64,000 nt of DNA from Candidatus Rokuibacteriota bacterium (GTDB lineage: Bacteria; Methylomirabilota; Methylomirabilia; Rokubacteriales; CSP1-6), in NCBI GenBank assembly GCA_003220495.1, contig QHSP01000017.1, positions 62,001 through 126,000 on the forward strand, in the 5' to 3' direction. Made by a program: the position numbers and the translations under genes. Position 1 is the stretch's first letter, and the number at the start of each line of letters is the position of its first letter. Below, one piece after another: positions 1-64,000 of the stretch. The notes below the pieces were generated by a model, which saw only the letters and a list, made by a program, of their open reading frames with translations, had not been told where the DNA came from and did not search any database.

Positions 1-40
1 CGATCGCGCCGTCGCGTGCAAGCGTGACGTTGTCGCCCAT
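1..40 (-). CDS. N-terminal fragment of a CDS cut by the window edge (reads MGDNVTLARDGAI..., possibly enoyl-CoA hydratase-like)
   Basis: Minus-strand ATG at 40 opens a frame to the window edge; only 13 residues visible, so the family is a guess. Confidence 0.3.
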   Translation of the reverse strand, partial: MGDNVTLARDGAI

Positions 41-61
41 GCGCGCGGACGGTACCACAGG

Positions 62-189
62 GGAGGCGGCTGAAAAAGGCCCATCTGCTTCGTTGGCGCC
101 CTCGGCCGCACGCTCAACGTACATCAAGTACGCCTCGCGTGCGGCCTTCGGGCGCCGCCTCGCATCTGGGGCCTTTTTGAGCCGCCTCC
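62..189. repeat. 128-bp imperfect palindromic element / long hairpin, probable transcription terminator or dispersed palindromic repeat
   Basis: Left arm ggaggcggctgaaaaaggccc...gcgccctcggccgcacgc; reverse complement of right arm ggaggcggctcaaaaaggcccc...gcgcccgaaggccgcacgc; centre cgtac-atcaa-gtacg. Starts 4 nt downstream of the DUF1501 stop codon. Confidence 0.85.
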
Positions 190-193
190 AGCG

Positions 194-1422
194 TCAGGCG
201 AGGATGCCGAGCGGCGGCTGCGTCGGGCGGAAGCCGGGGAAGAGCGGGGCGGCGGAGACGCCGAGGTGACGGATAGCAACCTCGGAGAAGAGGGTGCGGA
301 AGTCGGTGGTCACCGCGAGGTCGCGGCCGTCGAAGAGCTGATGGCGGCCGAGCCCCGGCCACTGCCCGTAGACGCGGCCGCCGCGCACGCCGCCACCCAG
401 CGCGAGCATGGCGGTCGCGTGACCGTGATCGGTGCCGCGGTTTCCGTTCTCGGCGACGGTCCGGCCGAACTCCGACATCGTGAGCACGACGACGTCCGAC
501 ATCTTGTCGCCGAGGTCCTGGTCGAACGCGGCGAGCGCCGCGCCGAAATCCCGGAAGCGGAGCGCGAGCTGCCCGCGCTCGGCGCCCTGGCCGACGTGCG
601 TGTCCCAGCCCAGCATGTCGGCGAAGGCGACCTCGAGCCCGACGTTGGCCTTGATGAGCTGAGCGATCTGGCGCAGCGCCTCGCCGAGCGGCGCGCGCGG
701 ATACTCGGCGCCGTTCGCCGGTGGGATGCGCGAGGCCTCGACCTTGCGGAGCAACTTCACGGCCTCGAACGTCTCGCGCCCCGTCCCGTGGAGGAGATCG
801 CGGACCCCTTGCTCGTAGAGCGACTCGAAGCCCGTCCGCGCGGCGCCATCGGACCCGGCGCGCACGTCGAATCGCTCGAGCGACTGCATCGAGATCGCGC
901 CGGCGTCGCCCTGGAGGGTTCGCGGGAGCGCCGGGCCGATCGCGACGGCGCGGAACGGCGTCGACTTCGCTGGCCGCGTGCCGACGGCCCGCGCGAGCCA
1001 GCCGTCGGTCGTCGCCTTCACACCGGGCGTGCCGGTCTCCATGTAGTCCTGCGCGTCGAAGTGCGAGCGCGTCGTGTCGGGCGAGCCGCACGCGTGAACC
1101 ACCGCGAGCGTGCGGTTCGACCAGAGCGGCACGAGCGGAGCGAGGGCCGGATGAAACGCGAAGAACCCGTCGAGGTCGGCCGCGCGCTCGCTCTCGCCGC
1201 GCCTGGGCGGCTGGAGCGCGATCGACGGTCGTACGCCGGCGTAGCCGGGATCGCCGTGGGGCATCACCATGCTGAGCCCGTCCACGGCGCCGCGCTGGAA
1301 GACCGCCACGAGCACCTTGCCGCTCGCCTGGGCGGCGTGGGCGGTCCGGAGCAGGAATCGTGGGGCTCCGGCAAAGGCGACCAGGGCGCAACCGCCGGCC
1401 TTCACGAAGGTTCGTCGAGTGA

Positions 1423-1426
<4 letters not shown>
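194..1426 (-). CDS. DUF1501 domain-containing protein (Tat-type N-terminus MITRRTFVKAGG)
   Basis: ITRRTFVKAGGCALVAFAG signal; DUF1501-like body (LVAVFQRGAVDGLSMV, SEFGRTVAENGNRGTDHGHATAMLALGGGVRGGRVYG); start overlaps the DUF1800 stop. Confidence 0.9.
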
Positions 1427-3107
<1,681 letters not shown>

Positions 3108-3111
<4 letters not shown>

Positions 3112-3707
3112 TGTGGACCTCGGCGCTGCTGCCGCTGCTGGCGCAGCCGCTCGCGCTCCTCGGGAGGCATCTGGCGCCAGCGCTCGCGGATCCGCTCCCG
3201 CTCGTCGGGGCTCATCTGCCGCCAGCGCTCCTGGTTGCGGAGCACCCGGTCGCGCTCCTCGGGTGTCATCGACTCCCACTGGCCCAGCCGCTGCTGGATC
3301 CGGTCCCGCCGCTCTTGCGGGAGGCGCTGATAGCGCTCGTACGCTTGCTGCAGCTCCTGCTGCCGCTCCTTGGGCAGCTCGTTCCAGCGCTGAAAGTCCT
3401 TGAGGACCTGCGCGCGCTGCTCGGGTGTGAGCTGGCGGAACCGCCGGTAGTTCTGACGCGCCGCATCGCGCTCCTCCGGGGTCATCGATCGCCACTGACG
3501 GTAGTTCTCGAGGGCGCGCGCGCGCTCCTCGGGCGTGAGCCTCTGCCACTTCTCTAGATTACGCTCGGCGATGGCCCGCTCCTCCGGCGTGAGCTTGTCG
3601 AGCCCCTGGACGGCGGGCGGCGGCTGCTGACCCCAGGCGGGGTGGAGGTCTGCGAGCGCCAGGATGGCGCCGAGCAGGAGCAGCGCCGGCAGGCTGCGGC
3701 GGGTCAT
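3108..3707 (-). CDS. DUF3106-like secreted protein with tandem 18-residue TPEER repeats
   Basis: Signal peptide MTRRSLPALLLLGAILALADLHPAWGQ followed by repeated [LM]TPEER...W/F-x2 units. Confidence 0.85.
3111..3593 (-). repeat. 54-bp (18-codon) tandem repeat array inside the DUF3106-like gene
   Basis: LTPEERAIAERNLEKWQR / LTPEERARALENYRQWRS / MTPEERDAARQNYRRFRQ / LTPEQRAQVLKDFQRWNE / LPKERQQELQQAYERYQR / LPQERRDRIQQRLGQWES / MTPEERDRVLRNQERWRQ: seven 18-residue units. Confidence 0.85.
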
Positions 3708-3982
3708 CGTTCCTTTGCCTCGGTCGGAGCTCGGTTCGGCCGCGGCCCGGTCTCCGAGGCCGGCATCGATTCCAAGGTGCGCATCTTCTCGAGCATGGGC
3801 ATGCGCGTGTACAGCTCTCGCTCCCGCTTGAGATCGGTCCCCTTGAGGAGATCGAGGTCGAGCAGCATCTGGGCGTCGGGCGGCTGCGCGGCGCCGTCGA
3901 CGGCATCCGACGAGGACACCGCCGTCGCGCCGCCGACCGCTCCCAGGAGCCCCAGCGCGAGCCATATGCGCGCCCGGCGCAC
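3704..3982 (-). CDS. small membrane-anchored or secreted hypothetical protein between anti-sigma factor and DUF3106-like gene
   Basis: GTG start gives VRRARIWLALGLLGAVGGATAVSSS... with an N-terminal hydrophobic segment; 3-nt gap to anti-sigma stop and ATGA overlap downstream. Confidence 0.6.
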   Translation of the reverse strand: MRRARIWLALGLLGAVGGATAVSSSDAVDGAAQPPDAQMLLDLDLLKGTDLKRERELYTRMPMLEKMRTLESMPASETGPRPNRAPTEAKER

Positions 3983-3984
3983 GG

Positions 3985-4467
3985 CTAGCTCTGGTGTTCC
4001 GAGGCAAGGCCGTCGAGGTTGCGGAGGACCTCGAGATCTTCGAGGAGGTCGAGGCGCTCGACGGTGTGAAGGTCCTGGAGCAGGCCGAACTCCTGGCCTA
4101 TGACCACCTCGTCCGGGCCGATGGGATCCCCGCGCTTCGATATCTCGCGGCCGCCCCACACGGCGACGAGGAGCAGGACGCCGGCGAGGCTCGCCGAGAG
4201 CGCCAGCGGCATGGGACGCCGCCGCCAGCCGATCTGCCGGCGTCGAGCGTCGAGCTTCTCGGAGAGCTCGGCGCGATAACGGCCCCAGCTCACCCCGGGC
4301 GGTTGTCCCATCGCGTGAGCGAGATTGCCGAGAAGGTCGCGGAGCACCTCGGCGTCCTGCTTGCAGTCTGGACACTCCTCGAGATGCCGCGCGACGCGCT
4401 CGCGCTCGGCCGGAGGGAGCTCGCCTCGGAGATAGGGAATCAGGTCGTTGTCCGGATGCCTCGCCAT
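3985..4467 (-). CDS. anti-sigma factor, zinc-finger (zf-HC2/RsrA-like)
   Basis: MARHPDNDLIPYLRGELPPAERERVARHLEECPDCKQDAEVL (H-x3-C-x2-C) plus one TM segment; directly downstream of the ECF sigma gene. Confidence 0.88.
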   Translation of the reverse strand: MARHPDNDLIPYLRGELPPAERERVARHLEECPDCKQDAEVLRDLLGNLAHAMGQPPGVSWGRYRAELSEKLDARRRQIGWRRRPMPLALSASLAGVLLLVAVWGGREISKRGDPIGPDEVVIGQEFGLLQDLHTVERLDLLEDLEVLRNLDGLASEHQS

Positions 4468-4468
4468 G

Positions 4469-5032
4469 TCAGCGCTTCTCCACCGTCTTCTTCAAGGTCG
4501 CGAGCGCCCGGTGCAGATGGACGCGCACGGTCGCCTCGGAGCACTTGAGCACCCGGGCGATGTCGTACGTCGCCATGTCCTCCTGGACCCGGAGCAGCAC
4601 CGCCGCCCGCTGGCGTGGGGCCAGCCGATCGATCGCCGACCCCAGCGCCTTCAACGTCGCTTCCCGGCTCAGCTTGTCCACCGGATCGTTGACCGGCGCC
4701 GGTTGCCGATCAAGGATCGTCTCAGCTCGGTCCTCGTCGTCGTCCCGGACCCAGAGCTTCCACCACTTGTGCTTGCGCTTGTGGTCCAGACACAGGTTGA
4801 CCAGGATCCGATAGAACCACGTCGAGAACTTCGACCGTCCCCGGAAGGTGCCCGCCGTCTCGTAGAGGCGGATGAAGGCCTCCTGCGAGACGTCGCGCGC
4901 ATCCTCGGCGTTCCGGAGGATCGACCAGGCGAGACGATACGCGCGCTCCTGATAGCGCGATACGAGGAGCTCGAACGCCGCCTCGTCTCGCCTGGCCACG
5001 CGCTCACAGAGCGCTTCGTCCGCTGGCTCCAC
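4469..5032 (-). CDS. RNA polymerase sigma factor, ECF subfamily (sigma-70 regions 2 and 4)
   Basis: AFELLVSRYQERAYRLAWSILRNAEDARDVSQEAFIRLY ... LAPRQRAAVLLRVQEDMATYDIARVLKCSEATVRVHLHRAL. Confidence 0.95.
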   Translation of the reverse strand: MEPADEALCERVARRDEAAFELLVSRYQERAYRLAWSILRNAEDARDVSQEAFIRLYETAGTFRGRSKFSTWFYRILVNLCLDHKRKHKWWKLWVRDDDEDRAETILDRQPAPVNDPVDKLSREATLKALGSAIDRLAPRQRAAVLLRVQEDMATYDIARVLKCSEATVRVHLHRALATLKKTVEKR

Positions 5033-5099
5033 TCGCCTGTCGCCTCTTCACCCTTCACCTTGTCACTCCCGACTGTCCGGCGGCAAGTGTTGCCGGCTT

Positions 5100-5642
5100 C
5101 TACCGACTCCGTTCGTCGCGCACCAGATCGCGCTGATCCTGACGAAGGTCGCGGCGGTCGTCGCGCCGGTCCCGGACGTCCTCGCGCAGCTCTCGCCGAT
5201 CTCCCGCGAGCTCGCGCCGGTCCTGCCTGATGTCACGGTTGTCGCGGGCAAGCTCCCGCCGATCCTGGCGAACGTCCTGGCGGTCCCGCTTGACGGCCTG
5301 ATCGTTTCGCAGGTCGCGCCGATCACGGTTGAGATCCCGCCGGTCGTCGCGCCTGTCGCGGACGTCCTCGCGAAGCTCGCGCTTGTCGCCCCGGATCTCC
5401 GCGCGGTCCTGCTTCACCTCGCCGGTCCGTCCGGCCTTCACGTCCTGGTGGAGCTCCCGCCGATCGCCGGCCAGCTCGTGCCGGTCCTGCCGGATATCGC
5501 GGTTGTCCCGCTGGAGCTCCCGCCGATCCTGACGCACGTCCTGCCGGTCCTGTCTGATGGCGCGCCCGTTCTGGGCGTCGGCGGCGCCGTAACCCAGCGC
5601 CAGAACTACCGCTCCCACCGCCATGGTCGTCAGAGGCTTCAT
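5100..5642 (-). CDS. secreted Arg/Asp-rich heptad-repeat protein
   Basis: Signal peptide MKPLTTMAVGAVVLALGYGAADAQ followed by QDRRELx/RDNRDIR/GDRRELR heptads; ribosome binding site ggaggg upstream of the ATG. Confidence 0.8.
   Translation of the reverse strand: MKPLTTMAVGAVVLALGYGAADAQNGRAIRQDRQDVRQDRRELQRDNRDIRQDRHELAGDRRELHQDVKAGRTGEVKQDRAEIRGDKRELREDVRDRRDDRRDLNRDRRDLRNDQAVKRDRQDVRQDRRELARDNRDIRQDRRELAGDRRELREDVRDRRDDRRDLRQDQRDLVRDERSR
5103..5552 (-). repeat. 21-bp (heptad) tandem repeats with a nested duplicated block in the Arg/Asp-rich gene
   Basis: Block DRQDVRQDRREL[Q/A]RDNRDIRQDR[H/R]ELAGDRREL[H/R] occurs twice; REDVRDRRDDRRDL also occurs twice. Confidence 0.85.
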
Positions 5643-5780
5643 CGGTCCCTCCGTTACTCGGAAATCTGACCGCTTAAACCACTGATTGATTGGACGCATG
5701 CGGTATCCGATCGTTTACGGCAGGCAAGCCTCTCCGATGGGGTTTCCGGACGTTTGCGGGCGCCCGGATGGCCCGGCGCG

Positions 5781-6485
5781 TCAGACCGCCAGTAGGGTGC
5801 CGGTGATGTACGCCGACGCCTCGCGCGCGAGCACGGCGATCGCGTCGGCCACAGCCTCGACGGGGACCCATCCCTGACGGTCGCTGTCCGGCATCGCCGC
5901 GCGGTTCGCCGGGGTATCCATGGTGCTCGGCAGCACCGCGTTGACGGTGATCTCGTGGGCACGTGTTTCCTGGGAGAGCGCCTGCGTGAACGCGATCGCC
6001 CCCGCCTTGGCCACGGTGTAGGCGATGAAGCCGCCCGCGGGGGGCACGACCGCCCGGGAGGCGACGACGACGATCCGTCCATACCGGGCCCGGACCATCG
6101 AGGGGAGCACGGCCTTCGCGGCACTGAAGGCGCTGGTCAGATTGAGATCGAGCATGCGCTTCCAGGTCTCGAGGTCCGTCTCGACGAGCGAGCCTCCGGC
6201 AAAGCCGCCGACGCCGGCCACGAGAATGTCGATCTTGCCCCGAGCGGCGACGACACCCTCGGCGAAGGCGGTCATGGCCTTGACGTCGATCACGTCCGCC
6301 GATTGCAAGATCAGCCGCTGACGATCGGCGGCGGCGACGCGCTGGATCAGCCGCTCCCGCTCTTCTTCGACGGCGTAGGGCACGGCGACGATCGCCCCGT
6401 CGGCGAGGAGCCGCAAGGTGACCGCCTGTCCCAGCGCGCCGGTGCCGCCGGTGACGACGGCGACGCGGCCGGCGAGGGTTGTCAC
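5781..6485 (-). CDS. SDR family NAD(P)-dependent oxidoreductase
   Basis: TLAGRVAVVTGGTGALGQAV (TGxxxGxG) and YTVAKAGAI (YxxxK); GTGA overlap with the upstream gene stop. Confidence 0.92.
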   Translation of the reverse strand: MTTLAGRVAVVTGGTGALGQAVTLRLLADGAIVAVPYAVEEERERLIQRVAAADRQRLILQSADVIDVKAMTAFAEGVVAARGKIDILVAGVGGFAGGSLVETDLETWKRMLDLNLTSAFSAAKAVLPSMVRARYGRIVVVASRAVVPPAGGFIAYTVAKAGAIAFTQALSQETRAHEITVNAVLPSTMDTPANRAAMPDSDRQGWVPVEAVADAIAVLAREASAYITGTLLAV

Positions 6486-7369
6486 TCGGCGGAGGAGGAC
6501 ATGATCGCGGAGCGCTGGATCTCGTCGTAGCGGACCTTGCTCACGTCGAACTCCTCGAGGTTGTCGCGGAGCTTCTTGAAGGTCTGCTCGAACGAGGGGA
6601 GCGTCTTCCGCGCGCGCGTGAGCGGAGTCGTGCGCGCGAGGAGGTAGTTCTTCACGTAGGGGTGGTTGATGCCGCGCTTCTTGATCTTGGCGACGGCGAG
6701 CCCGAGCGCCGCGTCGGCGGCGCGGACCATGTCGGCGCGCTCCGTCCTCGACTCGATGCCCTTCGGCAAGGTCTGCTTCAGGAACTTGTCGACCCGGCGG
6801 AGGATCGGCGCGAAGGCGCCGCCCGCGAAGCGCTTGTTCTCCTCGTAGAGGAGGCCGAGCGTGATGAAGTGCGGCGACTCGAACTGCGAGGCCCACTTCT
6901 CTTCCGTGGTCTCCGGATCGTCCTTCACGAGCGCTCGGTACATCCGGATGACCTCGAGCGACTTCTCCTTCAGGTTGTGGGCCTTCTCGACGTTGAGGGG
7001 GAGCACCTCGAAGAGCATCTCTGGCTCGACGACCAGGATGACCGGAATGAAGTCGGTCTTCAGCTTGTCGAGAACGGCGCGGCGATGGTTGCCGTTCGGC
7101 GTCCAGTAGACGCCCGGCCGCGGCGAGATCGCGACGATCGGGTCCACGAAGCGGTCGAGGCGCTTGATCGACTCGGTGAGACGCTTGACGTGAGTCGGCG
7201 AGAGGTCGCGCTGGTACGGGCTCGCCTCGCACTTGGCGCGAGGCAGCAGACAGAAGATCTGCCAGTGATCGCCGACGGGCTCCTGGTACGTCGCCAGGAC
7301 CCGCCCGCCGTCTCGCTCGATCTGCGAGGCGAGCTCGAGCGCCGCCTTCGAGGGTTCCTTGTCAGACAT
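6482..7369 (-). CDS. ParB-N-like domain protein (stand-alone)
   Basis: SPYQRDLSPTHVKRLTESIKRLDRFVDPIVAISPRPGVYWTPNGNHRRAVLDKL resembles the ParB/Srx N-domain motif. Confidence 0.75.
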   Translation of the reverse strand: MSDKEPSKAALELASQIERDGGRVLATYQEPVGDHWQIFCLLPRAKCEASPYQRDLSPTHVKRLTESIKRLDRFVDPIVAISPRPGVYWTPNGNHRRAVLDKLKTDFIPVILVVEPEMLFEVLPLNVEKAHNLKEKSLEVIRMYRALVKDDPETTEEKWASQFESPHFITLGLLYEENKRFAGGAFAPILRRVDKFLKQTLPKGIESRTERADMVRAADAALGLAVAKIKKRGINHPYVKNYLLARTTPLTRARKTLPSFEQTFKKLRDNLEEFDVSKVRYDEIQRSAIMSSSAE

Positions 7370-7420
7370 CGTTGAGGCCCCTGTTTCGGTCGTACGTTAG
7401 CACACGCCGGTCGACGACTC

Positions 7421-8029
7421 TCACGCGGGCGCGTTCACCCGACGCAAGAGGACCATCCATTCCTGACCCTGCCGCGCCCTCACCGAGCGCGGTGCATACG
7501 CGCGCTCGATGCGAAATCCGGGCGCGAAGAGACGGCGCACCTCGCGCTCGGCGACCGGGAACGGCGGGCCGGCGGCGCGACGTCGCAGAGGAAAGAAGCA
7601 CGCCAGCAGCCAGCCGCCCGGCTTCAGGATCGCGGCCATCGTCCGCACGTACTCGCCGCGCCGGCGGGGCTCGATGGCGCAGAAGCACGTGTACTCCCAG
7701 ACGCCGTCGAATGCGCGGCCATAGTCGCCGCCGAGCGTAAAGAGGTCGCGCTCGACGAACTCGGCGGTCACGTTGTCGGTCTTGGCGAGCGCGCGGGCCT
7801 CGGCGAGCGCGGTGGCCGAGAAGTCGAAGCCGACCGCGGTGAAGCCGTGGCGGGCCAGAAAGCGCACGTCGTGGCCGCGACCGCAGCCCGGCACGGCGAC
7901 ACGTCCCGGCCGGAGCGGCGTGCGGTCCATGAACTCCACGAGCGGCGGCGCCGGCTGGCGGATTTCCCACCCATCGCCCCCGCGCGCGTACAGATCGGTC
8001 CAGAACGCGGACGTGCTCACGCTGGCCAT
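7421..8029 (-). CDS. class I SAM methyltransferase, thiopurine/thiol methyltransferase (TPMT)-like
   Basis: FWTDLYARGGDGWEIRQPAPPLVEFM...GRVAVPGCGRGHDVRFLARHGFTAVGFDFS. Confidence 0.88.
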   Translation of the reverse strand: MASVSTSAFWTDLYARGGDGWEIRQPAPPLVEFMDRTPLRPGRVAVPGCGRGHDVRFLARHGFTAVGFDFSATALAEARALAKTDNVTAEFVERDLFTLGGDYGRAFDGVWEYTCFCAIEPRRRGEYVRTMAAILKPGGWLLACFFPLRRRAAGPPFPVAEREVRRLFAPGFRIERAYAPRSVRARQGQEWMVLLRRVNAPA

Positions 8030-8661
8030 GTGACTCCCTCGAAGTCCTCGACGGCGCGCTCGGCGCCGGCGGCGCGAAGCTCGGTCTCGGTGTGGGCGGT
8101 GCTCACGCCGATGGCCCGCATGCCGGCGCCTCGCGCGGCCTGCACGCCGACCACCGCATCCTCGAAGACCAGACAGTGCTCGGGCGCGACGCCGAGGCGG
8201 CGGGCCGCGAGCAGATAGACCTCGGGATCGGGCTTGCCCCGGCGAACGTCCTCGGCGGCGACGACGAGCTCGAATCGCTCGCGCAGGCCCGCCCGTGTCA
8301 GGAGTCCGTCGACGTCGTGCCGCGAGGCCGAGGTGGCGACCGCGCGCGGCACCCGGCGCGCGACGAGCTCGGCGACGAACTCCGCGACGCCGCGGACGAG
8401 GGCCGGCCCGGCGGCGGCGAGTCGCCGGTAGTGCTCCTGCTTGCGCGCGGCCAGACGCTGCGCCTCGGCCCACGACGTCGGGCGACCCAGGAGCAACGGC
8501 ACGGCCTCGACGCTCGGACGGCCGATCGTCAGCCGCCAGTAGTCGGGCTCGGGGGGAACCACGCCCAGCTCGTCGAGGAGTGTCCTCCAGGCCGCTCGGT
8601 GATGCGCTCCGGAATCGACCAGCACGCCGTCCATGTCGAAGATGACAGCGCGGGTCTCCAC
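8017..8661 (-). CDS. HAD family hydrolase (beta-phosphoglucomutase/phosphatase-like)
   Basis: VIFDMDGVLVDS, ATSAS, GKPDPEVYL, CLVFEDAVVGVQAARGAGM; GTG start. Confidence 0.92.
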   Translation of the reverse strand: METRAVIFDMDGVLVDSGAHHRAAWRTLLDELGVVPPEPDYWRLTIGRPSVEAVPLLLGRPTSWAEAQRLAARKQEHYRRLAAAGPALVRGVAEFVAELVARRVPRAVATSASRHDVDGLLTRAGLRERFELVVAAEDVRRGKPDPEVYLLAARRLGVAPEHCLVFEDAVVGVQAARGAGMRAIGVSTAHTETELRAAGAERAVEDFEGVTWPA

Positions 8662-8663
8662 GC

Positions 8664-9293
8664 CTAGCGAAGCCGGTAGAGGGGCGCCAGCGTGCGGAAG
8701 GTCTCGAGCGCGGCGGAGCGGTACTGCGCCTCCGTCCAGCGCGCCGCCTCGTCCGCCGGCACCGCGCGCCCGACGACGAACTGGCCGTCGCGCGTCCGGA
8801 TCAGCTCGTCGGCCAGCTCGCCGAGCTTCTCGGGCGTGAAGTCGGAGAGGGGAGACGCCGGCTCTTCGTCGTGCTCGTTCTTGAACCAGGCGAGGTGCTT
8901 CACCCGTCGAAGGACCGGCCCGACCTTCGGCGCGTTCTTCTTCCATGTGGACGCCCAGCGCCGCTTGTCGGCGTGCTCGGGGCCGATCTCGAAGAGGAAG
9001 CGCACGCAGTTGCGCGACACGGCGATCTTGAAGTGGCTGTGCTTCTTGTAGCCGCGAGCGTCGGGCCCGAACGCGACCCACGTATCGTCGGGCGGGTTGA
9101 CCGTCCGCCGCATGTGCTTGGCGACGTGCGCGAAGACCTCGCCGCCGACCGAGCGACCGACGGAGGACGACAGGCTCTCGCCGAACGCGTCGAGCTTGGG
9201 CCGGACGCGGGTGCGGATCTCGGTCATGCGCGGCTTGAATCCCTTCACGTCGAAAATCCTGAAATCGCCTGCGACGAACGCGGGGGACGCCAT
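8664..9293 (-). CDS. DUF1054-like protein
   Basis: FRIFDVKGFKPRMTEIRTRVRPKLDAFGE...HVAKHMRRTVNPPDDTWVAFGPDARGYKKHSHFKIAVSRNCVRFLFEIGPE resembles the UPF0637/DUF1054 family. Confidence 0.72.
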   Translation of the reverse strand: MASPAFVAGDFRIFDVKGFKPRMTEIRTRVRPKLDAFGESLSSSVGRSVGGEVFAHVAKHMRRTVNPPDDTWVAFGPDARGYKKHSHFKIAVSRNCVRFLFEIGPEHADKRRWASTWKKNAPKVGPVLRRVKHLAWFKNEHDEEPASPLSDFTPEKLGELADELIRTRDGQFVVGRAVPADEAARWTEAQYRSAALETFRTLAPLYRLR

Positions 9294-9507
9294 CGGTGCT
9301 CTCCTCGGGCTCAGAGGTCGACGGATCCGTCGAGAGTGCGCTCGATCGGGTTCATCGCGGATCGCAGGGATGATCGACCGTCGGCGCGTGGACGTCAACC
9401 ACGTTTTGCCGAGACCTCCCTGCTCGATTGATCGGCCGCGCGTCGAACCGCGAAGGTTACTATATGGGCTCGGATCGCGAGTGTAAACGGCGACGAAAGG
9501 AGCGCGC

Positions 9508-10635
9508 GTGATTCGCGTCCTGCAGCTCTTGACGAGCACGGCGCTCGGCGGCGGCCCGCGGCAGGTCCTGCATCTCGTGCGTCATCTTCCGGCGCGCGAG
9601 TTCCAGGTCTCGGTCGCCGGTCCACCGGACGCGCGGTTCGCCGCGGACCTCCGAACGATCGGCGTCGAGCTCGCCGGCGTCGCCGTGGACTCGCTCCGCG
9701 CGTTTCCCCTGACGCTCCGGCGCGTCACGCGCCTCGTGCGCGCCACGCGCGCCGACGTGGTTCACACCCACGGCAAAGGCGCCGGCCTCTACGGCCGGCT
9801 GGCCGCGAGGCTGGCCGGCGTGCCGTCGGTCCACACCTTTCACGGCATCCACTACGAGAGCTATTCCCGCGCGGGCCAGTCCGTGTATCTGGCGCTCGAG
9901 CGGGCGCTGGCGCGGATCACCCACACCGTGATCAACGTCTCCAAGACGCAGGATGTGGAAGCGCTGTACCTCGGCGTCGCTCGACCCGGGCACAGCGCGG
10001 TCGTCGTGAACGGAATCGACGTCGACGAGCTGGCCGCGCGCCCGGCGAGCAAGCGAGCATCGCTCGGGCTGAAGGACGACGAGCAGGTCGTCGGATGTGT
10101 GGCACGCTTCGATCCGGTCAAACAGCACGACGTTCTCGTGAGAGCCCTCCAGCTCGTCACGAAGCAGCACCCGAACGCCGTGCTCCTGCTGGTCGGTGAA
10201 GGACCCGAGAAATCCAAGATCGACAGGCTCGCGAGCGAGCTCGAGGTCCGTCTCGTCAGCCCCGGCGCGATCGGGCTCGAGGCGAATGCCTACGCGAGCT
10301 GCGACCTCTATGTCACGGCCTCGTCGAAGGAAGGACTGCCGCTCGCTCCGCTCGAGGCGATGGCGTCGGGGCTCGCCGTGGTCGCCACGGATGTTCCGGG
10401 CCACCGGGACGTCGTCGGTCACGAGACGACGGGACTGCTCGTGGCGCCAGAAGCGGGCGCGGTCGCGCTCGCCACCGCGATCGAGTCGCTGCTCGACGAT
10501 CCCGATCGGCGCCGGCGGATGGGACAGGCGGGTCGCGCGCGCGTGCTGAAAGAGTTCACCCTCCAGTCGATGGTCGCGAAGACGGCCGAGGTCTACCGTG
10601 CCGCGGCGTCGCGAACGGCTAGTCGTCGATCGTGA
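9508..10635 (+). CDS. glycosyltransferase family 4
   Basis: RVLQLLTSTALGGGPRQVLHL; ASSKEGLPLAPLEAMASGLAVVATDVPGHRDVV; GTG start with aaaggag upstream. Confidence 0.93.
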   Translation: MIRVLQLLTSTALGGGPRQVLHLVRHLPAREFQVSVAGPPDARFAADLRTIGVELAGVAVDSLRAFPLTLRRVTRLVRATRADVVHTHGKGAGLYGRLAARLAGVPSVHTFHGIHYESYSRAGQSVYLALERALARITHTVINVSKTQDVEALYLGVARPGHSAVVVNGIDVDELAARPASKRASLGLKDDEQVVGCVARFDPVKQHDVLVRALQLVTKQHPNAVLLLVGEGPEKSKIDRLASELEVRLVSPGAIGLEANAYASCDLYVTASSKEGLPLAPLEAMASGLAVVATDVPGHRDVVGHETTGLLVAPEAGAVALATAIESLLDDPDRRRRMGQAGRARVLKEFTLQSMVAKTAEVYRAAASRTASRRS

Positions 10636-10831
10636 GCCGCAAGGTGGCGGGGGCGCCGAAGCGCCGGAGGCAATAGAGGAGGTCGCCGAGGCACCCCGTA
10701 CATAGCTTGCCGGTATGCGCCTTCTCCGCGAGCGGCCACTTCCCGGCGAGGCACGCTTCGCGAAGCTGGCCGACGGTCAGGTTCGTGCAGTAACAGAGCA
10801 GCATCGAATCGACGGGCTCGTCGGTGCTCAT
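10619..10831 (-). CDS. (2Fe-2S)-binding protein, BFD-like domain
   Basis: 70 aa: CYCTNLTVGQLREACLAG...TGKLCTGCLGDLLYCL, with CxC and CxxC pairs as in bacterioferritin-associated ferredoxin domains. Confidence 0.75.
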   Translation of the reverse strand: MSTDEPVDSMLLCYCTNLTVGQLREACLAGKWPLAEKAHTGKLCTGCLGDLLYCLRRFGAPATLRLTIDD

Positions 10832-10912
10832 CGATGGGCCGGCCCACCGTACCGCGCGGATTTCCGGGGTGTCAAGGGATCGGGAGCGGGCGGCCGTGCG
10901 AGGCGGCGATGG

Positions 10913-10918
10913 TACAAT
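10913..10918 (+). promoter_or_regulatory. -10 box TACAAT, 6 nt before the GTG at 10925 (leaderless)
   Basis: gatggTACAATcggcgaGTG; no Shine-Dalgarno in the interval. Confidence 0.55.
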
Positions 10919-10924
10919 CGGCGA

Positions 10925-11878
10925 GTGAACGATCTCTCGCTCGTGACGGGTGGCGCCGGCTTCATCGGCTCGCACCTCGTCGAGCGGCTCCTCGCCAACG
11001 GCGGTCGCGTTCGCATCCTCGACAACTTCTCGACCGGGGCCCGGACCAACCTCGCATTCGCGCCCAAGTTCCGCCGTCGGCTCGAGGTGATCCGCGGGGA
11101 CATCCGGAATCTTTCGGTGGTGCTCCGCGCGGCGCGGGGCGTGCGCGTGATCTACCACCAGGCCGCGATGCGCTCGGTGCCTCGCTCCGTGAAGGACCCG
11201 CTCGGCGCGAACGAGAACAACGTCACCGGCACGCTGAACGTGCTCGAGGCTGCGCGGCGCTGCAAGGTGCCGCGGGTCGTGTACGCGTCGTCGTCGTCGG
11301 TCTACGGCGATCGGCCGGATCTGCCCAAGCGCGAAGACCAGGCGCCCGCGCCTATCTCGCCGTACGCGGTGTCCAAGGCGGCCGGCGAGCAGTACGCCGC
11401 GGCGTGGACCCGTCTCTACGACGTCGAGACGGTCGGACTCCGCTACTTCAACGTCTTCGGTCCGCGTCAGGACCCGAAGTCGCAGTACGCGGCGGTCATC
11501 GCGCGCTTCATCCAGTGGGGCCTGGGCGGTCGGCCGCTCGAGGTGCACGGAGACGGCTCGCAGTCCCGGGACTTCACGTATATCGACAATGTCGTCGAGG
11601 CCAATCTGCTCGCCGGCAGCGTGCCCGGGGCGCCCGGCGAGGTCTTCAACGTCGGCTGCGGCGTTCGCGTGAGCCTGCTGGAGATCATCACGAGGCTCGA
11701 GGCGATCCTGGGCCGCCGACTCGAGCGGCGGCACACGCCGTCGCGCGCGGGCGACGTCCTGCACACGCTCGCCGACGTGTCGAAGGCCAAGCGACTCCTC
11801 GGGTACTCGCCGCTGGTGGACTTCGACGAGGGGTTCCGGCGCACGGTCGAGTACTTCAAGTCGTCGCCCAAGCGCTAG
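10925..11878 (+). CDS. NAD-dependent epimerase/dehydratase (UDP-glucose/UDP-GlcNAc 4-epimerase-like)
   Basis: LVTGGAGFIGSHLVERLL; YASSSSVYGD; SPYAVSKAAGEQY; RYFNVFGPRQDP. Confidence 0.93.
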   Translation: MNDLSLVTGGAGFIGSHLVERLLANGGRVRILDNFSTGARTNLAFAPKFRRRLEVIRGDIRNLSVVLRAARGVRVIYHQAAMRSVPRSVKDPLGANENNVTGTLNVLEAARRCKVPRVVYASSSSVYGDRPDLPKREDQAPAPISPYAVSKAAGEQYAAAWTRLYDVETVGLRYFNVFGPRQDPKSQYAAVIARFIQWGLGGRPLEVHGDGSQSRDFTYIDNVVEANLLAGSVPGAPGEVFNVGCGVRVSLLEIITRLEAILGRRLERRHTPSRAGDVLHTLADVSKAKRLLGYSPLVDFDEGFRRTVEYFKSSPKR

Positions 11879-11890
11879 GAGGATCGCCCG

Positions 11891-13375
11891 ATGCGGCACC
11901 TCGCACGGCTACTGCTCGTCGCGCTCGCGCTGGCCCCGCTCGCGTCGCCCGCCGCGGCGCCCGCGGAAAACCTCGTGGTGCAGGTCGCGACCGAGCCGCC
12001 CGGCCTGGATCTCACGGCGACGCCGGCGTCCGCCACCGCCGGCGTGGTCTTCTACAACGTGCAGGAAGCGCTGGTGAAGGTGGATCGCCACGGCAAGATC
12101 GTGCCGTGGCTGGCCGAGCGCTGGCACACCTCGGACAACAGGAACTACACGTTCTTCCTCAAGCGCGGCGTCCGCTTCCACAACGGTCGCGAGCTGAAGG
12201 CCGCCGACGTGAAGTTCGTCATCGACCGGGCGATGAACCCCGAGACCAAGCATCCGGCGCCGGCGAACTACGAGGCGATCAGCGACATCATCGTCAAGGA
12301 CGACTACACGATCACGTTCGCCCTGAAGAACACCACCGCCAATTTCCTCCTCAACATGGCGCGCCAGGGCTCCGTCATCTACCCGCGCGAGGCCGTCGAC
12401 ACGCTGAAGAGCGAGCCGATCGGCACCGGGCCCTACAAGCTCGGCGAGTGGGTCCGCGGCGACCGGATCGTGCTCGTGAAGAATCCCGATTACCACGTCA
12501 AGGGCTTGCCCAAGCTCGACCGCGTGACGTACCGGTTCATCCCGGACCCGAACGCCGCGCTGGCCGCGCTCAAGGCGGGCGACGTCGACGCGGCGATGTT
12601 CGGCCTGGGCCCCGAGCACATCCCCGACCTCCAGAAGGACCCGCGCTTCCAGGTGATCGTCGGCGAGACGACGAACGACGTCATCATGTCGATGAACAAC
12701 TCGCGCAAGCCGTTCACCGACGTGCGGGTCCGCCGCGCGGTCACGTACGGGATCAACAAGCCCGAGGTCGTGAAGGGCGCCATGTTCGGCTTTGGCCGCG
12801 TGATCGGCACCAACGTCGATCCGCTCAATCCCTACTTCGTCGACATGTCCGGCGCGATGCCGTACGACCCGGCGAAGGCCAAGAAGCTCCTCGCCGAGGC
12901 CGGCTATCCGAACGGCTTCGACGCGGTGCTGAAGGTCGCGCCGCAGTACTACTACACGGTGCGCACCGGGGAGGTCCTGGCCGACCAGCTGCAGAAGGTC
13001 GGCGTGAAGATCAGGATCGAGCAGATCGAGTGGGGCCAGTGGCTCTCGCGCGTGTGGAAAGACGCCGACTACGATCTCACGATCATCGGCCACGCCGAGG
13101 CGTGGGACATCAATAACTACGCGAAGCCGACCTACTACTTCCGATACGACAGCGCCGAGTTCCAGAGGCTCTTCAAGGAGTCCGAGGTCACCGTCGACGA
13201 CAAGGCGCGCCGCGAGCTCTACGTGAAGATGCAGAAGAGGCTCGTGGAGGATGCGCCGGTCGTCTGGCTCTACATCCACCCCCGGCTCGCCGTGACCAAG
13301 CAGGGCTTGCAGGGCTTCTGGAAAGATCTGCCGGCACCGGCGTTCGATCTCTCCGAGGTCGCGTGGGTCAAGTAG
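11891..13375 (+). CDS. ABC transporter substrate-binding protein (peptide/nickel family, SBP_bac_5)
   Basis: Signal peptide; LVVQVATEPPGLDLTATPAS, WHTSDNRNYTFFLKRGVRFHNGRELKAADVKF; aggagg upstream. Confidence 0.95.
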   Translation: MRHLARLLLVALALAPLASPAAAPAENLVVQVATEPPGLDLTATPASATAGVVFYNVQEALVKVDRHGKIVPWLAERWHTSDNRNYTFFLKRGVRFHNGRELKAADVKFVIDRAMNPETKHPAPANYEAISDIIVKDDYTITFALKNTTANFLLNMARQGSVIYPREAVDTLKSEPIGTGPYKLGEWVRGDRIVLVKNPDYHVKGLPKLDRVTYRFIPDPNAALAALKAGDVDAAMFGLGPEHIPDLQKDPRFQVIVGETTNDVIMSMNNSRKPFTDVRVRRAVTYGINKPEVVKGAMFGFGRVIGTNVDPLNPYFVDMSGAMPYDPAKAKKLLAEAGYPNGFDAVLKVAPQYYYTVRTGEVLADQLQKVGVKIRIEQIEWGQWLSRVWKDADYDLTIIGHAEAWDINNYAKPTYYFRYDSAEFQRLFKESEVTVDDKARRELYVKMQKRLVEDAPVVWLYIHPRLAVTKQGLQGFWKDLPAPAFDLSEVAWVK

Positions 13376-13394
13376 CCGGAACGCCAAGGTAGGC

Positions 13395-14339
13395 GTGCGG
13401 CGGTACATCGCCAGGAGGGTCGCGGCGTTCGTCGCGACCCTCTTCTTCGTCTCGGGCCTCGTGTTCGTCGTCGTGCGCGTCCTGCCCGGCGATCCGGCGC
13501 TCGTGATCATCGGCGCCGAGGGGAGCCCCGAGGTGGCGGCGCGGCTGCGCGAGTCGCTCGGGCTGAACCGACCCATCCTGGTCCAGTACGCCGAGTGGCT
13601 CTCGCGCGCGGCGCGGGGCGACCTCGGCGTGTCGCTCCAGTACGACGTGCCGGTCGGGCGTTTGATCCTGAGCCGGCTGCCGGTGACGCTGCCGCTTACC
13701 GTGATGGCGGCCGTCCTCATGGCCGCGACCGCACTGCCCCTGGGCCTCTACGCCGCGCGCCGCCACCGCCGCGCCGGCGACTACCTGGCGATGGTCGTCT
13801 CGCAGGTCGGGATCGCGATCCCCGGGTTCTGGGCCGGCCTGCTGCTCATCTTGCTGTTCTCGGTTCATCTCGGGTGGGTGCAGTCTGGCGGCTTCGCCGG
13901 CTGGTCGAGCGGGCTCTGGCCGGGCGTGCGCTCGCTGCTGCTGCCGGCGATCGCGCTCGGACTGTTCCAGACGGCCGTGCTGGTCAGGGCCACGCGCTCC
14001 TCGGTGCTCGACGTGCTGCGCGAGGACTACGTGCGCACCGCGCGCGCCAAGGGCGTGAGCGAGCTCGCGGTGCTCGCCAAGCACACCCTGCGCAACGCCA
14101 TGATCCCGATCGTGACCGTCGCCGGCCTCCAGCTCGGCCAGCTCATGGCGGGGGCGATCATCCTCGAGTCGGTGTTCGCGCTCCCCGGGCTCGGGCGCTT
14201 GGCCCTCGGCGCAATCACCGCGCGTGACCTGCCGGTCGTACAGGGCGTGACGCTCTTCGTCGCCTCGACGATCGTGCTGATCAACTTCGCCGTGGATCTC
14301 CTCTATGTCGTGCTGGATCCGCGCATCCGCTATGAGTAG
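13395..14339 (+). CDS. ABC transporter permease (DppB-like)
   Basis: YIARRVAAFVATLFFVSGLVFVVVRVLPGDPA; EDYVRTARAKGVSELAVLAKHTLRNAMIPIVT. Confidence 0.95.
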   Translation: MRRYIARRVAAFVATLFFVSGLVFVVVRVLPGDPALVIIGAEGSPEVAARLRESLGLNRPILVQYAEWLSRAARGDLGVSLQYDVPVGRLILSRLPVTLPLTVMAAVLMAATALPLGLYAARRHRRAGDYLAMVVSQVGIAIPGFWAGLLLILLFSVHLGWVQSGGFAGWSSGLWPGVRSLLLPAIALGLFQTAVLVRATRSSVLDVLREDYVRTARAKGVSELAVLAKHTLRNAMIPIVTVAGLQLGQLMAGAIILESVFALPGLGRLALGAITARDLPVVQGVTLFVASTIVLINFAVDLLYVVLDPRIRYE

Positions 14340-15165
14340 AGGCTCACGGCGGCGGCGGCCGTTTCGACACCTGACGTTCACGCTCGGCGTCGCGATCACC
14401 GCGCTGCTGATCGCGACCGCCGCGCTGAGCCTGGTCTACACGCCGCAGGATCCGCTCGCGATGTCGATCACCGGCCGGCTCCAGGGCCCGTCCGGCGCGC
14501 ATCTCTTCGGCACCGACCAGTACGGCCGCGACGTGCTCTCGCGCGTGATGACCGCCACCGTCATCTCCATCGCCGTCGGCGTGATCGCGGTCGGGATCGG
14601 CGCCGCCATCGGCATCGTGATCGGCATCGCGAGCGGCTACGTCGGCGGATGGATCGACGAGGCGTTCATGCGGCTGGTCGACGCGATCCAGGGCTTCCCG
14701 GCGATTCTCTCCGCGCTCTTGTTCGCGGCGGTGTTCGCCCCCGGCATCGTGATCAGCATGGTCGCCATCGGCATCGCGTTCGTGCCGGCGTTCGCGCGGC
14801 TGACGCGCGCCGGCTTCCTGGAACTGCGCGCGCGCGAGTTCGTCGTCGCCGCGCGGGCGCTCGGCGCGCGCGACCGGCGGCTGATCGCCCGACACATTTT
14901 CCCGAACACGCTCGCGCCGCTCATCGTCCAGGCGACCACCAGCTTTCCGATCGCGATCCTCGCCGAGGCCGGGCTCGCATATCTGGGGCTCGGGACGCAG
15001 CCGCCGCATCCGTCGTGGGGACTCATGCTGCGCGAGGCCCAGAACTTCCTGTCGATGAATCCTTGGTTCGCGGTGTTCCCGGGCGGCGCGATCGCCCTGA
15101 CGGTGCTGGGGCTCAACCTCCTGGGCGACGGGCTTCGCGACCTGCTCGACCCGAAGACGGCGTGA
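14332..15165 (+). CDS. ABC transporter permease (DppC-like)
   Basis: GAHLFGTDQYGRDVLSRVMTATVISIAVG; AREFVVAARALGARDRRLIARHIFPNTLAPLIV. Confidence 0.95.
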   Translation: MSRGSRRRRPFRHLTFTLGVAITALLIATAALSLVYTPQDPLAMSITGRLQGPSGAHLFGTDQYGRDVLSRVMTATVISIAVGVIAVGIGAAIGIVIGIASGYVGGWIDEAFMRLVDAIQGFPAILSALLFAAVFAPGIVISMVAIGIAFVPAFARLTRAGFLELRAREFVVAARALGARDRRLIARHIFPNTLAPLIVQATTSFPIAILAEAGLAYLGLGTQPPHPSWGLMLREAQNFLSMNPWFAVFPGGAIALTVLGLNLLGDGLRDLLDPKTA

Positions 15166-15237
15166 GCGAGCGTCGACTCAAGCGATGGAAATCGGGTCGA
15201 GAAGTCGCGGAGTTTCGCGCGAATCGGCCCAAACAAA

Positions 15238-15267
15238 TTGACATCCGGTTGTTTATGTCGGTATGGT
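15238..15267 (+). promoter_or_regulatory. sigma70-type promoter TTGACA-N18-TATGGT upstream of yjbQ
   Basis: TTGACA 15238-15243, TATGGT 15262-15267, in the intergenic region about 90 nt before the yjbQ ATG. Confidence 0.6.
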
Positions 15268-15356
15268 GTCGGTTGATCTTGGCGCAGCCCTGCTGAGCAC
15301 GATTCGGATGGACGATTCGGGTGAATCCAAGCGGTGCGCCGCGGAGAGAGCAGACG

Positions 15357-15785
15357 ATGAAGGTTTACAACACGTCCTTCACCCTGTCGACGGACGAGCA
15401 GACTGAGATCTCGGACATCACCAAGCTCGTGCGCGACGCGGTCCAGCAACTGGCCGTCACCACCGGCATCGCGCTCGTCAACACGCTGCACACGACGTGC
15501 GCGCTGTTCGTCAACGAGTTTCAGAGCGCGCTGATCGACGACCTGAGATCGCTGATCGAGCGGCTCGTGCCCGAGCGCGACGGCTATCGCCACGACGACC
15601 CGCGGGTGTCCGATTGCGAGCGCGGCAACGCGCACTCGCACCTTCGGGCGGCCCTGCTCGGTCGCAACATCGCGGTCGGCGTGAACAACGGCGAGCTGAC
15701 GCTCGGCCGCTTCCAGTCGGTCATCTTCGCCGAGCTCGACGGCCCACGGAAGCGGGAGATCAGCATCCAGGTGATCGGCGAGTAG
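15357..15785 (+). CDS. yjbQ: secondary thiamine-phosphate synthase family protein (YjbQ/UPF0047)
   Basis: GIALVNTLHTTCALFVNEFQSALIDDL; NAHSHLRAALLGRNIAVGVNNGELTLGRFQSVIFAELDGPRKREISIQVIG. Confidence 0.93.
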   Translation: MKVYNTSFTLSTDEQTEISDITKLVRDAVQQLAVTTGIALVNTLHTTCALFVNEFQSALIDDLRSLIERLVPERDGYRHDDPRVSDCERGNAHSHLRAALLGRNIAVGVNNGELTLGRFQSVIFAELDGPRKREISIQVIGE

Positions 15786-15852
15786 CGCGCAGCGCACGCC
15801 CGTCCCGCACCACCGACCGGATTCTGCCCGATCGGCCTCCTGACCGCCGCCG

Positions 15853-16803
15853 CTATCGCATTCGCGCGACCGAGGGCTCGACGTTCGAGCCGTCGGTGCT
15901 CACTCGCCCCTGCACGATATCGAAGTGCTCGAGGACGAATCGCAGCGCCGCCGGGCGGTCTCGCAGCGCCGCGGCGGTGTCGAGACCGAGGGGCGACCCG
16001 TCGGAGTGGATGTAGTCGAAGACGAGGTGCCCGCCGGGCTTCAGCACGCGGTAGAAGTGCTCGAGCGTCGCGAGCGGCCGGGGCAGGTGTTCGAAGACCT
16101 CGAGGCAGAAGACGGTGTCGTAGCGCCCCTGGAGCGGCGCGTCGTTGTTCGGTTCGATCGGAACCATCGTGACGAAATCGTCGGCGCGGAATTTCCAGCG
16201 GGCGTAGTGGAAAAGCAAGTGCGGAATGTCGGCCCCGACGCACTCGAGGTCGAGGTGTCGGTAGTGTCGGGCGAGCGCGGTCAGGATCGGCGCCGTCCCG
16301 CACCCGTACTCCACGACGCGGCCTCCGCGCGGCACGAACTTGGTGAAGGGGTGGGCGCGCAGCGGTGAGAGGGCTTGTCGATACGCGTGCGCGAACAGAT
16401 GGTAGACGACGCGAGAGTCGCGCCACGACTCGAGGTGCTTGTCGTCGGAGGCGAGCGTGGGGTCGGACATGTGATCGAAGCGCATGTCCTGAAGCCGCTG
16501 GCGGTACACACCGTGGAGGAAATAGAAGTCGTGGGGCTGGATCGGCCGGTTGCCGAGCTCGCCGACCCAGTAGCGCTGGAACTCGAGGAACCACCGGAGC
16601 CGCAGGTTCGCGTACATCAGGCGCCGGTGTAACCCGGACTTCACGAGCGCACCGAGACCGTAGAGTCGAGCGCGGCTCGCCAGTCGCCCGACGGGCCCCA
16701 GCCCGGCGCCGCTCCTGGCCCCCGGTGTCGGCGGTCGGAGCTTCGCATCTTGCTCCTTCAGCATCTGCGCGACATCGGGGCGGAAATCGTCGTAGTGGTT
16801 CAT
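15853..16803 (-). CDS. class I SAM-dependent methyltransferase
   Basis: GGRVVEYGCGTAPILTALARHYRHLDLECVGADI; FCLEVFEHLPRPLATLEHFYRVLKPGGHLVFDY. Confidence 0.9.
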   Translation of the reverse strand: MNHYDDFRPDVAQMLKEQDAKLRPPTPGARSGAGLGPVGRLASRARLYGLGALVKSGLHRRLMYANLRLRWFLEFQRYWVGELGNRPIQPHDFYFLHGVYRQRLQDMRFDHMSDPTLASDDKHLESWRDSRVVYHLFAHAYRQALSPLRAHPFTKFVPRGGRVVEYGCGTAPILTALARHYRHLDLECVGADIPHLLFHYARWKFRADDFVTMVPIEPNNDAPLQGRYDTVFCLEVFEHLPRPLATLEHFYRVLKPGGHLVFDYIHSDGSPLGLDTAAALRDRPAALRFVLEHFDIVQGRVSTDGSNVEPSVARMR

Positions 16804-16913
16804 CGGTCTGTGTCCTGTCTTATTCGATCCGTTCCCGCTGTGTCAAGGCCGTGGGCCGCGCCGCGGAGGCTCCCGAGTGGAGCACTTTTAGCTTGACGCG
16901 CTTTCGCCCGACG

Positions 16914-16930
16914 TGTTCACTTATTGAACA
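16914..16930. promoter_or_regulatory. 17-bp palindrome TGTTCACTTATTGAACA: candidate operator of the downstream wHTH gene
   Basis: Perfect inverted repeat TGTTCA-N5-TGAACA, 5 nt before the ATG at 16936; TTGACG (16893-16898) lies 15 nt upstream. Near-identical site at 34258-34274. Confidence 0.7.
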
Positions 16931-16935
16931 GTCTA

Positions 16936-17562
16936 ATGGAGCGACGGGGCGAGCGCGAGCTTGAGATCCTGACGGCGATCGCGGAGGGCGATTCCACCAC
17001 CCAGAGGGCGCTGGCCGCTCGCCTGGGCGTGGCCCTGGGGCTCACCAACCTCTATCTCAAGCGCCTGGTCAAGAAGGGTTACATCAAGGTGGTCGAGTTT
17101 CCGCGCCGACCCGCCGCGCGCAAGCGGCTGCGGTACCTGTTGACGGGACGGGGGATCGCGGAGAAGAGCCGGCTCACGTACGACCACATGGTCTACGCGC
17201 TCAACCTCTACCGGCGCGCTCGGCAGACCTTGCGCGAGTCGCTGAGCCGCCTGCCGGGCGCCGGCGTCAAGCGCGTCGCCCTCTACGGCACCGGCGAGGC
17301 GGCCGAGCTGGCCTACCTCACGCTCAAGGAGTTCGAGCTCGAGCCGCTGGGTATCTACGCCTCTCGCGGCGGCGGGACCTTCCTCGGCATTCCCGTGAAG
17401 CCGGTCGCCGAACTCGCCGACGAATCGCTCGACGCCGTCGTCATCGCGACCTTCGATCGCCCCGAGCCGCACGTCGCGGAGCTCGTCGGGTTCGGGGTCG
17501 CGCCCGCGAAGATCCTGACCCTGCGGGTGCCGGCGCCCGGCTCGGGAGTCCGCCGAGCATGA
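16936..17562 (+). CDS. winged helix-turn-helix regulator (MarR/EPS-associated type) fused to a PglD-N/CoA-binding-like Rossmann domain
   Basis: N-terminus GERELEILTAIAEGDSTTQRALAARLGVALGLTNLYLKRLVKKGYIKV (wHTH); C-terminus VKRVALYGTGEAAELAYLTLKEFELEPLGIYA...FLGIPVKPVAELADESLDAVVIATFDRPE (Rossmann). Confidence 0.82.
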   Translation: MERRGERELEILTAIAEGDSTTQRALAARLGVALGLTNLYLKRLVKKGYIKVVEFPRRPAARKRLRYLLTGRGIAEKSRLTYDHMVYALNLYRRARQTLRESLSRLPGAGVKRVALYGTGEAAELAYLTLKEFELEPLGIYASRGGGTFLGIPVKPVAELADESLDAVVIATFDRPEPHVAELVGFGVAPAKILTLRVPAPGSGVRRA

Positions 17563-18575
17563 GCGACGCGATGAGCCTCGGTCGGCGCATCGCCGCGCGG
17601 CTCGGGCCGGCAACTCTGGAGCGTGTCGGCGGGACCGGCCTCGCGAACGCCGAGCTGAACGCTCCGCGCATCCGCCACTCGCTGCTCGAGCTGGAAGGCA
17701 TCCCGCTTCGCCCGGGGAACGCCGCCATCGTGATCGGAGCGGGTCCGAGTCTCGTGCGACGGGCCAGCCTCGAGCGTCTCGCCCGCGCCGACTTCGCCGG
17801 AACGGTCGTGGCGGTCGACAGCGCGCTCGGAGCCTGCCTGCGTCATGGGATCGTCCCCGACGTCGTCCTCACCGTCGATCCGCATCCCGAGCGGATCGTG
17901 CGGTGGTTCGGCGACCCGGCGATGACGGCGCCGCTCGTCGACGACTATTTCCGGCGCCAGGAGATGGATCCGACGCACGCGGTCGACGAGGTCGGCGCCA
18001 ACCGGGCGCTGCTCGAGCTGGTGGACCGTCACGGACCCGAGATGCGCGTGGCCATCGCGACCTCGGCGTCGCCGGCGGTCGTGGATCGCTGCGAGAAAGC
18101 CGGGATGCGCCTCTACTGGTGGAATCCCATGTACGACGACTACGAGCAGCCCGGCAGCTTGTCGCGCCGGCTCCACCGGCTGAACCGGCTGCCGTGCCTG
18201 AACGGCGGCGGCAACGTCGGCACCGCCGCCTGGGTCGTGAGCCACGCGGTGCTCGGCAAGACGCGCCTGGGGCTGCTCGGCCTCGACTTCGGGTACGCGC
18301 CGGGCACGCCCTACGCGAAGACCCAGTACTACCCCGAGCTGCGGGAAATGTTCGGTGATCGGCTCTCGGAGGCGTTCATTCATCTCGAGAACCCCGTCCT
18401 CGGCGAGACCTGGTTCACCGACCCCGCCTACTACTGGTTTCGTGACGTGTTCCTCGAGATGGTCGCGTCGACCGCGTGCGAAACGGTGAATTGCACCGAG
18501 GGCGGCGTCCTGTTCGGACCCGGCATCAAGACAGCGCCCCTCGAGCGCTTCGTGGAGGAGTGCCGGCATGGCTAA
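17559..18575 (+). CDS. DUF115 (MptE/Maf-like) domain protein, candidate nonulosonate transferase
   Basis: AAIVIGAGPSLVRRASLERL...GTVVAVDSALGACLRHGIVPDVVLTVDPHPE matches the DUF115 pattern; ATGA overlap with the regulator. Confidence 0.78.
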   Translation: MSDAMSLGRRIAARLGPATLERVGGTGLANAELNAPRIRHSLLELEGIPLRPGNAAIVIGAGPSLVRRASLERLARADFAGTVVAVDSALGACLRHGIVPDVVLTVDPHPERIVRWFGDPAMTAPLVDDYFRRQEMDPTHAVDEVGANRALLELVDRHGPEMRVAIATSASPAVVDRCEKAGMRLYWWNPMYDDYEQPGSLSRRLHRLNRLPCLNGGGNVGTAAWVVSHAVLGKTRLGLLGLDFGYAPGTPYAKTQYYPELREMFGDRLSEAFIHLENPVLGETWFTDPAYYWFRDVFLEMVASTACETVNCTEGGVLFGPGIKTAPLERFVEECRHG

Positions 18576-20127
18576 GGTCCTGTTCATCAATCCCGTCATC
18601 CGCGAGGAGGACGAGCCGCGACATGTCCCCTACGGGCTGGCGCTGCTGGCGAGCATCGCGATGCGTGACGGGCATCAGGTGCAGGTGTACGACGCCAACG
18701 CCTGGCGAGCCTCCGACGACATTACCGCTCAGGTCCTGAAGGCCGATCGCTGGGACGTGATCGCCCTCGGCGGGATCACGACAGCCTATCGCTCCATCAA
18801 GCGCCTGGTGGCTATGGCCAAGGAGCTCGCTCCGCCGGCGCTGGTCGTCGCCGGCGGTGGCTTCATCACCAGCATGCCGCGCGACATCATGCGCTTCCTT
18901 CCCCAGGTCGACGTCGGCGTGGTTGGCGAGGGGTTCGTGTCGTTCCGGGCGCTGCTGCGCCGGGTGGACGCGGGACGGCGTGAGTGGGCGGACGTGCCGG
19001 GCCTCGTCTGGCGCGACGCCGACGGACGCACGCACCTGAACGCGGAGCAGCCGCTGCTCCAGGACATCGACTCGCTACCGTATCCGGCGTGGGAGCTGTT
19101 TCCCCTCGACGTGTACTTCAAGAACAGCATGGCGCTCTTCTCGGAAGAGGGCATGCTCGCGCGCCGGCGCCTCGACATCAACGCGAGCTACGGGTGCTCG
19201 CTGATCTGCCGGTTCTGCTTCCACCTCGGCATCGCCGGCGACCTCGAGCAGGTCACGGAGAACGGCGAGCGCGACGTGACGTTCACGCACCAGCGAGTCA
19301 TCCGCTATCACAGCCCGCGATACGTCGTGGACCTCGTGAAGTACGCGCGCTCGCGCTTCGGCATCGACTTCGTCGGCTTCCTGGACGAGAACCTCATGAC
19401 GATGCATCAGTACTCGGGCAAGCGCTGGCTCACGGACATCGCGCGGCTGTGGGTGGAGGAGGGGCTCCAGCCCCAGTGCGTGCGCGACGGCGTCACGCAC
19501 GATCCCGAGCGGTGCTCGGGCGTGCACTGGGGCGGCACCAGTCACGCGACCCTCTGCAATCCCGAGGTTCTTCACGCGATCAAGCAGGCCGGCTGCTCGC
19601 ACCTCGTGTACGGGTACGAGACCTTCTCGGCGCGCGTGATGAAGACGATCGGAAAAGGCGCCACGCCCGAGACCAACGAGCGCTCGCTCCGGTGGACCTT
19701 GGAGGCTGGGATCCGCCCGATCCCGAACCAGATGATCGGCTTCCCGGACGAGGATTTCGACAGCCTGCGTGACAACGTGGTGGCCTGGAACCGGCTCGGC
19801 CTGCAGGTGAAACCGTTCTTCGCCACGCCGTACCCCGGGACCGAGTGGTACCAGCAATACAAGCATCGGATCCTCGAGCAGTACGCCGGCGACCTCGAGG
19901 CCTTCATCCTCGACGTCGGGGACGCGACGCGGGTTACGGCGGTGATCTCCAAGAAGTTCAACGCGGTCGAGCTCTACGGGCTTCGCGAGCTCATGGTGCT
20001 GCGCGATCTCAAGCGGCTCGCCGACTACGAGACGGAGTGGAACCGGCTGCATCCGGTCGATCCTCTGGCCGGAGAAAAGGAAGCGTGGACACGCCGGTTC
20101 GGCCATGCCGTGAGGACGACATCGTGA
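18568..20127 (+). CDS. B12-binding domain-containing radical SAM protein
   Basis: N-terminal B12-binding-like region; radical SAM motif NASYGCSLICRFCFHLG (C-x3-C-x2-C). Confidence 0.93.
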   Translation: MAKVLFINPVIREEDEPRHVPYGLALLASIAMRDGHQVQVYDANAWRASDDITAQVLKADRWDVIALGGITTAYRSIKRLVAMAKELAPPALVVAGGGFITSMPRDIMRFLPQVDVGVVGEGFVSFRALLRRVDAGRREWADVPGLVWRDADGRTHLNAEQPLLQDIDSLPYPAWELFPLDVYFKNSMALFSEEGMLARRRLDINASYGCSLICRFCFHLGIAGDLEQVTENGERDVTFTHQRVIRYHSPRYVVDLVKYARSRFGIDFVGFLDENLMTMHQYSGKRWLTDIARLWVEEGLQPQCVRDGVTHDPERCSGVHWGGTSHATLCNPEVLHAIKQAGCSHLVYGYETFSARVMKTIGKGATPETNERSLRWTLEAGIRPIPNQMIGFPDEDFDSLRDNVVAWNRLGLQVKPFFATPYPGTEWYQQYKHRILEQYAGDLEAFILDVGDATRVTAVISKKFNAVELYGLRELMVLRDLKRLADYETEWNRLHPVDPLAGEKEAWTRRFGHAVRTTS

Positions 20128-21110
20128 AGCTGGCCGTCATCGGACTCGGATCGATTGGTCGCCGCCACCTCGGCAACTTTCACAGCGTCGGCGCCGAGAC
20201 CCTGGTCGCGTACGACACCGTGGCTGCCCAGCGGGCCGCGGCCGCCGCGCAGTTCCCGTACGCCACGATCGCTCCGACGCTCGAGGCGGCGCTCGATGGC
20301 GCGCAGGGCGTCATCGTCTGTACGCCCCCGGACGCGCATCTGAATCTGGCGCGGATGGCGGTCGAGCGCGGGCAGCACGTGATGATCGAGAAGCCGCTCA
20401 CGCAGACGGTGGATGGCGTCGAGGCGGTGCTGCGCGCGGCCGACGCGCGGGGACTGCGGGTGCTCACCGCCTACAACTGGCGCTACTGGCCGCCGATGCT
20501 GCTCGTCGAGCAGCTCCTGAAGGACGGACGCATCGGCGCCGTCCGGGCCGGCCGCACCGAGTACGCCTATCATCTCCCGTTCCACCGCTACCCGGGCCGC
20601 GACTACCGTGAGTTCTACATGGCCCAGGCCAAGCAGGGCGGCGGATGCGTGCTCGACGAGAGCCACGCGATCGACTACATGCGCTGGCTGCTCGGCGACA
20701 TCGTCGAGGTGAGCGCGGTCGTCGACCACATCTCGAGCCTCGAGATGGACACCGACGACATCGCCGACCTCACCGTCCGCTTCGCGTCCGGCTGCGTCGG
20801 CAACATCCACATGAACCTCTTCGCCTGGAACATGCACAGCCACTTCGAGCTGATGGGCGAGGACGGGGTCATCCAGTGGCGGCGGTTCGACAACGAGATC
20901 CGCGTCTTCGACCCGAAAGCCAACCGTTGGGAGATCTATCCGTTCGCGTGCCAGCTCAACGACATGTACGTCGAGGAGGCGCGGCACTTTCTGGCCTGCG
21001 TCCGCGGCGAGGCCGTCCCGCGCTGCGACGGCTGGGACGGCTTCAAGACGATGAAGGTCATCGACGCGGCCCGCCGCGCCTCCGCGGAGCGGCGCTGGGT
21101 CAAGGTCTGA
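20124..21110 (+). CDS. Gfo/Idh/MocA family oxidoreductase
   Basis: VKLAVIGLGSIGRRHLGNF; VIVCTPPDAHLNLARMAVERGQHVMIEKPLTQTVDG. Confidence 0.95.
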   Translation: MKLAVIGLGSIGRRHLGNFHSVGAETLVAYDTVAAQRAAAAAQFPYATIAPTLEAALDGAQGVIVCTPPDAHLNLARMAVERGQHVMIEKPLTQTVDGVEAVLRAADARGLRVLTAYNWRYWPPMLLVEQLLKDGRIGAVRAGRTEYAYHLPFHRYPGRDYREFYMAQAKQGGGCVLDESHAIDYMRWLLGDIVEVSAVVDHISSLEMDTDDIADLTVRFASGCVGNIHMNLFAWNMHSHFELMGEDGVIQWRRFDNEIRVFDPKANRWEIYPFACQLNDMYVEEARHFLACVRGEAVPRCDGWDGFKTMKVIDAARRASAERRWVKV

Positions 21111-21112
21111 CC

Positions 21113-21835
21113 GTGGCCGCCCCGTACGCGTTCGCCGTTATCCCGGCGCGCGGCGGCTCGAAGGGGCTCCCCGGCAAGAACCTTCGCCTGCTCGGGTCTC
21201 TCTCGTTGATCGCGCACGCCGTGGCGTCGTGCCGCGAGGCGAAGCGGCTGAGGCGATTCGTGGTCTCCACCGACAGCGAGAAGATCGCCGACGCCGCGCG
21301 CGCCGCAGGCGCCGAGGTGCCGTTCATACGCCCGGCCGAGCTGGCGACCGACGAGGCGGGTATGGTGCCGGTGCTCCAGCACGCCGTGCGGTGGCTCGAG
21401 GGGACGACCGGCGTTCGCCCGGACCTCGTCGTCACGATCCAGCCGACCTCGCCGTTCCGCGTCGGGGCCGACATCGATGAGACCATCGCGAAGATCGTCG
21501 CGACCGGGGCGGACTCCGCACAGACGGTGACGGAGGCCGCCTACCATCCATTTTTCATGAAGACGCTCGACGGTGACCGCACGGTCCCGCTCTTTCACGA
21601 GGGTCACAAGTACGTGCGGCGGCAGGACGCGCCGCCGGTGTACCAGCCGTCGGGCGCCGTCTACGTGACGAGCTACGAGGTGTTGATGCACGAGGGGCGC
21701 GTGCTCGGTCAGGACAACCGCGCGGTCGTCAGGGATTTCGAAGCCTCGGTCAACATCGACACGGAGTGGGACTTCCTGCTCGCGGAGCTTCTGCTCCGCC
21801 AGGGGCGGGCACCCGTCCCGCCCGAGCGCAGATAG
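21113..21835 (+). CDS. acylneuraminate cytidylyltransferase family (CMP-nonulosonate synthetase, NeuA/LegF-like)
   Basis: FAVIPARGGSKGLPGKNLRLLG; VTIQPTSPFRVGADIDETI; NIDTEWDFLLAE. Confidence 0.93.
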   Translation: MAAPYAFAVIPARGGSKGLPGKNLRLLGSLSLIAHAVASCREAKRLRRFVVSTDSEKIADAARAAGAEVPFIRPAELATDEAGMVPVLQHAVRWLEGTTGVRPDLVVTIQPTSPFRVGADIDETIAKIVATGADSAQTVTEAAYHPFFMKTLDGDRTVPLFHEGHKYVRRQDAPPVYQPSGAVYVTSYEVLMHEGRVLGQDNRAVVRDFEASVNIDTEWDFLLAELLLRQGRAPVPPERR

Positions 21836-21842
21836 CGTCCGG

Positions 21843-22463
21843 ATGCCCCGCCGCCTCCTGATCCTGGGCGCCGGAGGCCACGGTCGCGCCGTGGCGGACC
21901 TGGCCGCCGCGTGCGACTGGACGGTGGCCGGCTTCACCGACCGTCCGGGCGCCGACCCGCGCGTGCTGGGAGGCGACGAAGACCTGCCCGCGCTGGCGCG
22001 CTCCGCACCGATCGACGCGGGCGTGATCGGCGTCGGGAACTCGGCGCTCCAGCGGCGAGCGGAGCTCTTCGATCGCCTGCGCGAGTCGCGCCTGCCGATT
22101 CCAGCCCTCGTGCACCCCCGGGCGACGCTCTCGAGCTCCGCTCGCGTGAGCGCGGGCTCGGTCGTGTTTCCCGCGGCGGTTCTGGGCGCCGGAGTGACCG
22201 TCGCCGAGAACGTCGTCATCTACAGTGGTGCCGTCGTCGAGCACGACTGTCGGATCGCTGATCACGCGTACATCTCGCCGGGCGCCATCCTGTCGGGCGC
22301 CGTCGTCGTGGAGGTCGGGGCGTTCATCGGCGCGGGCGCCGTGATCCTGCCGGGCGTGACGATCGGCAAGCACGCCGTCGTCGGGGCCGGCGCCGTGGTG
22401 CTCGCGGACGTCCTTGCGGGCGAGACGGTGGCCGGCGTGCCGGCACGACCGCGCGGGGCTTGA
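21843..22463 (+). CDS. NeuD/PglD-family sugar O/N-acetyltransferase
   Basis: RRLLILGAGGHGRAVADLA; left-handed beta-helix hexapeptides VSAGSVVFPAAVLGAGVTVAENVVIYSGAVVEHDC. Confidence 0.92.
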   Translation: MPRRLLILGAGGHGRAVADLAAACDWTVAGFTDRPGADPRVLGGDEDLPALARSAPIDAGVIGVGNSALQRRAELFDRLRESRLPIPALVHPRATLSSSARVSAGSVVFPAAVLGAGVTVAENVVIYSGAVVEHDCRIADHAYISPGAILSGAVVVEVGAFIGAGAVILPGVTIGKHAVVGAGAVVLADVLAGETVAGVPARPRGA

Positions 22464-22464
22464 G

Positions 22465-24426
22465 GTGAGCCGCGTCCTCCTGGTCACCCACTCGACGCGC
22501 TCCATCGGAGAGTTCCGTCGTCCGTGGGTCCGCGCGCTCTACCGGAGATACGTCGCGCGATTCCGCCGGGAGTTGAGCGCGGTGGTCGCGCGCGTCGCGC
22601 GCGAGGGCGAGGTGACGGTGCTCACGTCGCGGGAGCTCGTCGACCCCAAAACGCTCCCGGCGCCGGTCGCGCTCCGCTATTTCGACGACGAGTCCTTCCA
22701 GGTGACGGCCGAGACCGTCGGAGACCTCACCGATCACCTCGAGTCGGCAGTGTGGCCCGAACACGGGCGAGAGCTGTCGCTCGACTACCACGGGGTCTGG
22801 TTGCCGGACGTCCTGACGATCGGCCGCGGGGTCGTCCTGCGGCTGGAGATCGCGGAGCCGCTGGCGGCGATCCAGAAGGTCTGCGACGATGCGAAGCCCC
22901 GGCGCGTCGTTTTGTTGACGGGCGCGTCGATCCCCGAGCGTCTCGCGCGATGCGTGGCGCAGCGGCAGGGGTGGCCCGTCGAGGTTGCCTCGCGCCGCTT
23001 CGTGTGGCCCAGGATCTACGCTCGGGTCTACGCGGCGCTCTCGCCGAGAGAAGAGCGGCTCCGATTGCGTTCCCTGCTCGAGCGTCCCCGAGCCGGGGTG
23101 ACGCCGGCTCGGTTGCCCGCCGGCGAGCGGGTGCTGTTCGTGACGTGCCGGCCACGGCACCACTACGTCGTCGATCCGCTGGCCGACGCCGTACGCGCGG
23201 CGGGCGCCGAAGCGCATGTCGTCGCATCCGACCCGGATTCCGAGACGCGCATGCGTCTCTCCGCCCTGTGCGAGGAGGGCGTGGCGGCGAGCATTTTCCT
23301 CGACCACCTCCCGGCGCGAGACGCGGCGGCGCTCGTCCAGACCTATCGTCCCATCTTTCGTGATCTCTGGCGCCGCATCGAGCGCGACCCCAGCTTCCGG
23401 GCACGGCTGGCGTGGAACGGTATCGAGCTGGCTGACGTCGCGCGGCCGTTCTTGCGCGATACGGTCACGCGGAGTCTCCTCTCCGCACTCCTCGCTCAGG
23501 CGGCCGCCTTTCGCGCGATGGACGCGATCCAGCCGACCTCCGTGGTCGTCACGAGCAACCGTCGCCACGCCGAGAGGACCCTGGCGCTGGTCGCGCGGGC
23601 GCGCGGCATCCCCACCGTGTTCTTTCCTGGCACGTTGCTGTTCAGCCGCGACCCCTCGAATCGATTCGATCTGGGCGACCGCATCCTCGTGATCGGCGAA
23701 TATTTGCGCGAGCGGATGCTCGCGGCCAAGCTGGTCGACCCCCGGCGGATCTCGGTCGTCGGCGACCCGCGCTCCGACGCGGCACGCCGCGTCGCATCCG
23801 CCCAGCTGCGCGACGAGATCGCACGAGAGTTCGGCCTGCCGGCGGACCGGCCGTTCCTCATCTTCGTGTCGAAGGTTGTTTCTCTGCACTTCTCGGCCGC
23901 CGAGAAGGAGGCATTCTACCGGACCGTGGCCGGCGCGTTCGAGCACCTTCCCGCCGTGAACCTCGTCGTGAAGATTCATCCCAACGAGGATGAGGCGCTC
24001 GTGCGGCGTCAGGCGCGCGAATGGCAGTGGCCGGGCTCGGTGTTCACGAAGACGTTCGATATCCATCGGCTCTTCGCCGCGGCCGACGCCGCGATCATGG
24101 TGACGTCGATGGCGGGGATCGAGGCCATGGCGCTGGGTTGCCCGGTCGTCGCCGTGCAGACTCCGGGCAAGGACTTCGAGGGGGGTGTGATGCCGCCCTA
24201 TGTGAGCGAGAACGTGGTGGAGCACGTCGACATGGGCGACGCGGACGGCCTGGCGAAGGCGCTCCGGCGACTGCTCGAGGATGCGGAGGCGCGGACGGCG
24301 CTGGTGGAGCGCGCGAAGAAATTCGCGGCGCGCTATGTCCACCCCGCGGACGGCGCGCTTGCGGGCCGTCTCCTCTCGGTGATCGACGCGATCCGCTCCG
24401 AGACGGCGGAACGGCGGGCGCCGTGA
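22465..24426 (+). CDS. GT-B-fold-like glycosyltransferase / capsule polysaccharide synthesis-type protein
   Basis: NLVVKIHPNEDEALV...FDIHRLFAAADAAIMVTSMAGIEAMALGCPVVAVQTPG resembles GT-B C-terminal domains; lies between neuD- and neuB-like genes. Confidence 0.75.
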   Translation: MSRVLLVTHSTRSIGEFRRPWVRALYRRYVARFRRELSAVVARVAREGEVTVLTSRELVDPKTLPAPVALRYFDDESFQVTAETVGDLTDHLESAVWPEHGRELSLDYHGVWLPDVLTIGRGVVLRLEIAEPLAAIQKVCDDAKPRRVVLLTGASIPERLARCVAQRQGWPVEVASRRFVWPRIYARVYAALSPREERLRLRSLLERPRAGVTPARLPAGERVLFVTCRPRHHYVVDPLADAVRAAGAEAHVVASDPDSETRMRLSALCEEGVAASIFLDHLPARDAAALVQTYRPIFRDLWRRIERDPSFRARLAWNGIELADVARPFLRDTVTRSLLSALLAQAAAFRAMDAIQPTSVVVTSNRRHAERTLALVARARGIPTVFFPGTLLFSRDPSNRFDLGDRILVIGEYLRERMLAAKLVDPRRISVVGDPRSDAARRVASAQLRDEIAREFGLPADRPFLIFVSKVVSLHFSAAEKEAFYRTVAGAFEHLPAVNLVVKIHPNEDEALVRRQAREWQWPGSVFTKTFDIHRLFAAADAAIMVTSMAGIEAMALGCPVVAVQTPGKDFEGGVMPPYVSENVVEHVDMGDADGLAKALRRLLEDAEARTALVERAKKFAARYVHPADGALAGRLLSVIDAIRSETAERRAP

Positions 24427-25490
24427 GCGCGTCACGCCAGAGGTTCGTCGTCAACGCGCGCGCGATCGGTGATGACGCGCCAGTATTCGTCGTGGCCGAG
24501 GCGGGGGTCAATCACAACGGTGACCCGGAGCAGGCCCGGCGCTTGATCGATGCCGCCAAGGAAGCCGGCGCCGACGCGGTGAAGTTCCAGACGTTTCGCA
24601 GCGACGCCCTGGTGAGCCGGCACGCGCCGAAGGCCGCCTACCAGCGTGCGACCACGGGCGACGACGGGACGCAGGCCGAGATGCTGGCGCGCCTCGAGCT
24701 CTCGCTGGAGCAGCATGTCGACCTGCGCGATCGCTGTGCGAAGCAGGGGCTCGTCTTCTTCTCGGCGCCGTTCGACGAGGCGAGCGTCGAGGCCCTCGCC
24801 GAGCTGGGCGTGAGTCTCTACAAGGTCCCGTCCGGCGAGATCACCAATCTTCCGCTGCTGGCCCGGATCGCGTCCAAGGGCAAGCCAGTGATCCTCTCGA
24901 CCGGCATGTCGACGCTCGACGAGGTCGCGGCGGCGGTCGCCACGATCCGCGGGGCGGGCGATCCTCCCCTCGCGCTGCTCCACTGCGTGAGCGCGTACCC
25001 GGCGCCGATCGAGGAGATGAATCTGCGCGCGATGAGTACCTTGCGCGACAGGTTCGGATGCCCGGTGGGACTCTCCGACCACACGCTCGGGATCGCGGTC
25101 GCGCTCGGCGCGGTCGCGCGCGGCGCGGCGATCGTCGAGAAGCATCTGACGCTCGACAAGGCCTTGCCAGGTCCCGACCACCGTGCGTCGCTCGAGCCCG
25201 GCGAGTTCGCCGAACTGGTGCGAGGCATTCGCGCGATCGAGGCGTCGCTCGGTGACGGCGACAAACGCCCCATGCCGTGCGAGGCGGACGTCCGGCGGGT
25301 GGCGCGCAAAAGTCTCGTCGCCGCGCGGGCCCTGCGCGCCGGCGAGATCCTGACCTCGGACGCGGTCGCGATCAAGCGCCCCGGCACTGGCATTCCGCCC
25401 TCCGCCCTGGCCTCCGTGCTCGGCCGCCGCGTCCGTCGCGACGTGCTGGCGGACGAGGTGCTGGACTGGGTCATGCTGGAGACGCATTGA
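24423..25490 (+). CDS. N-acetylneuraminate/legionaminate synthase (NeuB/LegI family, with SAF domain)
   Basis: FVVAEAGVNHNGDPEQARRLIDAAKEAGADAVKFQTF; GLSDHTLGIAVALGAVARGAAIVEKHLTLDK; RKSLVAARALRAGEIL. Confidence 0.95.
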   Translation: MSASRQRFVVNARAIGDDAPVFVVAEAGVNHNGDPEQARRLIDAAKEAGADAVKFQTFRSDALVSRHAPKAAYQRATTGDDGTQAEMLARLELSLEQHVDLRDRCAKQGLVFFSAPFDEASVEALAELGVSLYKVPSGEITNLPLLARIASKGKPVILSTGMSTLDEVAAAVATIRGAGDPPLALLHCVSAYPAPIEEMNLRAMSTLRDRFGCPVGLSDHTLGIAVALGAVARGAAIVEKHLTLDKALPGPDHRASLEPGEFAELVRGIRAIEASLGDGDKRPMPCEADVRRVARKSLVAARALRAGEILTSDAVAIKRPGTGIPPSALASVLGRRVRRDVLADEVLDWVMLETH

Positions 25491-26662
25491 CGCCGATCAC
25501 GCGCGCCATCGGCGTCGTGACGGTGAGCCGCTCGGACTACGGCCACCTGGTCCCCGTCCTGCACGAGATCCGTACCGCGCCCGACCTGCGTCTGGTCCTG
25601 TTCGTCGCCGGCGCGCATCTCTTGCCGCGCTTCGGCCGGACGGTCGACCTCGTCGAGGCCGACGGGTGGCCGATCGCGGCCTCGATCGACATGCTCGAGG
25701 CGGACGACTCGCCGGCAGGCATCGCCGCCTCGACGGCACGGGGTGTCGACGGCTTCGCGCGGGCTTTTGCCCGCCATCGTCCGGACGTGCTCGTCCTGAT
25801 GGGCGACCGGTTCGAGATGCTGGCGGCGGCGGTGGCGGCCTTGCCGCTGGTGGTGCCGGTCGCGCACATCCACGGCGGCGAAGAGTCCGAGGGCGCGATC
25901 GACAACCAGATCCGCCACGCGATCACAAAGCTCGCGCACGTACACTTCGCCTCCGCCGAGCCGCACGCGCGCCGCATCGCGCAGATGGGCGAGGAGCCGT
26001 GGCGCATCCACATGACTGGCGCGCCCGGTCTCGATCGGATCCGCCCGAGCGAGCTCCTGCGGCGCGGCGATGTCGCGGCAGCGATCGGGCTGCCGCAGGC
26101 CGGGCCGTGGCTCGTCGTGACCTTTCACCCGGTGACGCTCGAGTATCAGGACACCGAGCGCCACGTCGACGAGCTGCTGGCCGCGCTCGACAAGCTCGAG
26201 GCGACCCTGGTCCTCACGTACCCCGGGGCTGACACGGCCGGGCGCGCGATCATCGACCGTATCGAGGAGTTCGCGGGGCGCCACCCGAACGTGAGGCTCG
26301 TGACGAGCCTCGGGGACCGCCTCTATCTCTCGCTGCTCGAGCACGCCGACGCCATGGTCGGCAATTCGTCGAGCGGCCTGATCGAGGCGCCTTCGTTCGG
26401 GCTCCCGGCGGTCAACATCGGCAGCCGCCAAACCGGCCGCCTGCGCGGCGCCAACGTCATCGACGTCGCGCCCGAGCGTGACGACATCCTGAGCGCGATC
26501 GAGGCCGCGCTGGCGCCGGGCCTGCGGACGCGGCTGCGCGCGACGCCCAACCCGTACGGCGACGGCCGCGCGGCGCCGCGCATCGTCAAGGTGCTCAGAG
26601 AGGTCGAGTTGACGCCGCGGCTGGTCCGCAAGCGATTCGTCGAGACGGAGGGTGGAGCATGA
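25487..26662 (+). CDS. UDP-N-acetylglucosamine 2-epimerase (hydrolysing), NeuC/LegG family
   Basis: GVVTVSRSDYGHLVPVLHEI; GDRFEMLAAAVAA; AHIHGGEESEGAIDNQIRHAITKLAHVHF; VGNSSSGLIEAPSFGLPAVNIGSRQTGR; TTG start. Confidence 0.95.
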   Translation: MTPITRAIGVVTVSRSDYGHLVPVLHEIRTAPDLRLVLFVAGAHLLPRFGRTVDLVEADGWPIAASIDMLEADDSPAGIAASTARGVDGFARAFARHRPDVLVLMGDRFEMLAAAVAALPLVVPVAHIHGGEESEGAIDNQIRHAITKLAHVHFASAEPHARRIAQMGEEPWRIHMTGAPGLDRIRPSELLRRGDVAAAIGLPQAGPWLVVTFHPVTLEYQDTERHVDELLAALDKLEATLVLTYPGADTAGRAIIDRIEEFAGRHPNVRLVTSLGDRLYLSLLEHADAMVGNSSSGLIEAPSFGLPAVNIGSRQTGRLRGANVIDVAPERDDILSAIEAALAPGLRTRLRATPNPYGDGRAAPRIVKVLREVELTPRLVRKRFVETEGGA

Positions 26663-27714
26663 ACCTCGCCGAGGTTTGTGTCCCCGATACGGCGTCGCTG
26701 CGCGAGGCGCTCGAGCTCGTGACCCGGAGCGGCAAGCAGATCGCGCTGGTCGTCGCCGGCGACGCGACGTTGGCCGGTCTGGTGACCGATGGCGACGTGC
26801 GCAAGGCGATCCTGCGCGGCGTGGCGCTCGACGCGAAGGTGGTGGAGGCCATGAACCGGGCGCCCATCGTGGGCAGGCCCGGCATCGCGCGGGCGGAGGC
26901 ACTGGCGATGATGCGCCAGCGCCGGATCCGCCATCTGCCGCTGGTCGACGCCGGGGGACGCTTGCACGACCTCCTTCTGCTCGACGATCTCCTCGCGCCG
27001 CTCGCCCCCCTCGACACGCTAGCCGTCATCATGGCGGGCGGTGAAGGGCGCCGGCTCCTGCCCCTGACGCAGTCGACGCCCAAGCCGCTGCTCAAGGTCG
27101 GCGGCAAACCGCTGGTCGAGATTCTGATCGATCGCTTGCGCGAAGCCGGGATCCCCGAGGTGCTGGTCTCGGTCCACCACAAGTCGGACATGATCCGCGC
27201 CGCGCTCGGCGACGGCGAACGGCTCGGCGTCCGTCTCGAGTACGTGGAGGAGCCCAGGCCCCTCGGCACGATGGGCGCGCTGGCGCTCATCCGGCCCCGG
27301 CTCGACCGTCCCATCTTCGTCATCAACGGCGACATCCTCACCAAGTGCGATTTCCGCGCGATGTGGGAGTTTCACCTGCGCCAGACCGATGCCGCCATGA
27401 CGGTCGGCGTCTCGCTGCACCAGGTCGAGCTCCCGTTCGGTGAGCTGACGCTCGACGGCAACCGGGTCGAGCGGGTCGACGAGAAGCCGCGGAAGGAGTT
27501 TCCAGTGAACGCGGGGATCTACATTCTCAATCCATCGGCGGTCGAGGCGATCCCCGAGGGGGAGTACTGCGACGCGACGGACCTGATCCGGGTGCTCCTC
27601 GCCGGCGGTCGGCGCGTCGCCGCGTACGCGATCAACGAGTACTGGCTCGACGTGGGACGCCACGGCGATCTCGAGAAGGCGATTCGCGACGTGGCTGAAG
27701 GGCTCCTGGGGTGA
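26659..27714 (+). CDS. CBS-domain nucleotidyltransferase (PtmE-like sugar-1-phosphate guanylyltransferase)
   Basis: N-terminal CBS pair; NTP-transferase VIMAGGEGRRLLPLTQSTPKPLLKVGGKPLVEILID. PtmE is the CBS-NTP transferase of the Campylobacter legionaminate pathway. Confidence 0.9.
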   Translation: MNLAEVCVPDTASLREALELVTRSGKQIALVVAGDATLAGLVTDGDVRKAILRGVALDAKVVEAMNRAPIVGRPGIARAEALAMMRQRRIRHLPLVDAGGRLHDLLLLDDLLAPLAPLDTLAVIMAGGEGRRLLPLTQSTPKPLLKVGGKPLVEILIDRLREAGIPEVLVSVHHKSDMIRAALGDGERLGVRLEYVEEPRPLGTMGALALIRPRLDRPIFVINGDILTKCDFRAMWEFHLRQTDAAMTVGVSLHQVELPFGELTLDGNRVERVDEKPRKEFPVNAGIYILNPSAVEAIPEGEYCDATDLIRVLLAGGRRVAAYAINEYWLDVGRHGDLEKAIRDVAEGLLG

Positions 27715-29003
27715 GCCGCGTTCTCGTCGTCGGTCTGGGATACGTCGGAATCACCTTGACGGTGGCGCTCGCGCGCAAGGGCGTCACCGTGTACGGGTAC
27801 GACAAGAATCCCGATACCGTCGCCACCCTGGCGGCCGGGCGCCCGCACCTCTTCGAGCCGGGCATCGCCGAGGGCCTGCGCGCGTTCCTCGGCGGGACCA
27901 TTCACATCGCCGATCGTCCGCCGTCCGAGACTGTCGATGCGGCGATCATCTGTGTCTCGACGCCGGTCGTGGCCGCGACGCACATGCCGGATCTGGACAA
28001 CCTGCGCGCGGCGGCTCGGGCTGTCGCGGCGGAGTGCGCGCCGACCACGCTGGTGATCGTGCGAAGCACGGTACCCGTCGGCGCCAGTCGGCAGATCGTG
28101 CTCCCCGAGCTCGCGGCTCGCTGGGGCTGCGCCCGGCTCGCCTTTTGCCCCGAGCGGACCATCCAGGGCCAGGCGCTGCGTGAGCTCGAGCAGCTACCGC
28201 AGGTGGTCGGCGGTCTCGACGTCGAGAGTCGCGAGCGAGCGTCGGCCCTCTTCGCGCGGCTCACGACCCGCGTGATCCCGGTGTCGTCCCTGGAGGCCGC
28301 CGAGGCGGTCAAGCTCGTCAACAACTGCCACACCGATCTGATCTACTCGTTCGGCAACGAGGTCGCGCTGTTCGCCGAGCGGCTCGCGCTCGATCCGCTC
28401 GAGCTGATCCGCGCGGCGAATGTCGACTACCCACGGCCCGATCTGGCGCGGCCCGGATTCGTGGGCGGAGGCTGCCTGTCGAAGGACCCCTACATCCTGA
28501 TCGCGAGCTCTATTGCCGCCGGCTACGAGCCGTGGCTCGTCGCGCGGGCCAGGGGTCTGAACGAATACCTGCCGCTCCACGTGGCGCGGCGCTTCGTCGA
28601 GCTGATCCGGGAAACTCGCGGCGCGGTCGCCGGCGGTCGAGTGCTGCTGCTCGGCTTTGCCTACAAGGGCTGGCCGCCGACCGACGACATGCGGGGGGCG
28701 GCCGTGCTGCCAATCCTCGACGTGCTGCGCACCGAGGGGCTGGCCCTGCACGGCCACGATTTTCTCGTCGCGCCCGAGACCATTGCACGGCTCGGCGTGA
28801 CACCAGTCGCGCTCGACGAGGGCTTCGCCGGGGCCGACGCCGTGCTCGTCATCACCGATCATCCGGAGTACGGCAAGCAAGACCTGCCGAAGCTCCTCGC
28901 CTCGCTGCGGCGGCCAGCCGTCCTCTACGACTGCTGGCGAGCCCTCGACGAGGAAACCGTGCGCGCCGGCGGCATCCGCTATGCGTCGATCGGCTATGGG
29001 TAG
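27711..29003 (+). CDS. nucleotide sugar dehydrogenase (UDP-Glc/UDP-ManNAc dehydrogenase family)
   Basis: VLVVGLGYVGITLTVALARKGVTVYGYD; GFVGGGCLSKDPYIL; LGFAYKGWPPTDDMR. Confidence 0.93.
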   Translation: MSRVLVVGLGYVGITLTVALARKGVTVYGYDKNPDTVATLAAGRPHLFEPGIAEGLRAFLGGTIHIADRPPSETVDAAIICVSTPVVAATHMPDLDNLRAAARAVAAECAPTTLVIVRSTVPVGASRQIVLPELAARWGCARLAFCPERTIQGQALRELEQLPQVVGGLDVESRERASALFARLTTRVIPVSSLEAAEAVKLVNNCHTDLIYSFGNEVALFAERLALDPLELIRAANVDYPRPDLARPGFVGGGCLSKDPYILIASSIAAGYEPWLVARARGLNEYLPLHVARRFVELIRETRGAVAGGRVLLLGFAYKGWPPTDDMRGAAVLPILDVLRTEGLALHGHDFLVAPETIARLGVTPVALDEGFAGADAVLVITDHPEYGKQDLPKLLASLRRPAVLYDCWRALDEETVRAGGIRYASIGYG

Positions 29004-29973
29004 AGTGCTCCTGCTCGGCGGGGCTGGGTTCGTCGGCTATCACCTGGCCGAGCGCCTCAGCCGCGAGGCGGATGAAATCACGGTCGTGGACGATCTCTCG
29101 CGCGGGCGGATGGACGCCGAGCTTGAGTCGCTGCTGGCCAGGCCGAACGTCCGCTTCGTGCGGGCCGATCTCACGGCTCCCGCGTCGCTCGCCGACCTGC
29201 CGCGGGCGTGGGATCAGGTCTACGTGCTGGCCGCCGTCGTCGGCGTCCGCAACACGACGGCGGATCCGGCGCGTGTGATCCGGGTGAACACGCTGGCGAC
29301 CTTGAACGTCCTCGAGTGGCTGACGGCCGATGCCGGGGTCGTCTTCTTCGCCTCGACGAGCGAGGTCTACGCCGGGGGGGTGGCGCGCGGGCTGGTCCCG
29401 GTCCCGACGCCAGAGGACGTTCTGCTCTCGATCGACGACATCACCCATCCGCGCTTCGCGTACGCGGCCAGCAAGATCCTCGGCGAGGCCGCGACGCTCC
29501 ACTACGCCGACAAAAAGGGCTTCCCCGTCGTGGTGGGGCGATTCCACAACATCTACGGCCCGCGCATGGGCGTCGATCACGTCATCCCGGAGCTCTGCTT
29601 GCGCGCTCTCGACCGCGAGGATCCCTTCCGGGTGTTCGGCCTCGAGCAGCAGCGCGCGTTCTGCCACGTCGCCGACGCGCTCGAGGCGATCACGCGTCTC
29701 ATGGCGGCAGAGCACGCCTGGGGGCAGATCGTCAACATCGGGAACGATACCGACGAGACGCGTGTGTCGGACCTGCTCGCGCTGATCCTGAGAATCGCGA
29801 AGTTCACACCGACGCTCGGTCCCGCGCCGGCCCCGTCCGGTTCGGTCGCGCGAAGGTGCCCCGACCTCTCGAGGCTGCGCGCGCTGACCGGCTTCGCGCC
29901 GAAGGTCTCCCTCGAGCACGGTGTCCGCGAGACCTTCGACTGGTACCGAGCCTGGCACGGGAGTCGACGATGA
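28996..29973 (+). CDS. NAD-dependent epimerase/dehydratase (UDP-glucuronate decarboxylase-like)
   Basis: VLLLGGAGFVGYHLAERLS; FFASTSEVYAGG; YAASKILGEA; GRFHNIYGPRMG. Confidence 0.9.
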   Translation: MGRVLLLGGAGFVGYHLAERLSREADEITVVDDLSRGRMDAELESLLARPNVRFVRADLTAPASLADLPRAWDQVYVLAAVVGVRNTTADPARVIRVNTLATLNVLEWLTADAGVVFFASTSEVYAGGVARGLVPVPTPEDVLLSIDDITHPRFAYAASKILGEAATLHYADKKGFPVVVGRFHNIYGPRMGVDHVIPELCLRALDREDPFRVFGLEQQRAFCHVADALEAITRLMAAEHAWGQIVNIGNDTDETRVSDLLALILRIAKFTPTLGPAPAPSGSVARRCPDLSRLRALTGFAPKVSLEHGVRETFDWYRAWHGSRR

Positions 29974-31124
29974 GCGGAGTCATCCCCAACGCGGTGCCGT
30001 TTCTCGGCGGTAACGAGTGGAAGTACCTCAAGGAATGCCTGGACTCGAACTGGGTGTCCTCGGCCGGGCCGTTCATCGAGCGGTTCGAGCGCGGAGTGGC
30101 GACCTACGTCGGCGCTCGGCACGCCGTCGCGACCGTCAACGGCACTGCGGCGCTGCACCTGGCGTTGCTGGTCGCGGGGGTCCGCCCGGGCGACGAGGTG
30201 CTCGTGCCGAGCTTCACCTTCATCGCCACCGCCAACGCTGTGCGCTATTGCGGCGCATTCCCCGTGTTCATGGACTCCGAGCCCGGGACCTGGTGCATCG
30301 ACCCGGTCAAGGTCGAGGAATTCCTCGCGACACGCTGCGAGACGCGAGGCGACCGGCTCGTGAATCGCGGGAGCGGGCGTCGCGTCGCGGCGCTCTTGCC
30401 GGTCCACCTCTACGGGCATCCGGCCGACCTCGACGCGCTGGCCGCACTGACCAGACGCTATCCGCTGGCCCTCGTGGAGGACACCACCGAGGCCCTCGGT
30501 GCCGAGTACAAGGGCCGCCGGGTGGGCGTGCACGAGCGCGTCGCCTGCCTGTCCTTCAACGGCAACAAGATCATCACGTGTGGCGGCGGTGGCATGGTGC
30601 TGACCGACGACCCGGCGCTGGCCCGCCGCGCCGCGCTGCTCTCGACCCAGGGCCGCACGCCCGGCGCGGAGTTCGTCCACGAGGAAGTCGGCTACAACTA
30701 CCGGCTGACGAACATCCAGGCCGCGCTCGGGCTCGCCCAGCTCGAGCAGCTCGATCGTTTCGTGGAGGACAAGCGGCAGACGGCCCGCTATTATGCCGAG
30801 GCGCTCCGCGTCCTCGATGGCATCGAGCCGTTTTGCGAGCAGCCCTGGGCGCGCTCGTCGTACTGGATGTCGTCGGTCATGCTCGATCCCAGCGCCTGGG
30901 ACGACGTACGCACGCTCATTCAGAAGGCGAAGGCCGCGTCGATCGAGCTTCGCCCGCTCTGGTATCCGCTCCACCGGCAGCCGGTGTTCGCCGAGTGCGA
31001 AGCTTTCCGGGTCGAGCACGCCGATGCGCTCCACGCGCGCGGGGTGTCGCTGCCCTGCTCGGTCGGGATCACGCCCGAGGCCCGCGCACGCGTCGTGGCC
31101 TTCCTGGCGGGCGAGCGCCGCTGA
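29970..31124 (+). CDS. DegT/DnrJ/EryC1/StrS aminotransferase, LegC-like
   Basis: PFLGGNEWKYLKECLDSNWVSSAGPFIERFE; GTAALHLALL; LSFNGNKIITCGGGGMVLTDD (PLP lysine). Confidence 0.92.
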   Translation: MSGVIPNAVPFLGGNEWKYLKECLDSNWVSSAGPFIERFERGVATYVGARHAVATVNGTAALHLALLVAGVRPGDEVLVPSFTFIATANAVRYCGAFPVFMDSEPGTWCIDPVKVEEFLATRCETRGDRLVNRGSGRRVAALLPVHLYGHPADLDALAALTRRYPLALVEDTTEALGAEYKGRRVGVHERVACLSFNGNKIITCGGGGMVLTDDPALARRAALLSTQGRTPGAEFVHEEVGYNYRLTNIQAALGLAQLEQLDRFVEDKRQTARYYAEALRVLDGIEPFCEQPWARSSYWMSSVMLDPSAWDDVRTLIQKAKAASIELRPLWYPLHRQPVFAECEAFRVEHADALHARGVSLPCSVGITPEARARVVAFLAGERR

Positions 31125-31148
31125 CCCGCCGCTGGATCCGGAGCGCGT

Positions 31149-31859
31149 TCACTTGATGTACGTGAAGAGGTGATCGAACAGGACCAGGTCGCCGGAGTCG
31201 GCGCGGCGGCCGACCACGTAGCTGGCGAGCCGGAACAGCGCTTTCACCTCCACTCGTTCGAGCCGGTGCCCTTCTCGCTCGGACGGCAGGTCGATCTCGC
31301 GATGGCTCTTCGGGGCGAGCGCCACCTCGACGGGACCACGCCGGCTACCGTAGTAGGCGGTCACCTGCGCCTCGGCGGTGGCGAACCGCGCGAGGTTGCC
31401 CAGCAGGATGGAATAGCGAGCCGCGGATGGTCGCTGGCGGAAGACGTACGTTTCGAAGTTGTTGATGTTCGTCGCGCCGACGCGATCGGGGACGCCGCCG
31501 AGCACGGCATTGACCGCGTAGTAGAGCGGCGGCGTGTCGGAGCCGGGTCGGTGCAGAAACGCGTAATGGTGCGGCCGGTAAGGGAAGACGCGCTCGTCGT
31601 AGCGCGCCTCCAGGCTCACCATCACCCGGGGCACGACGCCGGCGATCTCCTCGACGAGGGTGCCCAGATCGAACACCTCCTTGCGCGGGTCGATGGACGT
31701 CTCGCCGAGCAGCGCGCCATCGGGATCGTGCACGGCGATCACCAGCGCGTCCAGGTTGCGGTGGGCGCGCGCGTCGCGCTGGTGGACCGTCTCGATCAGG
31801 TGCCGGTAGCCGGCCTCCCAGAACGTCGCAGACAGGAGGGCGCAGCGGTCACTTGACAT
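31149..31859 (-). CDS. hypothetical protein, diverged paralogue of the adjacent gene
   Basis: ATG at 31859; RYSILLGNLARFATAEAQVTAYYG...LFRLASYVVGRRADSGDLVLFDHLFTYIK. Confidence 0.72.
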   Translation of the reverse strand: MSSDRCALLSATFWEAGYRHLIETVHQRDARAHRNLDALVIAVHDPDGALLGETSIDPRKEVFDLGTLVEEIAGVVPRVMVSLEARYDERVFPYRPHHYAFLHRPGSDTPPLYYAVNAVLGGVPDRVGATNINNFETYVFRQRPSAARYSILLGNLARFATAEAQVTAYYGSRRGPVEVALAPKSHREIDLPSEREGHRLERVEVKALFRLASYVVGRRADSGDLVLFDHLFTYIK

Positions 31860-32619
31860 GCATGAACGACAGCGGGCCTTCGAGATCTTTGCGGCCGGCG
31901 CCGACGACGTAGAGATTGAACCAGGCGTTTGCCTCGAATCGCGCGCGAATGACCGAGGTCGCCTCGGCCGCAACGATGCCGAGCCGCGAGACGTCGAGCA
32001 GGTGACTGCCCATCGGCCGGAGCTTCAGCATGCGCTCGACGCGTTCGCCGCGCTCGCCGGTCACGACGAGGCGCACGCGGTTGGCGACGTTCGAGAGGTT
32101 CATGACGAGCAGGTGCGAGCGGAAGCTGGCGCCGAGGTAGAGATACTGATCCTTGACGAACAGCGGCAGCGTGCGTCCGGCCGCGGCCGCAAGCGTGCCG
32201 GCGAGCCCGAGAAGAATGCGGACAACCCGCGGATAGCGCTCGATGAACTCCTGACGACCGTGGGTCGCCGTGTACGCCGTGCCGTCCGACAGGGTCACGT
32301 ACTGATCGGAGAAGATGCGAGCGCCGGTGACCGTCGCGAAGCCCGCCTCGGCGCCATCGGCGTCGAGCCGTACCTCGGCCGTCGCGGTGGGATCGGCGAG
32401 CTCCACGTCGTGCCGGCCGACCACGGTGCCTCGAGCATCGTACTGGACGACCGAGGCGGCGAAGGGGCCCTTGTTGAATCCCGTCTTGAAGCGCGACTCG
32501 ACGTTGTTGAGCACGAGCACGCATTCGAGCCCGGGGCGCACGAGCCACGGAAGATAGTACGTCGGCGTTCGCCGGACGCCGAGCACGCGGCGACCGAGCG
32601 AGCGAGCGCTGCGCAGCAC
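31849..32619 (-). CDS. hypothetical protein, diverged paralogue of the adjacent gene
   Basis: GTG at 32619; HLLVMNLSNVANRVRLVVTGERG...AWFNLYVVGAGRKDLEGPLSFMHVK. Confidence 0.72.
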   Translation of the reverse strand: MLRSARSLGRRVLGVRRTPTYYLPWLVRPGLECVLVLNNVESRFKTGFNKGPFAASVVQYDARGTVVGRHDVELADPTATAEVRLDADGAEAGFATVTGARIFSDQYVTLSDGTAYTATHGRQEFIERYPRVVRILLGLAGTLAAAAGRTLPLFVKDQYLYLGASFRSHLLVMNLSNVANRVRLVVTGERGERVERMLKLRPMGSHLLDVSRLGIVAAEATSVIRARFEANAWFNLYVVGAGRKDLEGPLSFMHVK

Positions 32620-32625
32620 ATGCGC

Positions 32626-32631
32626 AGCCTA
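32626..32631 (-). promoter_or_regulatory. -10 box TAGGCT, 6 nt before the GTG at 32619 (leaderless), with TTGCGG 17 nt upstream
   Basis: Minus strand reads TTGCGG-tcgccggctcgctgcgt-TAGGCT-gcgcat-GTG. Confidence 0.55.
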
Positions 32632-32673
32632 ACGCAGCGAGCCGGCGACCGCAACGAATCCGAGCCCGCCCGG

Positions 32674-32696
32674 GGCGCGCGATGACATCGCGCGCC
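32674..32696. repeat. 23-nt perfect palindrome containing the flippase start codon
   Basis: ggcgcgcgatg-a-catcgcgcgcc; ATG at 32682-32684. Confidence 0.75.
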
Positions 32697-34226
32697 AGCC
32701 TCGGTCAGAAGTCGCTCTCGCTGCTGATGGGCGCGTGGCTCGCCGCGTTGCTGAACCTGGTCGCCGGGGTCTTCGTCGCCCGCGTCCTCGGACCCGCGGC
32801 GGTCGGTTCGCTGAGCTTCAGCCTGGGTCTCTCCGGGCTCGCGATGGCGGCTCTGGTCCCGGGCTTTGCGCAGGCGCACATGAAGCGAGTCGCCGAGGGC
32901 GTCGACCCCGGTGTCTGCGCGTCGACCTTCGGTCTCATCAAGGTGCTGCTCTACGTGCCGCTGCTCCTTCTCATCGTCCTCGCTCCCGGGTCCCGTGGAT
33001 TTTTGTTCGAGACCGAGACGCTCGAGACGGTGTTCGTTCTACTCTTCGCGGGCCGCGTGCTGTCGAGCTTTTCGGAGATCTTCACGCTCATCCTGGTCGC
33101 GCGCGAGCGGGTCATCCAGCAGTCGGCGGTCCTTGTCGCCACCCGCGGAGTTCGCCTCCTGGCGACCTTGCTCGTGCTCGTCTGGGCGCCCGAGATCACG
33201 CTCATCGCGGCGACGTTCCTTCTCGAGGGGCTCGTCGAGCTCGTCGGCGCGATGGTGGCCGTGCGATTCTGGCTCGGGATCCGCCTGCGCCGGCCGAGCG
33301 TCGCCGCGCTTCGCAGCTACTGGGAATACGCGCGGCCGCTGCTCGTCAGTGTCCCCTTCGGGATGTTTCAGGACTCGATCGACCGCGTCGTCGTCAAGCA
33401 GTGGGCGGGCCTGACGGCCGCGGGCTACTACCACGTCGCGCGCGGCTTCTGGGAGCTCTTGGGCGCGCTCAATGCGTACCCGGCCATGCTCCTCTTCACG
33501 CGCATGTCCGCGCTGTTCGCGGCACGCTCACCCGAGCGCGATCGCGAGGCGCGCGCGCTCTTCTACTCGGGCATGGACAAGCTCCTCTTCGTGGCCACCC
33601 CGATCGGGGTCACCATCTGGCTCGCTGCCGACCCGATCATCGCGGGATTCTTCGGAGCGGCCTTTCTGCCCGCGGCGGCCGCGGTCCACGTGTTCGTCCT
33701 GGCGAACCTGGTCGCGACCGTCACCAACAACTACACGCAGGTGCTCTACGCCGTCGAGGCGCACGGCCGCCTCGTGCCGGTCGTTCCGCCGCGCGCGGCC
33801 CTCTACTTCGTCCTGCTCATGGTCCTCGTGCCCGCTGAGCCGCTCGGCGGGTGGATCCCGACCCTCGGCATCGGCGCCGCCGGCGCCGCGCTCGGCCGTC
33901 TGTTCCTCTTGATCTTCCCGGCGTGGATGTACGTGGCGTGGACCAGGGAGGTGGCCGGCGTGAGCTTCTTCACCCGTAGCTGGCTTTACGTCGCCGGCTT
34001 TGCGATCGGCGTCGCCTCGGGATCGACCGCGGGGTGGCTGATGCGCTGGATGGGAGCCTCGCCGGCGGTCGGCGTGCCCACCGCGGTCGTCGCCGGCCTC
34101 GCCGCCTACGCGGCGCTGCTCGGCGCGCTCCATCCAGAGCCGTCGACCACGCTTCGGTACTGCCTGGACCTCGTCTCCCCGGCTCGAATCAGCGGCTTTC
34201 TGAGACGTGAGATCGGCAAGTCGTGA
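32682..34226 (+). CDS. oligosaccharide flippase family protein (Wzx-like)
   Basis: About 14 TM polytopic protein; SLLMGAWLAALLNLVAGVFVARVLGPAAVGSLSFSL typical of the polysaccharide synthesis/export family. Confidence 0.9.
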   Translation: MTSRASLGQKSLSLLMGAWLAALLNLVAGVFVARVLGPAAVGSLSFSLGLSGLAMAALVPGFAQAHMKRVAEGVDPGVCASTFGLIKVLLYVPLLLLIVLAPGSRGFLFETETLETVFVLLFAGRVLSSFSEIFTLILVARERVIQQSAVLVATRGVRLLATLLVLVWAPEITLIAATFLLEGLVELVGAMVAVRFWLGIRLRRPSVAALRSYWEYARPLLVSVPFGMFQDSIDRVVVKQWAGLTAAGYYHVARGFWELLGALNAYPAMLLFTRMSALFAARSPERDREARALFYSGMDKLLFVATPIGVTIWLAADPIIAGFFGAAFLPAAAAVHVFVLANLVATVTNNYTQVLYAVEAHGRLVPVVPPRAALYFVLLMVLVPAEPLGGWIPTLGIGAAGAALGRLFLLIFPAWMYVAWTREVAGVSFFTRSWLYVAGFAIGVASGSTAGWLMRWMGASPAVGVPTAVVAGLAAYAALLGALHPEPSTTLRYCLDLVSPARISGFLRREIGKS

Positions 34227-34257
34227 GAGAATTCGGTTGACGAATCGACGAGTTGCG

Positions 34258-34274
34258 TGTTCGACTATTGAACA
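34258..34274. promoter_or_regulatory. 17-bp palindrome TGTTCGACTATTGAACA: second copy of the candidate operator
   Basis: TGTTC-N7-GAACA, 14/17 identical to 16914-16930; TTGACG (34237-34242) 15 nt upstream, the same spacing as the first copy. Confidence 0.7.
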
Positions 34275-34306
34275 GACGCTCCGCACTTGACGGAGGATCG
34301 ACAGGG

Positions 34307-34495
34307 ATGACCGAATACCTCAAAGGTAACTACCAGCTCGACACGATCATTACGGCCGCCGAGGGTGACGAGGCCGATTCGACGAGCGAATTCGAGAAGA
34401 AGGCGCTGTCACGACTCGGCGGGAGCATCTGCTTCGTGAGCAAGAAGGGCTTCCTCTGGAAGGGGGAGGGCGCGAGCGACGACCCGTGCAAATAG
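34307..34495 (+). CDS. small hypothetical protein (62 aa) upstream of DegT aminotransferase
   Basis: GGAGGA (34292-34297) 9 nt before ATG; MTEYLKGNYQLDTIITAAEGDEADSTSEFEKKALSRLGGSICFVSKKGFLWKGEGASDDPCK; stop overlaps the next start. Confidence 0.6.
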   Translation: MTEYLKGNYQLDTIITAAEGDEADSTSEFEKKALSRLGGSICFVSKKGFLWKGEGASDDPCK

Positions 34496-35604
34496 GCGGC
34501 GGCCGCATCCCAGTCTACGCGCCGGTTCTCGGTGACGAAGAGCTTGAGAATGTCGTGGCGGCGGTTCGTTCCGGATGGGTCAGCTCGCTCGGCACCTTCA
34601 TCCCCGAATTCGAGCGCGAGTTCGCCACCTTCTGCGACGTCCGTGAAGCCGTCGCGGTTTCCAACGGCACCGCCGCCCTCCACCTGGCGCTCCTCGCGCT
34701 GGGGGTGGGCCCCGGCGACGAGGTCCTCGTCCCGAGCCTGACCTTCATCGCGACGGCCAACGCCGTCCGCTACTGCGGCGCGACCCCGATCTTCGTCGAC
34801 GCCGATCGGGCGACCTGGTGCATCGATCCAGCCGCGCTCGACGCGCTCGTCACGCCGCGGACGAAGGCGGTGATCCCCGTGCACCTGTACGGGCACCCGT
34901 GCGACATGGATCCGATCCTCGACGTCGCGCGTCGCCGCGGGATCGCGGTCGTCGAGGACGCCGCCGAGGCGCACGGCGCGGAGTATCGCGGCCGGCGGGT
35001 GGGGGCATTCGGCGCGATCGGCTGCTTCTCGTTCTACGGCAACAAGATCATGACGACGGGCGAGGGGGGCATGTGCGTGACCGATGACCCGCTCCTCGCC
35101 GAGCGCCTGCGCCTCCTGCGTGACCACGGGATGGATCCCAAGCGCCACTACTGGCACGATATCGTCGGCTACAACTATCGGATGACGAATCTCCAGGCGG
35201 CGATCGGCGTCGCGCAGGTGAAGAAGCTGCCGGGCTTCCTCGAGAAGAAACGGCGGCTGGGCGCCTGGTACGCCGAGCTGCTCGCGCCCCTGGCCGCCGC
35301 CGGTCGGATTGTCATGCAGCCCGAGGCGCCGTGGGCGAAGAGCGTGTTCTGGATGTGCTCGGTCCTTCTCGCCGAGGCCCGAGTCTCGCGCGACGAGGTT
35401 CGCGCGCGTCTCCACGATCGCGGCGTCGACACGCGACCCTTCTTCCACCCCGTGCACTTGCTGCCGCCGTACGAGCGTCGCGAGCGTCTTGCCGTCGCGG
35501 AAGATCTCGGCGGGCGCGGCCTGAACCTTCCTTCGGGGCTCGGTCTCGACCGAAGCCATATCGAGCGCGTTGCCAAGGCACTGACCGAAGCGCTCGACCC
35601 GTAA
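34486..35604 (+). CDS. DegT/DnrJ/EryC1/StrS family aminotransferase
   Basis: GTAALHLALLALGVGPGDEVLVPSLTFIATANAVRYCGATPIFVDADRATWCIDP; FSFYGNKIMTTGEGGMCVTDD. Confidence 0.95.
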   Translation: MQIGGGRIPVYAPVLGDEELENVVAAVRSGWVSSLGTFIPEFEREFATFCDVREAVAVSNGTAALHLALLALGVGPGDEVLVPSLTFIATANAVRYCGATPIFVDADRATWCIDPAALDALVTPRTKAVIPVHLYGHPCDMDPILDVARRRGIAVVEDAAEAHGAEYRGRRVGAFGAIGCFSFYGNKIMTTGEGGMCVTDDPLLAERLRLLRDHGMDPKRHYWHDIVGYNYRMTNLQAAIGVAQVKKLPGFLEKKRRLGAWYAELLAPLAAAGRIVMQPEAPWAKSVFWMCSVLLAEARVSRDEVRARLHDRGVDTRPFFHPVHLLPPYERRERLAVAEDLGGRGLNLPSGLGLDRSHIERVAKALTEALDP

Positions 35605-35606
35605 CG

Positions 35607-36731
35607 ATGGCGTGGCGCATCCCGGTGGCTCGCCCGGACATCGGCGACGCCGAGCTCGAGGCTGTCCGCGCTGTCATCGAACGGCGCTGGCTCACTCAAG
35701 GGCCCGAAGTCCGAGCGCTCGAGGCGGCCTTCGCCCGCTTCTGTCGCGTCGAGCACGCCGTGGCCACCAACACCGGAACCGCGGCGCTCCACGTCGCGCT
35801 GCTCGCGCTCGAGATCGGCTCTGGTGATGAGGTCATCACGACCCCGTTGTCGTGCATCGCGTCCGCGAATCCCATCCTGTTTCAGGGCGCGTGTCCCGTC
35901 TTCGCCGACGTGGAGCGAGCCACCTACAATCTCGATCCGGCCGACGTCGAGAAGCGAATCACGCCGCGGACGAAAGCCATCCTGCCCGTGCACCTCTTCG
36001 GTCATCCGGCCGACATGGACCCGCTGCTCGAGGTGGCCGAGCGCCACGGGCTGCCGGTGATCGAGGACGCCTCGCAGGCGGCCGGAGCGGAGTACAAGGG
36101 GCGGCGGGTCGGCGGGCTCGGCAAGGTGGCCGCCTTCAGCATGTACGCGAACAAGATCGTCACCGCGGGTGAGGGCGGCATGCTCACCACGCTGGATGCT
36201 CGACTCGCCGAGCGGATGATCGCGATCCGTAACTTCGGCCAGCCGGCCGGCCAGCACTTTCTCCATCCGTTTCTCGGTGGAAATTACAAGATGAGCGATC
36301 TCCACGCGGCCATCGGGCGCGTCCAGCTCGACCGCGTCGAGCGCTTCATCGAGCAGCGCCGACGCAATGTCGTCGAGCTCGGCCGGGCGCTGGCGCCGCT
36401 GCGTGGGCTGATCGACCGCCTGCCGGATGAGCAGCCCGGTCACCGAGCGGCGCCGTTCGCGTACCACCTTCTGTTCCGAAGCCCCGCCTTCCGCGACGCG
36501 GCCGACGAGGCGCTCCACGCGGCCTCCATCGAAACGCGCCCGTTCTTCTCGCTGATCAACGACCAGCCGCCCTACCGGGCGCTCGGCTACGATCCGGTCG
36601 ATACGCCGGTCGCCGCCGACGTGTTCTCACGGGGGCTCTACGTCTCGAATTCGCCCGATCTCACCGCCGACGAACGTGCGCTCGTCGTGCAGACCCTGAC
36701 CGGCGTGGCGCGGACGCTGGGCGTTGCATGA
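35607..36731 (+). CDS. DegT/DnrJ/EryC1/StrS family aminotransferase
   Basis: GTAALHVALLALEIGSGDEVITTPLSCIASANPILFQGACPVFADVE; FSMYANKIVTAGEGGML. Confidence 0.94.
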   Translation: MAWRIPVARPDIGDAELEAVRAVIERRWLTQGPEVRALEAAFARFCRVEHAVATNTGTAALHVALLALEIGSGDEVITTPLSCIASANPILFQGACPVFADVERATYNLDPADVEKRITPRTKAILPVHLFGHPADMDPLLEVAERHGLPVIEDASQAAGAEYKGRRVGGLGKVAAFSMYANKIVTAGEGGMLTTLDARLAERMIAIRNFGQPAGQHFLHPFLGGNYKMSDLHAAIGRVQLDRVERFIEQRRRNVVELGRALAPLRGLIDRLPDEQPGHRAAPFAYHLLFRSPAFRDAADEALHAASIETRPFFSLINDQPPYRALGYDPVDTPVAADVFSRGLYVSNSPDLTADERALVVQTLTGVARTLGVA

Positions 36732-37855
36732 GGATCTGCTCGCCCCACTGCGGCATCGCGCCGGAGTCGGGGTCCGGCGGCGAGGTGTACGAGCGCGAGC
36801 TCCTCAAGGACCTGGCGGGGTTGGGCGTGGAGTGCCACATCCCGCTGGCGCAGGGCAAGCCTCACGACCAGGACGTGCCCGGCTGGACCATGCACCCGGT
36901 GTGGCCTCCGAAGGGGCTCCGTTGGTACGTCGCGCCGTTCGTATGGCCACGGGCGATCAAGCGCGTGTGGGACGCTCAGCCCTTCGACCTCCTGCGCGCG
37001 CATTCCGTGCGCTTCATCGGTCCTGCCGCGCTCCTCGCGCGCCGCCGCTATCGGCTGCCCGTCCCCGTCGTGACGCACCACCACCACCTGGATCCGAGCC
37101 CGCTCAATCCGTACATCGAGAAACGGGTGCTCGACGCCTCCGACCGGGTGATCACCGACAGCGAGTTCGCCCGCCGTCAGCTCGCCGACGAGCTCGGGCT
37201 CCGCACCGATCACGTGACCGTCGTCTACTGTGGCGTCGGACCGAAGTACGCGCCGATGCCGAAGGACAAGGCGCTCCTCGCGCGCTATGGGCTCGAGGGC
37301 CGTCAGGTTCTCCTCTGTCTGGGACCGCTCATCCACCGAAAGAACCCGTTCTTCCTCGTCGAAGCCTTCGCCGAGATCCGACGCGCCGCGCCCGGACCGG
37401 TGGCACTCGTCTGGGTCGGCGCCGGCCCGCTCCGCGCCGAGCTGACCGCGCTCGCCCGAAAGCTCGGCCTCGAGGGCGACGTGATCTTCACGGGCTACGT
37501 GCCCGAGGTCGAGAAGGTTCCTACGCTCAATCTGGCCGACGTTTTCGTCTTTCCTTCCTTGCTCGAGGGCTTCCCGCTGGCGCCGCAGGAGGCGATGTCG
37601 TGTGGCAAGCCGGTCGTCGCCTTCCGCGTGGCCTCGCTCGGAGAGATGGTGGACGACGGGCAGTCGGGATTCCTCGTAGGCAAGAACGACCGGAGCGCGT
37701 TCGTCGCGCGCGTGCTCGCCCTGCTGCGCGACCGTGATCTCCTCGCGCGATTCGGCAAGGCCTCAGCGGAGCGCGTGGACCGGAACTTCCGCTGGGACAT
37801 GACCGTGCGTCGCGTGCTGAAGGTCTATCAAGAGGTCGTCGATGGGTTCCGCTGA
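36728..37855 (+). CDS. glycosyltransferase family 4
   Basis: MRICSPHCGIAPESGSGGEVYERELL; VFPSLLEGFPLAPQEAMSCGKPVVAFRVASLGEMV. Confidence 0.93.
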   Translation: MRICSPHCGIAPESGSGGEVYERELLKDLAGLGVECHIPLAQGKPHDQDVPGWTMHPVWPPKGLRWYVAPFVWPRAIKRVWDAQPFDLLRAHSVRFIGPAALLARRRYRLPVPVVTHHHHLDPSPLNPYIEKRVLDASDRVITDSEFARRQLADELGLRTDHVTVVYCGVGPKYAPMPKDKALLARYGLEGRQVLLCLGPLIHRKNPFFLVEAFAEIRRAAPGPVALVWVGAGPLRAELTALARKLGLEGDVIFTGYVPEVEKVPTLNLADVFVFPSLLEGFPLAPQEAMSCGKPVVAFRVASLGEMVDDGQSGFLVGKNDRSAFVARVLALLRDRDLLARFGKASAERVDRNFRWDMTVRRVLKVYQEVVDGFR

Positions 37856-38684
37856 GCTCCCGCGCGTCCGCTGCCCCGACTGCGGCAAGGAGGTGGGACC
37901 TCTCGTCGGCGAGTTGGTGTGCCAGGGGTGCGGCCGGCGATTCGTCGCGGAGGCTGACGTCTGGGATCTTCTACCGGCCTCACGCGACGCGGTGAAGGTC
38001 AACGAGGATCGGGCCCACGTCGAGGCGGGTCTCCCGACCTGGCGCCGACTCTTCATGCACAAGCGGTACTGGCTCGATTGGTGCGACGCGGACTGGCTGC
38101 CGACCATCGTCGACGGGCGCACGCGCAGGTTCCTCGAGATCGGCGGCGGGCTCTGCTATGCGAGCGCCCTGGCCAAGGCGAAGGCCCGCGACGCCCATGT
38201 CGTGGCCACGGACGTTTCGCCACGGTACCTGCGCCACCACGCCGTCAGGGTCGGCCAGATTCTCGGGGCGCCCGCCGACGTGTACGCGGCGGCGGATGCC
38301 GAGGCGCTCCCCTTCGAGGACGCGCAATTCGACGCGGTCTACTCGCAGGTCGTCCTGTACCGCCTGCCGAGCCCCGAGCGCGCGCTGCGCGAGATCGCGC
38401 GCGTGCTCGCGCCCGGCGGCCGCTATCTCGGGATCGAGCGTGCCTCGCCATGGGCAGGGCCCTGGCATGCGCGCGAGGCGCGGACCATGCGCGCGCGCAT
38501 GGAGTCGCAGGGCGTCGCGGAGCGGCCGATACGCTACCGCGAGTGGGCGTCCATCCTCGCCGAGAGCGGCTTCGCCGCCGGATGCCTCGAGCCGGTCCCC
38601 GGCCACCGCGTGCGGGCGGCGTGGCTGCGCCGTCTGGGCAACGCGGTGCGGCCGATCTACGTGGCGATCCGCCTCACGCGATGA
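37842..38684 (+). CDS. SAM methyltransferase with N-terminal zinc-ribbon (Trm112-like)
   Basis: RCPDCGKEVGPLVGELVCQGCGRRF (two CxxC pairs) followed by FLEIGGGLCYASALAKAK. Confidence 0.9.
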   Translation: MGSAELPRVRCPDCGKEVGPLVGELVCQGCGRRFVAEADVWDLLPASRDAVKVNEDRAHVEAGLPTWRRLFMHKRYWLDWCDADWLPTIVDGRTRRFLEIGGGLCYASALAKAKARDAHVVATDVSPRYLRHHAVRVGQILGAPADVYAAADAEALPFEDAQFDAVYSQVVLYRLPSPERALREIARVLAPGGRYLGIERASPWAGPWHAREARTMRARMESQGVAERPIRYREWASILAESGFAAGCLEPVPGHRVRAAWLRRLGNAVRPIYVAIRLTR

Positions 38685-39466
38685 TGCTGGGGCTCCGTCG
38701 CTCCGTGCTCTCCACAGTCGTCCTCGCCAACGCGAAGGCCAAGCGGCTCGCGATCCGGCTCACGAAGTGGACCGGGAAGAGCCGCGACTATGTGCACCCC
38801 AAGCATCTCCTGGCCGACACGCTGGAGCACTACTGGTACCTCGAATACGTGGCGCCGGGCGCGGCCCTGCTCGACGTGGGCTGTGGCAACGGTATGCACA
38901 CGCTCAAGGCGGCTCGGCGCGGCGCGCGCGTGGCCGGCGTCGACGCGAGCCTCGCATCGCTCGGGGTCGGGCTCCGCGCGAGCCGGCAGGCGGGCGCGCA
39001 CGTGAGCTTCGTCGCGACCAACGTGGAGGAGGGACTCCCGATCGTCAGTCGGCGCTTCGACACGGTGCTGTGCCTGGATTTGCTCGAGCACGTGTACAAG
39101 CGTGACCTCGTGCTCAGCGAGATCCGCCGTGTCTTGAAGCCGTCGGGCATTCTGCTCCTGGGCGTGCCCAACCGGGCGACGGCCTGGAAGCGTCGGCTCG
39201 AACGCGCGGGGCTGCCGGTCTACTCCGATCCCGATCACAAGATCGAATACACGCTCGATGAGCTGCGGGACGAGCTCGCCCGCGGCGGATTCGCGATCGA
39301 GCGGCTCCTCCCGAGCGTCTACGACACCCCGCTGACCGGGTTGATCGATGTGGTCGGCGGGTTGTCGCTTCCGGCCTACCGGTACCTCACCGACTTGCGG
39401 CGCCGGCTGGTCGCGCGCTGGCCCGACGAGAACGCTGGCTTCTACGCCGTCTGCTCCGTCCGATGA
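38681..39466 (+). CDS. class I SAM methyltransferase
   Basis: ALLDVGCGNGMHTLKAARRGARVAGVDAS; LDLLEHVYKRDLVLSEIRRVLKPSGILLLGVPN. Confidence 0.92.
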   Translation: MMLGLRRSVLSTVVLANAKAKRLAIRLTKWTGKSRDYVHPKHLLADTLEHYWYLEYVAPGAALLDVGCGNGMHTLKAARRGARVAGVDASLASLGVGLRASRQAGAHVSFVATNVEEGLPIVSRRFDTVLCLDLLEHVYKRDLVLSEIRRVLKPSGILLLGVPNRATAWKRRLERAGLPVYSDPDHKIEYTLDELRDELARGGFAIERLLPSVYDTPLTGLIDVVGGLSLPAYRYLTDLRRRLVARWPDENAGFYAVCSVR

Positions 39467-40743
39467 AGATCCTGTTTGCGACGGAATACTATCCGCCGTT
39501 CGCGCCCGGCGGCAGCCCCTGGTCGATCCAGCTCCTCGCCGAGGCGCTCGCCGGCCGCGGGCACGCGGTGACAGTCGTCACGCCGGGCTGGGGCGGAGCC
39601 GGCCGGCATGATGGGGCGGGGCCACGCGTCGTTCAGTTCCCCGTTCGGCGCCGGCTGCCGCCGGGCGCCACGCTCGCGCCCACCCGAAGCCTCGTCGGCC
39701 CTGGGTTCCACCTGAGCCTCTATCGCGCGCTCGTCGACGAGGCGCGTCGTCACGGCGCCGACGTGATTCACGCGCAGGACAAGCACGCGCTGGTCGGCAG
39801 CTATCTCGCCGCGCGGCGCCTCGGTCGCCCGGTCTTTCTCACGCTCCGGGACGTCGGGCTGATCTGTCCCATCGCGACCTGTCTGCTCTCCCACGAGTTC
39901 GTGCCCGACGACTGCAGCGCGCTCAAGCTCCAGCGCGAGTGCGCCGGCTTCTATCTCGATCACTACATCGGCCAGGGAACCCTGCGCCGAGCCCGAGTCC
40001 GGCTGAATCTGGCGCTGCTCTACGCCGACGCGCAGCTCAAGAATCTTGTGCTGCGTCGCCTCGACGGCCTTATCAGCGTGAGCGCGGGCCTGCTCGAAAT
40101 CTACCTGCGATCCGGACACGGGCGCCGCGAGCGCGCGCGCGTCGTCTACACGCTGTCGTCGGCCGCGCCCCCGGCCGAGGAGGCGCAGGTGCGCGCGGTG
40201 CGCGCCCGTCACGGGCTCGACGGCCGGAAGGCGGTCGTGTACGCGGGCAAGCTCTCGCTCGGGAAGGGGGGCCCCGTATTCCTCCGAGCCGCGGAACGCG
40301 TCGCGCAGACGCGCCCCGACACGGTGTTCCTGATCGCGGGAGCGGACGGCTCGGGACAGCGCCCCGCGGCCGACGTTCGCTGGCTCGGACGGGTCGCGCA
40401 CGAGGCGATGCCCGCGCTGTACCGGGCCGCAGATCTCGTGGTCGTGCCCTCGGTGGGACCCGAGGCGCTATCGCGCGTGCCGCTCGAGGCGGCCGCGGCG
40501 GGACGGCCGACGGTGGGCGCACGCGCCGGTGGCATCCCGGAGGAGATCCTCGACGGCGAAACGGGTATCGTGGTCGAGCGCGGCGACCCGGAAGAGCTCG
40601 CGAAAGCGATCTTGCGGCTTCTCGAGGACGAGGGGCTGCGCACGCGCCTGGGCGAGGGCGCCCGGCGGTTCGTCGGACAGCGCTTCGGGGCCGACGCCGT
40701 GGTCGAGTCGCTCCTGGCCGCCTACGCGGAGTCGGGGCGCTGA
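39463..40743 (+). CDS. glycosyltransferase family 4
   Basis: MKILFATEYYPPFAPGGSPWSIQLLAEALAGRGHAVTVVTP; VPSVGPEALSRVPLEAAAAGRPTVGARAGGIPEEI. Confidence 0.94.
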   Translation: MKILFATEYYPPFAPGGSPWSIQLLAEALAGRGHAVTVVTPGWGGAGRHDGAGPRVVQFPVRRRLPPGATLAPTRSLVGPGFHLSLYRALVDEARRHGADVIHAQDKHALVGSYLAARRLGRPVFLTLRDVGLICPIATCLLSHEFVPDDCSALKLQRECAGFYLDHYIGQGTLRRARVRLNLALLYADAQLKNLVLRRLDGLISVSAGLLEIYLRSGHGRRERARVVYTLSSAAPPAEEAQVRAVRARHGLDGRKAVVYAGKLSLGKGGPVFLRAAERVAQTRPDTVFLIAGADGSGQRPAADVRWLGRVAHEAMPALYRAADLVVVPSVGPEALSRVPLEAAAAGRPTVGARAGGIPEEILDGETGIVVERGDPEELAKAILRLLEDEGLRTRLGEGARRFVGQRFGADAVVESLLAAYAESGR

Positions 40744-42551
40744 GCCGTCAGGAGCCCCGGTCAGCGGCCATCGGAATCCTGCCGGCGCTCGGCAGTGGCC
40801 TCACGGATCTCCGGCGCGGCGGCCAGCACGAGCGGCTCTTGGCCTACGACCTGCGCCACTACGCCGCCGCGTACGGCACCGTGTACTACTTCAGCTACTT
40901 CGACGAGACGCTCGCCGACTTCACGCGCGACGCGCTGCTACGCGAACGCGTGGTCGTGCTCCCCAAGCGCGGTCCCTGGTCGCCGCGAGCTCACGCGCTC
41001 CTTCTTCCGTTCATTTATCGCGACCAGCTCCGGCGCTGCGAGGTCCTTCGCGTCATGCAGTTCCCCGGCGTGATTCCCGCCCTCGGGGCCCGCCGGCTTT
41101 TCGGGACGCCCTTCGTCGTCACCTACGGATATCGGTACGGGGAGGTCGCGCGTATCGCAGGCTCGCGCGTGAAGCCACGCCTCTATTCGCTGCTCGAGCG
41201 GGTGGCGATCCCGCGAGCGGCCGGGATCATCGTCACGTCCAGGGAGCTCGAGGCGCACGTGAAGGGGGTGCATCCGACCGCTCGGGTGATCTACGCGCCG
41301 AACGGGGTCGACGTGACCGCGTTCGCTCCGCGGCCGTCGGAGGCGGGCGGGAATCGTCGCTCGGTGCTCTACGTCGGGCGCCTGTCGGCCGAGAAGAACC
41401 TCGAGCGGCTCGTCGCCGCGCTCGGCCGCCTTACGCCGCCCGTGCGTCTGATCGTGATCGGCGCCGGGGATCTGCGCGCTGTTCTCGAGCGCCGGGCGGT
41501 CGCCGCGGGACTCGGCGTCGAGTTTCGTGGCGTCGTCCCGCACGGCGAGCTGCCGGCGTACTTCAACGCGGCCGACGTCTTCGTGTTGCCGTCACTGACC
41601 GAGGGGCATCCCAAGGTCCTGATCGAGGCGATGGCCTGCGGACTGCCGTGCGCCGTCTCGGCGCGAGGCGGCAATCTGACGCTCGTCCAGGACGAGGTCA
41701 CCGGGCTCCTGTTCGACCCGGAGGACACCGCCGCGATGGGCCGCGCCGTCGAGCGGCTCCTCACCGACGTGACCCTGGCACGCCGGGTGGGCGCCGCGGC
41801 GCGCGCGCTGGTGGCCGATCGCTACGACGTACACGAGCTCCTCGAGGCCGAGGTGCGCTTCGTCGAGCAAGCGTCGCGGGACGCGCCGCTGCGGGAGCTC
41901 TTCGAGGACTACGCCGAGGCGTTCCCGATCGACGACACGCTGCCCGAATTCGTCGTGCAACGGTTCGACGAGCTCCTCGGCGCCGCGCCGCGCACGGTGC
42001 TGGACGTCGGCGCCGGCGACGGACGCTATCTGAAATTTTTCCAGTCGCGCCTCTCCAAGGCGATCGTGGTCGGCTGCGAGATCAGCCTCACGCGCGCCCA
42101 GCGCATGCGCGCGAAGGGGCTCCGGGTCGTCGTCGCGCGCTCGGAGGAGCTTCCGTTTCGTGACGGCGCGTTCGATCTGGTCACGCTCATCGAGGTCATC
42201 GAGCACACGCAGTCTCCGGCGAGGAGTCTCGAGGAGGTCCGGCGGATCCTGCGCCGTGGCGGCCGGCTGGCGCTCACGACGCCGAACTACCCGGTGAAGC
42301 GACTGTACGACGCGCGCGCGGCCGTCCGGGCGCGCGACGTGCGTCGCTTCCGCGACGACCCGACCCACATTTCACCGCTGTCGGCGCGCCGCCTCGAGCG
42401 GTTGCTCAGACCGCGTTTCGAGTCCGTCGAGCTCGAGGGGACCTCGCTGTTCGGCGAGAGCCGGAGCCGATGGGTGCGCGCCCTCAAGGACTCGCCGTTC
42501 GGGCGCCGGCTCAGCAACAAGCTCTTCGCCGTCTGCGCGAAGGGGGAGTGA
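40740..42551 (+). CDS. fused glycosyltransferase (GT4) + SAM methyltransferase
   Basis: One frame: VLYVGRLSAEKNLERLVAAL...VLPSLTEGHPKVLIEAMACGLPCAVS then TVLDVGAGDGRYLKFFQSRLSKAIVVGCEIS...LIEVIEHTQSPARSLEEVRRILRRGGRLALTTPNYP. Exact start uncertain (CTG 40740 or nearby). Confidence 0.88.
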   Translation: MSRQEPRSAAIGILPALGSGLTDLRRGGQHERLLAYDLRHYAAAYGTVYYFSYFDETLADFTRDALLRERVVVLPKRGPWSPRAHALLLPFIYRDQLRRCEVLRVMQFPGVIPALGARRLFGTPFVVTYGYRYGEVARIAGSRVKPRLYSLLERVAIPRAAGIIVTSRELEAHVKGVHPTARVIYAPNGVDVTAFAPRPSEAGGNRRSVLYVGRLSAEKNLERLVAALGRLTPPVRLIVIGAGDLRAVLERRAVAAGLGVEFRGVVPHGELPAYFNAADVFVLPSLTEGHPKVLIEAMACGLPCAVSARGGNLTLVQDEVTGLLFDPEDTAAMGRAVERLLTDVTLARRVGAAARALVADRYDVHELLEAEVRFVEQASRDAPLRELFEDYAEAFPIDDTLPEFVVQRFDELLGAAPRTVLDVGAGDGRYLKFFQSRLSKAIVVGCEISLTRAQRMRAKGLRVVVARSEELPFRDGAFDLVTLIEVIEHTQSPARSLEEVRRILRRGGRLALTTPNYPVKRLYDARAAVRARDVRRFRDDPTHISPLSARRLERLLRPRFESVELEGTSLFGESRSRWVRALKDSPFGRRLSNKLFAVCAKGE

Positions 42552-43330
42552 CGCCCTTGCCCCTCGCGTACTACTCGGTCAGCGCCGACCGGGATTTCTG
42601 GGCCGAGCACTGGGGCGGCCATTCCACCGGGGAGCTGCTCGAGACGGCGCGAAGCTCGCCGTTGACCGAGCTCATCAGCCGCGCGCTGCCGCGCGACGGC
42701 ACCGTCCTCGAGGCCGGCTGCGGGCTCGGCCAGTACGTCGTGCTGCTCCGGGAGCGCGGCTGGCGGGCCGCGGGCGTCGACTGGGCGGTCGACGCGCTCA
42801 GGATGTGCCGGCGGCTCGCTCCGGTGCCGCTCGCCGCGATGAAGCTCGAGGCTCTCGCGATTCGCGACGCCTCGCTGAAGGCGTATGTCTCGCTGGGCGT
42901 CGTCGAGCACGACGAAGCCGGTCCCGACGGGATCCTCGCCGAGGCGGCGCGGGTGCTGAAGCCGGGCGGCGTGGCGGTCGTGTCGGTGCCGTACCTCAAC
43001 GGCGTGCGGACCATCGGCCGCGCGTGGCTCGCCCATCGTAACCGGGCGCTCGCGCGACGCGGCGCGACGTTCTACCAGTACGCGTTCACACGCCGGGAGC
43101 TGGTCTCCGCGCTCGCGCGCCACGGGCTCGTGACGCTCGACGCGCATCCGTACGATCCCGCGCGCCTGCTCCGCCGCTTCTGGGGGCAGGCGCCGGGCGA
43201 ACGCCGGACCGGCGGGGCGGTGGCGCCGCGGCGGGGGATGCTCGGCGGCGCCGCGCGGCGCGTGCTCTACACCGAACCGGCGCTCCGGTTGCTCGGCCAC
43301 ATGCTGCTCGCGGTCGCGCGCAAGCGGTGA
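42548..43330 (+). CDS. class I SAM methyltransferase
   Basis: GTVLEAGCGLGQYVVLLRERGWRAAGVDWAVDALR; ARVLKPGGVAVVSVPYLN. Confidence 0.9.
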   Translation: MTPLPLAYYSVSADRDFWAEHWGGHSTGELLETARSSPLTELISRALPRDGTVLEAGCGLGQYVVLLRERGWRAAGVDWAVDALRMCRRLAPVPLAAMKLEALAIRDASLKAYVSLGVVEHDEAGPDGILAEAARVLKPGGVAVVSVPYLNGVRTIGRAWLAHRNRALARRGATFYQYAFTRRELVSALARHGLVTLDAHPYDPARLLRRFWGQAPGERRTGGAVAPRRGMLGGAARRVLYTEPALRLLGHMLLAVARKR

Positions 43331-43360
43331 GCGGGGGCAGAGGCCTGCGCGAGCGGTTGG

Positions 43361-43366
43361 TATACT
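43361..43366 (+). promoter_or_regulatory. -10 box TATACT, 7 nt before the ATG at 43374 (leaderless)
   Basis: gcggttggTATACTgcgcgcgATG. Confidence 0.6.
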
Positions 43367-43373
43367 GCGCGCG

Positions 43374-44333
43374 ATGAGCGAGGCGTCGTACCGACTCGTC
43401 GACGCCGGGGACGAGCGCGTGCTGACGGTTGACGGGCAGGAGTTCCACACCCACTACAGCGAGCGCGTGATTCGGATGCTGATCGCGCGCAAGGGGCCGC
43501 GACGCGCAGCGCTCTACTTCCCCTTCAAGAAGGAGCGTGGTGAGCATTTTCTCGGCCCGCTCTTCCGCTACCTCGACACGAAGGCCGTGACCGGTCTCAC
43601 GGTCCTCGAGGTCGGTTGCTCGTTCGGCCACAACACCGAGTATCTCGCCGAGCGGCCCGCCGTCACGAGGATCCACACGTACGATACGGACCCCGACTTC
43701 GTGGCGATGGTCCGGACGAAGGTCGAGGAGATGCGGCTCGCCAAGGTGAGCGAGGTCACCCTGCTGACCAACGAGCAGACGTGCCGGCTGCCGTGGGCGG
43801 ACGGCACCTTCGACCTGGTGCTGGTGGTCGGCATCGTCGAGCATCTGTCACGGCGCTACCGTCGCGTCCAGGTGAACGAGTACTACCGCGTGCTGGCGCC
43901 GGGCGGCCACATCGCGATCCTCGACACGCCGAACCGCTGGTTTCCGTACGAGACGCACTCGGTCGGCCTCCCGTTCGTCCAGTGGCTGCCGCCGAGACTG
44001 GCCTATGGCTATGCCCGCACGTTCCGGCCCGCGTTGTACGGTGCGATGTCGTACGAAGACTTCACCGCGGAGGGCTCGGGCTGGCAGAACGCAACACTCG
44101 GTGACTGCCTGCCCTCGGCGGGTATTCGAGGCCTCGAAGACTTGACCGAGACGGCCGGCTACGGCTGGCGCTTCTTTCGCGACACCGCGCGGTCGCGAGC
44201 TCGGCGGAAGCTCTTCCCACTCTTCGCGCTGGCCGTCAAAACCCTGGAGAAGCTCGGGCGACCACCGTCGCTGTGCCTGCCTTACTTGAATCTGCTGCTC
44301 CGCAAATTTCCCGCCGTGACGCCGAAGGCGTGA
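43374..44333 (+). CDS. class I SAM methyltransferase
   Basis: LTVLEVGCSFGHNTEYLAERPAVTRIHTYDTD; VVGIVEHLSRRYRRVQVNEYYRVLAPGGHIAILDTPN. Confidence 0.9.
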   Translation: MSEASYRLVDAGDERVLTVDGQEFHTHYSERVIRMLIARKGPRRAALYFPFKKERGEHFLGPLFRYLDTKAVTGLTVLEVGCSFGHNTEYLAERPAVTRIHTYDTDPDFVAMVRTKVEEMRLAKVSEVTLLTNEQTCRLPWADGTFDLVLVVGIVEHLSRRYRRVQVNEYYRVLAPGGHIAILDTPNRWFPYETHSVGLPFVQWLPPRLAYGYARTFRPALYGAMSYEDFTAEGSGWQNATLGDCLPSAGIRGLEDLTETAGYGWRFFRDTARSRARRKLFPLFALAVKTLEKLGRPPSLCLPYLNLLLRKFPAVTPKA

Positions 44334-45145
44334 GCGTCCCGGCCGTTTCGGTTCTCATGCCCGTCCGGAACAGCGTGCTGTGGGTCCGCGAGGCGGTGAC
44401 GAGCGTGCTCGCGCAGACCGCCGGCGATCTCGAGCTGATCGTGATCGACGACGGCTCGACGGACGACACGCCCGAGGTGCTGGCAGCGTTTCGCGATCCG
44501 CGGCTGCGGGTCGAGCGGCGGCCGAGCGCGGGACTCACACGGGCACTCGTCCGGGCGCTCGAGCTCGCGCGGGCACCGCTCTTGGCCCGGCTCGACGCCG
44601 ATGATGTAGCCCTTCCCGATCGATTCGCGCGCCAGCGTCGCTTCCTCGACAGCCGGCCCGAGGTCGGACTCTTGGGAACCGGCGCCCGCGAGCTCGATCC
44701 GTTCGGCCGTGAGGTCAGGATCGTGCGCCCGCCCGCGGACCACGACGCGATTCGCCGGGCACTCATCCGCGCGAACCCCTTCGTGCACTCCTCCGTCGTC
44801 ATGCGTCGTTCGGTCCTGGACGAAGTGGGTGGGTACGATCCCTCGTTCCCGGTCGCGCAAGACTACGACCTCTGGATGCGTCTGTCGCGGGTCACGCGTC
44901 TGGCGAACCTGGCCGAGCCGCTCGTGATCCGGCGGCTCGCCCCCGGACGGGTCTCGGCGGTCCGCGACGACGACCGGCTCAGGGCCGAGGCGCGAGTGCG
45001 CTGGCGGGCGGTCCGTAGCCATGCCTATCCGTGGTGGTGTGCCGTCTTCGCCCTCCGGCCCCTCGCGGCGCTCGCCGTGCCGGCCGCCTGGCGGCGAGTA
45101 CTTCGCGGGCCAACGCCGTTCGAAGGCCCGCCGCACGGGGTGTAG
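44330..45145 (+). CDS. glycosyltransferase family 2
   Basis: AVSVLMPVRNSVLWVREAVTSVLAQTAGDLELIVIDDGSTDDT; LARLDADDVALPDRFARQ. Confidence 0.95.
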   Translation: MSVPAVSVLMPVRNSVLWVREAVTSVLAQTAGDLELIVIDDGSTDDTPEVLAAFRDPRLRVERRPSAGLTRALVRALELARAPLLARLDADDVALPDRFARQRRFLDSRPEVGLLGTGARELDPFGREVRIVRPPADHDAIRRALIRANPFVHSSVVMRRSVLDEVGGYDPSFPVAQDYDLWMRLSRVTRLANLAEPLVIRRLAPGRVSAVRDDDRLRAEARVRWRAVRSHAYPWWCAVFALRPLAALAVPAAWRRVLRGPTPFEGPPHGV

Positions 45146-45151
45146 TACTAT
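45146..45151 (+). promoter_or_regulatory. -10 box TACTAT, 7 nt before the ATG at 45159 (leaderless)
   Basis: ggtgtagTACTATgatcgggATGcggattctg. Confidence 0.55.
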
Positions 45152-45158
45152 GATCGGG

Positions 45159-46127
45159 ATGCGGATTCTGATCACTGGCATCACGGGGTTCGTGGGCAGT
45201 CACCTCGCCGAGTACGCGCTGGAGCGCGGCGCCGAAGTATTCGGGTCGGTCCGCTGGCGAAGCAAGACCGAGAACATCGATGAGCTCCGCGACCGCGTGA
45301 CCCTCATCGAGTCGGATCTGCGCGACCTCCTCTCGGTCAGGACAGTGCTCGAGCAGTCGCGGCCCGACTACATCATCCACCTGGCGGCGCAGAGCTTCGT
45401 CGCGGCGTCCTGGCAGACTCCGATGGAAACGTTCCACACGAACGTTGTCAGCCAGATGAACCTCTTCGAAGGGATGCGCCAGCTCGGATCGTCCGCGCGA
45501 TTCCTGGTCATCGGCTCGAGCGAAGAGTACGGGCTGGTCGAGCCGCACGAGCTGCCGATCCGAGAGACGAATCCCCTGCGTCCGCTTTCTCCGTACGCCG
45601 TGAGTAAAGTGGCGCAGGATCTGATGGGCTGGCAGTACTTCAAGAGCTACGGCATGCATATCGTCCGCGCCCGCGCGTTCAATCACACGGGGCCCCGTCG
45701 CGGTGACACCTTCGCGAGCTCCAACTTCGCGAAGCAGATCGCCGAGATGGAAGCGGGCCTGCGCGAGTCGGTCGTGCACGTGGGCGATCTGAAGCCCACG
45801 CGCGACTTCTCCGACGTGCGCGACATCGTGCGCGGCTACTGGCTTCTGCTCGAGCGCGGGACGCCCGGCGAGGTCTACAACCTCTGCTCCGGTCTCGAGT
45901 GGTCGATCGAGCGCCTCCTGAACTTCCTGATCGGGCTGTCGACCCTCCCCCACGTCGAGATTCGTCAGGATCCGGCGCGCCTGCGTCCCTCCGACGTGCC
46001 GGTCCTGCGCGGCTCGCGGCACAAGGTCGAGAGCGCGCTCGGATGGCGTACGACGATCCCGCTCGAGCAGACGCTGACCGATCTGCTCGAGTACTGGCGT
46101 CGGCGGATCAAGTCACGCCCGCGCTAG
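45159..46127 (+). CDS. SDR family GDP-mannose 4,6-dehydratase / GDP-6-deoxy-mannose reductase-like
   Basis: MRILITGITGFVGSHLAEYAL; IGSSEEYG; SPYAVSKVAQDLMGWQY; NHTGPRRGDTFASSNFAKQIAEME; KPTRDFSDVRD. ATG at 45150 also possible. Confidence 0.9.
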   Translation: MRILITGITGFVGSHLAEYALERGAEVFGSVRWRSKTENIDELRDRVTLIESDLRDLLSVRTVLEQSRPDYIIHLAAQSFVAASWQTPMETFHTNVVSQMNLFEGMRQLGSSARFLVIGSSEEYGLVEPHELPIRETNPLRPLSPYAVSKVAQDLMGWQYFKSYGMHIVRARAFNHTGPRRGDTFASSNFAKQIAEMEAGLRESVVHVGDLKPTRDFSDVRDIVRGYWLLLERGTPGEVYNLCSGLEWSIERLLNFLIGLSTLPHVEIRQDPARLRPSDVPVLRGSRHKVESALGWRTTIPLEQTLTDLLEYWRRRIKSRPR

Positions 46128-46138
46128 CGGGAGCAGGC

Positions 46139-47278
46139 TTGGTTCCGGGCGCGCGAGTCGCCCTGGTCCACGATTGGCTGACGGGGATGCGAGGCGGCGA
46201 GCGCTGCCTCGAGGTCCTCTGCGAGCTCTTCCCCGACGCGCCGCTCTTCACGCTCCTGCACGTCCCGGGCAGCGTGTCATCCCAGATCGAGCGCCGGCGC
46301 ATCGTCACCTCGTTCGTCCAGCGTCTCCCGAACGCTTCCGAGCGGTACCGTCATTACCTGCCGACGTTTCCGCTCGCGATCCGCCGGTTCGATCTCTCGG
46401 GCTACGACCTCGTCGTCTCGATGAGCCACTGCGTCGCGAAGGGGGTGCGGGTCGCCCCCCGCGCGCTGCATCTGTGCTATTGCTTTTCTCCGATGCGCTA
46501 CGTGTGGGACCTGTCGAGCGACTACTTTGGGCCCGGCCACGGTCTGGCCGCCCGCACGCTCGGACCGCCGCTGGCGGCGGCGCTCCGGCGCTGGGACCGT
46601 CAGACTGCCGGCGTACACCGGTTCGTGGCGATCTCACGGCACATCGCCGATCGGATCCTTCGCGCCTACGACCGTCCGGCGGACGTGATCTATCCCCCGG
46701 TCGACGTGCAGCGCTTCGAGATCGCGGAGGCCGCCGAGGACTATTATCTGGTCGTGGGCGCGCTCGTGCCGTACAAGCGCATCGACCTGGCGGTCGCCGC
46801 GGCGAACCGACTCGGCCGGCGGCTCGTCGTCGTCGGCACGGGCCCGGAGGAAGCCCGGCTGCGCGCGCTCGCCGGGCCGACCGTGAGCTTCCTCGGCTGG
46901 CGACCCGACGCCGAGATCGCCCGGCTCTACGCGCGCTGCCGCGCCCTCATCTTCCCGGCGGTCGAGGACTTCGGGATCACGCCGCTCGAGGCCGCCGCCG
47001 CCGGGCGCCCGACGATCGCGCTCGGGCGGGGCGGCGCGCTCGAGACGATGGTGGGGCTCGACGCCGCCGACGCGCCGCCGACCGCCGTGTTCTTCCCGGA
47101 CCAATCGGTCGACGCGCTCGTCGAGGCGATCTCGCGATTCGAGCGCGCCGTCGACCGGTTCGACGGCAAGGTGCTGCGCTCGCGCGCCGAGTCGTTCGAC
47201 CGGCCGGTCTTCAAACAGAAGCTCGGCGACTACATCGCCGCGCGCTGGGACGGGTTCCGGGCGGGGGCGGCATGCTGA
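46139..47278 (+). CDS. glycosyltransferase family 4
   Basis: RVALVHDWLTGMRGGERCLEVLCELFPDAPLFTLLH; YLVVGALVPYKRIDLAVAAANRLGRRLVVVG. Start approximate. Confidence 0.9.
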   Translation: MVPGARVALVHDWLTGMRGGERCLEVLCELFPDAPLFTLLHVPGSVSSQIERRRIVTSFVQRLPNASERYRHYLPTFPLAIRRFDLSGYDLVVSMSHCVAKGVRVAPRALHLCYCFSPMRYVWDLSSDYFGPGHGLAARTLGPPLAAALRRWDRQTAGVHRFVAISRHIADRILRAYDRPADVIYPPVDVQRFEIAEAAEDYYLVVGALVPYKRIDLAVAAANRLGRRLVVVGTGPEEARLRALAGPTVSFLGWRPDAEIARLYARCRALIFPAVEDFGITPLEAAAAGRPTIALGRGGALETMVGLDAADAPPTAVFFPDQSVDALVEAISRFERAVDRFDGKVLRSRAESFDRPVFKQKLGDYIAARWDGFRAGAAC

Positions 47279-48678
47279 AGGCCCACTCGCGACTCGTCGA
47301 GAACCTGGCGCTCGCCGGGGATCTGTTCCTGATCGCGATCTGCTGGGTCGAGTCGTACTGGATCCGCTTCCATCTGGTGCCCCGTTTCCACCTGATGTCC
47401 GTGACCGACGTGCCTCCGTTCCGCGACTACGCGCTGCAGCTCGTGCCGATCCTGATGGTGTGGGGCATCGCGTTTCGCACCTTCGATCTCTACCGGCCCA
47501 ATCGCCTCGGCTCCCGCCGGTCGGAATGGTGGGATGTCGCCAAGGCGTCGACCGTCGGCGCGCTGGTCCTCGTCTCGATCATGACCTTCGTGTTCCGCGG
47601 ACACGAGTACTCGCGGCTCGTGATCCTCCTGTTCCTGGCCCAGTCGATCGTCGTGGTCAGCCTCGCCCGCGCGGGGCTCCGCGAGGCGCTCCGGTTCGCG
47701 CGCCGGCACGGGTACAATCTGCGTTACGCGATCGTCGTGGGCGGGGGAGAGCCGGCCGCCGAGGTGCTTCGCGTGCTCAACCGGCGCCGCGACGTCGGCA
47801 TCTTCGTCCTCGGCCTGCTGAGCGACAAGAAAGAAGTGCCCGAGAACGTGCGATGGCTCGGCGGCATCGAGGACGTGCGCGCGGTGCTCGACCGCCAGCA
47901 GGTGGACATCGTGTTCATCGCGCTCCCGCACGCCGACGCCGCGCGGCTCACCACGGTCCTCGGCGGGATCGGCGACGACCCGATCGCGATCCACCTGGTG
48001 CCGGACGTGTTCAGCCTCGTCCCGGCCCGCGGGGGGATCGAAGAGTTCGAGATGATCCCGTTCATCCACCTGCGTGAATCGCGGCTCTACGGCTGGAACC
48101 GCGTCGTCAAGCGGGTGTTCGACCTGGTCTTCGGCGCGCTCGCCCTGGCGGTCGCGGCGCCCGTGATGCTGGGGCTCGCGGTCGCGCTCAAGCTCACCTC
48201 GACGGGACCCGTCCTCTATCGCCAGGAGCGCATGGGCGTCGACGGCCGGCGCTTCCGGATGCTGAAGTTCCGGACGATGCGGGTGGACGCGGAGGCGGAC
48301 ACCGGACCGGTCTGGGCGCGCGAGGATGATCCGCGCCGCACCGCCCTCGGCGTCTTCCTGCGCCGGACGAGCCTCGACGAGCTGCCGCAGCTCTTCAACG
48401 TGCTGCGCGGCCAGATGAGCCTCGTGGGGCCGCGACCCGAGCGCCCGGGCTTCGTCGAGGAGTTCCGGCGCCGCGTGCCCGGCTACATGCTCCGCCACAA
48501 GATGAAGGCGGGGATCACCGGCTGGGCCCAGATCAACGGCTGGCGCGGCAACACGTCGATCGAGAAGCGGATCGAGCACGATCTCTACTACATCGAGCGC
48601 TGGAGTCTCGCCTTCGATTTGAAGATCCTCCTGCAGACTCTCTGGTACGGCTTCCGCATCAACCGCAACGCGCATTGA
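47272..48678 (+). CDS. undecaprenyl-phosphate glycosylphosphotransferase (WbaP/WcaJ-type, CoA-binding_3 + Bac_transf)
   Basis: RVFDLVFGALALAVAAPVMLGLAVALKLTSTGPVLYRQERMGVDGRRFRMLKFRTM; FLRRTSLDELPQLFNVLRGQMSLVGPRPERPGFVEEF. Confidence 0.95.
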   Translation: MLKAHSRLVENLALAGDLFLIAICWVESYWIRFHLVPRFHLMSVTDVPPFRDYALQLVPILMVWGIAFRTFDLYRPNRLGSRRSEWWDVAKASTVGALVLVSIMTFVFRGHEYSRLVILLFLAQSIVVVSLARAGLREALRFARRHGYNLRYAIVVGGGEPAAEVLRVLNRRRDVGIFVLGLLSDKKEVPENVRWLGGIEDVRAVLDRQQVDIVFIALPHADAARLTTVLGGIGDDPIAIHLVPDVFSLVPARGGIEEFEMIPFIHLRESRLYGWNRVVKRVFDLVFGALALAVAAPVMLGLAVALKLTSTGPVLYRQERMGVDGRRFRMLKFRTMRVDAEADTGPVWAREDDPRRTALGVFLRRTSLDELPQLFNVLRGQMSLVGPRPERPGFVEEFRRRVPGYMLRHKMKAGITGWAQINGWRGNTSIEKRIEHDLYYIERWSLAFDLKILLQTLWYGFRINRNAH

Positions 48679-49883
48679 GCCGGGCGCGTGACTGGCTGCT
48701 CCGGGCGCTCACGGTCGGCCTGGCCGCGTCGATCACGCTCTCGGAGACCACGCTCGTCGTCCTCGCGGTCGTGCTCGTCGTTGGCCGGCGCGCCGCGCGG
48801 CCTCGGGCCACGTGGCCGCTGATCGGACCCGTGATCGCCTTCGCGCTGTGGACGCTCGTGACCGTGCTCGCCTCCCGGCACCCCGGCGAGAGCCTCCTGG
48901 CCTCGCGAGGCCTTCTCACGTTGGGCGCCTTCTACGTCGTGCTGAACGCTCTGCCAGACACGCGGGCGGCCGGGCGCTTTGCGAGCGGGCTCCTGATCGC
49001 CGTCGCGACGGTGGCGCTCCTGTCGATCGTTCAAGTGGGCTTCTGTCCGTCTGGCGGCACGCTCGAGACGGGCATCGCGCCGGTTCGGCTGCTCATGAGG
49101 AAGTGCGCGCGCGCCCGCGGCTTCTTCTCGATCTACATGACGCTCGCCGGCGTCCTCAGCCTCGTCCTGGTCAGCGCGTTGCCGCGGATCGCGTCGGGCG
49201 GGCGGCGGGCCGCCTGGGCGCTTCCGGCCTGGCTGGCCGGGGTCCTGGCCCTCGGGCTCACGTCGGTGCGCGGCGCGTGGCTCGGCTTCGGCGCCGGCTG
49301 CGCGGGCTGCGCGCTCGGTCTCCGTCGTCGCTGGCTCGTGCTCGCCGCGCTGGTGCTCGTCGTCGCGGGCTCTCTCGTCGTCGAGCCGCGCTTGCTCGAG
49401 CGCGTGAAGAGCGTCGGCGACCTCGCGGACGATACGACACGTGATCGGCTCGCGATGCTCTCCGCGGGGCTCGGCCTCGCGATCGCGCACCCGTTGACCG
49501 GGATCGGGCCCGGTCAGGTCAAGAACGTGTACCCGGCGGTGGCGCCGCCAGAGGCGCTACGACGCTCGACCAGTCATCTGCACAACACGCCGCTTCAGAT
49601 CGTCGTGGAGCGCGGGCTCCCCGGTCTGGCGGCGTGGGTCGCGATCTGGGTGGGCTTTTTCGGCGCGGCGTGGCGAGTGCTCAGGCGAGTCCCCCCGACC
49701 GACGAAGAGGCCCGCGCGCTCGTGCTGGGCTCGATAGCGGCCATCGCGGCGTTTCTCGTCGCGGGGCTCTTCGAATACAACTTCGGCGATACCGAAGTGC
49801 TGCTGATGGCGCTCGCGGTGATGGCGCTGCCGTTCGTCGTCGAGCGCGATCTTCCGGCGAGCCCGGCTCAGCTACGCGAGTGA
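48675..49883 (+). CDS. O-antigen ligase/polymerase family protein
   Basis: Polytopic membrane protein; GIGPGQVKNVYP...SHLHNTPLQIVVERGLPGLAAWVAIW as in the Wzy_C/O-antigen ligase family. Confidence 0.9.
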   Translation: MSRARDWLLRALTVGLAASITLSETTLVVLAVVLVVGRRAARPRATWPLIGPVIAFALWTLVTVLASRHPGESLLASRGLLTLGAFYVVLNALPDTRAAGRFASGLLIAVATVALLSIVQVGFCPSGGTLETGIAPVRLLMRKCARARGFFSIYMTLAGVLSLVLVSALPRIASGGRRAAWALPAWLAGVLALGLTSVRGAWLGFGAGCAGCALGLRRRWLVLAALVLVVAGSLVVEPRLLERVKSVGDLADDTTRDRLAMLSAGLGLAIAHPLTGIGPGQVKNVYPAVAPPEALRRSTSHLHNTPLQIVVERGLPGLAAWVAIWVGFFGAAWRVLRRVPPTDEEARALVLGSIAAIAAFLVAGLFEYNFGDTEVLLMALAVMALPFVVERDLPASPAQLRE

Positions 49884-50239
49884 CGGGCGCGGTCGTAGCG
49901 GCCGAGGACCTGACCGAGCGTCTCGGCCTGGATCAGGCCCTGCGACTTCATGGCCTGGAAGACGTCGCCCCACTTCCGCCCGCTCCGACGCTCTTGCGCG
50001 ATCTGCTCGAGCGTCATCGGCGTGGCGCCGCTGGCGGTCGTGCTCTGAGCTTCGAAGAGCGCGGTCGCGATCCGCTTGTTGCCTTGCGACAACGACGCGA
50101 AGGCGCTCGCTGGAGGGGTCGACACAACCTCGGGCTGGGTCGCTGGTTTCGACTGGGCCTCGGCGGCTGTTCCCGTCGCCGCGACGAGCATGAGGACGCC
50201 GAGAGTCGCTGCAAACGATCGTGTCATGGGACGCTCCAT
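49868..50239 (-). CDS. secreted hypothetical protein
   Basis: Signal peptide MTRSFAATLGVLMLVAATGTAAEAQ; SQGNKRIATALFEAQ...GATPMTLEQIAQERRSGRKWGDVFQAMKSQGLIQAETLGQVL. Confidence 0.75.
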   Translation of the reverse strand: MERPMTRSFAATLGVLMLVAATGTAAEAQSKPATQPEVVSTPPASAFASLSQGNKRIATALFEAQSTTASGATPMTLEQIAQERRSGRKWGDVFQAMKSQGLIQAETLGQVLGRYDRARHSRS

Positions 50240-50577
50240 CGGGTCGTTTTCCGGGCACATCTCGTTTCCACCGGTCTCGGTTCGTCGAATTGCACGGGCG
50301 ATGCCAGAAGCCCGCGAGACGAGGCCCTTCCGATTTCTCGGGGACTTAGCGGAAACCGGACACTTCGGGTCGGTGGTCGCGGACTGGACAGGCTGGCGCA
50401 GTCGTTCGGACCGATGACAAATTATGGCCAGGATGCGCCCGATCGACTCCTCACGGCGGGGTACAGGCACGGCATCCGGGTGAGATCGGTGCCCCAGAAG
50501 GTGCGTCGTGGGCCGCTCCCCCCGGGCTGATATTATCGTGACCTTGCTTGTCACGTCGCGCATCCGGGGGGCTGATC

Positions 50578-52215
50578 ATGGGTGAGGCTCGCGGCACCAC
50601 GGGCTCCACGCGCAGGGACTTCCTGCGAACCAGCGGGATGGTGGCGGCCGGGATGAGTGTCGCGCCGCTGCTCGCGGCCTGCGCGGCCGTCCGCATACCT
50701 GGCGCCGGGATCAACGTCGAGGAGATCAGCGTCGCCGAGCTACAGGCGGCGATGACCGCAGGGCGCCTCGACGCGGAGACGCTCGTGCATATGTACCTCA
50801 CCCGCATTCAGGCGATCGACCGTAGCGGCCCCACGTTGCACTCGGTCCAGGAGATCAATCCCGACGCCGTGGCGATCGCCCGCGCCCTCGACGAGGAGCG
50901 TCGAGCCGGGCGAGTCCGGGGTCCGCTCCACGGCATTCCCATCTTGTTGAAGGACAACATCGCCACCGCCGACAAGATGGAGACGACGGCGGGCGCGCTC
51001 GCGCTCGTCGGCGCGCGGCCGCGCGAGGACTCGACGATCGCGCGGCAGCTCCGGCAGGGCGGCGCCGTCATCCTCGGCAAGGCCTCGATGAGCGAGTGGG
51101 CGTATTTCAAGTCGACGCCGGGCTCGAGCGGCTGGAGCTCGCGAAGCGGACAGGCGCGCAATCCGTACGTCCTCAATCGCACGCCGTGCGGGTCGAGCTC
51201 CGGCTCCGCGATCGCGGTGGCGGCGAATCTCGTCACCGTCTCGATCGGCACCGAGACCGACGGCTCGATCATCTGCCCGGCCGGCGTCAACGGCGTGGTG
51301 GGCATCAAGCCCACCGTGGGGCTCACCAGCCGCGCGGGGGTGATCCCGATCTCCGTGACGCAGGACACGGTGGGCCCGTTCGGGCGCACGGTCGCCGACG
51401 CAGCCGCAGTCCTGGGAGCGATCGCGGGCGTCGACTCGCGCGATCCCGCGACCCAGGCGAGCGCGGGCCGCGCGCAGACGGACTACGTCAAGTACCTCGA
51501 GCTCAACGGGCTTCGCGGCGCCCGCATCGGTGTGCCCCGCGACGGATATTTCGGCTACAGCCCCAAGGCCGATGAGGTCGTCAACCAGGCGATCGACGTC
51601 CTGCGAAACGGCGGCGCCGTGATCGTCGACCCCGTCAAGATCCCGAACTTCGACCGAGCCGCGCTCACGTCCGCCGAGCTGATCGTGCTGCTCTACGAGT
51701 TCAAAGCGGGAGTGAATGCCTATCTGTCGAGCGTGGCGCCGGGCGCGCAGGTGCGGACGCTCGACGACGTCATCGAGTTCAACAAGCGCAATCCGCGCGA
51801 GAACCTGCCGTATTTCGGCCAGGAGCTGCTCGTGCGTGCGCAGGCCAAGGGCGAGCTGACCGAGGCCGAGTATCTCGAGGCGCTGGAGAAGTGCCGCCGC
51901 CTGGCGGGGACAGAAGGCGTCGACGCCATCATGGACGAGCAGCAGCTCGACGCCTTGATCGCGCCCACGACGACACCGGCATGGCCGGTCGATCTCGTCA
52001 ACGGCGACCAGTTCCGCGGCAGCAGCGCCAAGAGCGCCGCCCTGGTGGGCTATCCGCTCGTCAGCGTCCCGGCCGGCACCGCGATGGGCTTGCCGGTCGG
52101 CATCACGTTCATGGGGCGCGCCTGGAGCGAGCCGACGCTCATCAAGCTCGCGTACGCGTTCGAGCAGGCGTCGAAGGCGCGACGCCCACCGCAGTACCTC
52201 AACGCGCTGCCGTAG
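50578..52215 (+). CDS. amidase family protein, Tat-exported/lipoprotein-like
   Basis: STRRDFLRTSGMVAAGMSVAPLLAACA; GIPILLKDNIATAD; NPYVLNRTPCGSSSGSAIAVAANLVTVSIGTETDGSIICPAGVNGVVGIKPT. Confidence 0.95.
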   Translation: MGEARGTTGSTRRDFLRTSGMVAAGMSVAPLLAACAAVRIPGAGINVEEISVAELQAAMTAGRLDAETLVHMYLTRIQAIDRSGPTLHSVQEINPDAVAIARALDEERRAGRVRGPLHGIPILLKDNIATADKMETTAGALALVGARPREDSTIARQLRQGGAVILGKASMSEWAYFKSTPGSSGWSSRSGQARNPYVLNRTPCGSSSGSAIAVAANLVTVSIGTETDGSIICPAGVNGVVGIKPTVGLTSRAGVIPISVTQDTVGPFGRTVADAAAVLGAIAGVDSRDPATQASAGRAQTDYVKYLELNGLRGARIGVPRDGYFGYSPKADEVVNQAIDVLRNGGAVIVDPVKIPNFDRAALTSAELIVLLYEFKAGVNAYLSSVAPGAQVRTLDDVIEFNKRNPRENLPYFGQELLVRAQAKGELTEAEYLEALEKCRRLAGTEGVDAIMDEQQLDALIAPTTTPAWPVDLVNGDQFRGSSAKSAALVGYPLVSVPAGTAMGLPVGITFMGRAWSEPTLIKLAYAFEQASKARRPPQYLNALP

Positions 52216-52228
52216 AGGATCGGCGACG

Positions 52229-53215
52229 ATGCGTGCCGTGATCTGTCGTGCGTGGGGAGAGGTGGACGGTCTCAAAGTCGAAGAGGTCGCCGCCCCGACG
52301 CCCGGGCCTGACGATGTCTTGATCGCCGTGAAGGCGACCGCCGTGAACTACGCGGACGCTCTGATGACGGCCGGCCGTTACCAGACGAAGCCGGATCTTC
52401 CGTTCAGCCCGGGACTCGAGACCGCCGGTGTCGTGGCCTCGTGCGGCTCGCGGGTGACCCGCCTCAAGCCCGGCGATCGCGTCATGGCGATCCTCGCCTA
52501 CGGCGGGCTCGCCGAGATGGCCGTGGCGCCGGCGTCCGAGACCTTCGCCATGCCGTCGCGGATGAGCTTCGAGGAGGCCGGCGCGTTCCCCGTCGCGTAC
52601 ATCTCGAGCCACGTCGCGATTCGCTGGCAGGGCCGCCTCGAGCCCGGCGAGACACTGCTCGTGCTCGGCGCCGCCGGCGGCGTCGGCCTCACGGCCGTCG
52701 AGATCGGCAAGGCGATGGGGGCGCGCGTGATCGCGGCGGCGAGCACGGCCGAGAAGCTCGCGGTGGCCCGCGAGCGCGGCGCGGACGCCCTCGTCAACTA
52801 TTCGACCGAGAAGCTCACCGAGCGAGTGATGGCGCTGACGGACGGCAAGGGCGCCGACGTGTGCTTCGACCCGGTCGGCGGCGAGCTGTTCGACGCCGCG
52901 CTCTCGGCGCTCGGCTGGGGCGGCCGCATCCTGGTCGTCGGTTTCGTGGGCGGCGTTCAGCAGATTCCCGCGAACCGGCTCCTGGTCAAGAACCGGGCCG
53001 CCATGGGCACGTCGCTCCGCTACTTCCGCTGGCACGCGCCGGACAAGCTCCGCTTGTCGGTCGACGAGCTCCTGCGCTGGTACGAGGAAGGCAAGCTCCG
53101 GCCGTGCATCTCGCACCGGCTTCCGCTCGAGAAGAGCGTCGAGGCGATCCGGCTCCTGACCGATCGCCGGGCGTACGGCAAGGTGGTCGTCGTCCCGGGC
53201 TTGACTGGCGCCTGA
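52229..53215 (+). CDS. NADPH:quinone oxidoreductase family (zinc-independent MDR)
   Basis: LLVLGAAGGVGLTAVEIGKAMGARVIAAAST; DVCFDPVGGELFDAAL. Confidence 0.95.
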   Translation: MRAVICRAWGEVDGLKVEEVAAPTPGPDDVLIAVKATAVNYADALMTAGRYQTKPDLPFSPGLETAGVVASCGSRVTRLKPGDRVMAILAYGGLAEMAVAPASETFAMPSRMSFEEAGAFPVAYISSHVAIRWQGRLEPGETLLVLGAAGGVGLTAVEIGKAMGARVIAAASTAEKLAVARERGADALVNYSTEKLTERVMALTDGKGADVCFDPVGGELFDAALSALGWGGRILVVGFVGGVQQIPANRLLVKNRAAMGTSLRYFRWHAPDKLRLSVDELLRWYEEGKLRPCISHRLPLEKSVEAIRLLTDRRAYGKVVVVPGLTGA

Positions 53216-53217
53216 GC

Positions 53218-53973
53218 GTGGAGATCCAGGTTCGCGAGCACGGCCGGCACGTTGTGGTGCTCACCATCGACAACCCGCCGCGGCTCAACGCGATGTCGCG
53301 CCAGATGATGGCCGACCTGGCCCGGCTGTGGGACGAGCTCGACCGCGGGAGCTGCCGGTGCGTCGTCCTCACCGGCGCCGGCACCCGCGCGTTCTGCGCG
53401 GGCGCGGACATGAGCGGCGATCTCTCCGCGGCGCCGGAGACGGCCCGCGTCGTCAGCCACGCGCTGCTGAAGCATTACGTGTTCTCGAAGCCGATCGTGG
53501 CGGCCGTCAACGGCGACTGCGTCGGGGGCGGCGTGGAGCTGCTCCTCTCGACCGACGTGCGGGCCGCCACGCCTCACGCTCGCTTCGGGCTGCCGGAGGT
53601 GCGCTGGTCCATCTATCCGTTCGGTGGCGCGACGGTGAAGCTCACCCAGCAGATCGGCTACGTGCACGCCATGGACCTCTTGCTGACCGGCCGGCTCATC
53701 GACGCCGCCGAGGCCGCGCGCCTGGGACTCGTCAATCGCGTCGTGCCGGCCGAGGGGCTGATGGCCTGGGCGCTCGAGACCGCCGAGACGATCGCCGGCA
53801 ACAGTCCGTCGGCGGTGCAGGCGGTGAAGCGCCAGATCAGCTCGACGATCGCCGACCACGCGCTCTCGCGCGAGGCGCTCGAGCAGGAGCTCGGCGACCG
53901 CGTGCGGGCCAGCGCGCATTTCCAGGAGGGCGTCGCCGCGTTCCGCGAGAAGCGTAAACCGCGTTATGAATAG
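53218..53973 (+). CDS. enoyl-CoA hydratase/isomerase family
   Basis: VVVLTIDNPPRLNAMSRQM; VVLTGAGTRAFCAGADM; IVAAVNGDCVGGGVELLLSTDVR. Confidence 0.95.
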   Translation: MEIQVREHGRHVVVLTIDNPPRLNAMSRQMMADLARLWDELDRGSCRCVVLTGAGTRAFCAGADMSGDLSAAPETARVVSHALLKHYVFSKPIVAAVNGDCVGGGVELLLSTDVRAATPHARFGLPEVRWSIYPFGGATVKLTQQIGYVHAMDLLLTGRLIDAAEAARLGLVNRVVPAEGLMAWALETAETIAGNSPSAVQAVKRQISSTIADHALSREALEQELGDRVRASAHFQEGVAAFREKRKPRYE

Positions 53974-54038
53974 GGCGACTCCCGCCACCGTGCCGTGACG
54001 CGGGTGAACCGATGCGTTCAGCCCAGGTCGAAGTGAGC

Positions 54039-54044
54039 TAAGCT
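54039..54044 (+). promoter_or_regulatory. -10-like TAAGCT, 5 nt before the ATG at 54050 (leaderless)
   Basis: gtgagcTAAGCTaacgcATG. Confidence 0.45.
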
Positions 54045-54049
54045 AACGC

Positions 54050-54589
54050 ATGCTCGGGCCTACCCTCGAAGGTGATCGCGTCCGCTTGGAAGCACCCGCG
54101 CGCGAGCATCTACCGAGCATCGCGAAGTGGCGGACCGATCTCGAAGCGACACGTTACCTCTTGATCCTTCAGTTCCCTCCGTCGCCAAAGCAGCACGAGG
54201 ACTGGCTCGAGAAAGCCGCAGTCAGCCAGGACGACATCGTCTGGACGATCGTCGACCGTGGTGACGGCGCCCTCGTGGGGCTATGCGGTCTCGACAAGAT
54301 CTCCTGGCGCCACCGGCACGCTCTCGGATGGACGTTCCTCGGTGAGAAAGAACGCTGGGGTCGCGGGTTCGGCACCGAGACGACGCGGCTCCGCACGTCA
54401 TTCGCGTTCAAGCAGCTCGGCTTCGAGAAAGTGATGACCGAGATCTACTCGGGGAACGAGGCGTCGATCCGTATGGTGCAGAAGCTGGGCTTCCGTCGGG
54501 CGGGAGTCCTACGTCGCCATCGCTTCGTGGACGGCACTTGGCAGGACCTCTGGTTGGGCGAGATGCTTCGGGACGAATGGAAGGGCTAG
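54050..54589 (+). CDS. GNAT family N-acetyltransferase
   Basis: HALGWTFLGEKERWGRGFGTETTRLRTSFAFKQLGFEKVMTEIYSGNEASIRMVQKLGFRRAG. Confidence 0.9.
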   Translation: MLGPTLEGDRVRLEAPAREHLPSIAKWRTDLEATRYLLILQFPPSPKQHEDWLEKAAVSQDDIVWTIVDRGDGALVGLCGLDKISWRHRHALGWTFLGEKERWGRGFGTETTRLRTSFAFKQLGFEKVMTEIYSGNEASIRMVQKLGFRRAGVLRRHRFVDGTWQDLWLGEMLRDEWKG

Positions 54590-55128
54590 CCACACGTCCT
54601 CTCGGGGACAACGTCGTCACACTCGAACCGGCTGATACGACGAACGTCGACCTGCTGGTTCAGTGGACACTTGATCCGATCGCGCAGGGACCGCACAAGC
54701 AAGCTCCCGACATGACTGAAGATGCGCTGCGGATTCTGTTCCTCGCGAATCAAGAACGGCGGTATTTTCTGATCAGACGGAATGCCGACGAGCACCCGTT
54801 GGGCCGCTTCTACTGGCGCGCTTGGCGATTTACCGAGTCGCCGAAGGAAATCGACTGGGAGCTGAACATCCTCTTGGCAAATCCTCTGGAAAGGGGAAAG
54901 GGTTATGGTGCCGCCGTTCAGCGGTTAGCATCCGACTACCTGCTCGCGCTGCCCGAAACGCGGAGCGTTTTTGCCTTCACGTTCCTGGCCAATGTTGCGG
55001 AGCAGCGCGCGCTCATCAAGGCCGGATTTCGGGAAGAGGGTCTGCTTCCCCATTCACACTATCGTGTTCACCGGGCGGAGCTTTCCGAGCTGCCCTGTCT
55101 TCTCTTCATCAAGCCGAGGTGTGCGTAA
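54577..55128 (+). CDS. GNAT family N-acetyltransferase
   Basis: IDWELNILLANPLERGKGYGAAVQRLASDYLL...FTFLANVAEQRALIKAGFREEG. Confidence 0.85.
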   Translation: MEGLATRPLGDNVVTLEPADTTNVDLLVQWTLDPIAQGPHKQAPDMTEDALRILFLANQERRYFLIRRNADEHPLGRFYWRAWRFTESPKEIDWELNILLANPLERGKGYGAAVQRLASDYLLALPETRSVFAFTFLANVAEQRALIKAGFREEGLLPHSHYRVHRAELSELPCLLFIKPRCA

Positions 55129-55307
55129 GACACACAATCGCCAGCGTGCCGTCGGGCCCCGCCGCCGTGCTTTTCTTCGACGATGTGGCCGCCAACGTCG
55201 AGGCGGCGCGGACAGTAGGCATCAGAGCCTTCCAGGTGTCGGGCATCACCGGGCTGCGTCCGTGTCTCACCTCACTGGGGCTGTTGCATGACCCGACAAG
55301 CACGTAA
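55120..55307 (+). pseudogene. C-terminal remnant of a HAD-family hydrolase
   Basis: Frame reads SGPAAVLFFDDVAANVEAARTVGIRAFQVSGITGLRPCLTSLGLLHDPTST*; resembles HAD motif IV and C-terminus, with no N-terminal DxD half. Confidence 0.7.
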
Positions 55308-55340
55308 GACGTGGCTGGGCGTGGCGCTGCTCGACACGGC

Positions 55341-56555
55341 TCAGGCGCTATGAGCCGGCCGCGAGCGTAGGCCGCGCGCGCCGAAGAGGAGCAGCGCCGC
55401 CGCGACCCAGGCGAGCGCGCCGTCGAACACGAACGCTCCGGGGATGCTGACCGCGGCAATGGCGCCACTCGCGAGGGGGCTGGCCGCGGTGCCGATCTGA
55501 AGGCCGAGACCCAGCCAACCGAACGCCGCGCCGCGATGCTCGGCGGGCACGATCATGGCCCCCAGCGAGTACGTCAGCGTGATCGCGGCGCCGAGACAGA
55601 GTCCCGTGAGCAGGCGCAGCACGAGCAGCAAAGGCCAGCCGCGCGGCAGCGCCATGGCGGCGCAGAGCGGACCGCCGATGAGGAGCCCGATCAGCAAGAT
55701 TCGCGCGGCGGGCACCTCGCGCGCGAGCCGTGCGGCGACGTTGGCCGAGGTCGTCGCAGCGATCGCGCCGATCGAGACGATCGCGCCCGAGATGGCCGCG
55801 ATCTTCTCGATGCCGGGAAGATGCGCGACCTGAAGCGGGATCAAGAGCGCGAGCCCCCGGTCGATGAACTGCGCGATGAAGAGCAGCGCCAGCACCACGG
55901 CGAAGTGGGGGTACCTGAACACATCGCCGAGTGGCATCTTCGCTGCCGGCTGGCGCCGGGCTCCCTCGACCGGTGAAACCTCCTGGAACAGCACGATGAG
56001 CCCGACGAGCGCCAGCGCGCAGAGTCCGGCCGTCGCGAAGAACGCGTAGCGGATGCCGAAGTGCGAGGCGACGTAGCCGCCGATCGCCGGACCGACCGCG
56101 ACGCTCAGGAGCTGCGCCGACTGCACCATGCCGATCGCCGACGGGACCTTGTCCTTGGGCGCGGAGGTGGTGGCCAGCGCCATCACCATCGGCGTGAAGC
56201 CGGCGAAGAGGCCCATGATCACGCGCGCGAGGAAGAGCTGTTGCACCGAGGTGACGAGGCCCATCGCCGCGACGATGACCACGAAGCCGACCAGCGAGCG
56301 GATCAGCATCATCTTGCGACCGAAGCGGTCGGCGAGACGGCCGAAGACCGGCGACAGGATCCCGGACATCGCAGGGGTGACCGCGGCCTGAAGTCCGGAC
56401 CACAGCGCGATCTTCGCCGGATCCGTCACCCCGAGCTCGCGGATGTAGAGCGGCAGGAACGGCGAGAAGAACTGGAAGCCGACGAACGAGATGAAAACGG
56501 TCAAGGTGAGGGCCCAGACGTTCCGCCGCCAGTCGTTCGGGAGGATCCGTATCAT
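55341..56555 (-). CDS. MFS transporter
   Basis: 12-TM profile; FGRLADRFGRKMMLIRSLVGFVV (MFS loop 2-3 motif). Confidence 0.94.
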   Translation of the reverse strand: MIRILPNDWRRNVWALTLTVFISFVGFQFFSPFLPLYIRELGVTDPAKIALWSGLQAAVTPAMSGILSPVFGRLADRFGRKMMLIRSLVGFVVIVAAMGLVTSVQQLFLARVIMGLFAGFTPMVMALATTSAPKDKVPSAIGMVQSAQLLSVAVGPAIGGYVASHFGIRYAFFATAGLCALALVGLIVLFQEVSPVEGARRQPAAKMPLGDVFRYPHFAVVLALLFIAQFIDRGLALLIPLQVAHLPGIEKIAAISGAIVSIGAIAATTSANVAARLAREVPAARILLIGLLIGGPLCAAMALPRGWPLLLVLRLLTGLCLGAAITLTYSLGAMIVPAEHRGAAFGWLGLGLQIGTAASPLASGAIAAVSIPGAFVFDGALAWVAAALLLFGARGLRSRPAHSA

Positions 56556-58156
56556 GCGCTCGCGGCGTCGCGCGCCCGGCCGAGCATCTCGGCAAGCCGG
56601 AACTTCTGCACCTTGCCGGTCGCGGTCACCGGCAGCTCGTCGCGGCGCATCAGGCGGAATTCCTGGGGCACCTTGAACGCGGCGAGCGCCTGCTTGCAGA
56701 AGGCGCGCAGCGCGTCGGGCTCGGCGTGGTGGCCGTCGCGGAGGACGACGACCGCGGCGACGACTTCCTCTTTCCGCGCGTCCGGGAGTCCGACGACGTA
56801 CGCCTGCTCCACGGCCGGATGACCGAGCAGGACTTCCTCGACCTCCAACGGCGCGACGTTGATGCCGCCGGTCTTGACCATCTCTTTGACGCGGCCGCGG
56901 AAGCGGAGCCGGCCATCGTCGCCGATCGCGCCGAGGTCCCCGGTGACGAGGAAGCCCTCGGCATCGAAGGCCGCGGCGTTCTTCTCCGGGTCCTTGTAGT
57001 AGCCCGGCGTCAGATGACCGCGGACGAGGATCTCGCCGACCTCGCCCGTCGGCAGCGGTCGCCGCGTCTCGCGGTCGACGATGCGGATCTCCATGCCCGG
57101 CAGCGGACGGCCGACGGTCGTCGTCCGGATGTCTTCGGGATCGTGAGCGTCGGTGACGTTGCAGTTGCCGTAGGTCTCGGTGAGACCGTAGACGTTGCAG
57201 ATCTCGCGCACGCCGAGATCCATCACCATCTGCAGCGCCGGCGGGGGCCCGATGGCCGCGCCGGTGCGGAGCGACGAGAGATCGCGCCGCGCGCGGTCCG
57301 GATGCTCCGTGAGGGCGAGCGCGATGTTGGGCGTGCCGTAGTAGACCGAGCAGCGCTCGCGCTCGATCAGCGCCAGGGCGGCGCCTGGCTCGAGTTCTTC
57401 CTGAAGGACGATCGTGCCTCCATGCGTCATCACCGCTAGCAGCGCGTTGGCGCAGCCGAAGCTCCAGAAGAGCGAGATGCCCATCCACATGCGGTCCGCG
57501 GGCGTCAGGTGCTGGCGCTCGCCGATGTTCCACATGTTCTCGACGAGGCCGCCGTGCGCGAGCTGGACCCCCTTGGGCGTCGAGGTCGTTCCCGACGTGT
57601 AGAGGATGTAGGCGACGTCGTTCGGCGTGACCGCGCGCCGGGCGGCGTCGAGCTCGGCGTCGGCGACGGCGGCCCCCAGGTCCCAGAGCGCGTCGAAGGC
57701 CGTCAGCGGGCCCCTCGGCTCGCCGTCGACGACGACCACCCTCGAGAGCTTCGGCAGCCGCTTCGAGCCGGGACCGCCCAGCTCGGCGAGCAGGCCGAGA
57801 TAGTCCTGCCCGGCGAAGCGCGCGATCGTGATCAGGGTCGTGGCATCGCAGTGGTCGAGCACGTACCCGAGCTCGCGGGCGCGCGACCAGGTGCTGATGG
57901 GCACGAGCGTGCCGCCGAGCATGGTGACGGCGAAATCGATCACCAGCCACTCCGGACGATTGCCCATCAGGAGCGCCACCTTGTCGCCTCGCCGGACACC
58001 GAGCCGCAGGAAACCCTTCGCGAGCCGGCGGGCGCGCGCGCGCGTCTCGGCATAGCTCAGGCGTTCGGTGCCGCCGACGATGAGCTCGTGAGCCGGGTCG
58101 CGGGCGGTGATCTCGTCGAGCAGATCGGGCAGGGTGCGGCTCCGCGGGTGGGCCAC
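56552..58156 (-). CDS. AMP-dependent acyl-CoA synthetase/ligase
   Basis: AYILYTSGTTSTPKGVQLAHG; YGLTETYGNCNVTD; GYYKDPEKNAAAFDAEGFLVTGDLG. Confidence 0.95.
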   Translation of the reverse strand: MAHPRSRTLPDLLDEITARDPAHELIVGGTERLSYAETRARARRLAKGFLRLGVRRGDKVALLMGNRPEWLVIDFAVTMLGGTLVPISTWSRARELGYVLDHCDATTLITIARFAGQDYLGLLAELGGPGSKRLPKLSRVVVVDGEPRGPLTAFDALWDLGAAVADAELDAARRAVTPNDVAYILYTSGTTSTPKGVQLAHGGLVENMWNIGERQHLTPADRMWMGISLFWSFGCANALLAVMTHGGTIVLQEELEPGAALALIERERCSVYYGTPNIALALTEHPDRARRDLSSLRTGAAIGPPPALQMVMDLGVREICNVYGLTETYGNCNVTDAHDPEDIRTTTVGRPLPGMEIRIVDRETRRPLPTGEVGEILVRGHLTPGYYKDPEKNAAAFDAEGFLVTGDLGAIGDDGRLRFRGRVKEMVKTGGINVAPLEVEEVLLGHPAVEQAYVVGLPDARKEEVVAAVVVLRDGHHAEPDALRAFCKQALAAFKVPQEFRLMRRDELPVTATGKVQKFRLAEMLGRARDAASA

Positions 58157-58161
58157 GACTC

Positions 58162-58167
58162 ATCATA
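58162..58167 (-). promoter_or_regulatory. -10 box TATGAT, 5 nt before the GTG at 58156 (leaderless)
   Basis: Minus strand: ggctTATGATgagtcGTG. Confidence 0.55.
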
Positions 58168-58189
58168 AGCCGAGCCGCCGTTCATCCGG

Positions 58190-58195
58190 TATAGT
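58190..58195 (+). promoter_or_regulatory. -10 box TATAGT, 7 nt before the TTG at 58203 (leaderless)
   Basis: catccggTATAGTgggccggTTG. Confidence 0.5.
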
Positions 58196-58202
58196 GGGCC
58201 GG

Positions 58203-59075
58203 TTGACTCCGCACGCGCTCGCGCTGTCCAGCGCCCTGTGCTCGGCCGTCGCGACGATGCTGATCCAGCGCGGCCTGCGGCGCTCGAACTTCTACGCGGG
58301 CTTCTGGCTCAACGTCGCCGTCGGCGCGGTGGGGCTGTGGTCGGCGGTCCTCCTGCTCGTCCCCCGCGACGAGTACAACTGGCACGCGGCGCCCTATTTC
58401 ATCGCGTCGGGTGTCGTCGGCACCGCGGCCGGCCGGCTCTTCCGGGTCGCCGCGATCGAGAAGGTCGGCGCTTCCGTCTCCGCGGCGATCCTCAACCTGG
58501 CGCCGATGATCTCCACCGCACTCGCCATCCTCTTGCTGGGCGAGCGGATCACGCTGGCGATCCTCACGGGCACGCTCGTCGTGGTCCTCGGGACCATCCT
58601 GCTCTCGGTGAGCGGCAAGCACGTCGGCTTTCGGCCGCGCGATCTCGTCTACCCCTTCGTGTCGGCCATGTGCTTCGGTGTGGTCGCGATCCTCCGCAAG
58701 CTCGGCCTCGGCCTGGCCGGGCCGCTCTTCGACTCGGCCATCAACATCACGGCCGCGCTGATCGCGTCCTCCGCGTTCGTGGTCGCGTCGGGTAACCGCG
58801 GCGCGCTCCGCTACGACCGGCGGAGCTTCCTCTATTTCGCCGCCGGCGGCGCCTTCGAGAACACCGGAGTCTTCCTGCTGCTCTTCGCGCTCGGCCTCGG
58901 CGAGGTGAGCGTGATCGTGCCCTTGGCCGGCACGTCGCCGCTCTTCGTGCTCCTAATGGCCTACTGCTTTCCGAGCGGGATCGAGCGGCTGAGCTGGCGG
59001 CTGGTCACCGGCGCGGTGCTCATCGTGCTCGGCGTGTTCCTGCTCACCGGCTGGGGCATCGGCCGCCTGGCTTGA
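58203..59075 (+). CDS. EamA/DMT family transporter
   Basis: About 10 TM; LNLAPMISTALAILLLGERITLAILTGTLVVVLGTILL. Confidence 0.9.
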   Translation: MTPHALALSSALCSAVATMLIQRGLRRSNFYAGFWLNVAVGAVGLWSAVLLLVPRDEYNWHAAPYFIASGVVGTAAGRLFRVAAIEKVGASVSAAILNLAPMISTALAILLLGERITLAILTGTLVVVLGTILLSVSGKHVGFRPRDLVYPFVSAMCFGVVAILRKLGLGLAGPLFDSAINITAALIASSAFVVASGNRGALRYDRRSFLYFAAGGAFENTGVFLLLFALGLGEVSVIVPLAGTSPLFVLLMAYCFPSGIERLSWRLVTGAVLIVLGVFLLTGWGIGRLA

Positions 59076-59101
59076 CGCGCGGTCGAGCGCGGCGCTACGC
59101 T
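59072..59101 (+). promoter_or_regulatory. promoter TTGACG-N18-TACGCT, -10 box 7 nt before the ATG at 59109 (leaderless)
   Basis: TTGACG 59072-59077; TACGCT 59096-59101; gcgcgcc then ATG. Confidence 0.6.
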
Positions 59102-59108
59102 GCGCGCC

Positions 59109-59978
59109 ATGTCATGGGCCCATCCTCAATACCTCGTCGAGACCGACTGGCTGGCGGCGAACCTCGAGGATCCGGCGCTGCGCGTGCTCGAGTGCACGAC
59201 GATCCTTCACCCGATGCCCGACGGCGGTTACAAGGCCGAGTCGGGTCGGGCGACGTGGGCCACCGGCCACATTCCGCGTAGCGGGTTCGCCGACCTCACG
59301 GACGATCTCTGCGACCGCGCCGCCTCGACGCTCTACATGATGCCGCCCACCGAGCAGATGGCGGCATCGATGGCGCGACTGGGAGTCGGCGAGGGCACGC
59401 GCGTCGTGCTGTACGACCGCGCGGTGAACATGTGGGCCGCGCGCGTCTGGTGGATGCTGCGCGCGGTCGGCTTCGACGATGCCGCGGTGTTGAACGGCGG
59501 CTGGAAGAAGTGGACGCTGGAGGGGCGCCCGACGTCGACCGCGCCATGCGTCTATCCTCCGGCGCGCTTCGTCGCGCGGCCACGTCCCGAGCTCTTCGTC
59601 GGCAAGCGCGCGGTGCTCGCGGGTCTGGGCGAGCGGGCCACATGCGTCCTCAACGCGCTCTCAGAGGAGCAGCATCGCGGCACCGGCGGCGTCGCGTACG
59701 GGCGTCCCGGTCGTATCGCCGGTAGCGGCAACGTACCGGCTCGCGCGCTGGTCGATCCGGCGACGCACGCGTATCTCGCGCCCGACGTGCTGCGCAAGCG
59801 ATTTGCCGAGGCGGGGGCGCTCGACGCCGGAAGGGTGGTCACCTACTGCGGTGGAGGGATCGCCGCGAGCAGCGACGCGTTCGTGCTCACCCTGCTCGGC
59901 CACGACACGGTGTCGGTATACGACGCCTCGCTCTCGGAGTGGGCCAGGGACGCGTCCCTGCCGATGGAGACCGGCTGA
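59109..59978 (+). CDS. sulfurtransferase (tandem rhodanese domains)
   Basis: YLVETDWLAANLEDPALRVLECT; VVLYDRAVNMWAARVWWMLRAVGFDDAAVLNGGWKKW; VVTYCGGGIAASSDAFVLTLLGH. Confidence 0.92.
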   Translation: MSWAHPQYLVETDWLAANLEDPALRVLECTTILHPMPDGGYKAESGRATWATGHIPRSGFADLTDDLCDRAASTLYMMPPTEQMAASMARLGVGEGTRVVLYDRAVNMWAARVWWMLRAVGFDDAAVLNGGWKKWTLEGRPTSTAPCVYPPARFVARPRPELFVGKRAVLAGLGERATCVLNALSEEQHRGTGGVAYGRPGRIAGSGNVPARALVDPATHAYLAPDVLRKRFAEAGALDAGRVVTYCGGGIAASSDAFVLTLLGHDTVSVYDASLSEWARDASLPMETG

Positions 59979-59997
59979 GCCCGCCGGCGGCGAGGGC

Positions 59998-60001
<4 letters not shown>
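59975..60001. terminator. bidirectional hairpin between convergent genes, including both stop codons
   Basis: ctgagccc / gggctcag, 8-bp stem with 11-nt loop; contains TGA of the rhodanese gene and tca (TGA) of livF. No T-run. Confidence 0.45.
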
Positions 60002-60695
<694 letters not shown>

Positions 60696-60702
<7 letters not shown>

Positions 60703-62468
60703 GCCGGCGCCCCCGCCCGCGCGAGCCACCGCTTGCCCAGGTAGGCCTCGATCACCGCGCGGTCCTGTGTCACGCGACCCGGCGGGCCTTCGGCGAGGCG
60801 CCGTCCCTGGTCGAGGACGACGAGCCGGTCGGCCAGCTTGAGCAGTGCCTGCATCGTGTGCTCGATGATCACGACGGTCATCCCGGTGGCACGCACGCGC
60901 CGGATCATCGTGATCATGACGTCGACACCGTCGGCCGAGAGCCCGGCCAGCGGCTCGTCGAGCAGCACGAGACGCGGGGACGTCGCCAGGCAGCGCGCGA
61001 GCTCCATCAGCCTCAGCTCGAGCGTGGTGAGGCCGCCGGGCAGCGCCTCGGCGCGGTCGGCCAGCGAGACGTCCTGGAGCGCGGAGGCGGCCCTGGCGCG
61101 CGCCCGGTCCACCGCGGCCTCACGCGCGAAGGCGCCGACCATCACGTTCTCGAGCACGGTCAGGTGTGGGAAGGTGCGGACGACCTGGAACGTTCGCCCG
61201 ACACCGCGCCGGCAGAGCGCGCTCGGAAGCAAGCCTGTCACCGTCTGACCGCGGAAGCGCACCTCTCCGTGATCGGGAACGAGGAAGCCGTTGAGCACGT
61301 TGAAGAGCGTCGTCTTGCCTGCGCCGTTCGGCCCGATGACGCCGAGGATTTCGCGCTCCTTGACGTCGAAGCTCACGTCGGAGAGCGCCTGCAGTCCGAG
61401 AAACGCCTTCGAGATGCCGCGGACGTCGAGGAGCACGTCGCCGGTCGCGGCGCCGGGGTGCGCCGGCGGCTGGGCCACCACGATTGGCGCGGCGCGCACG
61501 CCTTCCGCGCCGCGACTTCGGCGAGCGCGGAACCGCTGGAGCACACCCCAGTAAAGGCCCTCGGGCGCGAACAGGATGATCAGGATGAGCGCCGCGCCGT
61601 AGACGACGCCCTGGATTCCGGGCAGGCTGTCGCCGACGGTCGTGTCGAGGATCTCGCTGACCGGTACCATCACCGCCGCGCCGATGACCGGGCCCCACAT
61701 CGTTCCGGTCCCGCCCACCAGGCAGACGACCAGGGTCTGCGAGATCACGAGCAGGCCGAAGACGGCCTCGGGCGTCACGATGAACAGGATCGCGTGGATG
61801 TACACCGCTCCGGCGACCGCGGCCGGCACCGCGCTCAGCATGTACGCGGCCATTTTGCAGCGGAAGCTGTCGGCCCCCATCGCCTCGGCCGCCTGCTCGT
61901 TCTCTCGGATCGCCCGCAGCCAGTAGCCCAGGCGCGAGGTCTCGATCCGGTACGAGAGCGCGAGCGAGCCGGCCAACACGCCGAGCGCGACGAGGTCGAA
62001 GCTCCGCGGCTCGGAGAACTGCATGAACCAGCCCAGGTGCTCGCGCTTCATCGGGATCGCGACCTCCTGGTAGCCGAGCCAGTCCATCACGATTCTCAAG
62101 ATGAGCGGATAGGCGAGGGTGGCGAGGCCGAAGTAGATGCCGGCGAGCCTGAACGTCGGCAAGCCGATCAGCACCGCGGCCAGGACCGCGGCGGCGACGG
62201 CGGCGATCATGCCGAGCCACGGCGTGAGGCCGAGCTTGACGACCAGCAACACCGTGACGTACGCGCCGATGCCGAAGAACGCCTGGTGTCCGAACGAGAT
62301 CTGGCCCGCGTAGCCGCTGATGATATTCCACGCCAGCCCCATCGACGCCCAGAGGAAGACCAGCGTCAGGACGCGATGGTGATACCGCTCCTGCACAACG
62401 AACGACGCCGCAAGCCCGACCGCGACCACCACGATGATCGCAATCCAGCCTCGCGCTCGCGACGGCAT
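60696..62468 (-). CDS. fused LivM permease + LivG ATPase of a branched-chain amino acid-type ABC transporter
   Basis: N-terminal permease (IISGYAGQISFGHQAFFGIGAYV) continuous with ATPase (ILGVIGPNGAGKTTLFNVLNGFLVPDHGEVRF...LVLLDEPLAGLSADGVDVM). Confidence 0.95.
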
Positions 62469-62525
62469 CAGCAGCGCCCTATGCTCGTCATGTCAGACGT
62501 CGCGCGTAGGACGAAGACGGCAGAC

Positions 62526-62681
62526 GCGGGACGGAGCGCCGGTGCGGGAGGGGTCGAAGGGACCCGTTCCCGCCATGCGGCGACGGACGCCGCGGGCCCG
62601 GATGGAGCCCAGCCGCCGCGGGGCAGCGCACGCGTGCCGCGTGGTCGTCTCGACCCCTCCCGCACCGGTGCTCCGTCCCGC
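62526..62681. repeat. 156-bp element bounded by 32-bp inverted repeats (31/32 matches), intercistronic in the liv operon
   Basis: gcgggacggagcgccggtgcgggaggggtcga (62526-62557) vs tcgacccctcccgcaccggtgctccgtcccgc (62650-62681); inner arms ccatgcggc/gccgcgtgg and ccgcgg/ccgcgg also pair. Confidence 0.9.
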
Positions 62682-62695
62682 GCCTCTCGTGGGCA

Positions 62696-63586
62696 TCAAA
62701 CCGTGCGCGCACGCCGGCCAAAAAGTCCTTGGGGGCGCAGATACAGCACGAGCAGGAACGCGACGAAGACCCCGGTGTTCTGGAGCTGGAACGGGAGCAC
62801 GAGCAAGGTGAGCGACTGCACCAGACCGATGAGGATGCCTCCGACGAACGCGCCCGGGATGGAACCGAGGCCGCCGAGCACGACGGCCACGAACATCAGC
62901 ACGATGAAGTTGCCGGCGACGTTCGGCTCGATCGGATAATAGGTCGCCAGGAGCCCGCCGGCCGCGGCCACCAGCGCGATCCCGACGCCGAAGGCGAGGC
63001 CGTGCATGGTGCGCACGTCGATCGCCTGATAGCTCGCCGCCTCGGGATCGTCGGCGGCCGCGCGCAGCGCCCGGCCGAGGTCGGTGCGCGTCAGGAAGAG
63101 ATAGACCAGCCCTGCGAGCACGAGCGCCATCACGAAGGCGTAGGAGCGCGCCTGGTTGAGGAGCACCGGGCCGACGGCGAAGGCCTGCGTCGCGTAGCTC
63201 GTGCGGATGCCGCGGGGTGTCGGCGTCAGGATCATCGTCGTGGCGTTCGTGATCACGAGGGAGAGGCCGAGCGTCAGGATGAGCTGGGCGTCGTGCTGGC
63301 GGCCGGGATCGCCGCCGGTGACGCGCGCCAGCAAGAGGCGGTGCACGATCCAGCCGAGCACGAAGAACGGCGGCACGGCCAGGAGCGCGCCCACCAGCGG
63401 GTCGATGGAGCCCGCCACGGCGTAGAAGTACGTCACGTACATGCCGAGCATCATGAAGTCGCCCTGCGCGAAGTTCACGACGCGCATGACCCCGAAGATG
63501 AGGCCGAGGCCGATGCTCATCAGCGCATAGACACCGCCGACGAGCAGGCCGGTGACGACGTACTGGACGAGCTCGGCGAAGACCAC
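62696..63586 (-). CDS. branched-chain amino acid-type ABC transporter permease (LivH-like)
   Basis: LVGGVYALMSIGLGLIFGVMRVVNFAQGDFMMLGMYV; VLGGLGSIPGAFVGGILIGLVQSL. Confidence 0.95.
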   Translation of the reverse strand: MVFAELVQYVVTGLLVGGVYALMSIGLGLIFGVMRVVNFAQGDFMMLGMYVTYFYAVAGSIDPLVGALLAVPPFFVLGWIVHRLLLARVTGGDPGRQHDAQLILTLGLSLVITNATTMILTPTPRGIRTSYATQAFAVGPVLLNQARSYAFVMALVLAGLVYLFLTRTDLGRALRAAADDPEAASYQAIDVRTMHGLAFGVGIALVAAAGGLLATYYPIEPNVAGNFIVLMFVAVVLGGLGSIPGAFVGGILIGLVQSLTLLVLPFQLQNTGVFVAFLLVLYLRPQGLFGRRARTV

Positions 63587-63601
63587 CGGTGCGCGCGCCG
63601 A

Positions 63602-64000
63602 CTACCTGTGCCAGGCGATCGGCCGCGTCGCGACGGCGATCGGCACCACGGTGTAGGGCTCGCCGTCCTGCCACTGCACGATGAGCGGCGTCGCGCCGAT
63701 GCGCCGGCCGCGCTCGTCGAATCGCACTCGCGGCGGATAGAACGCGCTGACGGCCGGGCCCGACGAAATGTCGATCTTCGCGAGCGCGTCGCGGATCGCC
63801 TTGGGATCGGCTGACTTCGCCTGCTCGATGGCCTCCTTGATCAGCCAGACGTGGGCGTAGGTGCAGAGCGGGTCCTGCGTCATGAACGGCTCGCCCGTCC
63901 GCTGCTTGAACTTCTTGACGAGCTCTTCCTGACCCTTCATCGGATGCGCGGCCACGACCGTCTGGATGTTGTCGAGCGTGTCCTTGCCGACCGTCTTCAC
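63602..64000 (-). CDS. ABC transporter substrate-binding protein (LivJ/K-like), C-terminal part, cut by the window edge
   Basis: MTQDPLCTYAHVWLIKEAIEQAKSADPKAIRDALAKIDISSGPAVSAFYPPRVRFDERGRRIGATPLIVQWQDGEPYTVVP. Confidence 0.88.
   Translation of the reverse strand: MKTVGKDTLDNIQTVVAAHPMKGQEELVKKFKQRTGEPFMTQDPLCTYAHVWLIKEAIEQAKSADPKAIRDALAKIDISSGPAVSAFYPPRVRFDERGRRIGATPLIVQWQDGEPYTVVPIAVATRPIAWHR

Follow-up and report, generated by a model that had tools for sequence, protein, structure and literature searches.

The regulator locus

The regulator REG is encoded on the plus strand at 16936..17562 of the window, by which we mean the whole 64,000-nucleotide stretch of DNA that was analysed. Its reading frame is unbroken, starts with ATG, and gives a protein of 208 aa on translation of the window, and its stop is overlapped by 4 bp by the next gene (17559..18575). 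REG is not a chance open reading frame, because 30 further Methylomirabilota genomes encode a homologue, mostly at full length. As the original prediction had placed it, REG heads a nonulosonic acid (NulO) operon, with homologues of NeuA, NeuD, NeuB, and NeuC downstream. The genes and sites of the locus are listed below.

15853..16803, minus strand: divergent SAM methyltransferase (Methyltransf_23, 3e-18), sharing its intergenic region with operator 1
16893..16897, plus strand: TTGAC box lying 16 nt ahead of operator 1, a candidate -35 element
16914..16930: operator 1, TGTTCA-CTTAT-TGAACA, an inverted repeat without mismatch, 5 bp ahead of the start codon of REG
16936..17562, plus strand: REG, two-domain regulator of 208 aa (open reading frame, translation, homologues, AlphaFold2)
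17559..18575, plus strand: MptE-like/DUF115 (Maf-like) protein (PF01973, 1.5e-14)
18568..20127, plus strand: B12-binding radical SAM protein (PF02310, PF04055)
20124..21110, plus strand: Gfo/Idh-type oxidoreductase
21125..21835, plus strand: CMP-NulO cytidylyltransferase, NeuA/PseF-like (PseF, 4e-40, below cut-off)
21843..22463, plus strand: NeuD/PglD-type sugar acetyltransferase (TIGR03570, 1e-57, above cut-off)
24444..25490, plus strand: NeuB, nonulosonic acid synthase (TIGR03569, 453 bits against a cut-off of 399.65)
25487..26662, plus strand: NeuC, UDP-GlcNAc 2-epimerase (TIGR03568, 437 bits, above cut-off)
26659..27714, plus strand: CBS plus sugar-1-phosphate nucleotidyltransferase
27711..31124, plus strand: nucleotide-sugar dehydrogenase, LegB-like SDR, and DegT aminotransferase, where the operon ends
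34237..34241, plus strand: TTGAC box of the second operon's promoter
34258..34274: operator 2, TGTTCG-ACTAT-TGAACA, before a second surface-sugar operon
34307..38684, plus strand: second operon, behind operator 2

The NeuD/PglD-type acetyltransferase (21843..22463) carries a PglD_N domain of its own (4.5e-9), and the DegT aminotransferase of the NulO operon was assigned from its own sequence and its relatives. The second operon encodes a 62-aa ORF, two DegT aminotransferases, a glycosyltransferase, and a methyltransferase; the 62-aa ORF, at 34307-34495 directly behind operator 2, is unassigned. Two adjacent minus-strand ORFs between the operons, at 31149-31973 and 31849-32619, had no Pfam match and are kept at 57-61% identity beside the REG loci in L051 and L052.

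Domains and distribution of the REG family

The whole REG chain was modelled by AlphaFold2 with 87 homologues (pLDDT 92.1, pTM 0.79), and the protein was divided as follows.

16936..17175, plus strand: winged-helix DNA-binding domain of MarR/EPS type, residues 1-80 (HTH_24, TIGR04176)
17146..17244, plus strand: 33-residue helix, residues 71-103 (AlphaFold2 secondary structure)
17266..17526, plus strand: Rossmann-type domain, residues 111-197 (AlphaFold2 of the domain alone, Foldseek)

Pfam searches of the N-terminus gave matches to HTH_24 (E 2e-10, 40.5 bits against a gathering score of 21.9) and to MarR_2 (27.0 bits, exactly at the 27.0 cut-off), both of which place REG in the MarR/winged-helix superfamily. 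TIGR04176 (MarR_EPS) aligned with residues 6-100 at E 4e-17, and all 87 of the 87 aligned homologues matched both HTH_24 and TIGR04176. The HTH_24 and TIGR04176 matches agree with the predicted resemblance of the winged helix to EPS-associated MarR regulators. Membership in MarR_EPS itself was rejected, as the TIGR04176 score of 62.1 bits lies below the curated cut-off of 88 bits and REG has 208 aa compared with about 105 aa in the single-domain form. The 33-residue helix is presumed to be the dimerisation helix, a role drawn from knowledge of the MarR family.

The C-terminal domain was not resolved by sequence searches of the window REG alone against PDB and Pfam, where CoA_binding was its single match, below threshold (E 0.04, Pfam); it took profiles of homologues and a predicted structure to assign it. 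AlphaFold2 gave a Rossmann-type model of the isolated domain (pLDDT 91.7, pTM 0.83), with alternating beta-alpha elements and a glycine-containing first loop. Foldseek aligned this domain with Rossmann domains at TM 0.6-0.7 (by query length). Its neighbours were CAC2185 (PDB 2g6t), which was the top match at 2.5e-4, 3nkl, which is deposited as UDP-quinovosamine 4-dehydrogenase, Rex repressors, and PerB, the acetyltransferase of GDP-perosamine. Among the 87 homologues, the C-terminal stretch matched NeuD/TIGR03570 in 37 (best 1.1e-5, sub-threshold), C2185-like_N in 13 (best 1.6e-5), CoA_binding in 7, Methyltransf_14 in 6 (best 3e-8), and PglD_N in 6 at E up to 0.1 (best 8e-4). With the model, the Foldseek matches, and the NeuD/TIGR03570 matches, the proposed kinship to the N-terminal nucleotide-binding Rossmann domain of NeuD/PglD proved right at superfamily level. 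REG was not accepted as a PglD_N/NeuD member, as the window REG has no PF17836 match and the hexapeptide beta-helix acetyltransferase domain is absent.

The first loop of the domain has the family consensus GxG[DE]xAE, which reads GTGEAAE in the window REG. Position 123, the third glycine of the classical GxGxxG, is Ala in 77% of homologues, and acidic residues are found at positions 121 (D/E in 98%) and 124 (E in 95%), where classical Rossmann proteins bind phosphate. This loop departs from the classical phosphate-binding type. Many members of the clade of the window REG also lack the Asp that closes strand 2, and the window REG itself has A142 there. Distant groups all keep G118, and E124 and D166 are almost as constant. 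Identity between groups was 26% in the Rossmann domain compared with 48% in the winged helix.

REG is single-copy in its own genome. A search at E 1e-10 gave REG in 31 of 95 Methylomirabilota genomes, counting the one from which the window comes; three of the matches are fragments, and the homologues in this group were mostly full length with 45-72% identity to REG. In a wider search with a nine-member profile at E 1e-15, the genomes with a match numbered 96 of 248 in a Rhodospirillales-like order, 106 of 241 in the class to which a Desulfobacteraceae member belongs, and 76 of 237 in Omnitrophota. Because some of the matches in the second set and many in the third are winged helix only, these two counts should be read as maxima for the two-domain form. 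The same architecture was present in Methylomirabilota, Alphaproteobacteria, Desulfobacteria, Omnitrophota, and one Chloroflexi genome. No Methylomirabilota match exceeded the TIGR04176 cut-off, and no single-domain member was found in this group at E 1e-8, so REG is the sole candidate reader of EPS-MarR type in Methylomirabilota.

A winged-helix tree, built on about 105 columns and with many forks unresolved, set the sampled single-domain proteins apart as one group and arranged most two-domain proteins largely by phylum. REG is best explained as a one-component transcription factor from a branch of EPS-associated MarR proteins that has two domains. The open-access literature that we searched contained no description of the two-domain family or its operator, and the open papers gave nothing relevant on a sensor of this kind. 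In two Omnitrophota REG is fused to a sugar-1-phosphate nucleotidyltransferase (L093:1501-2916 and L095:661-2079). A further Omnitrophota subfamily (L105-L121) has the same winged helix and operator, and its C-terminal part is shortened and diverged.

To compare gene context, we counted NeuB genes in REG-positive and REG-negative Methylomirabilota genomes and found them in 23 of 31 and 12 of 63, respectively (Fisher p 3e-7). Among the loci of Methylomirabilota and Alphaproteobacteria with enough downstream sequence, 30 of 36 had NeuB downstream on the same strand. By type, the Methylomirabilota loci comprised 7 Neu/Leg-type, 7 Pse-type, 2 with other NeuB, and 1 with none, and the Alphaproteobacteria loci comprised 10 Neu/Leg-type, 4 Pse-type, and 5 with none. 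Loci with enough sequence in the other groups were 3 Neu/Leg-type and 10 without NeuB in Desulfobacteria, and 2 with and 2 without NeuB in Omnitrophota. Most loci lacking NeuB still hold other surface-sugar genes, although L174, L185, and a small number of others showed no surface-sugar genes in the sequence read; in Desulfobacteria the majority of loci are for surface sugars other than NulO. Nearly all the homologues examined sit in surface-sugar loci, in keeping with the predicted link to polysaccharide synthesis. Since most Desulfobacteria loci have no NeuB downstream, we rejected the idea that one NulO-specific ligand serves the entire family. As downstream gene content varies from clade to clade, we expect either a clade-specific ligand or a common precursor.

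A conserved palindrome before REG

The main new result is the conserved palindrome TGTTCA-N5-TGAACA before REG, which the original prediction had not mentioned. The pattern GTTC-N7-GAAC was present within 200 bp upstream of full-length homologues in 34 of 34 Alphaproteobacteria (29 with two or more copies), 24 of 27 Methylomirabilota, 9 of 13 Omnitrophota, and 15 of 33 Desulfobacteria. The control patterns (N6, N8, and reversed) gave about one locus each in the same 200-bp scan. A number of sites in Desulfobacteria are found 100-500 bp ahead of the REG gene, and within 600 bp upstream the palindrome was found for 114 of 129 homologues. Near-perfect sites away from the REG upstream region numbered two in 66 large loci (1.07 Mb). 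Single-domain EPS-type MarR genes are preceded by the same palindrome, and for this reason it is probably the shared winged helix that reads it.

The palindrome was accompanied by a TTGAC box, located at -20 to -22 from GTTC in 20 of 26 Methylomirabilota loci and at -21 or -22 in 22 of 29 Desulfobacteria loci. TTGAC abuts the first palindrome copy in 21 of 34 Alphaproteobacteria, where two tandem copies lie over -35 and -10. Operators 1 and 2 of the window share the TTGAC-N16 spacing, for which 100 shuffles gave 0 matches. A -10 hexamer was not recognisable in the window REG promoter.

Genome-wide counts were obtained by pattern searches with the stringent operator pattern TGTTCRN5YGAACA. The 5.98-Mb genome contained three matches, two of them in the window (operators 1 and 2). 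The third, on contig C97, was put down to chance and rejected as an operator, being GC-rich and close to unrelated ORFs. For REG-positive relatives, 18 of 22 stringent matches were within 2 kb upstream of REG, and the remaining four consisted of one at 15 kb from REG on the same contig and three GC-rich matches elsewhere. Three REG-negative genomes showed one stringent match each, all GC-rich and isolated.

In 13 of 33 Desulfobacteria loci the leader ahead of REG also contains a conserved element around GGCGGAGCT, whose consensus is close to TGTAAYCCACCAGGCGGAGCTATA (L173, L180, L185, L186, L178, L181, L005, L128, L135, L147, L150, L149, and L143), with 0 occurrences in the non-Desulfobacteria groups of REG homologues. 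An Rfam search of these leaders returned no known RNA, and the element is possibly an ops-like pause or antitermination element. At L009:8358-8861, a gene judged from its sequence to encode a NusG/RfaH-like antiterminator lies directly after REG.

Proposed mechanism and nearest known systems

The architecture, the operator, and the local regulon follow from sequence comparison. We consider it likely on balance that REG represses its own gene together with a local set of surface-sugar genes, with gating by the Rossmann domain. REG, presumably as a dimer, would bind the 17-bp palindrome overlapping the promoter of its own operon, and binding at this site is strongly supported by the upstream comparisons. 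From the position of the site, REG very probably represses, because the site covers the -10/start region or, in Alphaproteobacteria, the TTGAC box itself. The local regulon in the window genome would consist of the REG-headed NulO operon and the next surface-sugar operon at 34258. Binding of a metabolite by the Rossmann domain would probably gate DNA binding, and through it the cell could adjust NulO output by feedback. A nucleotide sugar is the first guess because of the domain's relatives, the nucleotidyltransferase fusion, and the gene context; a pathway nucleotide or nucleotide sugar is accordingly our best guess for the ligand, one that may well be wrong. The original prediction had REG possibly sensing a nucleotide sugar or a CoA derivative from the pathway.

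Two other readings concern the Rossmann domain. It could bind NAD(H)/NADP(H), so that REG would be a Rex-like redox sensor coupling surface-sugar synthesis to redox state. Rex-family repressors of the same domain order were the top whole-chain Foldseek matches (3wg9, 6e-5), Rex was among the isolated-domain matches, and a few homologues match Rex models weakly. However, whole-chain superposition on Rex was poor (TM 0.33), GxG[DE]xAE stands in place of GxGxxG, the context is surface sugars, and the operator is unlike the Rex site, TTGTGAA-N4-TTCACAA, which makes a redox sensor distinctly unlikely. A degenerate, ligand-free Rossmann scaffold, used to form the dimer or to touch an enzyme of the pathway (the sugar-1-phosphate nucleotidyltransferase, for example), would fit the low conservation of the domain, the acidic residues at the usual phosphate site, the fusion in two Omnitrophota, and the operator retained by the Omnitrophota subfamily with a shortened C-terminal part. 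The invariant G118 and near-invariant E124 and D166 across distant groups suggest a kept local function instead, and we regard loss of ligand binding as unlikely.

The remaining readings concern the site. Activation of the operon by REG, with no repression, would agree with the existence of autoregulatory activators and with the Desulfobacteria sites at 100-500 bp from the gene, but the palindrome lies at a fixed distance downstream of the TTGAC box, and in Alphaproteobacteria two tandem copies cover -35 and -10, so that we hold activation to be very unlikely. It is extremely improbable that the palindrome belongs to another regulator and is next to REG by coincidence. The single stringent matches in three REG-negative genomes could be taken that way, but they are GC-rich and isolated, and the site accompanies REG and single-domain EPS-MarR genes across phyla.

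If autoregulatory repression with Rossmann gating is right, the operator would provide a predictable mark for locating surface-sugar regulons, including those of legionaminic and pseudaminic type, in phyla with few cultured members, and REG would be a compact system in which to test how metabolites directly control glycan synthesis. A more tentative and rather doubtful extension is that REG represents a cross-phylum class of one-component regulators, in which a Rossmann domain sensing a nucleotide sugar is joined to an EPS-type winged helix with an ancient shared operator code and exerts feedback on NulO and other surface sugars.

REG would work like an autoregulatory repressor of MarR or Rex type, yet it lacks defining features of MarR_EPS, Rex, and PglD_N. 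TIGR04176 MarR_EPS proteins share the winged helix and the start of the long helix, and these single-domain relatives have the same operator; however, they are about 105 aa long, have no Rossmann domain, and are separate in the tree. Rex has a winged helix followed by a Rossmann domain and was the top whole-chain Foldseek match, but its winged helix belongs to another family; REG was rejected as a Rex member on its GxGxxG motif, which is not intact, and its different operator. The N-terminal Rossmann domain of NeuD/PglD/PerB shares the fold, and 37 of 87 homologues resemble it in sequence below threshold, while REG has neither the left-handed beta-helix catalytic domain nor a PglD_N match. CAC2185 (2g6t, C2185-like_N), the best structural match of the domain with a profile match in 13 members, differs in architecture and is itself uncharacterised. 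Methyltransf_14, the C-terminal domain of sugar C-methyltransferases, is matched by 6 of 87 domains of the family, whereas REG has no methyltransferase domain and the window REG no Methyltransf_14 match.
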